NCBI GenBank assembly: GCA_003024785.1
Contig: PUQB01000097.1
Span: 538,310-602,309, forward strand
DNA length: 64,000 bases
Source of the DNA: Selaginella tamariscina
Lineage: Eukaryota > Streptophyta > Lycopodiopsida > Selaginellales > Selaginellaceae
Direction: 5' to 3'
Below the pieces are notes generated by a model. It had not been told where the DNA came from and made no database searches. It was given only the letters and a program-made list of their open reading frames with translations. Both the position numbers and the translations under genes were made by a program. Below, one piece after another: positions 1-64,000 of this stretch. Each line of letters begins with the position of its first letter. Within the stretch, counting starts at the first letter, position 1.

Positions 1-909
1 GGTCATATTGTGTTGTTGGATGTCAATGATGTTTTGCTTCATCAACAAAGGCTTGAGGATAGAAAAAAAGAAATCAAACAAAGAGATTTCATTCTTTGTC
101 ATGATAAATTTCGATATGATATCATTTTTCGCCCGGGGTTGAACCGTCTCTTTTAAAAGCTTAAGGAGATGGGTGCACTTGTGGGGATTTGGTCATGCAT
201 GTAGATTCACAACTTGACACCGCTGCTGAATTTGCTTAAGAAACATTATAGTGTTGCAGAAGAGGTGATTTGTAAAGATTTCATTTTTGACCAGCGAATA
301 TATTATAAACCTCTCAAATTTTATGATATAAGAAAGGAAAGCATGCCATACTTCTTCAAGAATGAAAAATTTATTGGGCTTCATGGGGAGATCAATTAGT
401 TAAGGATAATGAAGAACGCACATATCTTAATGGTATACGACTCTCCTCAAAAGGTTATGCTCAACCAAAACATTGTTTATATCCATTCAATCACTTTCGA
501 CCCATATTTTGATATCAATATTATGGATGAGCTAGTAAACTACTTAGATACGTGCCTTAGAAAGAAGAATTTCAAAAACTTTTGTGAGCAATATCCACCG
601 TATTAAACATTTCCTAAAGCTTTTCTTTCTCGTGATTTTGAATTTTATAAAATGAAAGAGAGCAACTGGGCACTTTACAATATTATTCTTAAGGAACGTC
701 ATTTTTTAAATGAATCTTTATGCAGACCTGGTCTTATCACATCTTATGTATTAACAAGGATGGCAACTCCTAATTGGATTCGTGAGAGTGTTACGTGGTG
801 GCAACAACATCAAGATATTAACCAAAATGATTCGATTAATCCGAAGAGTGATGATTTAAACAAAATGAAGAGATTTCTCTGTATGGTTAAAGAGAAAGTA
901 TTTATATAA
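1..909 (+). pseudogene. NLI/FCP1-type HAD phosphatase-like pseudogene, copy 1 (5' end outside window)
   Basis: Frame fragments read in order as a plant NLI-interacting-factor/FCP1-like HAD domain. They give a motif-I block VLLDVNDVLLH at about 16-50, RPGLN near 133, then LTPLLNLLKKHYSVAEEV and ICKDFIFDQRIYYKPL. Motif III follows as NAHILMVYDSPQKVMLN at about 415-465, and the C-terminal block is MKESNWALYNIILKERHF. Known family members dephosphorylate phospho-Ser/Thr, for example on the RNA polymerase II tail. In motif I the catalytic pattern DxDxT is DVNDV, so the second Asp is replaced by Asn, as in some plant homologues. Reading frames change at least three times and stop at 384-399, 606 and 909, so it is almost certainly inactive. 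A second copy lies at 15.5-16.8 kb in the same orientation. Confidence 0.6.
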
Positions 910-2927
910 TAAATTAATATGTTGATAAGGAAATGATTTCATTTGTAATTATGTTTGATAGTATTTTTTAATTATTGTAAACTATTTTTACAACGAAGAA
1001 TAATATGAATATTCTAAGATATTTTAAGAATATTCCTTAATAAGTAAGGTTATTGAAGGATTAATTTGTTAATTAATTAATATTTAAGGTTTAATTATAT
1101 ATTAATTAAATAATTAATTAATAATTAAAATTTAAGTATTAATTAGCAGTTTATTTTATTCCCATTTTCATGTATCATGCCCATTTTAGTTACAACATGC
1201 ATTAGTATTAAACCCATGACACAACTCCAAAGGGTGTGCCTCATGTATTGTACCATGCGTTGTTTAACTTAATGTCACATGTTCATGTGACATTGTTTTC
1301 AAAATGTATGTTATTTTGCCATAACCACTGACTCAAGAGTTACACTTAGTGTCACAAATATGACTTATAAATGCAAGCTTTAGAACCCCTTTATGAACCA
1401 TAAAAAACTTATTAAAAGAACATGTCAACCAAGATCCCACACTCACAATTGGGCAAAAATATGTATGTGTCCTATTTAGTTATATAATGTTACTCTTAAC
1501 TTAATGTAAAGGAGACCTCAACCTTTGACCCTTAAAATGTGTATTTCGATAAAACCTTATAGATACGGATTTATTAATGTTAAGGATAGGCTACCCTAAA
1601 GGTAGGACATATCTTTATTGTCTGGAAGTTGAGGCGGCACAACAAAGGGTTATGCATTGATGACATAAGCTTGAGATTACATTGGTAAAAAAATAATAAA
1701 CTTAAAAATTCTTATTTCATATCCTACTTAATATATGTGATAGAGCCTCTCCTCCCCTTGTTTTTTTGTTTTATAAAGTGATATAACGCGGAATTTCATT
1801 TTCAATAGGAATATATTTGGTGAATTTAACCTAAAAACCCATTAACTGAGTGTAGAGTTAAGGCTTATTTGACACACCAAACTCACCAAAACTAACTATA
1901 AGCCTAATCGGAACATGAAAATTAAGGATAAGAGTTTTTTAAATGGAAGTGCTAGTTTCTTTTGTAAGTACCTAACGACACTGATCGAACCATCACTAGA
2001 TACTCAAGTGCATTAAGTGGGTATGTTTCCTAACACCTAGAGCTTATCAACATAATTTAATAGGTAATAACAATCAATATCCAAAGTAAAGAGTAGTCAT
2101 AATAAAAACTTTTTAAGTGGTTAAATGCCAATCCTAGAAACTTTCTCTAGAAACCCTATGAAATTTGATAAAATAATCTTTATTATGAATCCGTCTCTTA
2201 GGAATTCACACTCACAATTAATCAAGTTTATGGATAATGCTCACCTTGTGAGTCAGGATGTGTGAGCTAACCAAGCTACAAATATTATTACTAATTTGGC
2301 ATGGATGAGTCACTCTCTTCACAATATGCAAGTTGTAACTAAAATGGGCATGGCTATAGTCCCATTTCCTAATAATTAGCAATTTTAGCTATTTAATTAG
2401 CATTTTCTAATATTAAAGGAATATTCTTTAGAATATATGTTTGAAAATAGAATATTCTTTAGAATATTCTATTTTGTATTCTACCCTTTAATAAATTATA
2501 GCATTCATTGAACAAAAATTAATAACATTATAAAAGTAGAAGGTATTAAATTATATAATATATTGCCTAATATAACAATTAAGGAAGAGCATAAGAGGTA
2601 CATTATATAAATATTGATGTTGTTATTAAAATATTAATATTTAAATATAACATTATTAATTAAAAATTTGTAGTAGTAATAATATATATATAAAATCCTA
2701 TAATAATATAGTCAATCTTCCATATCATTTTTTAAATTTATATAGTTAAGTAAACAATTTGGTACTATTATTAAAGAGTTTATAATAATTATGAATATTA
2801 AATATATGATATTTTATAATTTTGTAATTGCTTTAAGCTTCAGAAAACATACATTCCCTTGCAGTTTTGTTAATCGTGACTTTATCAACGCTTCTTGACA
2901 TCCACCCATATCGAATGGATTTAACAT
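910..2927. other. AT-rich spacer without a recognisable gene
   Basis: About 2 kb of AT-rich DNA between the phosphatase remnant and the DUF7869-like gene. Up to about 1195 it still matches the sequence downstream of the second phosphatase copy (16779-17030). I see no open frame with recognisable protein similarity. It contains the inverted repeat described separately and several short GAATATTC-type palindromes near 1005-1035 and 2415-2480. Confidence 0.6.
1176..2351. repeat. Inverted repeat pair (1176-1200 and 2327-2351)
   Basis: The 25 bases at 1176-1200 (beginning ATGCCCATTTTAGTTACAAC) recur as the reverse complement at 2327-2351 with one mismatch. The similarity continues more loosely outwards through AT-rich sequence that includes the GAATATTC motifs on both sides. 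A related direct copy with CACT for CATT lies at 17002-17025, downstream of the second phosphatase copy. The arms are about 1.1 kb apart, so this may be a fold-back element or the result of a local inversion. No coding capacity is seen between the arms. Confidence 0.55.
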
Positions 2928-5900
2928 TTATAAAACATGCTGGGTCTTTTTGATTGGGAACCATGTTTTCTCTAGGCATCCATTATATCTTTCGCTCTCC
3001 TTCTCGTGTCGCCTTTTTTGTGGTTTGAACCATGCAACCTTAACAATACTATTTTTTGTGATTACTTCAGGTGTGTCGATAATTTGACCCATCCAAATAG
3101 GCTGATTATATGACGCATCTGGAGTAATGAGAACCATCATTAGTTTTTGAAGATCCTGGCAGCAATCAAAGTATGCTTTAGGTTTTTGGTTCCTTTGTCC
3201 AACAAAGTGTGGGGTTTGCACTTCCACATCACTACTGGCTTCTATGTCGTCTGTGCTCAGTGATGTCATTTCAATCTCCTCTCGCCACCTTGTTTTAGGC
3301 CAAAAAGGGTGTTGCAATTCTGTACTTGTGACAGTAGGCCCTTCCAACTCTCGAACAACAGTCTCCCAATAGTCAACCACATGCTTATATAGTTCTGAGT
3401 AACCAGTTGCCTTATCAGAATTCTTTGGCATCGATTTTTGAACCCATGCCACATATTTTTTGATGCCATCAATAATAACCTCTTGTTCCTTGAGCTGGGC
3501 ACTCAATGGAATAGGGTCTGGTTGTCCTTCTGGGAGAAGTGGCTTTCCATTCTCTCCACTTTTGAAGAGCATTAACCCCTCTTTCGGTAACCACTCCTGC
3601 TCTGATGGCCGTAACTTGTACTGCATAATAGGTATACCATCTCGTATGGAGAAAAAGAATTGTAGCGGCACAAGGTGACCAACTAAAGAATCACTCCCCT
3701 CTTTTATATACTCCTTGAGAAATTTTTTGAAGTCTGGCACCTCAGTCACAAGCAAAGCACAACTTTTTTTGGAGATGCAATTTTCAAAAAGATTCATCAT
3801 ATGCGGTAAGGTAAGTGCACTTGTCCTTTTTGTAGAGTTGGAGACCTTGCTGAAGAACGCATCAATATCTTCATGAGTGTGACCAACCATAAGAAAACTG
3901 AGCGTGATTGTTTCAAACACACCTTTGGCAACAAGCATTGACAAGTATGCTAGCACATATCTAGAAAATAAAAGTAAGTATGAGCTTGAGAAACCCTTAA
4001 GTAAAATGATTTACCTATTTTTGTTCTCGCCTGCACAATTATCCATCTGTAAAAGCAAATGACGAGGAAGCTTATTTGATGTTGAGGACACATGTACACT
4101 ATTTGAGCTAGATCCCTCCACTGAACCTGAACTCTCAACAGGGCCATCTGTTTTTTGTGCAGGTTGCTGACAATGCCTCTCATATTCCCAAGTAGCCTCA
4201 AGTGCAGACGTGTTCATGAGAGCATTATGTAAAGGTTGAAGGTGTTGTTTCTTCACTTTGAGATCACCGATAGGACTTGTCTGTGAGTGGGCTTCAAGGT
4301 TTCTGAAACACATGGCCAACGACCCAATAGTGAAATTGGAGTCGCTAGACCAATGTGGAAGTGAAAAGTGTCCATATGATTCACAACCGTGTCCATGTGT
4401 TAGCACACCTGTCAATGAAATCGGAAGTTTCATGACATTTCCAAGGCACTTTGGTGTTGCAACGAGCTTTGGAATGCTGGTCTTTGAATGATCCATCTTG
4501 TCATGGATCAAGCACAGGTACTCTGATGGGCGTGACACAGAAAGCATGCGGTGTGCATAGTACTGAGACCGGCAAGTTTGTTGCGCAATCATGTGGGCCT
4601 CCATCTTCTTTTGAATGGCAGTGATCTCCACCAAGGTTTTTGCACAAGCCTCTGCAGCCTTCAATGATGTACAAGTGTCACACTTGGAAAAGCTAGAGTG
4701 TTTTGCAATCTCCACATCCTTAAAATGAGTATTCCATATGTTGTTGAAGGTACCAGTGCAGATTGCTTGCAGCCCCATCAAGCTGAGGCACTTGTTCACA
4801 TGTTCACACAGCTTCAATTGAGTGTAGATCGAAGGCAAAACCTTGAGATTTTCCCTGACCCCTGCATTTGTGGTTCGGCATTTGTGAGGCATCCTGTCTG
4901 CATTTGCTTCCACAAAAGCCTTGAGTATCTCTATGGCTGCCATAATGTGAGAGCGGGTTTTGACCAAGCCAGTGTTCCCATGTACTGAGGTTCGCGCTCC
5001 ATCTAACCACTCATCCCTCCGACGGTAGAACGTGGTCTTTGGGATCCCATATATACTGTACCAAGCTTTGAAGCAGATGGCCACCTTATTAAATACCATG
5101 GATGTACTCTGATAACCTGTGTCCGAAGCCATTCCATCAATACACCCAGTTAGTGCAGCATATACAAACTCATGCCTTTGCTTTTGGGTGAGCGTACGAA
5201 AGACATGTCTACATTGGGTAATTTCATTCCGGTCTGCCATCTGACAACACTTCTTCTTGCAGCAGTCAATCGTGGAAATGCTCGTAACACTTTCGGAAGA
5301 TGTAGGATCCATCTTCATCCTCTTGCTGAAACATGTAGGGGAAGATCTGCAACCCATGAATCGCCTTTTTCTTAAATAGGACCAATGCAAGGAACCTCTT
5401 CAAATATGAGTTGTTCTTCCGGGTTGTTATTATTGAAATCCAACCCAGAATATGTTGAACCATCTTGCCGTCTTAATTCAGATGTTCGCCACCTCACGAG
5501 GGATCCAGGATGCAAAGTGCCATTAGGTGAAACCTCTGTCACAACTACACCCACGAAGTCGGACCCTAGTTTCTCTTCTGACACTGCTTCCATTGGATTT
5601 ATAGCTGTGATGATGCCTCTCCCAACCTCAATCTCATGAAGAAAGAGAATCACCTCATCCATCACAGCAGGCAAGCCATCATCTGGAAAACTCGTGCTAC
5701 TGTTTGTTTGTGACTCTGTATATTCTGTGTCAGCCTTGACTTCATCCAAATTCCACAATACAGGAGAACCCTCCTCAAATTCCATTCCAGGAACCTCAAC
5801 ATGCTTGAAAATGGTGTTCACCCATACGTACACACAAGATCCTTGGGCAATATTGTGACATGATGCATTATCATCTCGAACTTCCACAGTTCCAGTGCCA

Positions 5901-5962
5901 ACTATCTCGTTGTTCCGAAGAAGACATACTTTATCTCCAGTATTATACATATTGTCCTGCAC
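2928..5962 (-). CDS. DUF7869-like protein with RNase-H/transposase-like acidic motifs
   Basis: Three open segments run 5962-5372, 5390-4015 and 3960-2928. The last two are joined by a clear 54-bp GT-AG intron (3961-4014) that keeps frame. The N-terminal segment resembles the N-terminal conserved block of plant En/Spm-like transposase proteins (motif NEIVGTGTVEVRD). The middle has a Cys cluster (CCKKKCC), an HTH-like stretch (IPKTTFYRRRDEWL) and a CDTC pair. Three acidic blocks follow: LIHDKMDHSK, LLQMDNCAGENKNR across the intron, and VGHTHEDIDAFFS. The last is the hallmark of DUF7869 proteins found in non-seed plants, algae and protists. I infer a D-D-D/E nuclease fold from their order and spacing. 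How the N-terminal segment joins the rest near 5372-5390 is unresolved. It is transcribed away from the palindrome arrays. Confidence 0.65.
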
Positions 5963-7106
5963 ATAAAAATTGTGTTATTTATGATATCTGTTTATGCAAT
6001 ATTTGTAAGAAATCATAACTGCAGTTGCTTAATAATATGCATGTGCAATAATACATAATTATATATAAAAATAATATCTCATGCTTTATTAATATAACTG
6101 ATGGGCGGGATTAATCCCGCCGCAGACTCTACCCCTTCAGAGTGAGTCGGCGGGATTAATCCCGCCGCGACTCTACCCCATCGGAGAGAGTCGGCGGGAT
6201 TAATCCCGCCGCCGACTCTACCCCGTCGGAGAGAGGCGGCGGGATTAATCCCGCCGCCTCTCCCTCAGAGAGAAGGCGGCGGATTAATCCCGCCGACTCC
6301 CCTCGAGAGAGCGGCGGGATTAATCCCGCCGCGGGCTCCCTCCGACGAGGAAGTAGCGGCGGGATTAATCCCGCGCGGGCTCCCTCCGACTAGGAAGTAC
6401 CGGCGGGATTAATCCCGCCGCCGGATCTTCCTCGTCTGTGAGAGTCGGCGGGATTAATCCCGCCGCAAATTCCTCCGACGAGGAAGAGGGGGCGGGATTA
6501 ATCCCGCCCACAACACTGACGACGGAGAATAGGCGGCGGGATTAATCCCGCCCACAACTCTGACGACGGGGAATAAGCGGCGGGATTAATCCCGCCCACA
6601 ACTCTCTCCGAAACTATGATTTCAAAGAGATTCGGGATGAATTCTGCCCACAAATATTTAAAACAGGGAAGTAGTGGCGAGATTAATCCCGCCACCCCTT
6701 CTCTGCCTCCTAAAATGGTTGGCGAGATTAATCCCGCCGACAACTCTTTCTAATAAATTCAAGTAAATCATTATCAGTTGAGAGAGTTATCGGCGGGATT
6801 AATCTCGCCGCTCTTTTTAAGAGGCGGAGAAGCATTGCCCGAACTAATTCTGCCATAGCTATGAAAGAGATGGTGGCGGGATTAATCCCGCCACCTCTTC
6901 AAAGAGGCGAAAAAAAAGGCCGGATTAATCCCGCCGCCCCGGCTAACCGAGAATACTAAGTTAAAAGTATATTTAAACGGGATAAATCCCTAACAGAATA
7001 TATTGTAATCCTAATGCATTCCTAAATCCCTAAATTCTAAAATTTAAGAGAGAATGTAAGAGAGTGAATCTTTATAAATATATCTAAATTTGTTTATAAT
7101 ACTTAC
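5957..7106 (-). other. Possible 5' intron of the DUF7869-like gene, enclosing palindrome array 1
   Basis: On the minus strand a consensus donor (ACAA then GTAAGTATT) ends an exon at 7107. A good acceptor (TTTTTATGTGCAG) opens the first coding exon at 5956. The 1150-bp interval holds the whole first palindrome array. The open frame upstream of the donor (7384-7107) would join out of phase, so the upstream exon is more likely untranslated. No transcript is available to confirm the intron. Confidence 0.35.
6103..6938. repeat. Palindrome array 1 (GGCGGGATTAATCCCGCC units)
   Basis: About 18 copies of an 18-bp perfect dyad, GGCGGGATTAATCCCGCC, are spaced roughly 40-60 bp apart in otherwise AT-rich DNA. 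In the first part of the array the spacers extend the dyad: AGAGTC precedes and GACTCT follows the core, so each unit could form a stem of about 16 bp per side. Right-hand units drift (GGCGAGATTAATCCCGCC, GGCGGGATTAATCTCGCC). A decayed unit, CGGGATAAATCCC, follows at about 6978-6990. Every core contains ATTAAT at its centre. The function is unknown. A site for a dimeric DNA-binding protein or a cruciform-forming repeat are the simplest readings. Confidence 0.95.
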
Positions 7107-8120
7107 TTGTAAACAGCACTGAAGGCGCCGTGCTTTCCTATAAACAATAGCGCACCCAATTTAATGTCGCTCCTGAGCTGATCACTAAGAAGAAAAAAGA
7201 AAATCTGAAGAGTGAAAATGAAGAAACCCTTGCCGGAGAAAGAACCAGATCTGAATTTGAGTGGGAAATTAAATGTATTTTCAAATTTACATGTCAGACT
7301 GATAATACTTATGTCAGAAATTTTTTGAAATAACAGAAAAGAAAATTTAAGATGAGTTGAAACAAATAACCGACAGTCTGACATATATACTCTCCAATTC
7401 CAATGAGTGTTTTAAAATTGCATTTAATGTCATTCAAGTGCTTCAAGCTGTTTAATATTACGAAATTTTTGTAATTATTCTATTCTTAATATTCAAGTAT
7501 ATATTATTAAGTTTATATTATATATATATATACACTAATACAATAAATAAATTGATATATTATTATGTATCATTTAAAATATATTCATAGTCTGTTTATT
7601 ATTATTATTTTCTTAATTACTCGAGTAATTAATTTACATTTCCTACTATTAATGGGATATTCTTTTATTTTCTTAATATTCAAAGAATATTCCAATATTA
7701 AACATATTATCATAATTAAATTAGTCTTATTCTTAATTATCTCAGTAATTATTCTACATTTGTATATATTAATGGGATTTTCTCAATTAATTTGTTATTA
7801 TTTCAAGAATATTCTAGTGTTAAACCTTATTATCAATATTAAATTAATATATATTATTAAAACTATATATGGCTATATATTAGATAAAATCATATATTAT
7901 TATGTATAATTTAAAATATGTTCATAGTGTGTATATTAATATTATTTTCTTAATTATTCGATGTTTGTTTTGCACATATTATATATAAACACAATCATAA
8001 ATTTATATATACATGTGCACACGCATTAGAAGCACTTACAGAGACACATATGCACACACATGCACATTGCCCTAAACCAAACTTGAGAAATTATATGTTG
8101 CTTCTTTATTGAAAAACATC
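7107..8120. other. AT-rich central spacer
   Basis: A kilobase of AT-rich DNA between the two palindrome arrays. Open frames at 7103-7384 (minus) and 7565-7909 (plus) have low-complexity Ile/Leu/Phe-rich translations typical of AT-rich sequence and no family motif. If the flanking genes are divergently transcribed, their promoters would lie in or near this stretch. No convincing TATA box or other signal was assigned. Confidence 0.5.
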
Positions 8121-8124
8121 ATGT

Positions 8125-8790
8125 TCAACGCATGTATGATCTATATGTACTCAGTGTGTGTGTATGTAACACATTGAATTTACACATGTAATATATATGT
8201 ATGTCTGTGTGTATACACGTGTGTATGTATATATGTGTACTAATATAATATATGCAATGTGTACGATTTTCATTTGTTAACACTCTATCTCTTCTCTCAT
8301 ACATACACAGTGTCACCATGCATAATCCCTTCTCTCATACATACACACCATGCATGATCATGATCCATAATATGTAGCCTGTCTCTTCTCTCATACATAC
8401 ACACCATGCATGATCCATAATATGTACTGATGTTACAATATTATGTAATATGTATAATGTATATCTGTGTATAACACTCACTCCTCTCATACATAAACAC
8501 CATGCATGATCCATCCTAACCCTAAACCCTAAACCCTACATTGAATTTACACATGTAATATGTATGTATGTCTGTGTGTATACACGTGTGTATGTATATG
8601 TGTGTACTAATATATCCAATGTGTATGAATTTAATTTGTTAACACTCTCACTCTTCTCTCATACATACACACCATGCATGATCCATGTAAATATGTACTG
8701 TCTCTCTTCTCTCAAACATACACACCATGCATGATCCATAATATGTATTGTCACTCTTCTCTCATACATACACACATACATGATCCTGTA
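8125..8790. repeat. Tandem and dispersed direct repeats
   Basis: Units built on CTTCTCTCATACATACACAC followed by CATGCATGATCCATAATATG recur at least six times between about 8285 and 8790. A longer block of about 130 bp at 8165-8300 repeats at 8540-8660. Between them, at about 8514-8540, are two or three copies of the plant telomere-type unit CCCTAAA. This is a non-coding minisatellite region. Confidence 0.8.
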
Positions 8791-9649
8791 CTCTGTCTCT
8801 CTAATATTAATATATACTAATATGTATGTAGGAATGTTTAAAGTTTATTCATGGGCTAAATACAAGTATACATAAAAACATCCCAACGGATTTTATATAA
8901 ACCTACTCTTATTCCCATCCCCCTAAACCCAAGCATCGTTGAGTGTTCGAAGAAGAAAGTAATCGATTCAGACCTTTACGGGTAGTCTCTCGCCCGGATA
9001 CTGTCTCGAGCTTCAATCTCCAAACCACAGCTCACAAGCACACACCAAAGAAAAAAGCAAACACAAACAACGAGGCCAAACCAATCGCAGCAATGCCCAA
9101 AGTAGCTCCATCACAACCACTATAGCATACCACATACACATCCACCAAGATCAAACATCAAATGCCTAAGGATATGCCCAATACGCATCAGAATGACCAC
9201 TTATTGCAAACACACCAAACCTCTTCGTAAACAAGAACCATCGTTGCAGTTGCCCTCTTAGAAGATACCATTAAACCTTAGAGCAATCCCTAGCAAACTG
9301 TATAGCAAATGCCCAAACTAATATGTATGTATGTCTATGTGTATAATACTATGTGTGTATATATGTATCGCTGCATGTGAAACTTTAACACTTCATGGGA
9401 CACACACGTGTTAAACCCTTGCATGATATTTTATTCTTGGGGTGTATGTGATACACCCACGCACACGCACACGCTGATAATATAATGAAAAAATATTTGT
9501 TTAGGGCGAATCTATAGTTTATTCTTTTTAGGGTTTAAGTATATTCTTAGAAGGAATATTCGATTAGGGTTAATATATATTCTATTCCTTTTAGGGTTTA
9601 AGTATATTCCTAGGGTTTGTAAGGCGGCGGCAGCGGCAGCGGCGGTGTG

Positions 9650-9936
9650 GAAATCTCCTTCTCTCTCACACACAGGTGAGATCTCTCTCTCTCACACACG
9701 CACACTCCTATGAGTTTATTTATTTATTTTATTCACATATATATTTATATGTGTGTGTATCTTAATAATATAATTTAGATCTCTATCTCTCGCACACACA
9801 CGCACACTCGTATACATATATACACACAGATATATATATATATATATATATCTGTATGTATATATATATATATATATCTCCTCTCTCTCTCTTCTCTATA
9901 GATCTCTATCTCTTGCACACACACGCACACTCGTAT

Positions 9937-9976
<40 letters not shown>

Positions 9977-10051
9977 TATATATATATATTATATATATAT
10001 CCTTCTCTCTCTCTTCTCTATAGATCTCTATCTCTCGCACACACACGCACA

Positions 10052-10104
<53 letters not shown>

Positions 10105-10645
10105 CTAGAATATATATATATATATCTCCTTCTCTCTCTCTTCTCTATAAATCTCTATCTCTCGCACACACGCACACTCGTATACATATATACACACAGA
10201 TATATATATACATATACACACACACACAGATATATATATATATATATTCTATTTATTTATCTATATATATGTGTGTGTGTGTGTATCTGTATAATTTTAT
10301 TGATTTGTTAATTGTATCTCTCGCACACACACGCACACTCCTGTATATATATGTGTGTGTGTGTGTGTTTGTTTATCTGTATGATTTATTTTTTCACACA
10401 CGCATACACACGATATACATATACACACATATATATATATATATACCTATGTATACATACATATATTATGTGTACCAGTATCTGTATAATTTTATTTATT
10501 TATTTATCTCTCGCACACACACGCGTATATACATATACATATAGTGTGTGTGTGTATCTGTATAATTTTATCTGATTTGACTATCTCTGGCACACACACG
10601 CACTCTCCTACACACACATATACATTATATATCTGTGTGTGTGTG
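9650..10645. repeat. Compound microsatellite region (TA, CA/TG, CT) with higher-order repeat
   Basis: Long runs of TA, CA or TG, and CT alternate. A higher-order unit of roughly 110-130 bp is repeated at least four times, marked by TCTCTATCTCTCGCACACAC. Open frames here translate to Cys/Val or Ile/Tyr repeats and are not genes. A CAG/GTGAGA donor-like site occurs at about 9675, but no matching exon was found. Confidence 0.9.
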
Positions 10646-10651
10646 TGTGTA

Positions 10652-11833
10652 GCGGCGGGATTAATCTTGCCGCTATATGGTGAGACGTGTGTAGGCGGGA
10701 TTAATCCCGCGCTATATAATTAGCCACTCGGCGGCGGGATTAATCCCGCCGCCATTTCAGGCCCGAGTGAAGGGCCTGGGCGGCAGAATTAATCCCTCCA
10801 CCTATGCATGCCCTGCGCGGAATCGGGTGGGATTTATCCCGCCGCCATTGGCCTGCCTGAAGGGCCTAGGCGGCGGGATTAATCCCGCCGACTAAGGCCC
10901 GAGTGAAGGGCCTGGGCGGCGGGATTAATCCCGCGGCGTACGCATGCCCTGCGCGGAATCGGGCGGGATTTATCCCGCCGCCATTGGCCTACCTGAAGGG
11001 CCTAGGCGGCGGGATTAATCCCGCCGGATTTCGCACAGGGCATTGGCGTTCGGCGGGATTAATCCCGCCGACTAAGGCCCGAGTGAAGGGCCTAGGCGGC
11101 GGGATTAATCTCGTCGCGTATGCATGCCCTGCGTGAAATCGGGTGGGATTTATCCCGCCGCCATTGGCCTGCCTGAAGGGCCTAGGTGGTGGGATTAATC
11201 CCACCCAATTCTGCGCAGGGCATTGGCGTCCAGCGGGATTAATCTCGCCGCCTAGGGCCCAAGTGAAGGGACGGGTCGGCGGGATTAATCCCGCTGCCCT
11301 GCGCGGAATCGGGCAGGATTAATCTCGCCGCCAAAGGCCTGCCTAAAGGGCCTAGGCGGCGGGATTAATCCTGCCCGATTTCGAGCAGGGAATTGGCGTC
11401 CGGCGGGATTAATCCCGCCGCATAGGGACTGAGTGAAGGCCCTGGGCGGCGGGATTAATCCCGCCGAGCCTTCAATGCCTATTGGAGGAATGAATCCCGC
11501 CACCCTTCCTTTTTTTCTCCATTGGTGAGTCGGACCAATCCCAAACGTTTCTGTCTGAGACGTAGAAGGTTTACAACATACCAATGGAGAGAACGGGGAA
11601 GGGTGGGGAAATTCATTTAACCATCCCTTACATGGTGGGCGAGATTAATCCCACCTCCTTTCTGGAGTCACTGAAGGGGTGTGCCAAATAAATCCTGCCC
11701 AGTTCTCTTTGAGACCGAAAAGGGTGGCAAGATTAATTCCGCACTCCCGTTCAAGGCCTCCAGAAAGGTGGTGAGATTAATCCCGCCCACTCTTTTAGGA
11801 GGCATTGAAGGGGTGGCGAGATTAATCCCGCCG
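10652..11833. repeat. Palindrome array 2 (GGCGGGATTAATCCCGCC units)
   Basis: About 25 copies of the same 18-bp dyad as in array 1, in a GC-rich block. Spacers differ from array 1: here they are GGGCCTAGGC before and AAGGCCC or TTGGCC after the core, again extending the dyad. A higher-order unit of about 135-180 bp is repeated, marked by GGCCTGCCTGAAGGGCCTAG. Variants such as GGTGGGATTAATCCCACC (11185-11202) change both arms together. Units degrade toward the right end (11640-11833), nearest the ParB-like gene. The two arrays lie between the two divergent genes and I found no intact unit elsewhere in the window. Confidence 0.95.
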
Positions 11834-12137
11834 CACCTTCCATGTGAATATATATGTGCTTTTATCATCTTATCATAATATTTCGAGTAAAAACTAGGAA
11901 ACTATGTAAAACTGTCCAGAGCTCACATTTGTGGTGGTTCTAAAACGAAATGTTATCTTTCCTTTGAACTAGCACAAAGGTGAGCTTTGGACAATTAATT
12001 CCGTCTACTTCTCTCTGTGTATTATTTTTGTATATTTGGGTTTATACAAGTGTGTGTGCATTTTATATGATTTGTATTCATAGTGTATTATTTTGCAAAA
12101 AGACGATTTAATTAAACAAGGAGATCGAGTCATTAGT

Positions 12138-15100
12138 ATGGAGTCGTCGTCAAATTCTGGGTAAGAATTAAAATAAAATCTGTTATACTCGGATATGTGC
12201 TTGAACTAATCATTTTTGTATTCAGATGTGGAATTGAGGTAACATTAAAGACGAGAGCAGGAGAAGAGATGGGCAGGGGGATTCTGGAATCAACTTGGCC
12301 ATATTTCAAACTAAACGGAAGCGCATTGGAACAACCATGGTTGCTGTCAAACTAACCTCTGTCACATCGCATGGACAAGCAAAACAATGGAAAGTGGGTG
12401 TGCTAGTCAAGCATCCGAAAGCATGCTGTGAACCCAGATTGAACGATGCTCGACACATATGCCTCGTTCCATCCAATGTCACGTTCTCGGATCCAGAGGT
12501 CACCAGTTACAACATTAATTTCGGGGGTTTTGTCGACTTGTGGATAATGACGTTCACGTGTTCACTAATGATGTTGACCGTGGAGTTCGTCTTCAACTCA
12601 ACGAAAGCCCATCTATAAAGGGGATCCATCTGGATGTCTACTTCGAAGATCTTCAGACTCATCGAGTAGGTGTATTGTCAGGAGATATTGCTTCACAATA
12701 CAGAAAATCCACAAGTGGAGCAATCGTCCCTCTTCACATTGAAGAAGAACACAGTGACATCATAAAGGAGATTGAGAGGGTGGCTTGGTCTCAGGTTCTT
12801 TACAGATCACGTTCAATTTGCTTAGCAAATTTCGGGAGCTTGAAGAGTGTGCCGAGAACATTAGAACAGCATCAATCGGGGATCACACATGTTGATTCGG
12901 ATCGTAGAAGAAAATCATTAGTCGTTTTGTCAACTGCACCTGTGGCGTCCCATGCTGCAATAAGCCACAAGGAAATGATGTTGGATGATAGGATTTACCA
13001 GTGTAGGGTTAAGTATTGCAGCGTCAACCCAAACTTCAATTACAGGCCACTGAATCAGGAACATGTAGCTGAGCTCATGGAGAAGATGAAGGACGACAAT
13101 TCTTACACCGTTCCACATAATGCTGTTTTGTGCGCATACTACGAGAGACACAAAGGCGCTGACAAAGTGTGGATCACAACACCGGAACAAATGAGGAAGG
13201 TTCAGACGGAGAATAGAAAATCAGTTAAGTACTACATCATTAGTGGCCAGCACACAATAACGGCAGCCCAACGACTTCTCAACGAACACAACAAAGGAAC
13301 GATGGCAACAAAATTTTCCGAGCATACCCGTGAGAAGCTGACAAAAAGATCGGCGTTTTTAACGAAGCCGAATCTCACAATCGAGCAGTACCATAAGTTA
13401 TTGGCGGAATGGGACGCTGCAGACACCAACCACTACAACAGCAAAATATGGGAGAAGTTCAAACACACGCGAGCCGTGTGGGAATCTCTTCAGCGACCGC
13501 AAAGAGCTACTGCAGGGAATACACAATCTGCAGAGTACCGGGTAAGCAAATTGTTTGGGGGGATTTATCTCGCCGGTATATTAATCTGTCTTTTTCTCAG
13601 AGAGTTGAAGAAATTGTAGCAGTTGATTTTGCCCAGGTGGGCGGGAAGGAAACATCCTTTTTGATGATGTTGATTTCTTGTCCTGAGGATAGGATCTTTG
13701 CGAAATGGTTGGGGATTATGGAATCCTTTGCAAAAGGAACACTGAAAAAGAAGCAGACAAGTGAAGTGAAGCCCTCAGAGAAGTCTGCAAAGAAACCCAG
13801 TAAACGCCGAAGGCTAAGTCTGTTCAATTTATAAAGGATGTAGACAATGATTTCAAACTCACATGGTTGAAGCCTTTAAATGGAACAACGATGGAGGAGA
13901 TGGAAGTCTTGGCTGATTTGGTGATTGATGGCAAATTACAGATTAACAACAGCAGCCCCACCTCTCCTTTTCATCTCAAGGCAATGGAGTTGAAGACGGT
14001 CAGGCACTTCAAGGAGTGGTTGGGAATACACTGCACAAACTGGGTTGGATTTCGGCTTCAACATACGAAGAGGTCAACAAATATTTGTATGTGAAAACGA
14101 TGATATGCTTGTCGAATGGGTGAATCAATCGGAAGATCTGGGCAAGAATCTATTGCACGCCAACGCCAAAAAGGAGAACATTGCGATGACGCCTTCTCTT
14201 ATGGCAGTCCTTCAGCAGCGGAGAACCGAGTTGAACCTTATAAAGGAGGATGTTACGAATCATGACAAGCCCTACAGATGTTTGTTGTTGGATTCGGAGA
14301 CTTTATGGGGTACCATCACTGCTTGTAGGAAACTGTTTTAATTGTTCGTGATGGATCGGCGGGTGTCAAAAAATCCTTCGACAGACAGGACACTAGAGGA
14401 TTTGGTGGAGAAACTTAGCCGTGCAAGCATGTAAAAGAAGGTATATTATTGAATTCATATGTACTGAAGAATGATTTATTATTGAATTCATACTTGCACT
14501 TTGCTCATGTCACCGATACCTTTGCCTTCTCCTTTGCCAAGAGGAATAAACATCGTTGGACAGGATTTTATATGAATGATGCTGATCCGAAGTGCATTGA
14601 TTCGGTTGTTCACTTGGTTGTTAGGAATGCGCCAAACAGTTTCAAACTTCCAAATGACTGGCCAGGCATCTGTTTGCACTCCAACGGCCCTGAACCTCCA
14701 TCCGATACACCGATAGGTGAGAGTGACGTATTCGGCAATGTACGTTATCCAAACATCACAAGTCAAGCGGCACGGAGCATCGTCAACTTGATCAGGGGTC
14801 CTCACAGTGATGCGTGGGTTTTTGACTACTGCACTAGGGGGTCCGTCTTGAAGGAGTGTTACCTTCGGGATACATGTGTTTTGCCGTTGAAAAGGATAAG
14901 ACCATGGTTGAGGACCTGAACAAGTGGATAGATAGGTTCTCAACTGACTACCCCAACGAATCCATAAAGGAGTATTTGAGAAAGTTCCCTCCAGATAAGT
15001 GCGATAGCTCTGAAGACGAATCTGGTTCAATGTCGGAGTCTGAGGACGAACTTCAATCAGATATTAGACCGGAAGTTATCTCGAGGAGTACAGAACATTT

Positions 15101-15251
15101 GCACACTCCATTACCCATGGAAACATCAATAGAAGATGCAGAAGATCTTGAACCATCTCACAAGCGGCTTAGACCTTCTTCGCCTCACTCAGAAGGTAAT
15201 AGCGAAGAAGAATTGTTAATGAATTTTAGAGTGACGAATAGTTGTAAATGA
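12138..15251 (+). CDS. ParB-like/DNA-methyltransferase-like fusion protein (frame broken)
   Basis: ATG at 12138 begins MESSSNSG. A 65-bp GT-AG intron (12161-12225) follows, and a second 59-bp GT-AG intron (13542-13600) joins EYR to RVEEIVAVDFAQVGG in frame. The central region has YYIISGQHTITAAQRLL, like the ParB/sulfiredoxin G-x-H signature, preceded by LNQEHVAELMEKMKDD, like the ParB N-terminal helix. The C-terminal part reads DAWVFDYCTRGSVLKE, then (next frame) GYMCFAVEKDKTMVEDL. This resembles motif I and the following strand of N6/N4 DNA methyltransferases. I found no DPPY or SPPY catalytic motif. An acidic Ser-rich tail follows. Single-base frame changes occur near 12340, 12525, 13805, 14040-14340 and 14850, so it is decayed or the sequence has indel errors. 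Fusions of ParB-like and methylase domains are known in phages and bacteria. Confidence 0.55.
13557..13576 (+). repeat. Degenerate palindrome unit inside the second intron
   Basis: GGGGGGATTTATCTCGCCGG lies inside the 59-bp intron 13542-13600. It differs from the array consensus by a few substitutions, of kinds also seen in the arrays: ATTTAT for ATTAAT and CTCGCC for CCCGCC. The unit makes up a third of the intron. Confidence 0.6.
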
Positions 15252-15483
15252 GTGTAACATAAGGCATTTTTGTATATTTCTTTTATATTTGTACAGAAAA
15301 TAAATTCTCAAGGATTAATGAAGCTTTTAGTTCAAACATGGGTCACACATTAACAAGGTAAATAATATACCTTGATAATTTTAAGGTCAGCTAATTATCA
15401 TTTTGCAGATGTAATGAAACAATTGAGAACATGGATTTTCAGCATTGGCATGAGGTAAGAGAGGGGTTTGGCGACAATTTCTT
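15252..15483. other. Short spacer before phosphatase copy 2
   Basis: AT-rich DNA between the end of the methyltransferase-like frame and the upstream part of the second phosphatase copy. No coding signal is seen. A plausible 3' end for the preceding gene lies in the AATAAATTC stretch near 15298. Confidence 0.4.
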
Positions 15484-16778
15484 GTGCCACATGTCAGAAT
15501 GACAGAGTTCATGCAGGAAATGGATAATAATGCAGCTCAAAACATCGTTACCATGGGGGCCACTTCAGTTTTTTCATCATCATTTTTATTGGCTTCAGTT
15601 CCGAAATCAATTTCTTCAGCGCATGCAATATCTGAATCTTGTAAGGATGATGTACAATTAAATGATGAAGGGATAGGCAACGAGATAGTGGCAACGGATA
15701 AATGTGAAAGGGAGCAAACAAGTGATTTGCAAAGTATTCAAGAGGCAACGCTATCTCATGTTACTCATGGCCATATTGTGTTGTTGGATGTCAATGGTGT
15801 TCTGCGAGGCAACGCTATCTCATGTTACTCATGGCCATATTGTGTTGTTGGATGTCAATGGTGTTCTGCTTCATCGACAAAGGCCCGAGGATAGGAAAAA
15901 GAAATCAAACAAGGAGATTTCATTCCTTGTCATGGTAAATTTTGATATGATTATTATTTTTCGTCCAGGGTTGGATTGTCTCTTTCAAAAGCTTAAGGAG
16001 ATGGGTGCGCTTGTGGGATTTGGTCATGCATGCAGATTCATAACTTAACACCGCTGTTGAATTTACTTAAGAAACATTGTAGTGTTGCAGAAGAGGTGAT
16101 TCGTAAAGATTGGATTTTTTACTAGCGAATGTGTTATAAACCTCTCGAATTTCACAATATAAGAAAGGAAAGCAAGCCATACTTCTTCAAGAATGAAAGA
16201 ATAATTGGGACTCATGGGGAGATCAGTCGCTTAAGGATAATGAAGAATGCACATATCTTAGTAGTAAACGACTCTCCTCAGAAGGCTATGCTCAACCAAA
16301 AATTGCTTGTATTCATCCAATCACTTTCGATCCATATTCTAATATCGATATCATGGATGAGCTAGTGAACTACTTGAATACGTGCCTCAAAAAGAAGAAT
16401 CTCGAAAATTTTTGTGAGTAGTATCCACCGTATTATACATTTCCTAAAGCTTTTCTTTCTTGTGATTTTGAATTTTATAAAATGAAGGATAGCAATCAGG
16501 CGCTTTATAATATTATTCTTAAGGAACGTCATTTTTTAGATGAGCCTTTATGCAGACCTGGTCTTATTACATCTTATGTATTAACAAGGATGGCAACTCC
16601 CAATTGCATTCGTGAGAGTGTTAGGTGGTGGCAACAACATCAATATATTGACCAAAATGATTTGATTAATCCGGAGAGTGATGATTTAGACAAAATGAGG
16701 AGATTTCTCTGTATAGTTAAAAAGAAAGTATTTATAAATAAATATAAACATGTTGATAAGGAAATGATTTCATTGTAA
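15484..16778 (+). pseudogene. NLI/FCP1-type HAD phosphatase-like pseudogene, copy 2
   Basis: An N-terminal Ser/Glu-rich segment starts at about 15484 and runs into THGHIVLLDVNGVL (motif I, about 15764-15805), then LLHRQRP after a tandem duplication. Next come RPGLDCLFQKLKEMGALVG, CYKPLEFHNIRKESKPYFF, motif III NAHILVVNDSPQKAMLNQ (about 16245-16300), and the C-terminal block ALYNIILKERHFLDEPLC to about 16778. The order matches plant NLI-interacting-factor phosphatases. Several frame changes and stops (for example at 16046 and 16418) make it inactive. It is a diverged direct copy of the sequence at the window's left edge, and similarity continues downstream to about 17030. Confidence 0.65.
15742..15869 (+). 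repeat. 64-bp exact tandem duplication across HAD motif I
   Basis: Bases 15742-15805 are repeated immediately as 15806-15869. The unit encodes the HAD motif-I segment, so the duplication adds 64 bases, shifts frame and splits VLLDVNG from VLLHR. Copy 1 at the left edge shows only one unit in the part visible. Confidence 0.9.
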
Positions 16779-17030
16779 TTATGTTTGATAGTATTTCTTT
16801 ATTATTGTAAATTATTTTTAGAATAATATGAAATTCTAAGATAGTTTTAGGAATATTCCTTACTAAGTAAGGTTATTGAAGGATTAATTAATTAATTAAT
16901 TAATATTTAAGGCTTAATTACATATTAATTAAATGATTAATTAATAATTAAAACTTAAGTATTAATTAGTAATTTATTTTATATTCCCATTTTCACGTAT
17001 CATGCCCACTTTAGTTACAACGTGCATCAA

Positions 17031-18163
17031 TGACTCATCAAGCCCTTTTAACTCCACTAAATGATTTTCTAAAGACTCTTCCTAATTTTTTTTTAAAAAC
17101 AATCTTTATGAATGATATCAATACGAGTTATAACTTCTAAACTATAATATGCAAACTTAAAAAAGATTTCTATAGTAACATTACAGGTTGTCTTATAAGT
17201 CTAAAATCCTAATTTTTTTGTTTTTTATGAATCACTTTATTATCCTTATATAAATAAATAAGTTGAATCCACTAATAAGGTTATTAATAAGAATGTTTTA
17301 AAGAAGTATAATATTTTTATACTTTATAACCAACTCCTTGGTGTGTATGAATCTTTTCATTAACAAATTACTTGTGAATTCCATAACTTACTATAATGGT
17401 GTTGTAAATAACTGGTGCTATCTTTACAATAAAAGCATATCACTATTCAATGATTTCCGGATACTTTATATATCAACTAATCTTTTATATATAATGGACT
17501 TACTTTTAAAATATTCTAGTAATTTCATTTTTCCATTTTTTCTTATTATATTTAAAATGTTTTATTCTTAAAATACTTTATGTTTAGACCATTCACTATA
17601 TGTCTGTTTCTCTCTCTCTCTCTATATATATATCATGTATGTATATAAACTATATAATTAATACACCCATTGGGCATAAGTTAATTATTAGGTTAAATAA
17701 GATTCATTTAGGTTAATGAAATCAAATAAAATTATTAATAAATTCTTTTTTTTAAAATGGAACCAGAAAATAATCTTAAATTATATACTATTAGTATATA
17801 AGTTTCTAAGCGCCCTAATTGCCACATAATATATTATATATATCAAAATTTGAATTTCTATATATATCATGGCTTCATATGATTTTTTTGTATATACATA
17901 CTCGTTACATTGATAATCTCTCCTTGTCACCTTTCTTTTTACCTCTATATATATATATATATATATATTTTGTTCTTCAGATGAAATCTAATTCTTACTC
18001 GTTGAATTGGTCTACAATGCTCTTGCTGACACTGGTTTCCTTATGTTCACAAGTTTCATGAGCATATGCCACCACGAATGAGCTATTAAGCTGGAAGGTG
18101 TAGCGCACGACCCTGATCACGTTATCATATGCCGTACTCTTGCAACGTGGAGTGACTTTCATA
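17031..18163. other. AT-rich spacer; one tiny ORF with a signal-like N-terminus
   Basis: No recognised gene. The only item of note is an ATG at 17981 opening a 26-codon frame (17981-18061). It has a hydrophobic core, WSTMLLLTLVSLCS, like a secretory signal, and follows a TTCTTCAG acceptor-like site. The frame stops at once and nothing identifiable follows, so it may be a remnant of a secreted-peptide gene. Confidence 0.35.
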
Positions 18164-19002
18164 TTAAGAGTGCTCCAATAAAATAGTTACCAGTGGGTTA
18201 CGGGCGCCGCCTCCATCAATGTTGAGCATAGTGTACAAGGTGCGTTTCACAGTTCCGGAGGTATTACGCTTCTGCTTTGAGAGTGTGGCAGCTGCACGCT
18301 TTACCATTTCGCACAATGTGTCTGCTATCTGGCCTGGAGGGGATGCATTTCCCGCGAGCTTGGCGCCTTCTTCAGCAAAACTTTTGAGAGCCTGCTGCAG
18401 TTCGTTACAGCTATGTGTGGAGTTGTCGATGTTTACTGAAGCTGCTTCCTTGACCATCACAAACTCAGAAAAAACGTCGCGGAGTGTAGTGATGAATTTT
18501 GAAAAACCTTCAGCTTCCTTACTTGCAGCATCATGGTCTCCTTGGATACTGCTCTGGGAAGGGCTATAGCCTGCCCTTTTCATAGCCATTGCAATAAAAC
18601 ATGAAAGCACATCTGCATGAAAGCGGGTGTCTCTGTAGAGAGCATATCCGGCAGCCTGGCCCTCTGGCAAGCAAAGCACAGGAACAGCAGAATCAACATG
18701 GTGTCTACAGGTATCTCCTCCTCTCTCGGCACGTTTATCACAGCATTGATATTGGCCTTCACTTGTTTTATAGGTGGTGCCATAACGACCCCACCTGTTG
18801 GAGGAGCTGGAGCATTTCGTGCCGGGGCAACCTTGAACGTGCCTTTCCTGCCAGAGCCCTTGGGAAGAAACCAGATATTCCCAGGGGGACGAAGTGGAAT
18901 AGTATGAGCTACATTAGGAAGAACAGCTGCTGATATCTTGGATTTGGATCTAACGTGCTGGGATACCTTCAAATTGTGCTGGAATTCTTCTTCAGACCAC
19001 AT
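18164..19002 (-). CDS. Unrecognised protein, divergent paralogue of the gene at 19.3-20.0 kb (frame broken)
   Basis: Two overlapping minus-strand frames belong together. One is 19002-18580, starting MWSEEEFQHNLKV with a Pro/Ala/Gly-rich stretch. The other, 18679-18164, continues with ALYRDTRFHADVLSCFIAMA and ends near LNIDGGGARNPL. They overlap near 18680, where a one-base shift is needed. I do not recognise the family. The block FHADVLSCFIAMAMKRAGY parallels FHLHVLSTFIRAAMRATNY in the plus-strand gene starting at 19.3 kb, and the following FSKFITTLRDVFSEFVMVK parallels a matching segment there. No signal peptide or membrane segment is evident. The 5' ends of the two genes face each other across about 320 bp. 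Confidence 0.45.
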
Positions 19003-19320
19003 TGCTACAAGAAAAAACGACTCAACAACATCACATTATATACAGTCACATAATTATTGACAGAAATTTCTAACACGACACGACTTTGTGAGTGGTGGTC
19101 CTTATAGATGCTTGAAGCTTTACAATCATTCACCATTGTCAGACGACTACTTCCGAGACTTCTAGCCTAGGAGGCCACTTTAAGTAGTACTAACTCATAG
19201 ACAATACATACACAAACAACCAGATATGCAAGAATCTGTATAATAGAGAAGTCGGCCAGGCCCAGGGTTACAGACTATATATACATGACTGCATAGGCTC
19301 ACTAAGGGTTACACACCCTA

Positions 19321-20007
19321 ATGGGTAAAGATTGTTTAGAAAAAATAAGATCCCGGGTCACACCTCAACCAAAGGAACCCAGTGCATTGGGTGAAGGAGC
19401 TGCAAACTTCACCTGGAACCCTAAAACCCACTGCGAATTCCGCAAAACCCACCGAGAATTTTCAAGAATCCACCAACAATCTCCAACAGCCCCAAAGAAC
19501 ACCCTTGGTTACAGTAAGTGCCAGATCCTCTAATGTACCAGGGAAGCCTAAAGAGCAGATTGAGTACTTCAAAAACCCACAGTTCCATCTCCATGTGCTC
19601 TCTACATTCATAAGAGCTGCCATGCGTGCAACCAATTATGTTCCGGGAGCAGTGGGAATGCTCAGGGAGAGAGCCAATCGCTCATCAACTTTCAGAACTG
19701 CCTGCAGAGTTTCTCCCCCTATATCTACGTGACCAAGTCGGAATCAACCGTTGTTACAGTGAATGGAGCCAGTCCAGTATCTAAGGTAGAATATGTGTTC
19801 TTACTGTCAGGTGGACACAAGGATCCTTCTTTCACCATCCATTACAAGAGCATGGATGCTGCAGCAAAATGCAATACAGAGGTGAAAACGACATACACAC
19901 TCAACAGTGCTGCTGTTGTGGGAGATGCTGTCGCCTTGGCCAGCAGCAGAATTACAAGCACGGAGGATCTGGTTGCATATATTAACAATAGCCAAGTTCG
20001 GAAATGA
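19321..20007 (+). CDS. Unrecognised protein, paralogue of the gene at 18.2-19.0 kb (frame broken)
   Basis: Three frames follow one another. The first is 19321-19533, Pro/Thr-rich and possibly not coding. The second, 19382-19732, contains YFKNPQFHLHVLSTFIRAAM. The third, 19729-20007, contains TKSESTVVTVNGASPVSKVE and VFLLSGGHKDPSFTIHY. The sequence upstream of 19729 in the third frame reads LINFQNCLQSFSPYIYVTK and aligns with FSKFITTLRDVFSEFVMVK of the minus-strand gene, so a frame change lies at about 19675. The family is unknown. A helical capsid- or nucleoprotein-like protein cannot be excluded, but there is no direct support for one. Confidence 0.4.
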
Positions 20008-20671
20008 TTGCTGAAACGTCTTGTATATAATCTATATAGCTTGTTTGAATACTTAAGTATGTGAATAAGTGCAATGAGGCACAGTCGTTTTTACCAGCAA
20101 CTCAAAATTAATCTTTATCATAATTAGTTAAAACTAACTTAATTAAATAATAAATTAAAACTACTTTAACATTGCAATCTAACCTATAAACAAATTTGAT
20201 AATAAATCATTATTTACAACTAATAATTCCTACATCTCATTTCGCCAATGTGAAACACCACATACATAATTTCCCTGTGGTGTAGATACGTATAGTCATA
20301 AATATGTATACATGTGTAATTTACACAAACCATAGAGGAACACATAATACATATATTGTATGGGTATTTTTAAACTAAAATTGTACACTTTATCTTATAT
20401 ATATCACATACACATTCTTAATTGTGCACGCAATATAATTATCTTACAACATATATTGAATTCCAATTTTCTTATTTGTTTTTTCATCACATATTTTACT
20501 TTTTAATTTTATATATTTCAGCTTTTATACTTTAAAAATTAATTATACTTTAACACAAAAATTTATTATGAAAACTTCACATTGTAACTATAACGACAGA
20601 AAACTTAATTCAAGCAAATTCAGGAATAAACTGAAATTAAAAATACATGTTAAAAAACTAACCTTCTTTGC

Positions 20672-28297
<7,626 letters not shown>

Positions 28298-28340
28298 TGC
28301 CAGCCGCTATGCTCCAGCTACTCGGCCATGGCGCACACAC

Positions 28341-28380
28341 AAACCCTAAACCTAGGGTTTCCAATTTTTGGCGGGAAAAT
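28341..28380 (-). promoter_or_regulatory. MCM3 promoter: E2F site and telo-box
   Basis: TTTTTGGCGGGAAAAT at 28365-28380 fits the E2F consensus TTTSSCGC/TTTGGCGGGAAA. AAACCCTAAA at 28341-28350 is a plant telo-box, followed by the palindrome AAACCTAGGGTTT. Both lie 45-85 bp upstream of the MCM3 start codon at 28297. E2F sites and telo-boxes are established marks of S-phase genes in plants, including MCM3, so G1/S-phase expression is expected. Confidence 0.75.
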
Positions 28381-28958
28381 ACAGAATACCATTCCATTCC
28401 GGAATGTCCCATCCAACTTCCGTACCATACAAAACCTCTGAATAAATGTACTGTTTTACGTCTTACTGCCCTCCATATGTATATACGTGTGTAGCATCTA
28501 GTTTATACCCATCTGAATATACAGAGAAGAAAAAAATTTCTTATCTAATAAGATATACACATATATGTGTAAGTATACCTCTATACGTAAGACATTTTAT
28601 AAGATGTATTATAAATGCATATAAATACCATATGTTTACATAGATATTTATATAAATATAGACAATTTATAAAATATAAGGTGAACATCGTATACTTAGT
28701 GCATATGAGTATATAAATATTATTATTACTCAAAATGTAACAAAAAATCACTACAGTTTAATCAGTGTATAATCTTTAACCGTTAGATTGGTGAGGGTGT
28801 TAAATTTGTGAGGGTACTATTCTAAGGGATTTGGTAATGATGTAAATTAAATAAATTAAACAATAAACTCTACACGACACGTGTCGTTATTGCATGGATA
28901 GAAATAAGGGGAATAGATACCTAGGGTTTCTTTTTGGGACATCGCTTGCTTATACTCT

Positions 28959-29473
28959 ATGGCGAGATCAACAATTTACAAGGCACTGCTCCTGTCTCTA
29001 ATTTTCATGTTTGCTGCTCTATTAGGTAAATCAATGCATATCATGCTGCATGTGTTTTTGTTAGTTGTTTAGTTCATGATTTGTGATTCCTGGGAATCCG
29101 TGGGGTATTTGTGGGAATTGACGAATGGATCTAGGTGGTTCTCGAGTGGCTCCAATATGTGGGAAGCAGGACATAGAGGTCCGCCCAGGAGCGCATTATG
29201 GAGCATGTCTATGGTGAGACATACAGCGTCAGATTCCGTAATTTGTGCAAGTGCCCAGCTAGGAATGTGCACATGTTATGCGGTGACTTTGCTACTGCTA
29301 TGGACTATGGCGATAATGAGCCTGAAATTCTTATTGAGAATCAGCCTGGTGATTGTATTCTGAGGAATGGGCACCCACTGAAACCTTATAAGTGGTATGG
29401 GTTTAACTATACCAGTCATTCTGGCATGATTCCTCTTGGCACGGTGAGAGAGGCTGAATTCTGCAAGGAATAG
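28959..29473 (+). CDS. TPD1-like cysteine-rich secreted protein a (copy A; one-base frameshift)
   Basis: Exon 1 is 28959-29025 and encodes a signal peptide (MARSTIYKALLLSLIFMFAA). Intron 29026-29134 is GT-AG. Exon 2, 29135-29473, gives VAPICGKQDIEV, then YSVRFRNLCKCPARNVHM, GDCILRNGHPLKPYKW and a C-terminal AEFCKE. Six conserved cysteines and the C-x-C block fit the TAPETUM DETERMINANT1 family, whose founding member is a secreted ligand of the EMS1/EXS receptor kinase in anther cell specification. Outside seed plants the roles are largely unknown. One extra C in the CCC run at 29184-29186, absent from copy B, breaks the frame. It sits 660 bp from MCM3, divergently. Confidence 0.7.
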
Positions 29474-30426
29474 TAGTGCAATATCTTCTTTAATAAACTT
29501 TGTATTTGTGAGTTCTTTCTATGAGTTAATAAGTTCTTTATCCTGTCCTGTTGATGCAACACACGCAAGACTGTATGCTTATAATTATACGTATTAAAAT
29601 ACTAATTTAAACAAAAACATTTAAATTAATATCCATAGCTAGTTTTACATTGTGGGTGTATTCGTTATATTAACATATGAATAAAAAACATATATGTGTA
29701 TATACATACATATGCCCATTTATAATTATTTTGTATTTGTATATATGAAAGGTATATACATAACAATAAACACGTATAATACATTCTCTATATTTAGGAA
29801 GGTGGCACATAAAATTTACAAACCTAATCTATATCACAAATAATCAGAAAGTATGACCAGAATTGACCACTAAAAATAGAATAACTGTGGGCTGTTTTGT
29901 GGATATCTTTTAAATAGTATTGAACTATTGCAGGCATTATTAAAGTCATTAATATTTTCTTTTGTTTGGTCTAAGAATTGTAAGTAGGTATTTACCGATC
30001 TTAAAGAGATTTTGACGACTCCTTTAATTTTGATATATCTTAATTATACTCGTCCTTTTATCTTGTGTGTAAATGCTTTTAACATTGGTCTCAAGGCGTA
30101 TTGATGCAGGACAATATGAGTGTATCCCTTCCGGTGGGTAACGGGATCGATGCCCCTCGCTTCCACCAACGAGAGAACTTGGAATATAAAGATGTGTATA
30201 TTCATTAGTTAAGAGCAAATATCTGATGATTATCAAAATCCATTACCTAATAATAATATTTATACATGCAGCTGTACACATGGATCTCACGTAACTAATT
30301 TAAGAAGATATTTTTATGCTCATAATTAATGCATACACGCGTACATGCTGACATGTGTCGTTTTCATCTGAAGATATAAATATGAATAACAAATTTTTTT
30401 TCCCTAGATTTACAATTTAGGAGTCC

Positions 30427-31212
30427 ATGTTTCTGTCTAACAAGCTGGTTCTCATGGCAAATTCAGTCTTGGCAATCCTCCTGATTGCGTTCGTGTTCCT
30501 CGCTGCTGTGAAAGGTACACTCTGCTTAATTTGTTCGTTCATTTATCTGTTTTTTTTTTTTTTCCCCTTTTTAGTGTATACAGATATCTAACTTTTTGTT
30601 TAAGTTGGAGAATTTCTGAATTAGATTTTGACCTCTATGGGTTATGTATGGGTCTGTCTCTATCTCTCTCAATTAGAATTTATGGATAGTTGTGGGTCTC
30701 TCTCTATTTTATTGGTATCAATGTGTTTTTCCTGAGAAATTTGAGAATCCTTCTTGGCTATATGGGATTTGTGTGTATTCATGTAGCATTCATGTTGGGG
30801 GTATATCCATAGTGTTCTCTGTGTGGTATTTTGTGGGATTTTTGGGAATTATATGTTGGGATTTTTCTGGGAATACTTACATGGGAATTCTAATGCAGGT
30901 CACCGGCAGGGTGGCGGAGTATGCGATGGCAACGATGTGAACATTGAGCAGTCCCTCCTCACCAACGACACCGGTGTCCTGAGATATAGAGTGGAGATCC
31001 GTAACTTCTGTTTTGGGTGCTCAGCTAGAAATCTTCATATCAACTGTCGTGACTTTTTTACCATAGATGATCTCAATGTTTGCCACGTTATTCAACCTGG
31101 GGAATGCATTGTGAGGAACGGAGGTGATCTTCCTGAAGGAGAATGGCAGGTGTTTGAGTACAATAGCACTGTTAAAGCTCTCTTCACCTACAAAAGTGCA
31201 GACTTTTGCTAA
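30427..31212 (+). CDS. TPD1-like cysteine-rich secreted protein b (copy A; intact)
   Basis: Exon 1 is 30427-30514 and exon 2 is 30899-31212, with a 384-bp GT-AG intron joined in phase (AAA G / GT CAC). The product is about 133 residues. It has a signal peptide with core ANSVLAILLIAFVFLAA, then GGGVCDGNDVNIEQSL, RYRVEIRNFCFGCSARNLHI, CHVIQPGECIVRNGG and a terminal SADFC. Eight cysteines include the six typical of TPD1-like proteins. It should be secreted to the apoplast and act as a peptide ligand, by family analogy. This is the only one of the four TPD1-like copies in the window that is open throughout, so it is the likeliest to be functional. Confidence 0.85.
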
Positions 31213-32963
31213 ATTCTGATGTTGTTTTAGATCACTTATTCATTTCAACATTTGTTCTTTATTATTTGTTTGCTATTATTCGGTGAGATGCATGTTCTAA
31301 CATACACCTCTCTCTCCCTCCCTCCCTCTCATGCAGGCAAACACAAAGACCCACATTATAATTTGTTGTGTACATATACACGTACAACATGGATCAGGGA
31401 TCAGGATACATGTATTTATACGATAGGAATTTAAGTATCTCACCAAATATTAATTAAAAAGACTATGGTAATGAAAGCAATGCCACAACTGGATACAGTC
31501 TCTTTAGGAACTCTTTTGGACGTTGCTTGTCTATACTTAGTTACAACCGGTTTGCGATGAGCTTGTCCAACTGCTGAACTTGACTGCACAACAGGCTTGT
31601 ACTATCTATTGAACTAAGTTTTAGTATTTTTTACTCTGTTAATAAAAGCTTAATAAGCTATTATATATACCTGGTTGTGCATCTGTGCGTGCGTGCCTTC
31701 AAATGTATTCTCTCTCTCATAACATTTATATTATTCCGTAAAAAACAAGAGAAATTATTTATTTTGTAGGAAAGGAAAAGAAAGTATATTAATGTTTTTG
31801 GTATGTTCCTGGTGAGTGAGACAGTTCTAGTTACCGAGTTTGCACTTAATGTGCGTGCGTGCATATATGTATGTGTCTGTCTTAACTACTGGGTATACGC
31901 TGATGATCTGTTTTATAATACTACAGTTTACACTCAATGTGGCGCACGCACGCGCACACGCACACACACACACACACATATAGTGTGTGTGTGTGTGTAT
32001 GTGGGTTATGTGCACACAAAGTAATCGCGTATAGACTCGTACGGCCGTTTCTTAAAGCCCACCATTATTAAATAAAAATTGAACCCGCCGACCATAACAA
32101 TGCACAATATTGTCATTACATCCTTATCTGTTATATATTCAATATTAATCTCTTATATCACATGACACCAGCAGAAATAGCATGCTCAGAGGTCCCACGA
32201 CACCTACTTAAATATTCATTAAGCATGGATATATTGAGCACATAACCACCCATTTTACTTGTGTGTGAGAGAGAGAGAGCATATAAGAAGTTGTGTTGGT
32301 TCAATTCAAAAACTTCATAAACATACATACATACACACGTGCACACATATTTATATTGCTATGCACATTGTATCTATTTGATTTCCACCAAACTCTTTTG
32401 CACAGCCATAAGTCCATGCGTATTAAACACATTCACACGCGTGCACCATGAATAAGGTTGCATCATTTGTATATAAAAAAATGAGTAACTTCTCTCGATT
32501 GTAGGTACGTTATATATATACATATACATATATAGAGAGGGGCGGGGGTGGGCGGGAGAGAGAGGGGAGGGGAGTACCATAACTAGTTTGTGCACAATAC
32601 AGAGAGTTTCTTACTAAATGATCTGTCTACGATGTCTCTCTCTCTCTCACGAGAAGACCACTAACAGTACGGTTCACCTAATGCAAGAAGCCACAATCCA
32701 AACATCCACTCCGGCCAGAGCTCTGTGAAATAATCAGTCTTATATTGGCAGTCGGACTGTCTATCTTCTTCACACGATACACCGCATCGATCACACCTGC
32801 AAATACAGCTACATTTTAGGGTTCTTCCCCAAGAACCCTAGATTTAATAATAATATTGTAAATATTGAAAAACATAAAATGCAAGATTATAATGATAGAC
32901 TACTATATAAAGTGGTAAGGACCAGGACGTAGAAACAGTGTTCACTTTTAAACATATGATATA

Positions 32964-33085
32964 ATGGCCTCTCTCATATCTCTTAACGATCTATGTGCAA
33001 TTGCTTTTATAGCTAATGGACGGCATTTGCCCCCAGGCACGTACGATAAATTATTGTGTTCCAATGTTGTATTTAGGTTTGGAGA
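32964..33085 (+). pseudogene. GDSL esterase/lipase, copy A, 5' part (split by copia)
   Basis: ATG at 32964 opens MASLISLNDLCAIAFIANG and runs to VVFRFGD, the start of the GDSL catalytic block. The copia element enters at 33086, within the codon of the Asp before the catalytic Ser. The remaining 41 bases (37851-37891) supply SLTTANNN before a second insertion. The rest of the gene is inverted at 51660-52297. GDSL enzymes are secreted Ser-Asp-His esterases or lipases. This copy cannot encode one. Confidence 0.75.
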
Positions 33086-33222
33086 TGTTCAGAATTAAAT
33101 CACAGCCGCACCAAGATCAAACCTCAACCTTGGCGGATAGTACGCGCTGCACAACGGCTCACATTCGTGCTCGCTAAGAACCCTAAAACAGGGGTCCAAC
33201 CCTAGTATATTGGAGCATCAGT

Positions 33223-36200
33223 TTATGTCTCAACACTCTCCCGTAAACTGGTGCTCAAAAGACTCCGAGGCCCCTCAGAACAAAGCGAACTTGGCTGGGC
33301 TCGACCAAGCGGTTTGGTGAGCACGTCTGCCACCATTTCATCTGCAGAAGAATGAGCCACCTTCACCAAACCGCCTTCTACAAGCTCCCAAACGTAATGA
33401 AACTGAATGAGCACATGCTTGGTCCGTCCATGATAGACTGGGTTCTTGCTCATAGCAATGCTACTCTGATTGTCACACCAGCTAAGCATGGGGGTTCGTT
33501 GCACCGCTCCAAGCTCTTGTAAGAGTCCCCACATCCATATAAGCTCCTTGCATCCAGAAGTGAGGGCAATGTACTCAGCCTCTGCAGATGAAAGGGCCAC
33601 CACACTCTGCCTCTTGCTCCCCCACGCAATCGAGGCCCCGCACAATTCCAAAGAGTAGCCAGTGGTGGACCGAGCTCCTTTGTTTGTCCCCCAACTTGCA
33701 TCAGTGTAAGTGACTAGCTAAGTGTCACGGCCTGAGAAGCATAGGCCTTGGTGAGGTGTTCCCTTTAGGTACCTGAGTACATGTTTGGCAGCCTTCCAAT
33801 GGCACAAACTCGGAACAGATCCAAACTGGCTAAGCAGCATAGTAGCATATGCTATGTTCGGTCTAGAGGAAGACGCCAGAAACATCAAGCAACCTATGAG
33901 GCTGTGGTACAGAATCTCAGAATCACATATTTCTCCTCCCGTCTGAGGTGAGTTCGGATTGACAGCACCGACGAGCATGGGAGTTTCAATTGGACGGTAG
34001 TTCTGCATACCAAATCGAGAGAGAAGAGATTGCACATAGTGTTGCTGGTGAATCTTCAAAGTCCCAGCCTGCATATCCCGCTCAATTTGTAGGCCCAAGA
34101 ACGTCTTCACCTCTCCCATGTCCTTCATCCGAAACCGTTGTGCCAAACTTGCTTTCAACCTGCCAATCCCGTCTTCATGACCTCCAGTGATAAGAAGATC
34201 ATCCACATACAGGGCAATAATGATCCGTCCACGACCAACTCCTCACACATAGACATTGGAATCACTGTGTGTTCTTCGAAAGCCTTGTCGACGCAAAGCT
34301 TCATCAAACTTCTGGTACCACACCCGAGAAGCTTGCTTGAGACCATACAAGGCCTTGTTAAGGCGCTAGGCTCGAGCTGTGTCCCCATGCTCAGGAAAGC
34401 CTAGGGGAATGCGCATGAAGATCTCCTCATGCAAATCCCCATGCAAGAACGCGGTCTTTCACATCCATTTGGTGCACTTGCCACCTCCTGGCGTTAACAA
34501 GTGCCAAGAGTGCGCGGACACTAGGCAACGTCACCATAGGCAAAAATGTCTCCTCATAGTCAACTCCTCGCACCTGGGTGAAGCCTTTTGCCATGAGTCT
34601 AGCTTTGTGTTTGACATCCCCAGTCAGGGGATCCACTATCCATTTGAAGACCCACTTGTAGTCAACAAGTCAACGTTGGTGTGGGGCAGCACACTCCTCG
34701 AATGTGCAATTCTGCACTTGTGCATCCGCTTCGTCCTGAATGGCCCACTTCCACTCAAGAGACTCCGCTCCGGTCACCGCATCTTCAAAGGTGGAGGGAA
34801 CCTTCTCATCCACAAACATGCACATCTCGGCTTCCTCATCAAGTAGAGAAGTGGCATCTTCCAACACCTTGCGAGAAGGCACTCTCGTGCGTGGTCTATC
34901 TGGAGCTACCACAGGATTCGGCATGCCCCGCCGGCGAGGGACATGAGGAGGCTGATCAACCTGCTGCTTTGGCTGCTCAGGTGCTAGCTGCTCATGGACA
35001 TCAGCATCACCTTGATCACCTCGAGCATCACCTAGCAGTTGCTCCCCAGGGCATCAAGGCCACGGTCTTCCCCTATGTCCACAAAACCAATTGGGATTAG
35101 GGGAGCCAACAAGTCATTATCAATGAAGGAGTCCACAAGTTGTTCCGTGGAATGACACCATGTGAGGTCATCCTCAACAAACACCACATTTGTGCTGATG
35201 ATGGTGCATTTGTCCACTGGGTTCCATAGCCTGTATGCTTTCCGACGCTGTAGCCAACAAAGATCAACTTCTGGCTCTTGGGGTCCAGCTTCTTCTGCAG
35301 CTGGTCAGGAATATGGGCATACGCTGTGCAACCAAACACCCTGAGATGGGATACATCAGGCTTCAGACCCGTCCATGCTTCCTCAGGTGTTTTGCCTTTC
35401 AATGCCACAGTTGGCAACCGGTTCTGAACATGCATGGCTACCACAATAGCCTCATGCCAAAACTCCTTGCCCAAATGTGCATGAGCAAGAAGGCTGCGTG
35501 CTGCATTCACCAGCGTCCGGTTCTTCCTCTCAGCCACGCCATTCTATTGGGAGGTGTACCGGGGTGGTGACGTGGTGTTGAATACCGGCATTCCGACACA
35601 ACTCTTGCATGGTGGAGTTAAGGTATTCCTTGCCACCGTCCATGCGCAAGGCCTTAAGCTTCTTGCCAACTTGAGTTTCCACCGCAGCTCTGTACACACG
35701 GAAGGCCTCCACCATCTCATTTTTACGACGTAAGAAGAAAAGTTTGGTGAGGCGACTGAAGTCATCAATGAACGTAAGAATGTAACGTGCGCCAAAATGA
35801 CTCGGGACGTCCATGGGCCCACACAAGTCGGAGTGCACCAGCTCCAAGAGCTCTGAAGAGCGGTGCTTTGAAGATCCAAAACTTCGGCGATGATGTTTGC
35901 CCAACACACATGACTCACAAAATGCATGTGAAAAACCAGGCCTCAGATCCAGCCCTTCCACCATGTAGTTGGACACAAGCTCGTGCAGTGCCTTGTGATT
36001 TGCACGACCCAACCGGCAATGCCATAAATAGGCATCTGCACCAAAATGTTCTCAGCGGCTGTAGCAAGATGAGGGTGTGAGAGAATCTCATACAAGTTTC
36101 CACGCCGCCTAGCGTGGAGAACTTTCCTCCCAGTCACAAGGAAATCCAACTTGTCATATAAATCTGCACCATGACTAGTAAACACGATCGACTTATCGTC

Positions 36201-36350
36201 GTCACACAACCTTGCCATCGACATAAGGTTTTTCTGCATGCCTGGGACGTGCAAGGCGTCTTTGAACATCATCTCCCCACCGTCCTGAAGTGGGAGTGTC
36301 AAAGTGCCTCGACCAGCAATGTCCAATTGGGCATTGTTCCCCAACACCAC
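33223..36350 (-). pseudogene. Copia pol: integrase, reverse transcriptase, RNase H (broken)
   Basis: Fragments in order on the minus strand are: GAG-pre-integrase (36350-35943); integrase with CESCVLGKHHRRSF and the catalytic-core FIDDFSRLTKLFFL (36012-35530); the downstream integrase segment with MAERKNRTLVNAARSLLAHA (35537-35097); and reverse transcriptase with KARLMAKGFTQVRGVDYEET (34636-34427) and MDDLLITGG (from 34206). RNase H follows with VVALSSAEAEYIALTSGCKE and ADVLTKPLGRAQ to 33223. At least four frame changes interrupt it, near 35530, 35090, 34640 and 33700. Confidence 0.85.
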
Positions 36351-36377
36351 ATCACTACTTCTTTGAACTGGGATATA

Positions 36378-37436
36378 CTATTCAAACATCAACTTGTTAT
36401 TAGTCATGAGGCTAGTACAACCTGAATCAAGCACCCAGGAGTGCATCTTCCCACTGCTCTCAGCATTGAGGGACTCCTCCACTATGAAGGACTCTTCTTC
36501 CCATTCACCTTCTTCACTTTCAACACCGACATTAGCCTTCCCATCTGCATGGGGGCAGTCCCTACCCCAGTGTCCAAACCCTCGACATATCTTGCATTGG
36601 TCATGGCCAAGCCGACCTTCTTGTCCTTGACCCCTGCATCCTCGTGCACCCTTCTCCAGTTCCCCTTTGAAAGCTGCTTGTCCACGTCCACCTTGGCTAG
36701 CCCAAGCATTGCCTGAACCGTGGGCTAGAGGCAGCAAGGGTGCAACAGCATCACGCCCAGCCAGCTCATGCTTGGGAACCCGTCGCTTGGCATATATGAC
36801 TTCATGCAAAGCATTGGTTTTGGCCTTCTCCTTGCAGAGCAAGGCTGTGGCCACAAGCTTGGCCACCACCGTTTCAAATGTGAGATTGTCCTCACGATTA
36901 AGAGCCTTGACATCCCTGTCCCACTGAGCAGGGAGGGATTGGTAGAGCTTCACCTTTTGCATGGAATTCGAGATGATATGCTCGTCCCCTTGAGCAGCAA
37001 GTTTAGTAAAGAACCGACTTAGCTTGTCCGCATGCTCCTGCATGTCTCCATCTTCGTAAACACAAGCCTCAAGCTCCGAGTGGATCTGCATGACTTCCAT
37101 ATCGGTCTTTTTCCCATAGGTGTCCGACAACCACTTCCAAACTTCAGCAGGGGACTTGTCAGTATCCACCTTGAGCATAATCCCCGGGCTGAGGTAAGTG
37201 CAAATGCAGCCCACGGCGTGCTCAGCCCGCACTTTCCACTCTTGATGGATTCTAAGGGTCTCATTGGAGTTGCCCTCCGGCGGCTCTGGGTCAGTCCCAC
37301 GGATGAGCCCAAAAACTCCTTTGACACGAAGCCGAGTCTTCAACAACTTCTTCCACAATAGAAAGTTCTACCCCTTGAACACAAAGGGCTTGCTCCCACA
37401 CGAGCTTCCAAAGGAATTCTCACCAAATTCAGCCAT
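36378..37436 (-). pseudogene. Copia gag and protease start
   Basis: The likely start is the ATG at 37436 (MAEFGENSFG), with a TAG at the FKG-stop-NFLLWKK position. The long open frame is 37358-36378. It contains a copia gag domain (MQIHSELEACVYEDGDMQEH), a CCHC zinc knuckle (CKICRGFGHWGRDCPHADG) and the protease active site WVLDSGCTSLM. The single stop near the N-terminus is the main defect here. Confidence 0.8.
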
Positions 37437-37675
37437 GGCCTCCCACTAGGCTACATTACACATTGATCCTTACCAAATTTTGTCATGGCCTCCCACTAGG
37501 CTACATTACACATTGATCCTTACCAGATTCGGTCATGGCCTTCCACTAGGCTACATTACACATTGATCCTTACCAAATTCGGTCATGGCCTCCCACTAGG
37601 TTATATTACACATTGATCCTTACCAAATTCGGCCATGGCCTCCCACTAGGCTACATTACACATTGATCCTCGCCC
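37431..37675. repeat. Five 50-bp tandem repeats in the copia leader
   Basis: TCCCACTAGG recurs at 37441, 37491, 37541 (as TTCCACTAGG), 37591 and 37641, an exact 50-bp period. On the coding strand each unit repeats the gag start region (CCATGACCGAATTTGG), so the leader has several ATG codons opening short frames before the gag ATG at 37436. Confidence 0.9.
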
Positions 37676-38574
37676 AGATCAGAAGAGCTCTGATACCATG
37701 TTCAGAATTAAATCACGGCCGCACTAAGATTAAACCCTCAAACCTGGCAAATAGTACGTGCTGCACAACGGCTCACATTCGTGCTCGCTAAGAACCCTAA
37801 AATAGGGGTCCAAACCTTAGTATATTGGAGCATCAGTTTATGTCTCAACATGAGATTCACTTACAACGGCAAACAACAACAATGTTGCAGTTGTCAAGCC
37901 ACGATCCAGGAACCAGGAAGGGAACAGGATTCCAAGGACAGGAAGGCCTGACTCAGGAACAGGACCGAGGGTAGGACAGGAACTAGAAATAGGAACAGGA
38001 CGGATCTAGGAGCAGGAGCAGGATAGGAAACAGGAGCAAGAAAAGAACAGGACAGGATCCCGAAGCAGGACAGGATCCAGGAGCAGGATAGGAAACAGGA
38101 GCGAGACAGGAACAGGACAGGAAACAAGACAAGAACAAGACAAGACGAGATTGATCGTAGTAAGACTGGTGTTGATAGTAACTGATTGTACAACAATTAG
38201 GTCGGAGCTTTTATGCTCACAACTCCAAGAGCTAATCTAGGCATGAGTGCTAAAAGTGGTTGCATGCATGCAAAAGTGATTGCATACATGCAGAGGCTAA
38301 GATGAGTCCACATGTCCCTTATCCTCTAGGCATATCCTATGGCATATCCTGTAGGAATATCCTGTAGGAATATCCTGCAACCGAATCCTGTGTCCGGAAT
38401 CCTGGTAGGAATATCCTGTAGGAAAGTCCTGCAACCCATATCCTGTATCCGGAATCCTGTAGGAAAGTCCTGCAACCCATGTCCTGTATCCGGAATCCTG
38501 TAGGAAAGTCCTGCAACCCATGTCCTGTATCCGGAAACCTGTATTCTGTATCGGGTCGTGACAGCACCTCCTCC

Positions 38575-41500
38575 CTAAAGACGAGTTCCACGAGTCTTGG
38601 GACCTGGTTTAGCAGGATAATGCCGATGGAAGGCAGCAACCTTGGAAGAAGCATGGAGTAAGTTGGATGCAGGTTCCCAAGTGCGATCAGTAGGCAGGTA
38701 CCCTTTCCAATCCACCAAGTATTGGAGTTGGTGACGATGAAGACGAGAGTCAAGGATGGCTGCAACTTCGTACTCAGGTTCAGTGTCAATGACCACAGGA
38801 GGGGGAGGAGAAGAAACGCGACCGGGAAGAGAAGAAGGATGATACGGCTCCAACAAAGAGGTGTGAAACACGGGATGAAGTTTCACCGTGGATGGTAACT
38901 CGAGTCGGAAAGCTACAGGATTTACCTCCGCCACGATCCTATAAGGGCCCAATCGTTGAAAATCCAACTTAGAAGAAGGCCTGTTGGTGCGAATGTGTCG
39001 ACGAAGAAGCCACACGAGATCACCAATCTTGTATGCAGGTGCCGGCTGACGGTGAGCATCAGCATGATGCTTGTATCGTTCCTGTGCCTGTTGAAGATGA
39101 ACCTGGAGATCATCCTGTACCTGCCGAAGATGCTGAAGACGATCCTGTACTGCAGGAGCGGAAGAAGGAGAAGCGGAGGAGCAAAGTCAAAACGTGGATG
39201 GTGGCCTGTAAGAGCAAAGAAAGGTGTCTGTCCTGTAGATGCGTGGATGGAGTTGTTGTAGGCAAACTCCGCCATTGGAAGGAGGTCCAACCAGTTGTCC
39301 TGCTGGTAACTGATGAAGCAACGAAGATACTGTTCTAAGGTCTGAATTGTGCGTTCGGACTGCCCATCGGTTTGTGGGTGATATCCTGAAGAAAGATCCG
39401 CTTTGACCTGTAGACTCCGAAGAAGCTCTCGCCAAAACTTGGACATGAATTGTGGACCTCGATCGGAAACAATGCTCTCAGGAAGACCATGATGTCGGAA
39501 CACCTCGCGGATCACCAACTCGGCAGTTGTCTGACCTGTAGCTGTCTTGTTGCAGGGTAGGAAATGAGCCTGCTTGGTGAAACGGTCAACCACCACAAGA
39601 ACTGCATCAAACCCACGAGAAGGAGGAAGATCTGTGAGGAAATCCATAGAAATGGATCTCCAAGGAGCAGACGGAACAGGAAGAGGACGAAGAAGACCAG
39701 AGGGTGCATGATGAGGCATCTTCGACCTGCTACAAGTGTCACAACTCCGTACAAACCTCTCCACAAAACCTCGCAACCCAGGCCACCAATAGTTGCGAGT
39801 CACCAACTCCACTGTCTTGGCCACACCAAAATGTCCTGTAGCCGGGGTATCATGACAATCCTGTACCACACGAGTCCTGGAAATACCAGCAGGAACGTAC
39901 AGGAGACCTTCCCGGTACAGGAGTCCATCCTGTATGGTGAACAGGTTGTAGTCTGGACGGGAACTGGAGGAAGAGGAACTTGCAACGTCAGGATGAATGT
40001 GTGAGAACACATTCTTTGCCAAGTCGTCTGTAGCCAACTGCGAACGGATGTCCTGTAGGAGTGTTGAATTTGCTGGAGCCTGATGAACCTGCAGTGCCGC
40101 AAGCCGGAAACGATCAGGACCCAACAACACTTGCCTTTGACAGTCAAATGCAGGATCGCCCGGGCTTGGTGCAAGGTAAGAGCGCCTAGACAATGCGTCC
40201 GCCTTGCCATTCCGAAAGCCGGGCCTGTAGACGATGACGAAGTCAAAACGTGATAGGAACTCTGCCCACCTAGCCTGTCGCCGACTGAGGACCCGAGCCG
40301 TTTGAAAGTACTCCAGGTTCTTGTGATCCGTAAGAACTTGTACAGGATGTGCAGCACCTTCCAGGAAATGCCGCCACTCCTCAAACGAATCCACAATGGC
40401 CTTGAGTTCCTTGTCATGAATCTCGTAGTTGATCTCCGCCGACAGGAACTTACGAGAGTGGAAAGCTACAGGATGAAGCAACTTGTCCTCTCCAACTTGC
40501 GATAGCACGGATCCTACTGCAAAATCCGAGGCATCTGCTTCAATGAAGAAAGGATGAGAAGGGTCAGGATGTGCTAAAATCGGAGCTGTCGTGAAAACGT
40601 CCTTGAGTGTTGTGAACGCGTGTTCCGCCTTGTCGGACCAAGAGAAAAATCCTGTGCGCTTGGTGAGTTCTGTGAGTGGAAGTACACGCTTGGAGAAGTC
40701 CTGTATGAACCGCCTGTAGAAGTTTGCAAAGCCAAGGAAACATTGTACATCTCGTACCGACTTGGGCCTCTCCCACTCCACGATGGTCTTCACCTTGTGC
40801 ATGTCCATGGAAACGCCAGCAGGAGAGACGATGTAGCCCAAGAACTCCACCGAATCCCTATCGAAAAAACACTTCTCCAACTTCGCGTACAGGCCATGCT
40901 CGCGAAGCCGCTCTAAAACTAGCCGTACATGCTTGTCATGTGCCGCCTGGTCCTTGGAGAAAATCAAGATGTCGTCGAGGTAGATCACCACAAACTGGTC
41001 CAAGAAGTCACGGAAAATGTCGTTCACCATGTGTTGGAACAGCTGGGGCATTGGTAAGGCCGTACCGTGTACTCAAAATGTCCATACCTTGTACGAAAGG
41101 CAGTCTTCCACTCATCGCCGGGACGAATCCGTACAAGGTTGTAGGCTCCTCGTAAGTCGATCTTCGTGAACACCTTTGCTCCTCGCAGCCGATCGAGAAG
41201 TTCCGGGATCAATGGCAACGGGTACCGATTCCGAATGGTGACTTGATTCAAACCCCTGTAGTCCACAACCAAACGTAAACTCCCATCCTTCTTCTTGACA
41301 AAGAAGATAGGAGCTCCTGCAGGGGACTTTGAGTGACGAATGAAGCCGGATGCCAAGTTGTCCTCGATGTACTGACGAAGAACCTCCAACTCTGTGGGTG
41401 ACAATGCATAAATCGGTCCGAATGGTGGAGTCTTTCCTTCCGCAAGATCAATAGGACAGTCGTAGGACCTGTGAACAGGAAGAACTGCAGCCTTGTGCTT

Positions 41501-42479
41501 GTCAAAAACGTCCTTAAAGTCGTGGTACTTGGATGGTAGGGAAGAAGGAGGAGAAGGAGAAGGAGAAGGAGAAAAAACAGGGGAGTCGGATACAGGAAAG
41601 GTAGAAGAGGACGTAGGAGTTACTTGAAAGGCAAAAAGGTGGAAGGGAGCAGGATCAGTGGCGAGTTCATGCATGGTAGTGGTAAGAACTCGGAGAGGAG
41701 AAGGAGGGAGCTGTGACTGAAAAAGAGGAAGGATCTTGGGGGATGGAACAGAAGCAGGGTAACAGAAAGAAGTAGGATTGGAAAAAACCTGTGTGGGTGT
41801 TGATGAGTGTACAGGATTGGAAGAATCCTGTACAGGAGTCCGTGGTTGCGCAAGAGTGGAAGAAGCCTGCGAATGTGCTGACGAATCAACAGGAGGTGGA
41901 TCAGGAGTGGAGAGAGCCTGCAGATGTGCTGAGGAACTGATATGAGGTGAATCCTGTCGAGGAGGAGTCTTCAACACTGGTACAGGAACAGGCACGGTCA
42001 ATCCTGTAGCTTGTACTGCCTCAGATATAAGGATGTATCCTGCACACAGGAAGGTACAGGATTGATCCTAGCTGTTGGAGAGGAAAACGTGAGCGTCCTA
42101 GACCTCCAGTCGATCTGCGGATTTGCAACAACGAACCATGGCATGCCCAAAATGATGGGAGTCGACCGAGTCTTGATCAAGTTGAAGGAAATTGAACAGT
42201 TGAATGTGCCATACCTGCAGGAGAGAGGTTCGGTAGCATGGGTAACGCGCCAGAAGCAATTAGACGCCCATCGGCCACCTCTACAGGAACTGCACGCTTC
42301 AACTTCACCACCGAAATGCCATGTTGAGTTGCAAACGTATCATCCATGAAGCATGCATTTGCACCAGTGTCTAACAAGGCAAACTCCATGAGCTCTCGAT
42401 TATTAAGATGAATGTGTACAGGAAACTTAAGTGATGGGATGGTATGAGCAGCACCAATGGAGCCTGCACCTACGTCCAA
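38575..42479 (-). pseudogene. Gypsy 1 pol: protease, RT, RNase H, integrase, chromodomain
   Basis: Protease is at 42479-42177 with FALLDTGANACF. Reverse transcriptase starts in 42001-41024 ([20 protein letters not shown]) and continues in 41051-38922 with VVIYLDDILIFSKD. That frame also carries RNase H ([18 protein letters not shown]), the integrase zinc finger (CDTCSRSKMPHH) and the integrase core (DFLTDLPPSRGFDAVLVVVD, SIVSDRGPQFMSKFW). The last frame, 39015-38575, has a C-terminal chromodomain (LQYLVDWKGYLPTDRTWEP). The domain set makes it a chromovirus. Frame changes lie near 42150, 41045 and 39000. Confidence 0.88.
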
Positions 42480-43469
42480 CTTCGCGGCTCCTAGACGAAG
42501 TGGACATTGGAGTTTTCCGACTGAACTTCAGCTTCAACTTCACGCGTCTTGAAGTTCCTGGCTTTAATAGGACAATCTGCCACCTTGTGTCCTGCTCCAC
42601 CACAATACAAGCACAGGTTCTCACTGCGACGACGTTGCTTCTCAGCAGCGGAAAGAGACCACGCTTGGATTTCTCAACCTCCATAGGAACTACTCCAGAA
42701 GGTGGTGCAGGAACACGTACCACAGCTGCAGGATTGGTTTGCAGGAACTGTTGACGGGATCTTTCCTGACGACGCTCGAACAAACGGTTGTCGCAACGAA
42801 CAGCTTGTTGCATGATCTCCGCTAATGTTTGGGCATCCGGTAACGTAAGGAGAAGGTCCTTCACGTCGTCCCTCAACCCAAAACGGAAGTGTTCGATCAA
42901 TGCAGTCTCGTCCCATGGAATGTTCGTGCAAAGTTGCTGAAATTCGGATGCATAGACGGAAGCTGGTCGGGATCCTTGAGTGAGCTTCCGTAACTTCGTG
43001 CATGCAGAACGGTACTTATCAGGATCTCCAAAACAGGCTTCAAAGGCAGCCACGAAACCTTCAAAGTCTTCCATCAATGGATCGTCACGCTCCAGCAAGG
43101 GGGCAACCCAAGCCCGTGGAGATCCACTTAGTAAGGATGCCAAAAGACCCACCTTTTGAGCATCAGTCGAGTAGCGCCGTGGTTGCATACGGATCAAGAG
43201 CCGGATCTGATTCAGGAAACCTTGGAAATCGGCACGATTACCACTGAACTTCTCTGGCATGCTAACCTTCGGCTCCGAAGAAAAGTTTGATGAAGAGGGA
43301 ACCACCGATGCCTGGGAAAGAGAGCCTGCGCAGCAGCCTTGGAGGATGCATCAGCAGCTGCATGTGCCGCAGTGGTGGAACCTTGCAGGTCGGTGACCAC
43401 TTGGCGCAAAGTGGCCAGCTCATGAAGTAACATTTGGTGCTCGCGTTGAAAGCGCTCAAAATCAGCCAT
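42427..43469 (-). pseudogene. Gypsy 1 gag
   Basis: It starts MADFERFQREHQMLLHELA at 43469. A frame change near 43300 leads into the main gag domain (MPEKFSGNRADFQGFLNQIR, FEACFGDPDKYRSACTKLRK) down to about 42600. The CCHC knuckle is out of frame here. The same region of gypsy 2 reads it intact as LCLYCGEAGHKAAECPTKA, which shows what has been lost. Confidence 0.8.
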
Positions 43470-43547
43470 GATCTAGGAAAGAAAAAGGAGGAAAATGAAG
43501 GAAAAGAATCAAGAAAAAGGTAGCTGGAAAACGGAGAACTATGAAAG

Positions 43548-43562
43548 CAGTTACTATCAAAC
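43548..43562 (-). promoter_or_regulatory. Self-complementary primer-binding site of gypsy 1
   Basis: The 15 bases directly inside the 5' LTR read GTTTGATAGTAACTG on the coding strand. Their complement, CAGTTACTATCAA, occurs inside the LTR at 38184-38172 (coding strand). That is 30 bases downstream of an ATAAAA TATA-like box (38214-38209), where the RNA should start. The same pairing is present in mutated form in gypsy 2. Confidence 0.7.
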
Positions 43563-44286
43563 TGTCAAGCCACGATCCAGGAACCAGGAAGGAACAGGAT
43601 TCCAAGGACAGGAAGGCTTGACTCAGGAACAGGACCGAGAGCAGGACAGGAACTAGAAATAGGAACAGGACGGATCTAGGAGCAAGACAGGATCAGGATA
43701 GGATCCGGGAGCAAGACAGGAACAGGACAGGATCCGGAGTAGGACAGGATCCAGGAGCAGGATAGAAACAGGAGAGACAGGAACAGGACAGGATCCCGGA
43801 GCAAGACAGGATCCAGGAGCAGGACAGGAAACAGGAGCGAGACAGGAACAGGACAGGAAACAAGACAAGAACAAGACAAGACGAGATTGATCGTAGTAAG
43901 ACTGGTGTTGATAGTAACTGATTGTACAACAATTAGGTCGGAGCTTTTATGCTCACAACTCCAAGAGCTAATCTAGGCATGAGTGCTAAAAGTGGTTGCA
44001 TGCATGCAAAAGTGATTGCATGCATGCAGAGGCTAAGATGAGTCCACATGTCCCTTATCCTCTAGGCATATCTTGTGGCATATCCTGTAGGAATATCCTG
44101 CAACCGAATCCTGTGTCCGGAATCCTGGTAGGAATATCCTGTAGGAAAGTCCTACAATCCATATCCTGTATCCGGAATCTTGTAGGAAAGTCCTGCAACC
44201 CATGTCCTATATCCGGAATCCTGTAAGAAAGTCCTGCAACCCATGTCCTGTATCCGAAAACCTGTATTCTGTATTGGGTCGTGACA

Positions 44287-47200
44287 ACAAGGGGCTTACA
44301 ATCTTGTACGGATTTGTCCAGGCGAGAGTAGAAAACTGCCTTTCGTACAAGGTATGGACACTTCGAGTACAAGATGATGCCTTCGACTTACCAATGCCCC
44401 AACCGTGTTACAACACATGGGAACAACATCTTTCATGACTTCTTGGACTAGTTTGTGGTAATTTACCTCGATGACATTTTGATTTTCTCCAAGGACCAGG
44501 CGGCTCATGACAAGCATGTATGACTAGTCCTATAAAGGCTTTGCGAGTATGGCCTGTATGCAAAGTTAGAGAGTGTTTCTTCGACATGGATACTGTGGAG
44601 TTCTTAGGCTACATCGTCTCTCCTGCTGGCGTTTTCATGGACATGCACAAGGTGAAGACTATCACGGAGTGGGATAGGCCATCTATACGAAATGTACAAT
44701 GTTTCCTTGGCTTTGCAAACTTCTATAGGCATTTTATGCAGGACTTCTCCAAGCGTGTACTTCCACTCACGGAACTCACCAAGCGCACATGAGTGTTCTC
44801 TTGGTTCGACAAGGAGGAACATGCATTCACAACACTCAAGAATGCCTTCACGACAGCTCCAATTTTAGCACATCCTGATCCTTCTTGTCCCTTCTTCATT
44901 GAAGCAGATGCCTCGAATTTTGCAGTGGGATCTGTTCTATCACAGTTGGAGAAGACAAGTTGCTTCATCTTGTAGCTTTTCACTCTCGTAAGTTACTTTC
45001 AGCAGAGATTAATTACGAGATTCATGACAAGGAACTTAAGGCCATTGTGGATTTGTTCGAGGAGTGGCGGCATTTTCTGAAAGGTACTGCGCATCCTGTA
45101 CAAGTTCTTACGAATCACAAGAACCTGGAGTATTTTAAACGGCTTGAGTTCTCAGTCGGCAACAGACTAGGTAGGCGGAGTTCCTATCACGTTTTGATTT
45201 CGTCATCATCTACAACCTGGTTTTCAAAAATGACAAGGCGGATGCATTGTCTAGGCGCTCTTACCTTGCACCGACCCCGAGCGATCCTGCATATGATTGT
45301 CAAAAGCATGTTGTTAAGGTTCTGATCAACTTCGGCTTGCAGCACTACAAGTTCATCAGGCTCCAGCAGATTCCACACTCCTACAAGACATTCGTTTGTA
45401 GTTGGCTATAGACGCCTTGGCAAGGAATGTGTTTTCACACATTAGTCCTGACATTGCAAGTTCCTCTTCCTCCAGTTCTCGTACAGACTATAAGTTGTTT
45501 GCCATACAGGACGGACTCCTGTACCGGGAAGGTCTCCTGTACGTTCCTGTTGGTGTTTGCAGGACTCATGGTATGGATTGTCATGATACCCGGCTACAGG
45601 ACATTTTAGTGTGGCCAAGACAGTTGAGTTGGTGACTCGAACTATTGGTGGCCTGGGTTGCAAGGTTTTGTGGTAAGTTTGTATAGAGTTGTGAAACCTG
45701 CAATAGGTCAAAATGCCTCGTCACACACCCTTTGGTTTTCTTCGTCCTCTTCCTGTTCCTTCTGCTCCTTGGAGATCCATTTTTATGGATTTCCTCACAG
45801 ATCTTCCTCCTTCTTGTGGATTTGATGCAGTTCTTGTGATGGTTGACTGTTTCACCAAACAGGCTCATTTCCTACCATATCACAAGACTGCTACAAGCCA
45901 GAAACTACTGAGTTGGTGATTCGCGAAGTATTTCGACACCATGGTCTTCTTGAAAGCATTGTTTCTAATTGAGGCCCACAATTCATGTCCAAGTTTTGAC
46001 GAGAATTTCTCCGGAGTCTACAGGTTAAAGCGGACCTTTCTTTAGGATACTATCCACAAACTGATGAGCAGTCAGAACGCACGATTCAGACCTTGGAGCA
46101 ATATCTTCGTTGTTTCATTAGTTACCAACAGGACAACTGGTTGGACCTTCTTCCAATGGCGGAGTTTGCCTACAACAACTCCGTTCACACATCTACAGGC
46201 CAGACACCTTTTTTGCTCTTACAGGCTACCATCCACGTTTTGACTTTGCTCCTCCTGCTTCTCCTTCTTTCGCTCCTACAGTACAGGATCGTCTCCAGCA
46301 TCTTCATCAGGTACATGAGGATCTCCGGGTTCATCTTCAGTAGGCACAGGAACTGTACAAGCGTCATGCTGATGCTCATCGTCAACCAGCACCTACATAC
46401 AAGATTGGTGATCTCATGTAGCTTCTTCGTCGGTATATTCGCATCAACATGCCTTCTTCTAAGTTGGATTTTCAATAATTGGGCCCTTACAGGATTGCGA
46501 CTGAGGTCAATCCTGTAGCTTTCCGACTCGAGTTACCATCTACGGTGAAACTTCATCTTGTGTTTTAACCTCTTTGTTGGAGCCGTATCATCCTTCTTCT
46601 CTTCCTGGTTGTGCTTCTTCTTCTCCCCTCCTGTGATCATTGACGGTGAACCTGAGTACGAAGTTGCAGCCATCCTTAATTCTCGTCTTCATTGCCGCCA
46701 ACTTCAATACTTGGTGGATTGGAAAGGTTATTTGCCTACCGATCGCACTTGGGAACCTGCATCTAACTTACTCCATGCTTCTTCCAAAGTTGCTGCTTTC
46801 CATCGGTGTTATCCTACTAAACCAGGTCCCAAGACTCGTGGAACTCATCCTTATGGAGGAGGTGCTGTCACGACTCAATACAAAATGTAGGATATAGGAT
46901 ACGGGTTACAGGATATGCCTACAGGATATTCCTATAGGATATGCTTATAGGATATACCTACAGGATATGCCTGTAGGATATTCCTACAAGATATACCTAC
47001 AGGATATGCCTATAAGATATACTACAGGATATGCCTAGAGGATAAGGATCACTATTTTTAGCTCATGACTAGATTAGACTCATGACCAGATTAGCTTGGA
47101 GTTGTGAGTATAAAAGCTCTAACCTAATTGTTGTACAATTAGTTACTATCAACACCAATCTTTCTACAATCAATCTTGTCTTGTCTTGCTCCTTACCTCC

Positions 47201-47354
47201 TGCTCTTGTCTTGTTTCTGGTTCCTAGTTCTTGTCCTGCTCCCTGTCCTACTCCTTGTCCTGCTCCCTGTCCTACTCCTTGTCCTGCTTCTGAGTCAAAC
47301 TTTCTTGTTTTCGAAATCCTGTTCACTTCCTTGTTCCTAGATCGTGGCTTGACA
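44287..47354 (+). mobile_element. Chromodomain gypsy 2, 3' half (RT to 3' LTR)
   Basis: It starts abruptly in reverse transcriptase at the bases corresponding to about 41150 of gypsy 1. Fragments in order are VEFLGYIVSPAGVFMDMHKV, the RNase H block [18 protein letters not shown], the integrase core FMDFLTDLPPSCGFDAVLVM, AEFAYNNSVHTSTGQTPF and the chromodomain LQYLVDWKGYLPTDRTWEP. Many stops interrupt it. The 3' LTR is 46866-47354 (489 bp), with short AGGATATGCCTAC-type repeats. The flank ACACA at 47355-47359 is the complement of the TGTGT that follows the 5' LTR at 55917. Confidence 0.88.
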
Positions 47355-47359
47355 ACACA

Positions 47360-50300
47360 TAGCACTGACACATGGGGGCTGGATCACCACCCATGTGTCA
47401 CTATGCATGTGTGTATATACATATGCATATTATATATAGTATCTTATATATATACAATATCTTACATTATCCTCCCCTCTGCGGCTGTGTAGATGGTGAT
47501 GGATTTGATGGTCTTGGATCCGTGTAAGTTGGCTCATCTAAGGTATAACCGAATCTATTCAACGAGTCTTGAACAACAAACCGTTTCATTCGAACTATGT
47601 GAACTATCTCAACCTCATGAGATTTCACTAACTATCATAGTAACCTGGTGGGTTGACTACATGAATAAAGATTGTGGGATATTTAGAATATGTGGGCAAA
47701 AAGACTCAAGCATAACTGAGTCATCATGACCAAGGGCCCTTTTATAAACACTAATTGGTCCTTTGCCTAGTTGGCATAAGGGGAGAGGGAAAGGTTGTGA
47801 CATTTGGTACCAGAGCGGTCTCGGGTTCGATTCTTATTAAGGATGAACTTTGCTTAAAGCTCACGCCACTAAGGTTGGTGCACTTGTCATACAGCCAAGC
47901 GTAGCGTAAGTAGACAAGTGTCTCTGGGTCTGTCTCTTACTGCACCTTCTGAAGGAAGGCATAGTAGCAACCCTTGAGTCTGTGGATGACACTCTCCACC
48001 CATTGGAGAAATTGCACCTTCTGAAGGAAGGCATAGTAGCAACCCCTTGAGTCTGTGGATGACCACTTTCTCCACCCACATCCACTTTCTCCAATGGGTG
48101 GAGAGTGTCATACAACCAAGCGTAGCGTAAGTAGACAAGTGTCTCTGGGTCCGCCTCTGGCCTGATTGACATGTGATGCAAGTATGTGATGCGAGTATAG
48201 CCAAGGGGATCGCCTCTGAGCTGGGTGCGAGTCAAGTGTAGCGTAAGTAGACATGTGTCTTTGGGACTGCCTCTTACTGCACCTTCTAAAGGAAGGCATA
48301 GTAGCAACCCCTTGAGTCTGTGGATGAGGACATCCACTTTCTCCACCCACATCCATATTCTCCAATGGGTGGAGAGTGTCATAGTTCTAACTTGGTGGGT
48401 TGACTACCTGGGGAAAGATTGTGGGATATGTGGGCAAAAAGATTCAAGCATAACTGAGTCATCATGACCAGGGACCCTCTCAAAACACCAATTGGCCCTT
48501 TGCCTAATTGGCATAAGGGGAGAGGGAAAGGTTGTGACACTAACTGTATTTGATACACTTGAGGACTAATCTTTCGAAGTACTCGGTAAGAACCAAGCCA
48601 TTTATGTAATAAACTAATTGCAAGTCCAAGTGCAGTCATCTTGGGAAAATGTACCAGTATTAAGTCACCATCAGTATAATCTGGTGGAATTTGATGTTGT
48701 GCATTGTAAAAAGATTGCTGCCATATTTGAGCTCGACTAAGATGTTCAGCAGACTTTGCACGTAGAAGAGGCAAGACAGCATCCAAATGTCGAGCCCACA
48801 TCTTTGCATCCTCGACACGTGACAGATTCGATGATAACCCCAATTCACTAGGCAACTTAGGATTATATTAATACAATGCCTTGAATGGAGAGATACCAAT
48901 TGAATTTTGAATGCCTATTACATAAGCAAATCTCAAGCATCGCAAATACCAATCTCAGTCAGTGTAATTGAAGTTCACATACTTTGAGATCATACCTTTG
49001 AAGGTCCGATTCAATCGCTCCACCAAACCATCAGTTTGTGGATGATATGGAAAATTTTACCCCTAACCTCTCACACAACACTTGGAATACCTCTGTAATG
49101 AAAGCAGGGCCATTATTTAATAACATCCACTCTGGATAAGAATGTTACAAAACCACATTATCGAACAGAAACAAAGCTATTCATATGGCAGTTGCATCCG
49201 AAAGAGCATCAACCTCCACACAATGAGTTAAATAATCAAATACGACAATGATGTACTAGTTACCCTAAGAAGAATGTGGAAAAGGTCCCATTAAATCCAC
49301 TGCAATTAACTCAAAAGGGTGAGAGACATTGATGGATTCTAGCACCCCATGGCCCGAGTTATAAAGGAATTCCGAGTTTGACAAATGGGACAGTTCTGAA
49401 TATACATGATCACATCAGCACGCATACTAGGCCAATAAAAGGATCGGCGGAGCTTCTCCAACACTCGTTGGTGACCAAGATGACCTCCAACAATAAGCGA
49501 ATCATGATATGCTCGAAGAAGGTGTGGAATATATGTAAAGGGTGTAGTCAAACGCCATATGTCTTCCGGATTTGTCCCAATAAAATACAATAAACCATCC
49601 TGAAGTCGAAACTGAGCATGATATTGTCGAAATCGAGGTTCAGAAAAAAGATTTGCAAATGCATCCCATAATTGCCTCATCCACGGTTTATGTTTTTGGG
49701 CATCCTACCACTATTCCAAGGATGGTAAATCGGCATCGAATACCTGAGGGGCTTGTATCAAACCAAATGCCACAGCTACTGCATGAGCAGGCAAAGTAAA
49801 ATGGAAAAGGATGCTTGAGAAATGCATCTACATCCACCATTGTTCTTCCAGGCCTGTGCACCACCTTAAAGTTATATACCTGGAGACGTAATGCCCATTT
49901 ATCTACACAACCTACTAAATTCTTCCATTTTAATAAGGAAGTGACAGCAACATGATCACACTTCAAAAGTGTTTCACTCCTATGTAAGTAAGCATGAAGT
50001 TGTTTAAAACCCCAAACATCAATAAGGTATTCTTTTTCAGTAGTGGAATAATTCTGCTCAACAGGATCAAGTATTCGACTAATATAAGCCACCGGGTGTC
50101 GAATCAAAAGATTTGCAGCATTGCTTTGCATCAACACACCACTAATACCAATATCTAACGCATCTACTTGTAAAATGAACGGACAAGTAAAATTTAGGTA
50201 TTAAAGTACTGGTGGAGTTGTTAAGAACTCTTTTAATTGGTCAAATGCCTATTGACACTAGCGAGTCCACCTGAAAAGTACATGTGGACGAACTAACTCC

Positions 50301-50770
50301 CGAAGAGGGGTAGTTTGATTAGAGAGATAATTGATGAATCGACCTAAGAAACGTTGGACTTCTTATACCGTATGGGGATGAGGGAACTCTCGAATAGCTT
50401 GCAACTTCATTGGATCCACCTGTAAACCCTCTCAAAATATACTGTAACCCAAGTAAGTGGTGTCGATCAAACCAAACACACACTTCTCAAGTTTCAACTT
50501 TAAGTCAACTTTTCGAAATCGATCAAGAACTCGCCGTACATCACGAATGTGATCCTCCCAAAAACTAGACTCATGAAGTAGCACATCATCAATGAAATCG
50601 GCAGTGATATCGGGCATATATGAAAAAAGCTCATCTATCATGCATTGAAAAATGACAGGAGTTGAAGTCAATCCAAAGGGCATAACCAAAAACTCATAAA
50701 GACCAAATGGTGTTCGAAAATATTCTCCTCAATTATAAGAACCTGCCAGTATCCTAATGCCAAATCCAAC
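47360..50770 (-). mobile_element. 5'-truncated Ty3/gypsy element, copy A (inverted, interrupted by TRIM)
   Basis: Minus-strand fragments are a reverse transcriptase starting mid-domain (about 50770) with MVMPFGLTSTPVIFQCMIDE and ITADFIDDVLLHE, RNase H (YSTTEKEYLIDVWGFKQLHA), an integrase zinc finger (CPICQTRNSFITRAMG) and a C-terminal DLILVHFPKMTALGL. The reading continues past the TRIM to about 47480, followed by a purine tract and the start of a 3' LTR (about 47475-47360). The LTR remainder is 55917-56014. It has no 5' LTR, gag or chromodomain. The same element, plus strand, lies at 61.84-64.0 kb in copy B, so it predates the duplication. Confidence 0.8.
47633..48539 (+). mobile_element. 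TRIM (terminal-repeat retrotransposon in miniature)
   Basis: LTRs are 47633-47802 (170 bp) and 48377-48539 (163 bp). Both end GGTTGTGACA; the second begins TGTCATAG and the first a mutated TATCATAG. A perfect 5-bp target duplication CTAAC flanks it (47628-47632 and 48540-48544). A primer-binding site, TGGTACCAGAGC, complementary to initiator tRNA-Met with one change, is at 47805-47816. A purine tract precedes the second LTR. The 570-bp interior holds direct repeats of AAGCGTAGCGTAAGTAGACA and CACCTTCTGAAGGAAGGCAT and no protein. At 907 bp with short LTRs it fits the TRIM class, which depends on other elements for movement. Confidence 0.85.
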
Positions 50771-51650
50771 TTAATAAACCATTGACTCTGACCTAATTAT
50801 AATAAAAGTATGAATGTCAATATAATTCAATTTTCAAATTTTTACTTATGTAAGTTTATTTATCATAAAATAGTTTTTTTTATATTTTGCAACAAGATAA
50901 TAAGTCTGAATGGGCATATTTATGTAGTTGAATAATAAACATTATTCTTTTCTTTGATATTTATATATAATTCAGAATCAAAAACAAAATATAAAAGTCT
51001 AACAACATAAATTAGCATTCCTAAGGTTATGGGATAGCTCAACATGTGACTAGGAACATACAATCCTGTGTGGGATAGTTCAGCATGTGAATAGGAGCCA
51101 AGCCTGTAGGGCCAAAAACTTTATAAAAACAGCAATTGACATAAAACCATCATGCTTGTGGAGCTTCTGATTCTGGTGTTGATCGTGAATATGTTGCATG
51201 CACATGTATGTATTCAATCCTTCAAATGCCTAAGGTTGGGTTTTCATGCCAATGTCTTTTCTAGTATGGCAACAAGTGCAATAGTTCCAAGACTCGTATC
51301 TATATATTGCTATAGCCATTATGTGTGCTGAGAATTGAGATACCACTGTCAAGTCAAAAGGAAGTCTTTGATAAACAGCTCTATAAATCCCATAGTTTTG
51401 TGCTCTACTAAACGGTAAGAAGCTTAAGATGATTCGTCTGAGAGAAGCTAACCTCCAATAAGACGGTGTATTGGTGTAAGATCTTGATTGATTCAACATG
51501 AGATAAAACTGTTGAATATACAAACAGGTGAAATACACTTTCGTTTTATAAAAGAGAGAAGTTACAAGGAGTTTTATAAAAGAGAGAAATTAAAGGGAGT
51601 TTTCAATTCAGACGAGTTGTCTACCAGACAGTTACATCGTCAACTTCTAT
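50771..51650 (-). other. Downstream region of GDSL copy A
   Basis: This AT-rich sequence matches 61400-61840 of copy B in reverse. From about 51200 to 51650 it has no counterpart in copy B. It includes a short duplicated stretch TTTTATAAAAGAGAGAA at about 51545-51590. I see no gene. Confidence 0.6.
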
Positions 51651-51659
51651 AAACTCAGA

Positions 51660-52297
51660 TCAGTTCAACCCAAGGGAGGGAACGTGACATCTAGGCTTGA
51701 GAACGACAGGGGGAGTGATAAACGCATTGAAATATGTCGTAGCATTAAAGAATTGCTGTGTGTGGTGAACTCCATCGAATGTTATATAAGTCTCTGGGTC
51801 CTTGCATATCGTGTAGTCAGGAACCCGCACAACCAAAGAGTGCACAGTTGAATTGATTCAATGTGGATGGTTTCCACATTGAATCTTTATTTCCACAAGT
51901 AAATAAGTTCAAGGTGAGACCCTTGATTGTCATAGGGATGGTTATGTTCACCTCCCCATCAAATCCATAGTCTGCAGCATTAGGTTGATATTATCACCAC
52001 CAATCTCATTAAAGTAGAGACTTCTAGTTCAGGTGGGCTCTTCATTGCTAGCTTGTGTTCAAGGAAATCTTGCACTTGAAGTGAGAAGTTGTGGGGACTT
52101 GCAAACGGGTTGGCCGGGATTGTAGTCACTGTGGCACCAGAGTAGGTAAAGTTGAGACCCGTGAAAGTGACTGCCATTGTACATCAAATTGGGAACCGAG
52201 AGATCACCCAGATTAAGCTTCTGAGCAAGAAAGTCAACCATATGAGTATCTACCAGTGGGCATGCCGTATGTGATACTGTAAGGAAAAGTTTACTAC
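51660..52297 (-). pseudogene. GDSL esterase/lipase, copy A, 3' part (inverted)
   Basis: Reading 52297 to 51660: the segment HMVDFLAQKLNLGDLSVPNL, then FTGLNFTYSGATVTTIPANP (the Gly-containing GDSL block), and NFSLQVQDFLEHK. After a frame change it ends at 51660 with CKDPETYITFDGVHHTQQFF, where DGVHHT carries the catalytic Asp and His. The coding direction was plus before the inversion. The catalytic Ser block lies at 33080 and 37851, 14 kb away. Confidence 0.75.
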
Positions 52298-52984
52298 TGT
52301 CACGACCCGATACAGAATACAGGTTTCCGGATACAGGACATGGGTTGCAGGACTTTCCTACAGGATTCCGGATACAGGACATGGGTTGCAGGACTTTCCT
52401 ACAGGATTCCGGATACAGGATATGGGTTGTAGGACTTTCCTACAGGATATTCCTACCAGGATTCCGGACACAGGATTCGGTTGCAGGATATCCTACAGGA
52501 TATTTCTACAGGATATGCCACAGATATGCCTAGAGGATAAGGGATGTGGACTCATCTTAGCCTCTGCATGCATGCAACCACTTTTAGCACTCATGCCTAG
52601 ATTAGCTCTTGGAGTTGTGAGCATAAAAGCTCCAACCTAATTGTTGTACAATCATTACTATCAACACCAGTCTTACTACGATCAATCTCGTCTTATTGTT
52701 CTTGTCTTGTTTTGTCATTTCCTGTTCACTCTGTTTCTATCCTGCTCGGATCCTGTCCTGCTCCGGGATCTGTCCTGTTCATGTCTCGCTCCTGTTTCCT
52801 ATCCTGCTCCTGGATCCTGTCCTACTCTGGAATCCTGTCCTGTTCCTGTCTTCCCGATCCTACCATCTTCTTGCTCCTAGATCGTCCTGTTCTATTTCTA
52901 GTTCATGTCTGCCTCGGTCATGTTCTTGAGGCCTTCTGTCCTTGGAATCCTGTTCCTTCCTGGTTCCTGGATCATGGCTTGACA
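52298..52984 (+). mobile_element. Gypsy LTR, inverted relative to gypsy 1
   Basis: 687 bp, starting TGTCACGAC and ending GGCTTGACA, the reverse complement of the gypsy 1 LTRs. It is bounded on the left by the GDSL gene and on the right by gypsy 2 reverse transcriptase. It carries the same GGATTCCGGATACAGGA and TCCTGTCCTG minisatellites. It is one partner of the inversion and was probably a solo LTR inside gypsy 2 beforehand. Confidence 0.9.
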
Positions 52985-55916
52985 CTGTAAGTCGATCTTC
53001 GTGAACACCTTTGCTCCTTGCAGCCAATCGAGAAGTTTCGGGATAGTTCCAAATGATGACTTGATTCAAACCTCTGTAGTCCACAACCAAACGTAAACTC
53101 CATCTTTCTTCTTGACAAAGAAGATAGGTGCTCCTGCAGGGGACTTTGAGTGACAAATGAAGCCGGATGCCAAGTTGTCCTTAATGTATTAACGAAGAAC
53201 CTCCAATTCTATAAGTGACAGTGCATAAATCAGTCCGAACGGTGGAGTCTTTCCTTCCACAAGATCAATAGGACAGTCGTAAACCTATAAACAGGAAGAA
53301 CTGCAGCCTTGTGAAAGGAGTGATACTTGGATGGCAGGGAAGAAGGAGGAGAAGAAGAAGGAACAGGAGAAGGAGATTGAAAAATAGGGGAGTTAGATAC
53401 AGGAAAGGTAGAAGAGGACGTAGGAGTTACTTGGAAGGCAAAAAGATGAAAAGGAACAGGATCAGTGGCAAGTTCATGCATGGTAGTGGTAAGAACTCGG
53501 AGAGGAGAAGGAGGGAATTGTGATTGAAAAAGAGGAAGAATGAAAAGAGGCAGGATTGGGAGAAACATGTGTGGATGTTGACAAGTGTACAGGATTGGAA
53601 AAACCCTGTACAGAAATCCGCGAACTTACAGGAGTGGAGAGAGCCTGCGGATGTGCTGAGGAACTGACATGAGGTGAATCCTGTCGAGGAGGAGTTTTCA
53701 ACACTGATACAGGAATAGGCACGGTCAATCCTGTAGTTTGTACTGCCTCAGACACTAAAGATGTATCCTGCACACAGGAAGGTACAAGATTGATCCTGAT
53801 TGCCAAAGAGGAAAACATGAGCGTCCTAGATCTCCAGTCAATCTGAGGATTTGGAAGAACGAACCATGGCATGCCCAAAATGATGGGAGTCGACCGAATC
53901 TTGATCAAGTTGAAGGAAATCGAATAGTTGAATGCGCCATGACTGCAAGAGAAAGGTTTGGTAGCATGGGTAACTATGCCAGAAGCAATCAGACGACCAT
54001 CGGCCACCTCTACAGGAATTGCACGCTTCAACTTCACCATTGGAATGCCATATTGAGTTGCAAAAGTGTCATCCATGAAGTATGCATTTGCACCAGTGTC
54101 TAACAGGGCAAACTCCTTGAGCTCTCGATTATTGAAATGAATATATACAGGAAACTTGAGTGATGGAATGGTATGAACAGCACCAATGGAGCCTACACCT
54201 ACGTCCAACTTCGTAGCTCTTAGATGAAGTGAACATTTAAGTTTTCCAACTGAACTTCAGCTTCTACTTCACGCGTCTTGAACTTTCTGGCTTTAGTAGG
54301 ACATTCTGCCGCCTTGTGTCCTGCTTCACCACAATATAAACATAGATTCTCACTGCGACGACGTTGCTTCTCAGCAGCGGAAAGTGAGCCACGCTTGTAT
54401 TTCTCAACCTCCATAGGAACTACTCCAGAAAGTGTCGCAGGAGTATGTATCACAGCTGCAGAATTGGTTTGTAGGAACTGCTGATGGGATTTTTCCTGAC
54501 GACGCTCGAACAAGCGATTGTCGTCGCGAACGGCCTATTGCATGATCTCTGCTAATGTTTGGGCATCTGGTAATGTAAGGAGAAGGTCCTTCACGTCATC
54601 CTCAACCCAAAACGAAAGTGTTTAATCAATGCAGTCTCGTCCCATGGAATGTTCGTGCAAAGTTGCTGAAATTTAAATGCATAGACGGAAGCTGGTCGAG
54701 ATCCTTGTGTGAACTTTTGTAACTTCGTGCATGCAAAACGGTACTTATCGGGATCTCCAAAGCAAGCTTCAAAGGCAGCCACAAAACCTTTAAAGTCTTC
54801 CATCAATGGGTCGTCACGCTCCAACAAAGGGGCAACCCAAGCCCGTGGAGATCCAACTAATAGGGATGCCAAAAGGCCAACCTTTTGTGCATCAGTCGAG
54901 TAGTGGCGTGGTTGCATGCAGATCAAAAGCCTGATTTGATTCAGGAACCCTTGAAAATCGGCATGATTGCCATTGAACTTTTCCGGCATGCTGATCTTCG
55001 ACTCCGAAGAAGTGTTCGATGGAGAGGAAACCACGGATGCTTGAGAGAGAGCCTACACAGCAGCCTTGGAGGATGCATCAGCAGCTGCATGCGCCTTGTT
55101 GGTGGAACCTTGTAGATCTGTGACCACTTGGCGTAAAGTGGCCAGCTCATGAAGCAATATTTGGTGCTCACGTTGAAATTGTTCAAAATCGGCCATGATC
55201 TATGAAGAAAAAAAAGGAGGAAAACGAAGGAGAAGAATCAAGAAAAAAAAAAGTAGCTGAAAATCGGAAAGCTATAAAAGCAGTTATTATCAAACTATCA
55301 AGCCACGATCCATGGACAAGGAAGTGAGTAGGATTCCAAGAACAAGGAAGTGATTAGGATTCCAAGAACAAGGAAGTGATTAGGATTCCAAGAACAAGGA
55401 AGTGATTAGGATTCCAAGAACAAGGAAGTGATTAGGATTCCAAGAACAAGGAAGTAAGTAGGATTCCAAGAACAAGGAAGCTTGACTCAGAAGCAGGACA
55501 AGGAGCAGGATAAGAACTAGGAACCAGGAACAAGATAAGAGTAAGAGGCAAAGAGCAATACAAGACAAGAACAAAACAAGACAAGATTGATCGTAAAAAG
55601 ATTGGTGTTAATAGTAACTCATTGTACAACAATTAGGTCGGAGCTTTTATATTCACAACTCCAAGCTAATCTGGTCATGAGCTAAAAATAGTGACCCTTA
55701 TCCTCTAGGCATATCCTATAGTATATCCTATAGGCATATCCTATAGGAATATCCTGTAGGTATATCCTATAGGCATATCTTGTAGGTATATCCTATAAGC
55801 ATATCTTGTAGGAATATCCTGTAGGTATATCATGTAGAAATATCCTGTAGGTATATCCTATAGACATATCCTGTAACCCATATCCTATATCCTGCATCCT
55901 GTATCGGGTCATGACA
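52985..55916 (-). mobile_element. Chromodomain gypsy 2, 5' half (5' LTR to RT)
   Basis: The 5' LTR is 55296-55916 (621 bp). It contains about six copies of a 26-bp AAGTGATTAGGATTCCAAG unit (55318-55480). The primer-binding site is CAGTTATTATCAAAC (plus strand, 55281-55295). Gag starts MNNFNVSTKYCFMSW near 55186 and continues MPEKFNGNHADFQGFLNQIR. The zinc knuckle LCLYCGEAGHKAAECPTKA is intact (54513-54220). Protease reads FALLDTGANAYF. Reverse transcriptase [17 protein letters not shown] ends at 52985, exactly where the 3' half at 44287 resumes. Several frame changes and a deletion in the RT lead (about 53300) are present. Confidence 0.88.
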
Positions 55917-56014
55917 TGTGTTGCATGTGTGCCACGTGGTAGGTCTTCTGTATATAAGTAGGGTTTTGTAGCTGAATAAAGTATTACATTTTGTGCATAT
56001 TTATTTGTTATTTC
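55917..56014. mobile_element. End of the LTR of the truncated gypsy element
   Basis: After the TGTGT duplication of gypsy 2, this stretch completes the LTR whose other part is at 47360-47475. It has a TATATAAG TATA box at about 55952 and ends TTTCA at 56014. Copy B of the segmental duplication begins on the next base. Confidence 0.6.
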
Positions 56015-56448
56015 AAGACATATTTATAAGATGTATTATAAATGCATATAATATTATTTAAATACTATATGTTTAAATAAATTTACATAGATATTTATAT
56101 AAATATAGACAATTTATAAAATATAAGGTGATTTCATTTAGACATCGTATACTTAGTGCATATGAGTATATAAATATTATCATTACTCAAACATATAACA
56201 AAAAATCACTACAGTTTAACCTGTAGTAGTTGTTGTTAGGAGTGTATAATCTTTAACCGTTAAACTGTGAGGTGTTAAATTTGTGAGGGTACTATTCTAA
56301 GGGATTTGGTAATGATATAAATTAAATAAATTAAACAATAAACTATACATGCATATACGTTAGTATGACACGTGTCGTTATTGCATGGATAGAAATAAGG
56401 CAAATAGATACCTAAGGTTTTGTTTGAGACATCGCTTGCTTATACTCT

Positions 56449-56949
56449 ATGGCGAAATCAACAATTTACAAGGCACTGCTCCTGTCTCTAATCTTCATGT
56501 TTGCTGCTCTAATAGGTAAATCAATGCATATCATGCTGCATGTGTTTTTGTTAGTTGTTTAGTTCATGATTTGTGATTCCTGGGAATCCGGGGTATTTGT
56601 GGGAATTGACGAATGGATCTAGGTGGTTCCAATATGTGGGAAGCAGGACATAGAGGTCCGCCAGGAGCGCATTATGGAGCATGTCTATGGTGAGACATAC
56701 AGCGTCAGATTCCGTAATTTGTGCAAGTGCCCAGCTAGGAATGTGCACATGTTATGCAGTGACTTTGCTACTGCTATGGACTATGGCAATAATGAGCCTG
56801 ATATTCTTATTGAGAATCAGCCTGGTGATTGTATTCTGAGGAATGGGCGCCCACTGAAACCTTATAAGTGGTATGGGTTTAACTATACCAGTCATTCTGG
56901 CATGATTCCTCTTGGCACGGTGAGAGAGGCTGAATTCTGCAAGGAGTAG
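56449..56949 (+). pseudogene. TPD1-like a, copy B
   Basis: Exon 1 is 56449-56515 (MAKSTIYKALLLSLIFMFAA). Intron 56516-56622 follows, then exon 2 to 56949. Compared with copy A it lacks the extra C at the RQERIMEH codons, so the body is open (VPICGKQDIEVRQERIM to EAEFCKE). It has an 11-bp deletion right after the acceptor, which puts exon 1 out of phase with exon 2. The two copies thus carry different lesions. Confidence 0.65.
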
Positions 56950-58081
56950 TAGTGCAATATCTTCTTTAATAAACTTTGTATTTGTGAGTTCTTTCATGAG
57001 TTAATAAGTTCTCTACCCTCAACAAAGTACTAGTGCATTATCTTCTTTAATAAACTTTATATTTGTGAGTTCTTTATATGTGTCCTGTTGATGCAACACA
57101 CGCAAGAATGTATGCTTATAATTATACGTATTAAACTATTATTATGTATTAAAATACTAATTAAATTAAACATTGAATTAACTTTGTCAAGTAAAATGCT
57201 GAATTTTTCTTATCTAAGATTTTTGTGCTGTTAATTTAACAAAAAACATTTAAATTAATATCCATAGCTAGTTTTACATTGTGGGTGTATTTGTTATATT
57301 AACATATGAATAAAAAAACATATATGTATATATACATACATATGCCCATTTATAGTTATTTTGTATTTATATATATGAAAGGTATATACATAACAAATAA
57401 ACACGTATAATATATTCTCTGATTTAGTGAGGTGGCACATAAAATTTACAAAATCTAATTATATCACCAATAATCAGAAAGTATGACCAGAATTGACCAC
57501 ATAAAATAGAATAACTCTGGGCCGCTTTGTGGATATCTTTTAAATCATACTCCACCATTGCGGGCATTATTGAAGTAGGTTAATATTTTCTTTTGTTTGA
57601 TCTAAGAATTACAAACAAACATTTATAAATCTTAAAGAGATCTTGACGACTCCTCCAATTTTTATGTATCCCGATTATAATCGTCCTTTCATCTTGTGTG
57701 TAAATGCTTTTGACATCAGTCTCGAGGGTGTATTGATGCAAAACAGTACGAGTGTATCCCTTCCGATATGTAACGGGATCAATGCCCTCGCTTTCACGAA
57801 TGAGAGAACTTGGAATATAAAGATGTGTATATTCATTAGTTAAAAAACCCTAACTTATATATAAGAGCAAGTATCCGATGATTATCAAAATCCATTACCT
57901 AATAATAATATTTGTACATGCAGCCGTACACATGGATCTCACGTAACTAATTTAAGAAGATATTTTTATGCTCATAATTAATACATACACGCATACATGC
58001 TGATACGTGTTGTGTTTTTCTCTGAAGATATAAATATGAATAACTGAAATTTTTTTCCCTAGATTTACAATTTAGGAGTCC

Positions 58082-58859
58082 ATGCTTCTGTCTGGCAAGC
58101 TGGTTCCCATGGCAAATTCAGTCTTGGCAATCCTCCTGATTGCGTTCGTGTTCCTCGCTGCTGTGAAAGGTACACTCTACTTAATTTGTTTGTTCATTTA
58201 TCTGTTTTTTTCTTTTTTTTTCCCTTTTTTAGTGTATACAGATATCTAGCTATTTGCCCAAGTTGGAGAATTTCTGAATTAGAATTTGACCTCTATGGGT
58301 TATGTATGGGTCTGTCTGTATCTCTGTCAATTAGAATTATGAATAGTTGTGGGTCTCTCTATTTTATTGGTATCAATGTGTGTTTTTTCCTGAGAAATTT
58401 GAGAATCCTTCTTGGCTATATGGGATTTGTGTGTATTCATGTAGCATTCATGTTGGGGGTATATCCAGTGTGGTATTTTGTGGGATTTCTGGGAATTATA
58501 TGTTGGATTTTTCTGGGAATACTTACATGGGAATTCTAATGCAGGTCACCGGCAGGGTGGCGGAGTATGCGATGGCAACGATGTGAACATTGAGCAGTCT
58601 CTCCTCACCAATGACACCGGTGTCTTGAGATATAGAGTGGAGATCCGTAACTTCTGTTTTGGGTGCTTAGCTAGAAATCTTCATATCAACTGTCGTGACT
58701 TTTTTTACCATAGATGATCTCAATGTTTGCCACGTTATTCAACCTGGGGAATGCATTGTGAGGAACGGAGGTGATCTTCCTGAAGGACAATGGCAGGTGT
58801 TTGAGTACAATAGCACTGTTAAAGCTCTCTTCACCTACAAAAGTGCAGACTTTTGTTAG
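58082..58859 (+). pseudogene. TPD1-like b, copy B (one-base frameshift)
   Basis: Exon 1 is 58082-58169 and exon 2 starts at 58545, with the same splice sites as copy A. Changes include CSAR to CLAR in the Cys motif. An extra T in the T run at about 58700 (seven T against six in copy A) shifts the frame after INCRDFF. Downstream sequence still encodes CHVIQPGECIVRNGG and SADFC in the other frame. It is either a pseudogene or a homopolymer error. Confidence 0.7.
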
Positions 58860-60926
58860 ATTCTGATGCTGTTTTAGATCACTTATTCATTTCAACATTT
58901 GTTCTTTTATTATTTGTTTGCTATTATTCGGTGAGATGCATGTTCTAACATACACCTCTCTCCCTCCCTCCCTCTCATGCAGGCAAACACAAAGACCCAC
59001 ATATACATTATAATTTGTTGTACATATACACGTACAACATGGATCAGGGATCATGATACATGTATTTATACGATAGGAATTTAAGTATCTCACCAAATAT
59101 TAATTAATAAGATTATGGTAATGAAAGCAATGCCACAACTGGATACAGTCTCTTTAGGAACTCTTTGTGGACTTTGCTCATCTGTACTTAGTTACAACCG
59201 GTTCCGCTCAACTCAATTCCCTAGTGAGGAAGCTGTTTAGCTTCTATAGTAGTTATCGATTCTCCCAAAAACAATGTGCATTGAAGTAGTTGTTATGATC
59301 TCCATTTCATGAGCAGCTGCTCCGGGCCAGAGAGCTTCAACCGAATATAATATCAACCTTTCCATGATCCTTGTTTACACAGCATGATCCTTAAAATGGG
59401 CCAGATTAGCTGCTGAAGATCATCAGATACAGCTATCTAGGCTTGTCAGTTTTGCGATGAGCTTGTCCAACTTCTGAACTTGATTGCACATTTTAGTATT
59501 TTTTACTCTATTAATAAAAGCTTAATAAGTTATTATATATACCTGGTTGTGCATTTGTGCGTGAGTGCCTTCAAATGTATTCTCTCTCTCGTATATATTA
59601 TTCCGTAAAAAGCAAGAGAAATTATTTATTTTTGTAGAAAGTATATTAATGTTTTTGGTATGTTCTGGTGAGAGAGACAGCTCTAGTTACCCAGTTTGCA
59701 CTTAATGTGCATGCGTGCATATATGTATGTGTCTGTCTTAACTACTGGGTATACGCTGATGATCTGTTTTATAATACTACAGTTTACACTCAATGTGGCG
59801 CATGCACACATACACACACACACAGATATATGAATATATGTGTGTGTGTGTGTGTGTGTGTGGGTTATGTGCACACAAAGTAATCGCGTATAGACTCATA
59901 CGGCCGTTTCTTAAAGCCCACCATTATTAAATAAAAATTGAACCCGCCAACCATAACAATGCACAATATCGTCATTACATCCTTATCTGTTATATATTCA
60001 ATATTAATCTCTTATATCACATGACACCGGCAGAAAGGTCCCACGACACGTACTTAAATATTCATTAAGCATGCATACTGGATATATATTGAGCACATAA
60101 CCACCCATTTTACTTGTGTGGTGAGAGAGAGAGAATACAGGGAGTTGTGTTGGTTCAATTCAAAAACTTCATAAACATACATAAATACACACGTGCACAC
60201 ACAACACACACATATATTTATATTGCTATGCACATGTGTATCTATAAAGACAAACAGATATTAGTCTATTTGATTTCCACCAAACTCTTTTGCTATGCAC
60301 ATGTGTATCTATAAAGACAAACAGATATTAGTCTATTTGATTTCCACCAAACTCTTTTGCACAGACATACGTCCATGCATATTAAACACATTCACACGCG
60401 TGCACCATGAATAAGGTTGCATCATTTATATATAAAAAAATGAGTTACTTCTCTCTCATGAAGATTGTAGGTACGTTATATATATACATATACATATATA
60501 GAGAGGGGTGGGGGGGGGGGGAGAGAGGGGACGGGAGTACCATAACTAGTTTGTGCACAATACAGAGAGTTTCTTACTAAATGATCTGTCTACGATGTCT
60601 CTCTCTCTCTCACGAGAAGACCACTAACAGTACGGTTCACCCAATGCAAGAAGCTACAATCCAAACATCCACTCCAGCCAGAGCTCTGTGAAATAATCAG
60701 TCTTATATTAGCAGTTCGGACTGTCTATCTTCTTCACACAATGCACAGCATTGATCACACCTGCAAATACAGCTGCATTTTAGGTTCTTCCCCAAGAACC
60801 CTAGATTTAATAATAATATCACAAATATTGAAAAACATCGAATGCAAGATTATAATGATAGACTACTATATAAACGTGGTAAGGACAAGGACGTAGAAAC
60901 AATGTTCACTTTTAACATATGATATA

Positions 60927-61376
60927 ATGGCCTCTCTCATATCTCTTAACGATCTATGTGCAATTGCTTTTATAGCTAATGGACAGCATTTGTCACCAGG
61001 CACGTACGATAATTTATTGTGTTCCAATGTTGTCTTTAGGTTTGGAGATTCACTTACAACGGCAAACAACAACAGTGTGTAAACTTTTCCTTATGGTATC
61101 ACATACGGCATGCCCATTGGTAGATACTCATATGGTTGACATTCTTGCTCAGAAGCTTAATCTGGGTGATCTCTCGGTTCCCAGTTTGATGTACAATGGC
61201 AGTCACTTCACGGGTCTCAACTTTGCCTACTCTGGTGCCACAGTGACTACAATCCCGGCCAACCCGTTTGCAAGTCCCCACAACTTCTCACTTCAGGTCC
61301 AAGATTTCCTTGAACACAAGCCAGCAATGGAGAGCAAATTTCCCCACCTGAACCAGAAGTCTCTACTTGAATGAGA
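60927..61376 (+). pseudogene. GDSL esterase/lipase, copy B (truncated)
   Basis: ATG at 60927. The catalytic block FRFGDSLTTANNN is intact, followed at once by a stop (AGT GTG TAA). Later frames give GMPIGRYSYG, then DILAQKLNLGDLSVPSLMYN and LNFAYSGATVTTIPANPF. About 780 bp present in copy A, including the catalytic DGVHHT block, are deleted at about 61415. Neither copy can make a complete enzyme. Confidence 0.75.
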
Positions 61377-61839
61377 TTGGTGGTGATAATATCAACCTGA
61401 TGCTGCAAACCATGGATATGTGCATGCAACATATTCACGATCAACACCAGAATCGGAAGCTCCACAAGCATGATGGTTTTATGTCAATTGCAGTTTTTAT
61501 AAAGTTTTTGGCCCTACAGGCTTGGCTCCTATTCACATGCTGAACTATCCCACACAGGATTGTATGTTCCTAGTCACATGTTGAGCTATCCCATAACCTT
61601 AGGATGCTAATTTATGTTGTTAGACTTTTATATTTTTGTTTTTGATTTTGAATTATATATAAATATTAAAGAAAGAATAATGTTTATTATTCAACTAAAT
61701 AAATATGCCCATTCAGAATTATTATCTTGTTGCAAAATATGAAAAAACTATTTCATGATAAATAAAATTACATAAGTAAAAATTTGAAAATTGAATTATA
61801 TTGACATTCATACTTTTATTATAATTAGGTTAAAGTCAA

Positions 61840-64000
61840 TAGTTTATTAAGTTGAATTTGGCATCAGAATACTGATATGTTCTTATGGCTGACGAGGATA
61901 TTCTAAAAACGGCCTTTGGGACACCATTTGGTCTTTATAAGTTTTTGATCATGCCCTTTGAATTGACTTCAACTCCTGTCAGTTTTCAACGCATAATAAA
62001 TGAGCTTCTTTCATATATGCCTAATATCACTGCCGATTTCATCGATGATGTGCTAATTCATGAGTCTGGTTTTTAGGAGGATCACATTCGTGATGTACGG
62101 CGAGTTCTTGATCAATTTCGAGAAGTTGGCTTGAATTTGAAACTTGAGAAGTGTGTGTTTGATTCGATCGACACCACTTACTTGGGTTACTATATATTTT
62201 GAGAAGGTTTACAGATGGATTCAATGAAGTTGCAAGCTGTTTAAGAGTTCCCTCATCCCATACGATATATGAAGTCCAGTATTTTTTGGGCAAGGTGCAG
62301 TACTTGGGTTAATTCATTGATCATCTCGCTGATCAAACTGCCCCTCTTCGGGAGTTAATTCGTCCATATGTACCTTTCAGATGGACTCACAGGTGTCAGT
62401 AGGCATTTGATCAATTAAAAGAGTTCTTAACAACTCCATTACTACTTCAATACCCAGATTTTACTCGTCCGTTCATTTTTTACGAGTAGATGCGTTGATA
62501 TTGGTATTGGTGGTGTGTTTATGCAACCCAATGCTGTAAATCCTTTAATTCGGCACCTAGTGGCTTGAGTACTCAACCCTACTAAACGGAATTATTCCAC
62601 TATTGAAAAAAAATGCCTTGTTGCTGTTTAGGATTTTGAACGACTTCATTCCTACTTACATAGGAGTGAAACATTTTTGAAGTGTGATCATGCTGCTGTC
62701 ACTTCCTTATTAAAACGAAAGAATTTAGTGGGTTGTGTAGCTAAATGGGCATTACGTTTTCATGTATATAACTTTAAGGTGTTGCATAGGCCTAGGGAAC
62801 AATGGTGGATGCAGATGCACTTTCTGGAGCATCCTTTTCCCTTCTGCTTTGCCTGCTCATGTAGTAGTTGTGGCATTTGGTTTGATACAAGCCCCTCAGG
62901 TATTCAATGCTAATTTACCATCCTTGGAACAGTGATAGAAAGCCCAAAAACATGAACCATAAATGAGGCAATTACAGAATGCATTTGCAAATCCTTCTTT
63001 CGAATCTTAGTTTCGACAATATCATGTTTAGTTTCAACTTCAGGATGGTTTATTGTATTTTATTAGGACAAATCTAGAAAATAGACGGCATTTGGCTATA
63101 CCCTCTACATATATTCCACACCTTCTTCGAGCATATCATGATTCGCTTATTGTTGGAGATCATCTTGGTTACCAACGAGTGTTGGAGAAGCTCTGCCAAT
63201 CCTTTTATTGACCCAACATGCGTGCTAATGTGATCATGTATATTCAGAACTGTCCATTTGTCAAACTCGAAATTCCTTTATGACTTGGGCTAGAATCCAT
63301 CAATGTCTCTCGCCCTTTTGAGTTAATTACAGTGAATTTAATGGAACCTTTTCCACGTTCTTCTCAGGGTAACAAGTACATCATTGTCGTATTTAATTAT
63401 TTAACTCGTTGTGTAGAGGTTGGTGCTCTTCCGGATGTAAATGCCATATGAACAGCTTTATTTTTGTTCGATAATGTGGTTTTGCAGCATTCTTATTTAG
63501 AGCGGATGTTATTAAATAATGGCCCCACTTTCATTATAGAGGTATTCCAAATGTTGTGTGAGAGGTTAGGGGTAAAACATTCATTTGCCTCTCCATATCA
63601 TACACAAATTGATGGTTTGGTGGAGCAATTAAATTGGACCTTCAAGGGTATGATCTTAAAGTATGTGAACTTCAATCACACTGACTGAGATTAATATTTG
63701 TAATGCTTGAGATTTGTTTATGTAATAGGCATTCAGAGTTCAATTGGTATCTCTCTATTCAAGGCATTGTATTGATATGATCCTAAATTGCTTAGTGAAT
63801 TGGGGTTATCATCGAATCTGCCACGTGTTGAGGATGCAAAGATGTAGTTTCAACATTTGGATGCTGTCTTGCCTCTTCTACGTGCAAAGTCTACTGAACA
63901 TCTTAGTCGAGCTCAAATACGGCAGCAATTTTTTTTACAATGCACGACATCAAATTCCACCAAATTACGCTGATGGTGACTTAGTATTGGTACATTTTTA
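61840..64000 (+). mobile_element. 5'-truncated Ty3/gypsy element, copy B (continues past window)
   Basis: Fragments are reverse transcriptase (FGLYKFLIMPFELTSTPVSF, ITADFIDDVLIHE), RNase H (CDHAAVTSLLKRKNLVGCVA), integrase zinc-finger remains near 63170-63290 and the integrase core (MLLNNGPTFIIEVFQ, FASPYHTQIDGLVEQLN). The C-terminal region runs to the window end. It is heavily interrupted by stops. It begins mid-RT like copy A, so the truncation is older than the duplication. Confidence 0.8.

Follow-up and report, generated by a model that had tools for sequence, protein, structure and literature searches.

The window analysed here, the whole stretch of 64,000 nucleotides from Selaginella tamariscina, contains two large genes that diverge from a common central region (gene A, minus strand; gene B, plus strand), two arrays of a short palindrome, a third gene, and terminal inverted repeats (TIRs) flanked by a target-site duplication (TSD). 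The features are given below, with positions counted from the first letter of the window.

1 to 1202, plus strand: right-end fragment of the same family and orientation, 89% identical to 15833–17027, beginning 26 bp upstream of the window
2322 to 2325: left TSD, CAAT
2326 to 17027: whole transposon from TIR to TIR, 14,702 bp, placed by ends common to six other full-length copies and by the TIR pattern
2326 to 2352, minus strand: left 27-bp TIR, one mismatch to the pattern from 1176–1202 (0.00 expected from shuffles)
2928 to 3960, minus strand: 3' exon of gene A, with the DUF7869 motif GHTHEDID (PF25273, 8.5e-27)
3961 to 4014, minus strand: predicted intron of gene A, 54 bp, GT..AG
4015 to 5399, minus strand: middle exon of gene A, a 462-aa open reading frame (ORF) with the motifs HDKMD and LQMDN (PF25273, 5.5e-13)
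5396 to 5950, minus strand: 5' exon of gene A, with ATG at 5950 in the ORF 5372–5974; its 3' boundary is provisional, several GT..AG choices being frame-compatible
6104 to 6935: array 1 of the palindrome, upstream of gene A, with 16 sites of two mismatches or fewer, mostly spaced by 44–45 bp
6936 to 10653: AT-rich, microsatellite-rich and palindrome-free centre, 3.7 kb
8831 to 9316: insertion of 486 bp between two direct copies of the 15-bp sequence ACTAATATGTATGTA, lacking in the other copies compared
10654 to 11832: array 2 of the palindrome, upstream of gene B, with 21 sites of two mismatches or fewer
12138 to 15251, plus strand: coding region of gene B, frame-broken in the window copy, with introns at 12161–12225 (65 bp) and 13542–13600 (59 bp) and a possible third near 14441
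12986 to 13281, plus strand: gene B stretch whose motifs look ParB-like by eye only, NPNFNYR ... ISGQHTITAAQRLL
14815 to 14900, plus strand: stretch of gene B like motif I of amino-methyltransferases, by eye only, containing a frame change
15454 to 16740, plus strand: third gene, a HAD phosphatase of the NLI-interacting-factor type, frame-broken in the window copy
17001 to 17027, plus strand: right 27-bp TIR, two mismatches to the pattern from 1176–1202
17028 to 17031: right TSD, CAAT

The divergent orientation of genes A and B and the tiny introns predicted in both, each with GT..AG borders, agree with what an earlier note on this DNA had described. Both long exons of gene A match PF25273 (DUF7869). 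The earlier note had also taken gene A for a nuclease-, transposase- or recombinase-like gene, and a recombinase-like character is supported by the structure predicted for a relative of gene A. The predicted structure has an RNase H catalytic fold, in which three acidic residues are supported by conservation, and on this model gene A is predicted to encode an RNase H-fold DDE transposase. Named relatives of gene A come from Riccia sorocarpa, Physcomitrium patens and Mya arenaria. The first part of gene A has a Transposase_23 match that stays below the cut-off (E = 0.07). Among 47 DUF7869 relatives, an additional domain is present in one as an OTU-like protease (1.7e-4) and in one as the TNP1/EN/SPM domain Transposase_23 (6.6e-4). 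The DUF7869 alignment gave no match in viral contigs, and DUF7869 was not found in the literature searched.

The extent of the element was deduced from its ends. The two copies of the HAD phosphatase gene, at 1–1202 and 15833–17027, lose their homology at 1202 and 17027, and the right outer end is the point where the homology of these two right ends stops. The 27-bp end pattern taken from 1176–1202 has only two matches in the window besides its source, with 0.00 expected from shuffles. Because the homology stops at this shared point and the same 27 bp occur in inverted orientation at 2326–2352, the element is placed at 2326–17027, with CAAT on either side and with the termini ATGCA..TGCAT. Loose local alignments of the ends were discarded in favour of stricter ones. 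The strict alignment of the two ends has a TIR score of 44, where the best of 200 simulated sequences reaches 46; this score is no proof by itself, and the evidence for the TIRs comes instead from the number of pattern matches and from the other copies. The interval 2928–15251, which had been put forward as a mobile element, lies inside the element but misses both of its ends, and the parts named for it did not include the TIRs, the TSD, the third gene or the frame changes in gene B of the window.

Upstream of the element, two right-end pieces are arranged head to tail, one of which ends 37 bp before the window while the next spans from 26 bp before the window to 1202. An inverted left-end piece is located further upstream, within 10 kb before the window. 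A complete copy upstream of the element, with 1–1202 as its right end, was considered and is ruled out, since this piece measures about 1.23 kb and immediately follows another right end.

The genome, 300,702,823 bases in 1391 contigs, was searched for other copies. A 1-kb probe from the centre was found in at least 40 places including the window (the best 40 of 2055 candidates), with 98–100% identity over its first 0.8 kb (8000–8830), and the stretch from 6.5 to 8.83 kb is about 99% identical in the first seven loci read. A 2.75-kb probe from gene B was found in at least 41 places (40 scored of 3284 candidates), at least 28 of which, the window included, are near full length. Ten contig regions were read, and six of them hold full-length copies. 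The other four are incomplete, rearranged or partly fetched, namely C530 (rearranged, with two left ends), C1355 (a match from 2703, without the left end), C823 (10 kb only) and the stretch before the window (fragments).

The six other full-length copies are 13.0–14.1 kb long and have the ends deduced in the window, the right end of C775 being one base longer, and their 12-bp flanks vary from copy to copy. All seven full-length copies carry genes A and B, both arrays and the right-end gene. The TSD of 4 bp is perfect in four of the seven, which are the window (CAAT), C1205 (ATAT), C1204 (TAAA) and C484 (GTAT), and not perfect in C224, C472 and C775; four or more perfect TSDs among seven copies have a probability of 2.8e-8, given a chance of 0.0053 per copy. 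The other copies bear out the ends, the 27-bp TIRs and the 4-bp TSD deduced in the window. They also show that genes A and B are linked in the other copies and are not single-copy host genes, which favours a mobile element. Duplication of an ordinary stretch of host DNA, whether segmental or tandem, to which the two further right-end pieces directly upstream in the same orientation might point, is refuted by copies that lie on many contigs with different flanks, precise common ends and 4-bp duplications, and its probability is negligible. The family has the marks of a Class II TIR (DDE) transposon, with TIRs, a TSD of fixed length (perfect in four of seven copies and not in three) and dispersed copies with common ends. 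Genes A and B and the palindrome arrays very probably belong to one large vascular-plant DNA transposon of the autonomous, cut-and-paste type, as the earlier note had supposed in claiming a single large mobile element with both genes and the palindromes.

When gene A is compared with the majority of eight stretches (3.1 kb), the window, C224, C1205 and C472 differ from it by 0–1 substitution and the others by 6–37. A difference of 0–1 substitution in 3.1 kb among four copies indicates that part of the family moved very recently. The copies are frame-broken despite their near-identity. Single-base indels account for 57 of the 71 frame-breaking indels in gene A and for 142 of the 176 in gene B; those found in one copy only number 45 and 112, respectively, and the remainder are shared. 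Gene A of C472 has 1 substitution and 8 indels, and gene B of C1205 has 7 substitutions and 26 indels. This ratio of indels to substitutions fits an unpolished long-read assembly better than decay. The Selaginella tamariscina assembly is described as 300.73 Mb, obtained with PacBio and Falcon (PMC8558194). The frame breaks may be assembly noise more than decay; the shared indels may be real, and noise need not explain all of them. Gene B contains 1020 N in C1204 and is interrupted by about 0.6 kb in C224, for which reason gene B of C224 was excluded from the ten-row majority.

The third gene matches PF03031 in copy C224 (3.9e-9; 36.8 bits, above the cut-off of 21.8), and in the window the match is below the cut-off (0.0014). 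With C224 as the reference, five of the six other full-length copies show 0–3 changes in this gene and C775 shows 22; relative to the older fragment at 1–1202, dS is 0.18 and dN is 0.07 over 119 codons. In our proposal, the element has captured the HAD phosphatase gene or carries it as an accessory. A perfect 64-bp tandem duplication is found within this gene at 15742–15869 of the window, and only one unit is present in the full-length copies read. The 486-bp insertion in the centre is possibly a retroposed insert.

Elsewhere in the window, the blocks 28598–33086 and 56047–61049 are 89–94% identical in the same order and may have arisen either by a large duplication or as separate copies of a single element. 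The regions 33223–37367, 38337–43350 and 44290–55052 contain, by eye, Copia-like and Gypsy-like retroelement reading frames and also repeated motifs of 13–54 bp containing ATCCTGTAGGAA. No Rfam match was obtained within the window at gathering thresholds.

The 18-bp palindrome GGCGGGATTAATCCCGCC occurs at 37 sites with at most two mismatches, 17 of them exact, where 100 shuffles expect 0.00, and all 37 sites fall within 6104–6935 or 10654–11832. The palindromes that had been noticed here are real, but the description of a 6-kb centre filled with them is not accurate: they form two arrays just upstream of the gene starts, and the 3.7 kb between them is palindrome-free. A degenerate copy of the palindrome is found in intron 2 of gene B in the window, and the final site counted with array 2 in several further copies lies within gene B and appears to be the same intron 2 site.

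Within the arrays, the palindrome is 99.0% alike and the spacer 38–49% alike among eleven near-perfect units of array 1, and the corresponding values are 89% and 48–50% among thirteen units of array 2, the units compared having been chosen by their palindrome. The greater likeness of the palindrome points to it, on the sequence comparison, as the unit maintained in the arrays. When copies were aligned with one another, palindromes seemed to have 15-fold fewer substitutions than spacers, a figure that was rejected as an artefact of misaligned repeats; with the register fixed by the spacers, the difference disappears in array 1 and is reversed in array 2. The CpG observed/expected ratio is 1.22 and 0.94 in the two arrays, while gene A has 0.40 and the window 0.64.

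The block 6104–11832 of array, centre and array could be conceived as a separate element inserted between two divergent genes, since the centre differs in composition from the arrays and parts of array 1 and array 2 match each other in inverted orientation. However, both arrays lie between genes A and B in all seven full-length copies, and no array-free copy occurs among those read, which makes a separate origin of this block very unlikely.

Gene B has no convincing match among the profiles and sequences of Pfam, PHROGs, NCBIfam and PDB, where a few rows at chance level have E values of 0.013 to 1.2, and none to a methyltransferase family in Pfam, PHROGs or NCBIfam. No protein homologues were obtained at E ≤ 0.001 among 3358 and 7203 candidates, and there was no match by phage tblastn or in viral contigs. 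ParB_N (PF02195) has 0 candidates in the whole genome and is positive in 10 of 14 control genomes. The hhalign comparison with SopB of the F plasmid gave a probability of 0.14%, inside the range of 20 shuffled controls, and the single-sequence structure model (pLDDT 35) is useless for the fold. Amino-methyltransferases of the N4C/N6A class have a motif I and a catalytic motif IV of DPPY or similar sequence. By eye, VFDYCTRGSVLKECYLRHTCVFAVEKD in gene B recalls motif I; for the catalytic motif IV, the majority translation has no DPPY and at best DSETLWG. Because there is no profile match and DPPY is missing, gene B is not filed as ParB or methyltransferase. Profile and structure searches on both proteins gave PF25273 and, in a relative, the predicted RNase H fold for gene A and no convincing match for gene B, and the ParB-like and DNA-modifying, methyltransferase-like character once ascribed to gene B comes down to motifs recognised by eye.

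The dN/dS ratio of the main exon of gene B, calculated for the window against eight copies, is 0.21–0.65 and below 1 in all eight, and it is significant at the level of 0.05 in three of them, with values of 0.21 for C823 (p = 1e-8), 0.35 for C530 (p = 1e-4) and 0.36 for C1205 (p = 0.03). In the C-terminal stretch 14500–14842, five of the eight comparisons have 1–2 changes, all of them amino-acid changing, and the other three give 0.35–0.70. On balance, these ratios indicate a protein-coding gene under purifying selection.

In the proposed mechanism, the gene A product would bind the element ends, cut the element out and join it into a staggered 4-bp cut of the target. Gene B would encode an accessory protein that acts on the DNA of its own element. 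As two arrays of one 18-bp palindrome are located directly upstream of genes A and B, the arrays are what the gene B protein most likely would bind, and expression or silencing of the element might be controlled in this way; action of gene B at the palindromes is quite possible, if somewhat short of probable. Such control of the own element's expression or silencing is exerted by TnpA of En/Spm and by VANC of VANDAL elements. If the motifs seen in gene B are genuine, the protein could also modify the DNA of the arrays, by analogy with the role proposed in algae for ParB-methyltransferase transposons.

Some transposon-internal repeats of plants are bound by proteins of the same element, and the arrays may instead serve the transposase, or just form inverted-repeat DNA and hairpin RNA, in which case gene B would be unrelated to them. 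The arrays are rich in inverted repeats outside the 18-bp palindrome too, which is consistent with this alternative, but they are located upstream of both genes and away from the ends, where the transposase is expected to act; we consider it a serious contender that falls below an even chance. The fullest version of the reading in which gene B binds the palindromes is that of a new eukaryotic superfamily of DNA transposons with a DUF7869 transposase and a parS-like system of its own. In it, an orphan protein B derived from ParB and methyltransferase would bind, and perhaps chemically mark, the palindromes upstream of both main genes, so that the promoters are kept open against host silencing. 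This version as a whole is speculative and rather unlikely. The orphan gene under purifying selection and the near-identical palindrome arrays provide a testable protein-site pair in a young multi-copy plant transposon, and if gene B acts on the arrays, this would be a land-plant case of transposons controlling or marking their own DNA, so far proposed for algae.

Gene A belongs to the Pfam family PF25273/DUF7869, which is annotated there as of unknown function. Beyond the Pfam entry, DUF7869 is accompanied here by TIRs, TSDs, many copies and a predicted DDE fold. This uncharacterised family of plants and animals thereby gains a concrete role, that of a likely transposase with defined ends and TSDs, by which copies of DUF7869 elements become recognisable in other genomes. 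Retroviral integrases, Mos1, IstA and the V-K CAST transposases have the RNase H catalytic fold that appears in the predicted model, whereas their sequence identity is 7–14% (best 30 matches listed) and their other domains and termini differ. The CACTA (En/Spm) elements are large DNA transposons of plants that encode, besides a transposase, a protein binding motifs repeated within the element. The present element likewise combines large size with a predicted transposase and a further main protein; unlike CACTA, its termini are ATGCA.. and not CAC.., its TSD is 4 bp and not 3 bp, and its repeats are central and not subterminal. EnSpm/CACTA is excluded because of the termini ATGCA..TGCAT and the 4-bp TSD.

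Sola elements have a 4-bp target duplication, with which the TSD length of the present element agrees. Target duplications of 4 bp are also described for Ginger1 and AcademX (PMC10045372). The element is possibly a new superfamily, Sola having been compared by description. Among the matches listed for TIR elements and superfamilies in Selaginella, none describes the element, as judged by titles and the starts of abstracts. Enzymes of DNA methylation are carried by DNMT retrotransposons (PMC5890265) and by TET/JBP transposons of fungi (PMC12730594); these provide a precedent for transposon-borne enzymes that act on DNA methylation, although the enzymes differ and the enzymatic nature of gene B is only putative.

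Sola1-1_Ec32 of the brown alga Ectocarpus is 21.5 kb long and has, on the strand opposite the transposase, a gene for a 1104-aa protein with predicted ParB and methyltransferase domains (PMC12477816). Among the matches listed for ParB and transposons in the literature, the Ectocarpus paper is the only one with such an element, and it cites Iyer 2011 and Petroll 2025 for green and red algae (PMC12477816). The present element may be a land-plant member of the Sola superfamily (Sola1) with a diverged ParB-methyltransferase accessory gene of this kind, which is possible but doubtful on a comparison by description. A Sola1 of Physcomitrella is listed (PMC9033089), in favour of a plant Sola1, but no profile supports a ParB or methyltransferase identity of gene B. 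Like Sola1-1_Ec32, the present element is a giant DNA transposon with a predicted transposase gene and a second large gene on the opposite strand; unlike in Sola1-1_Ec32, this second gene matches no profile, and the section on Sola1-1_Ec32 in that paper does not mention palindrome arrays. For the algal transposons, it is proposed that the ParB-methyltransferase proteins bind and modify their own sequence (PMC12477816), and by analogy this proposal would be the closest precedent for a gene B protein that acts on its own element.
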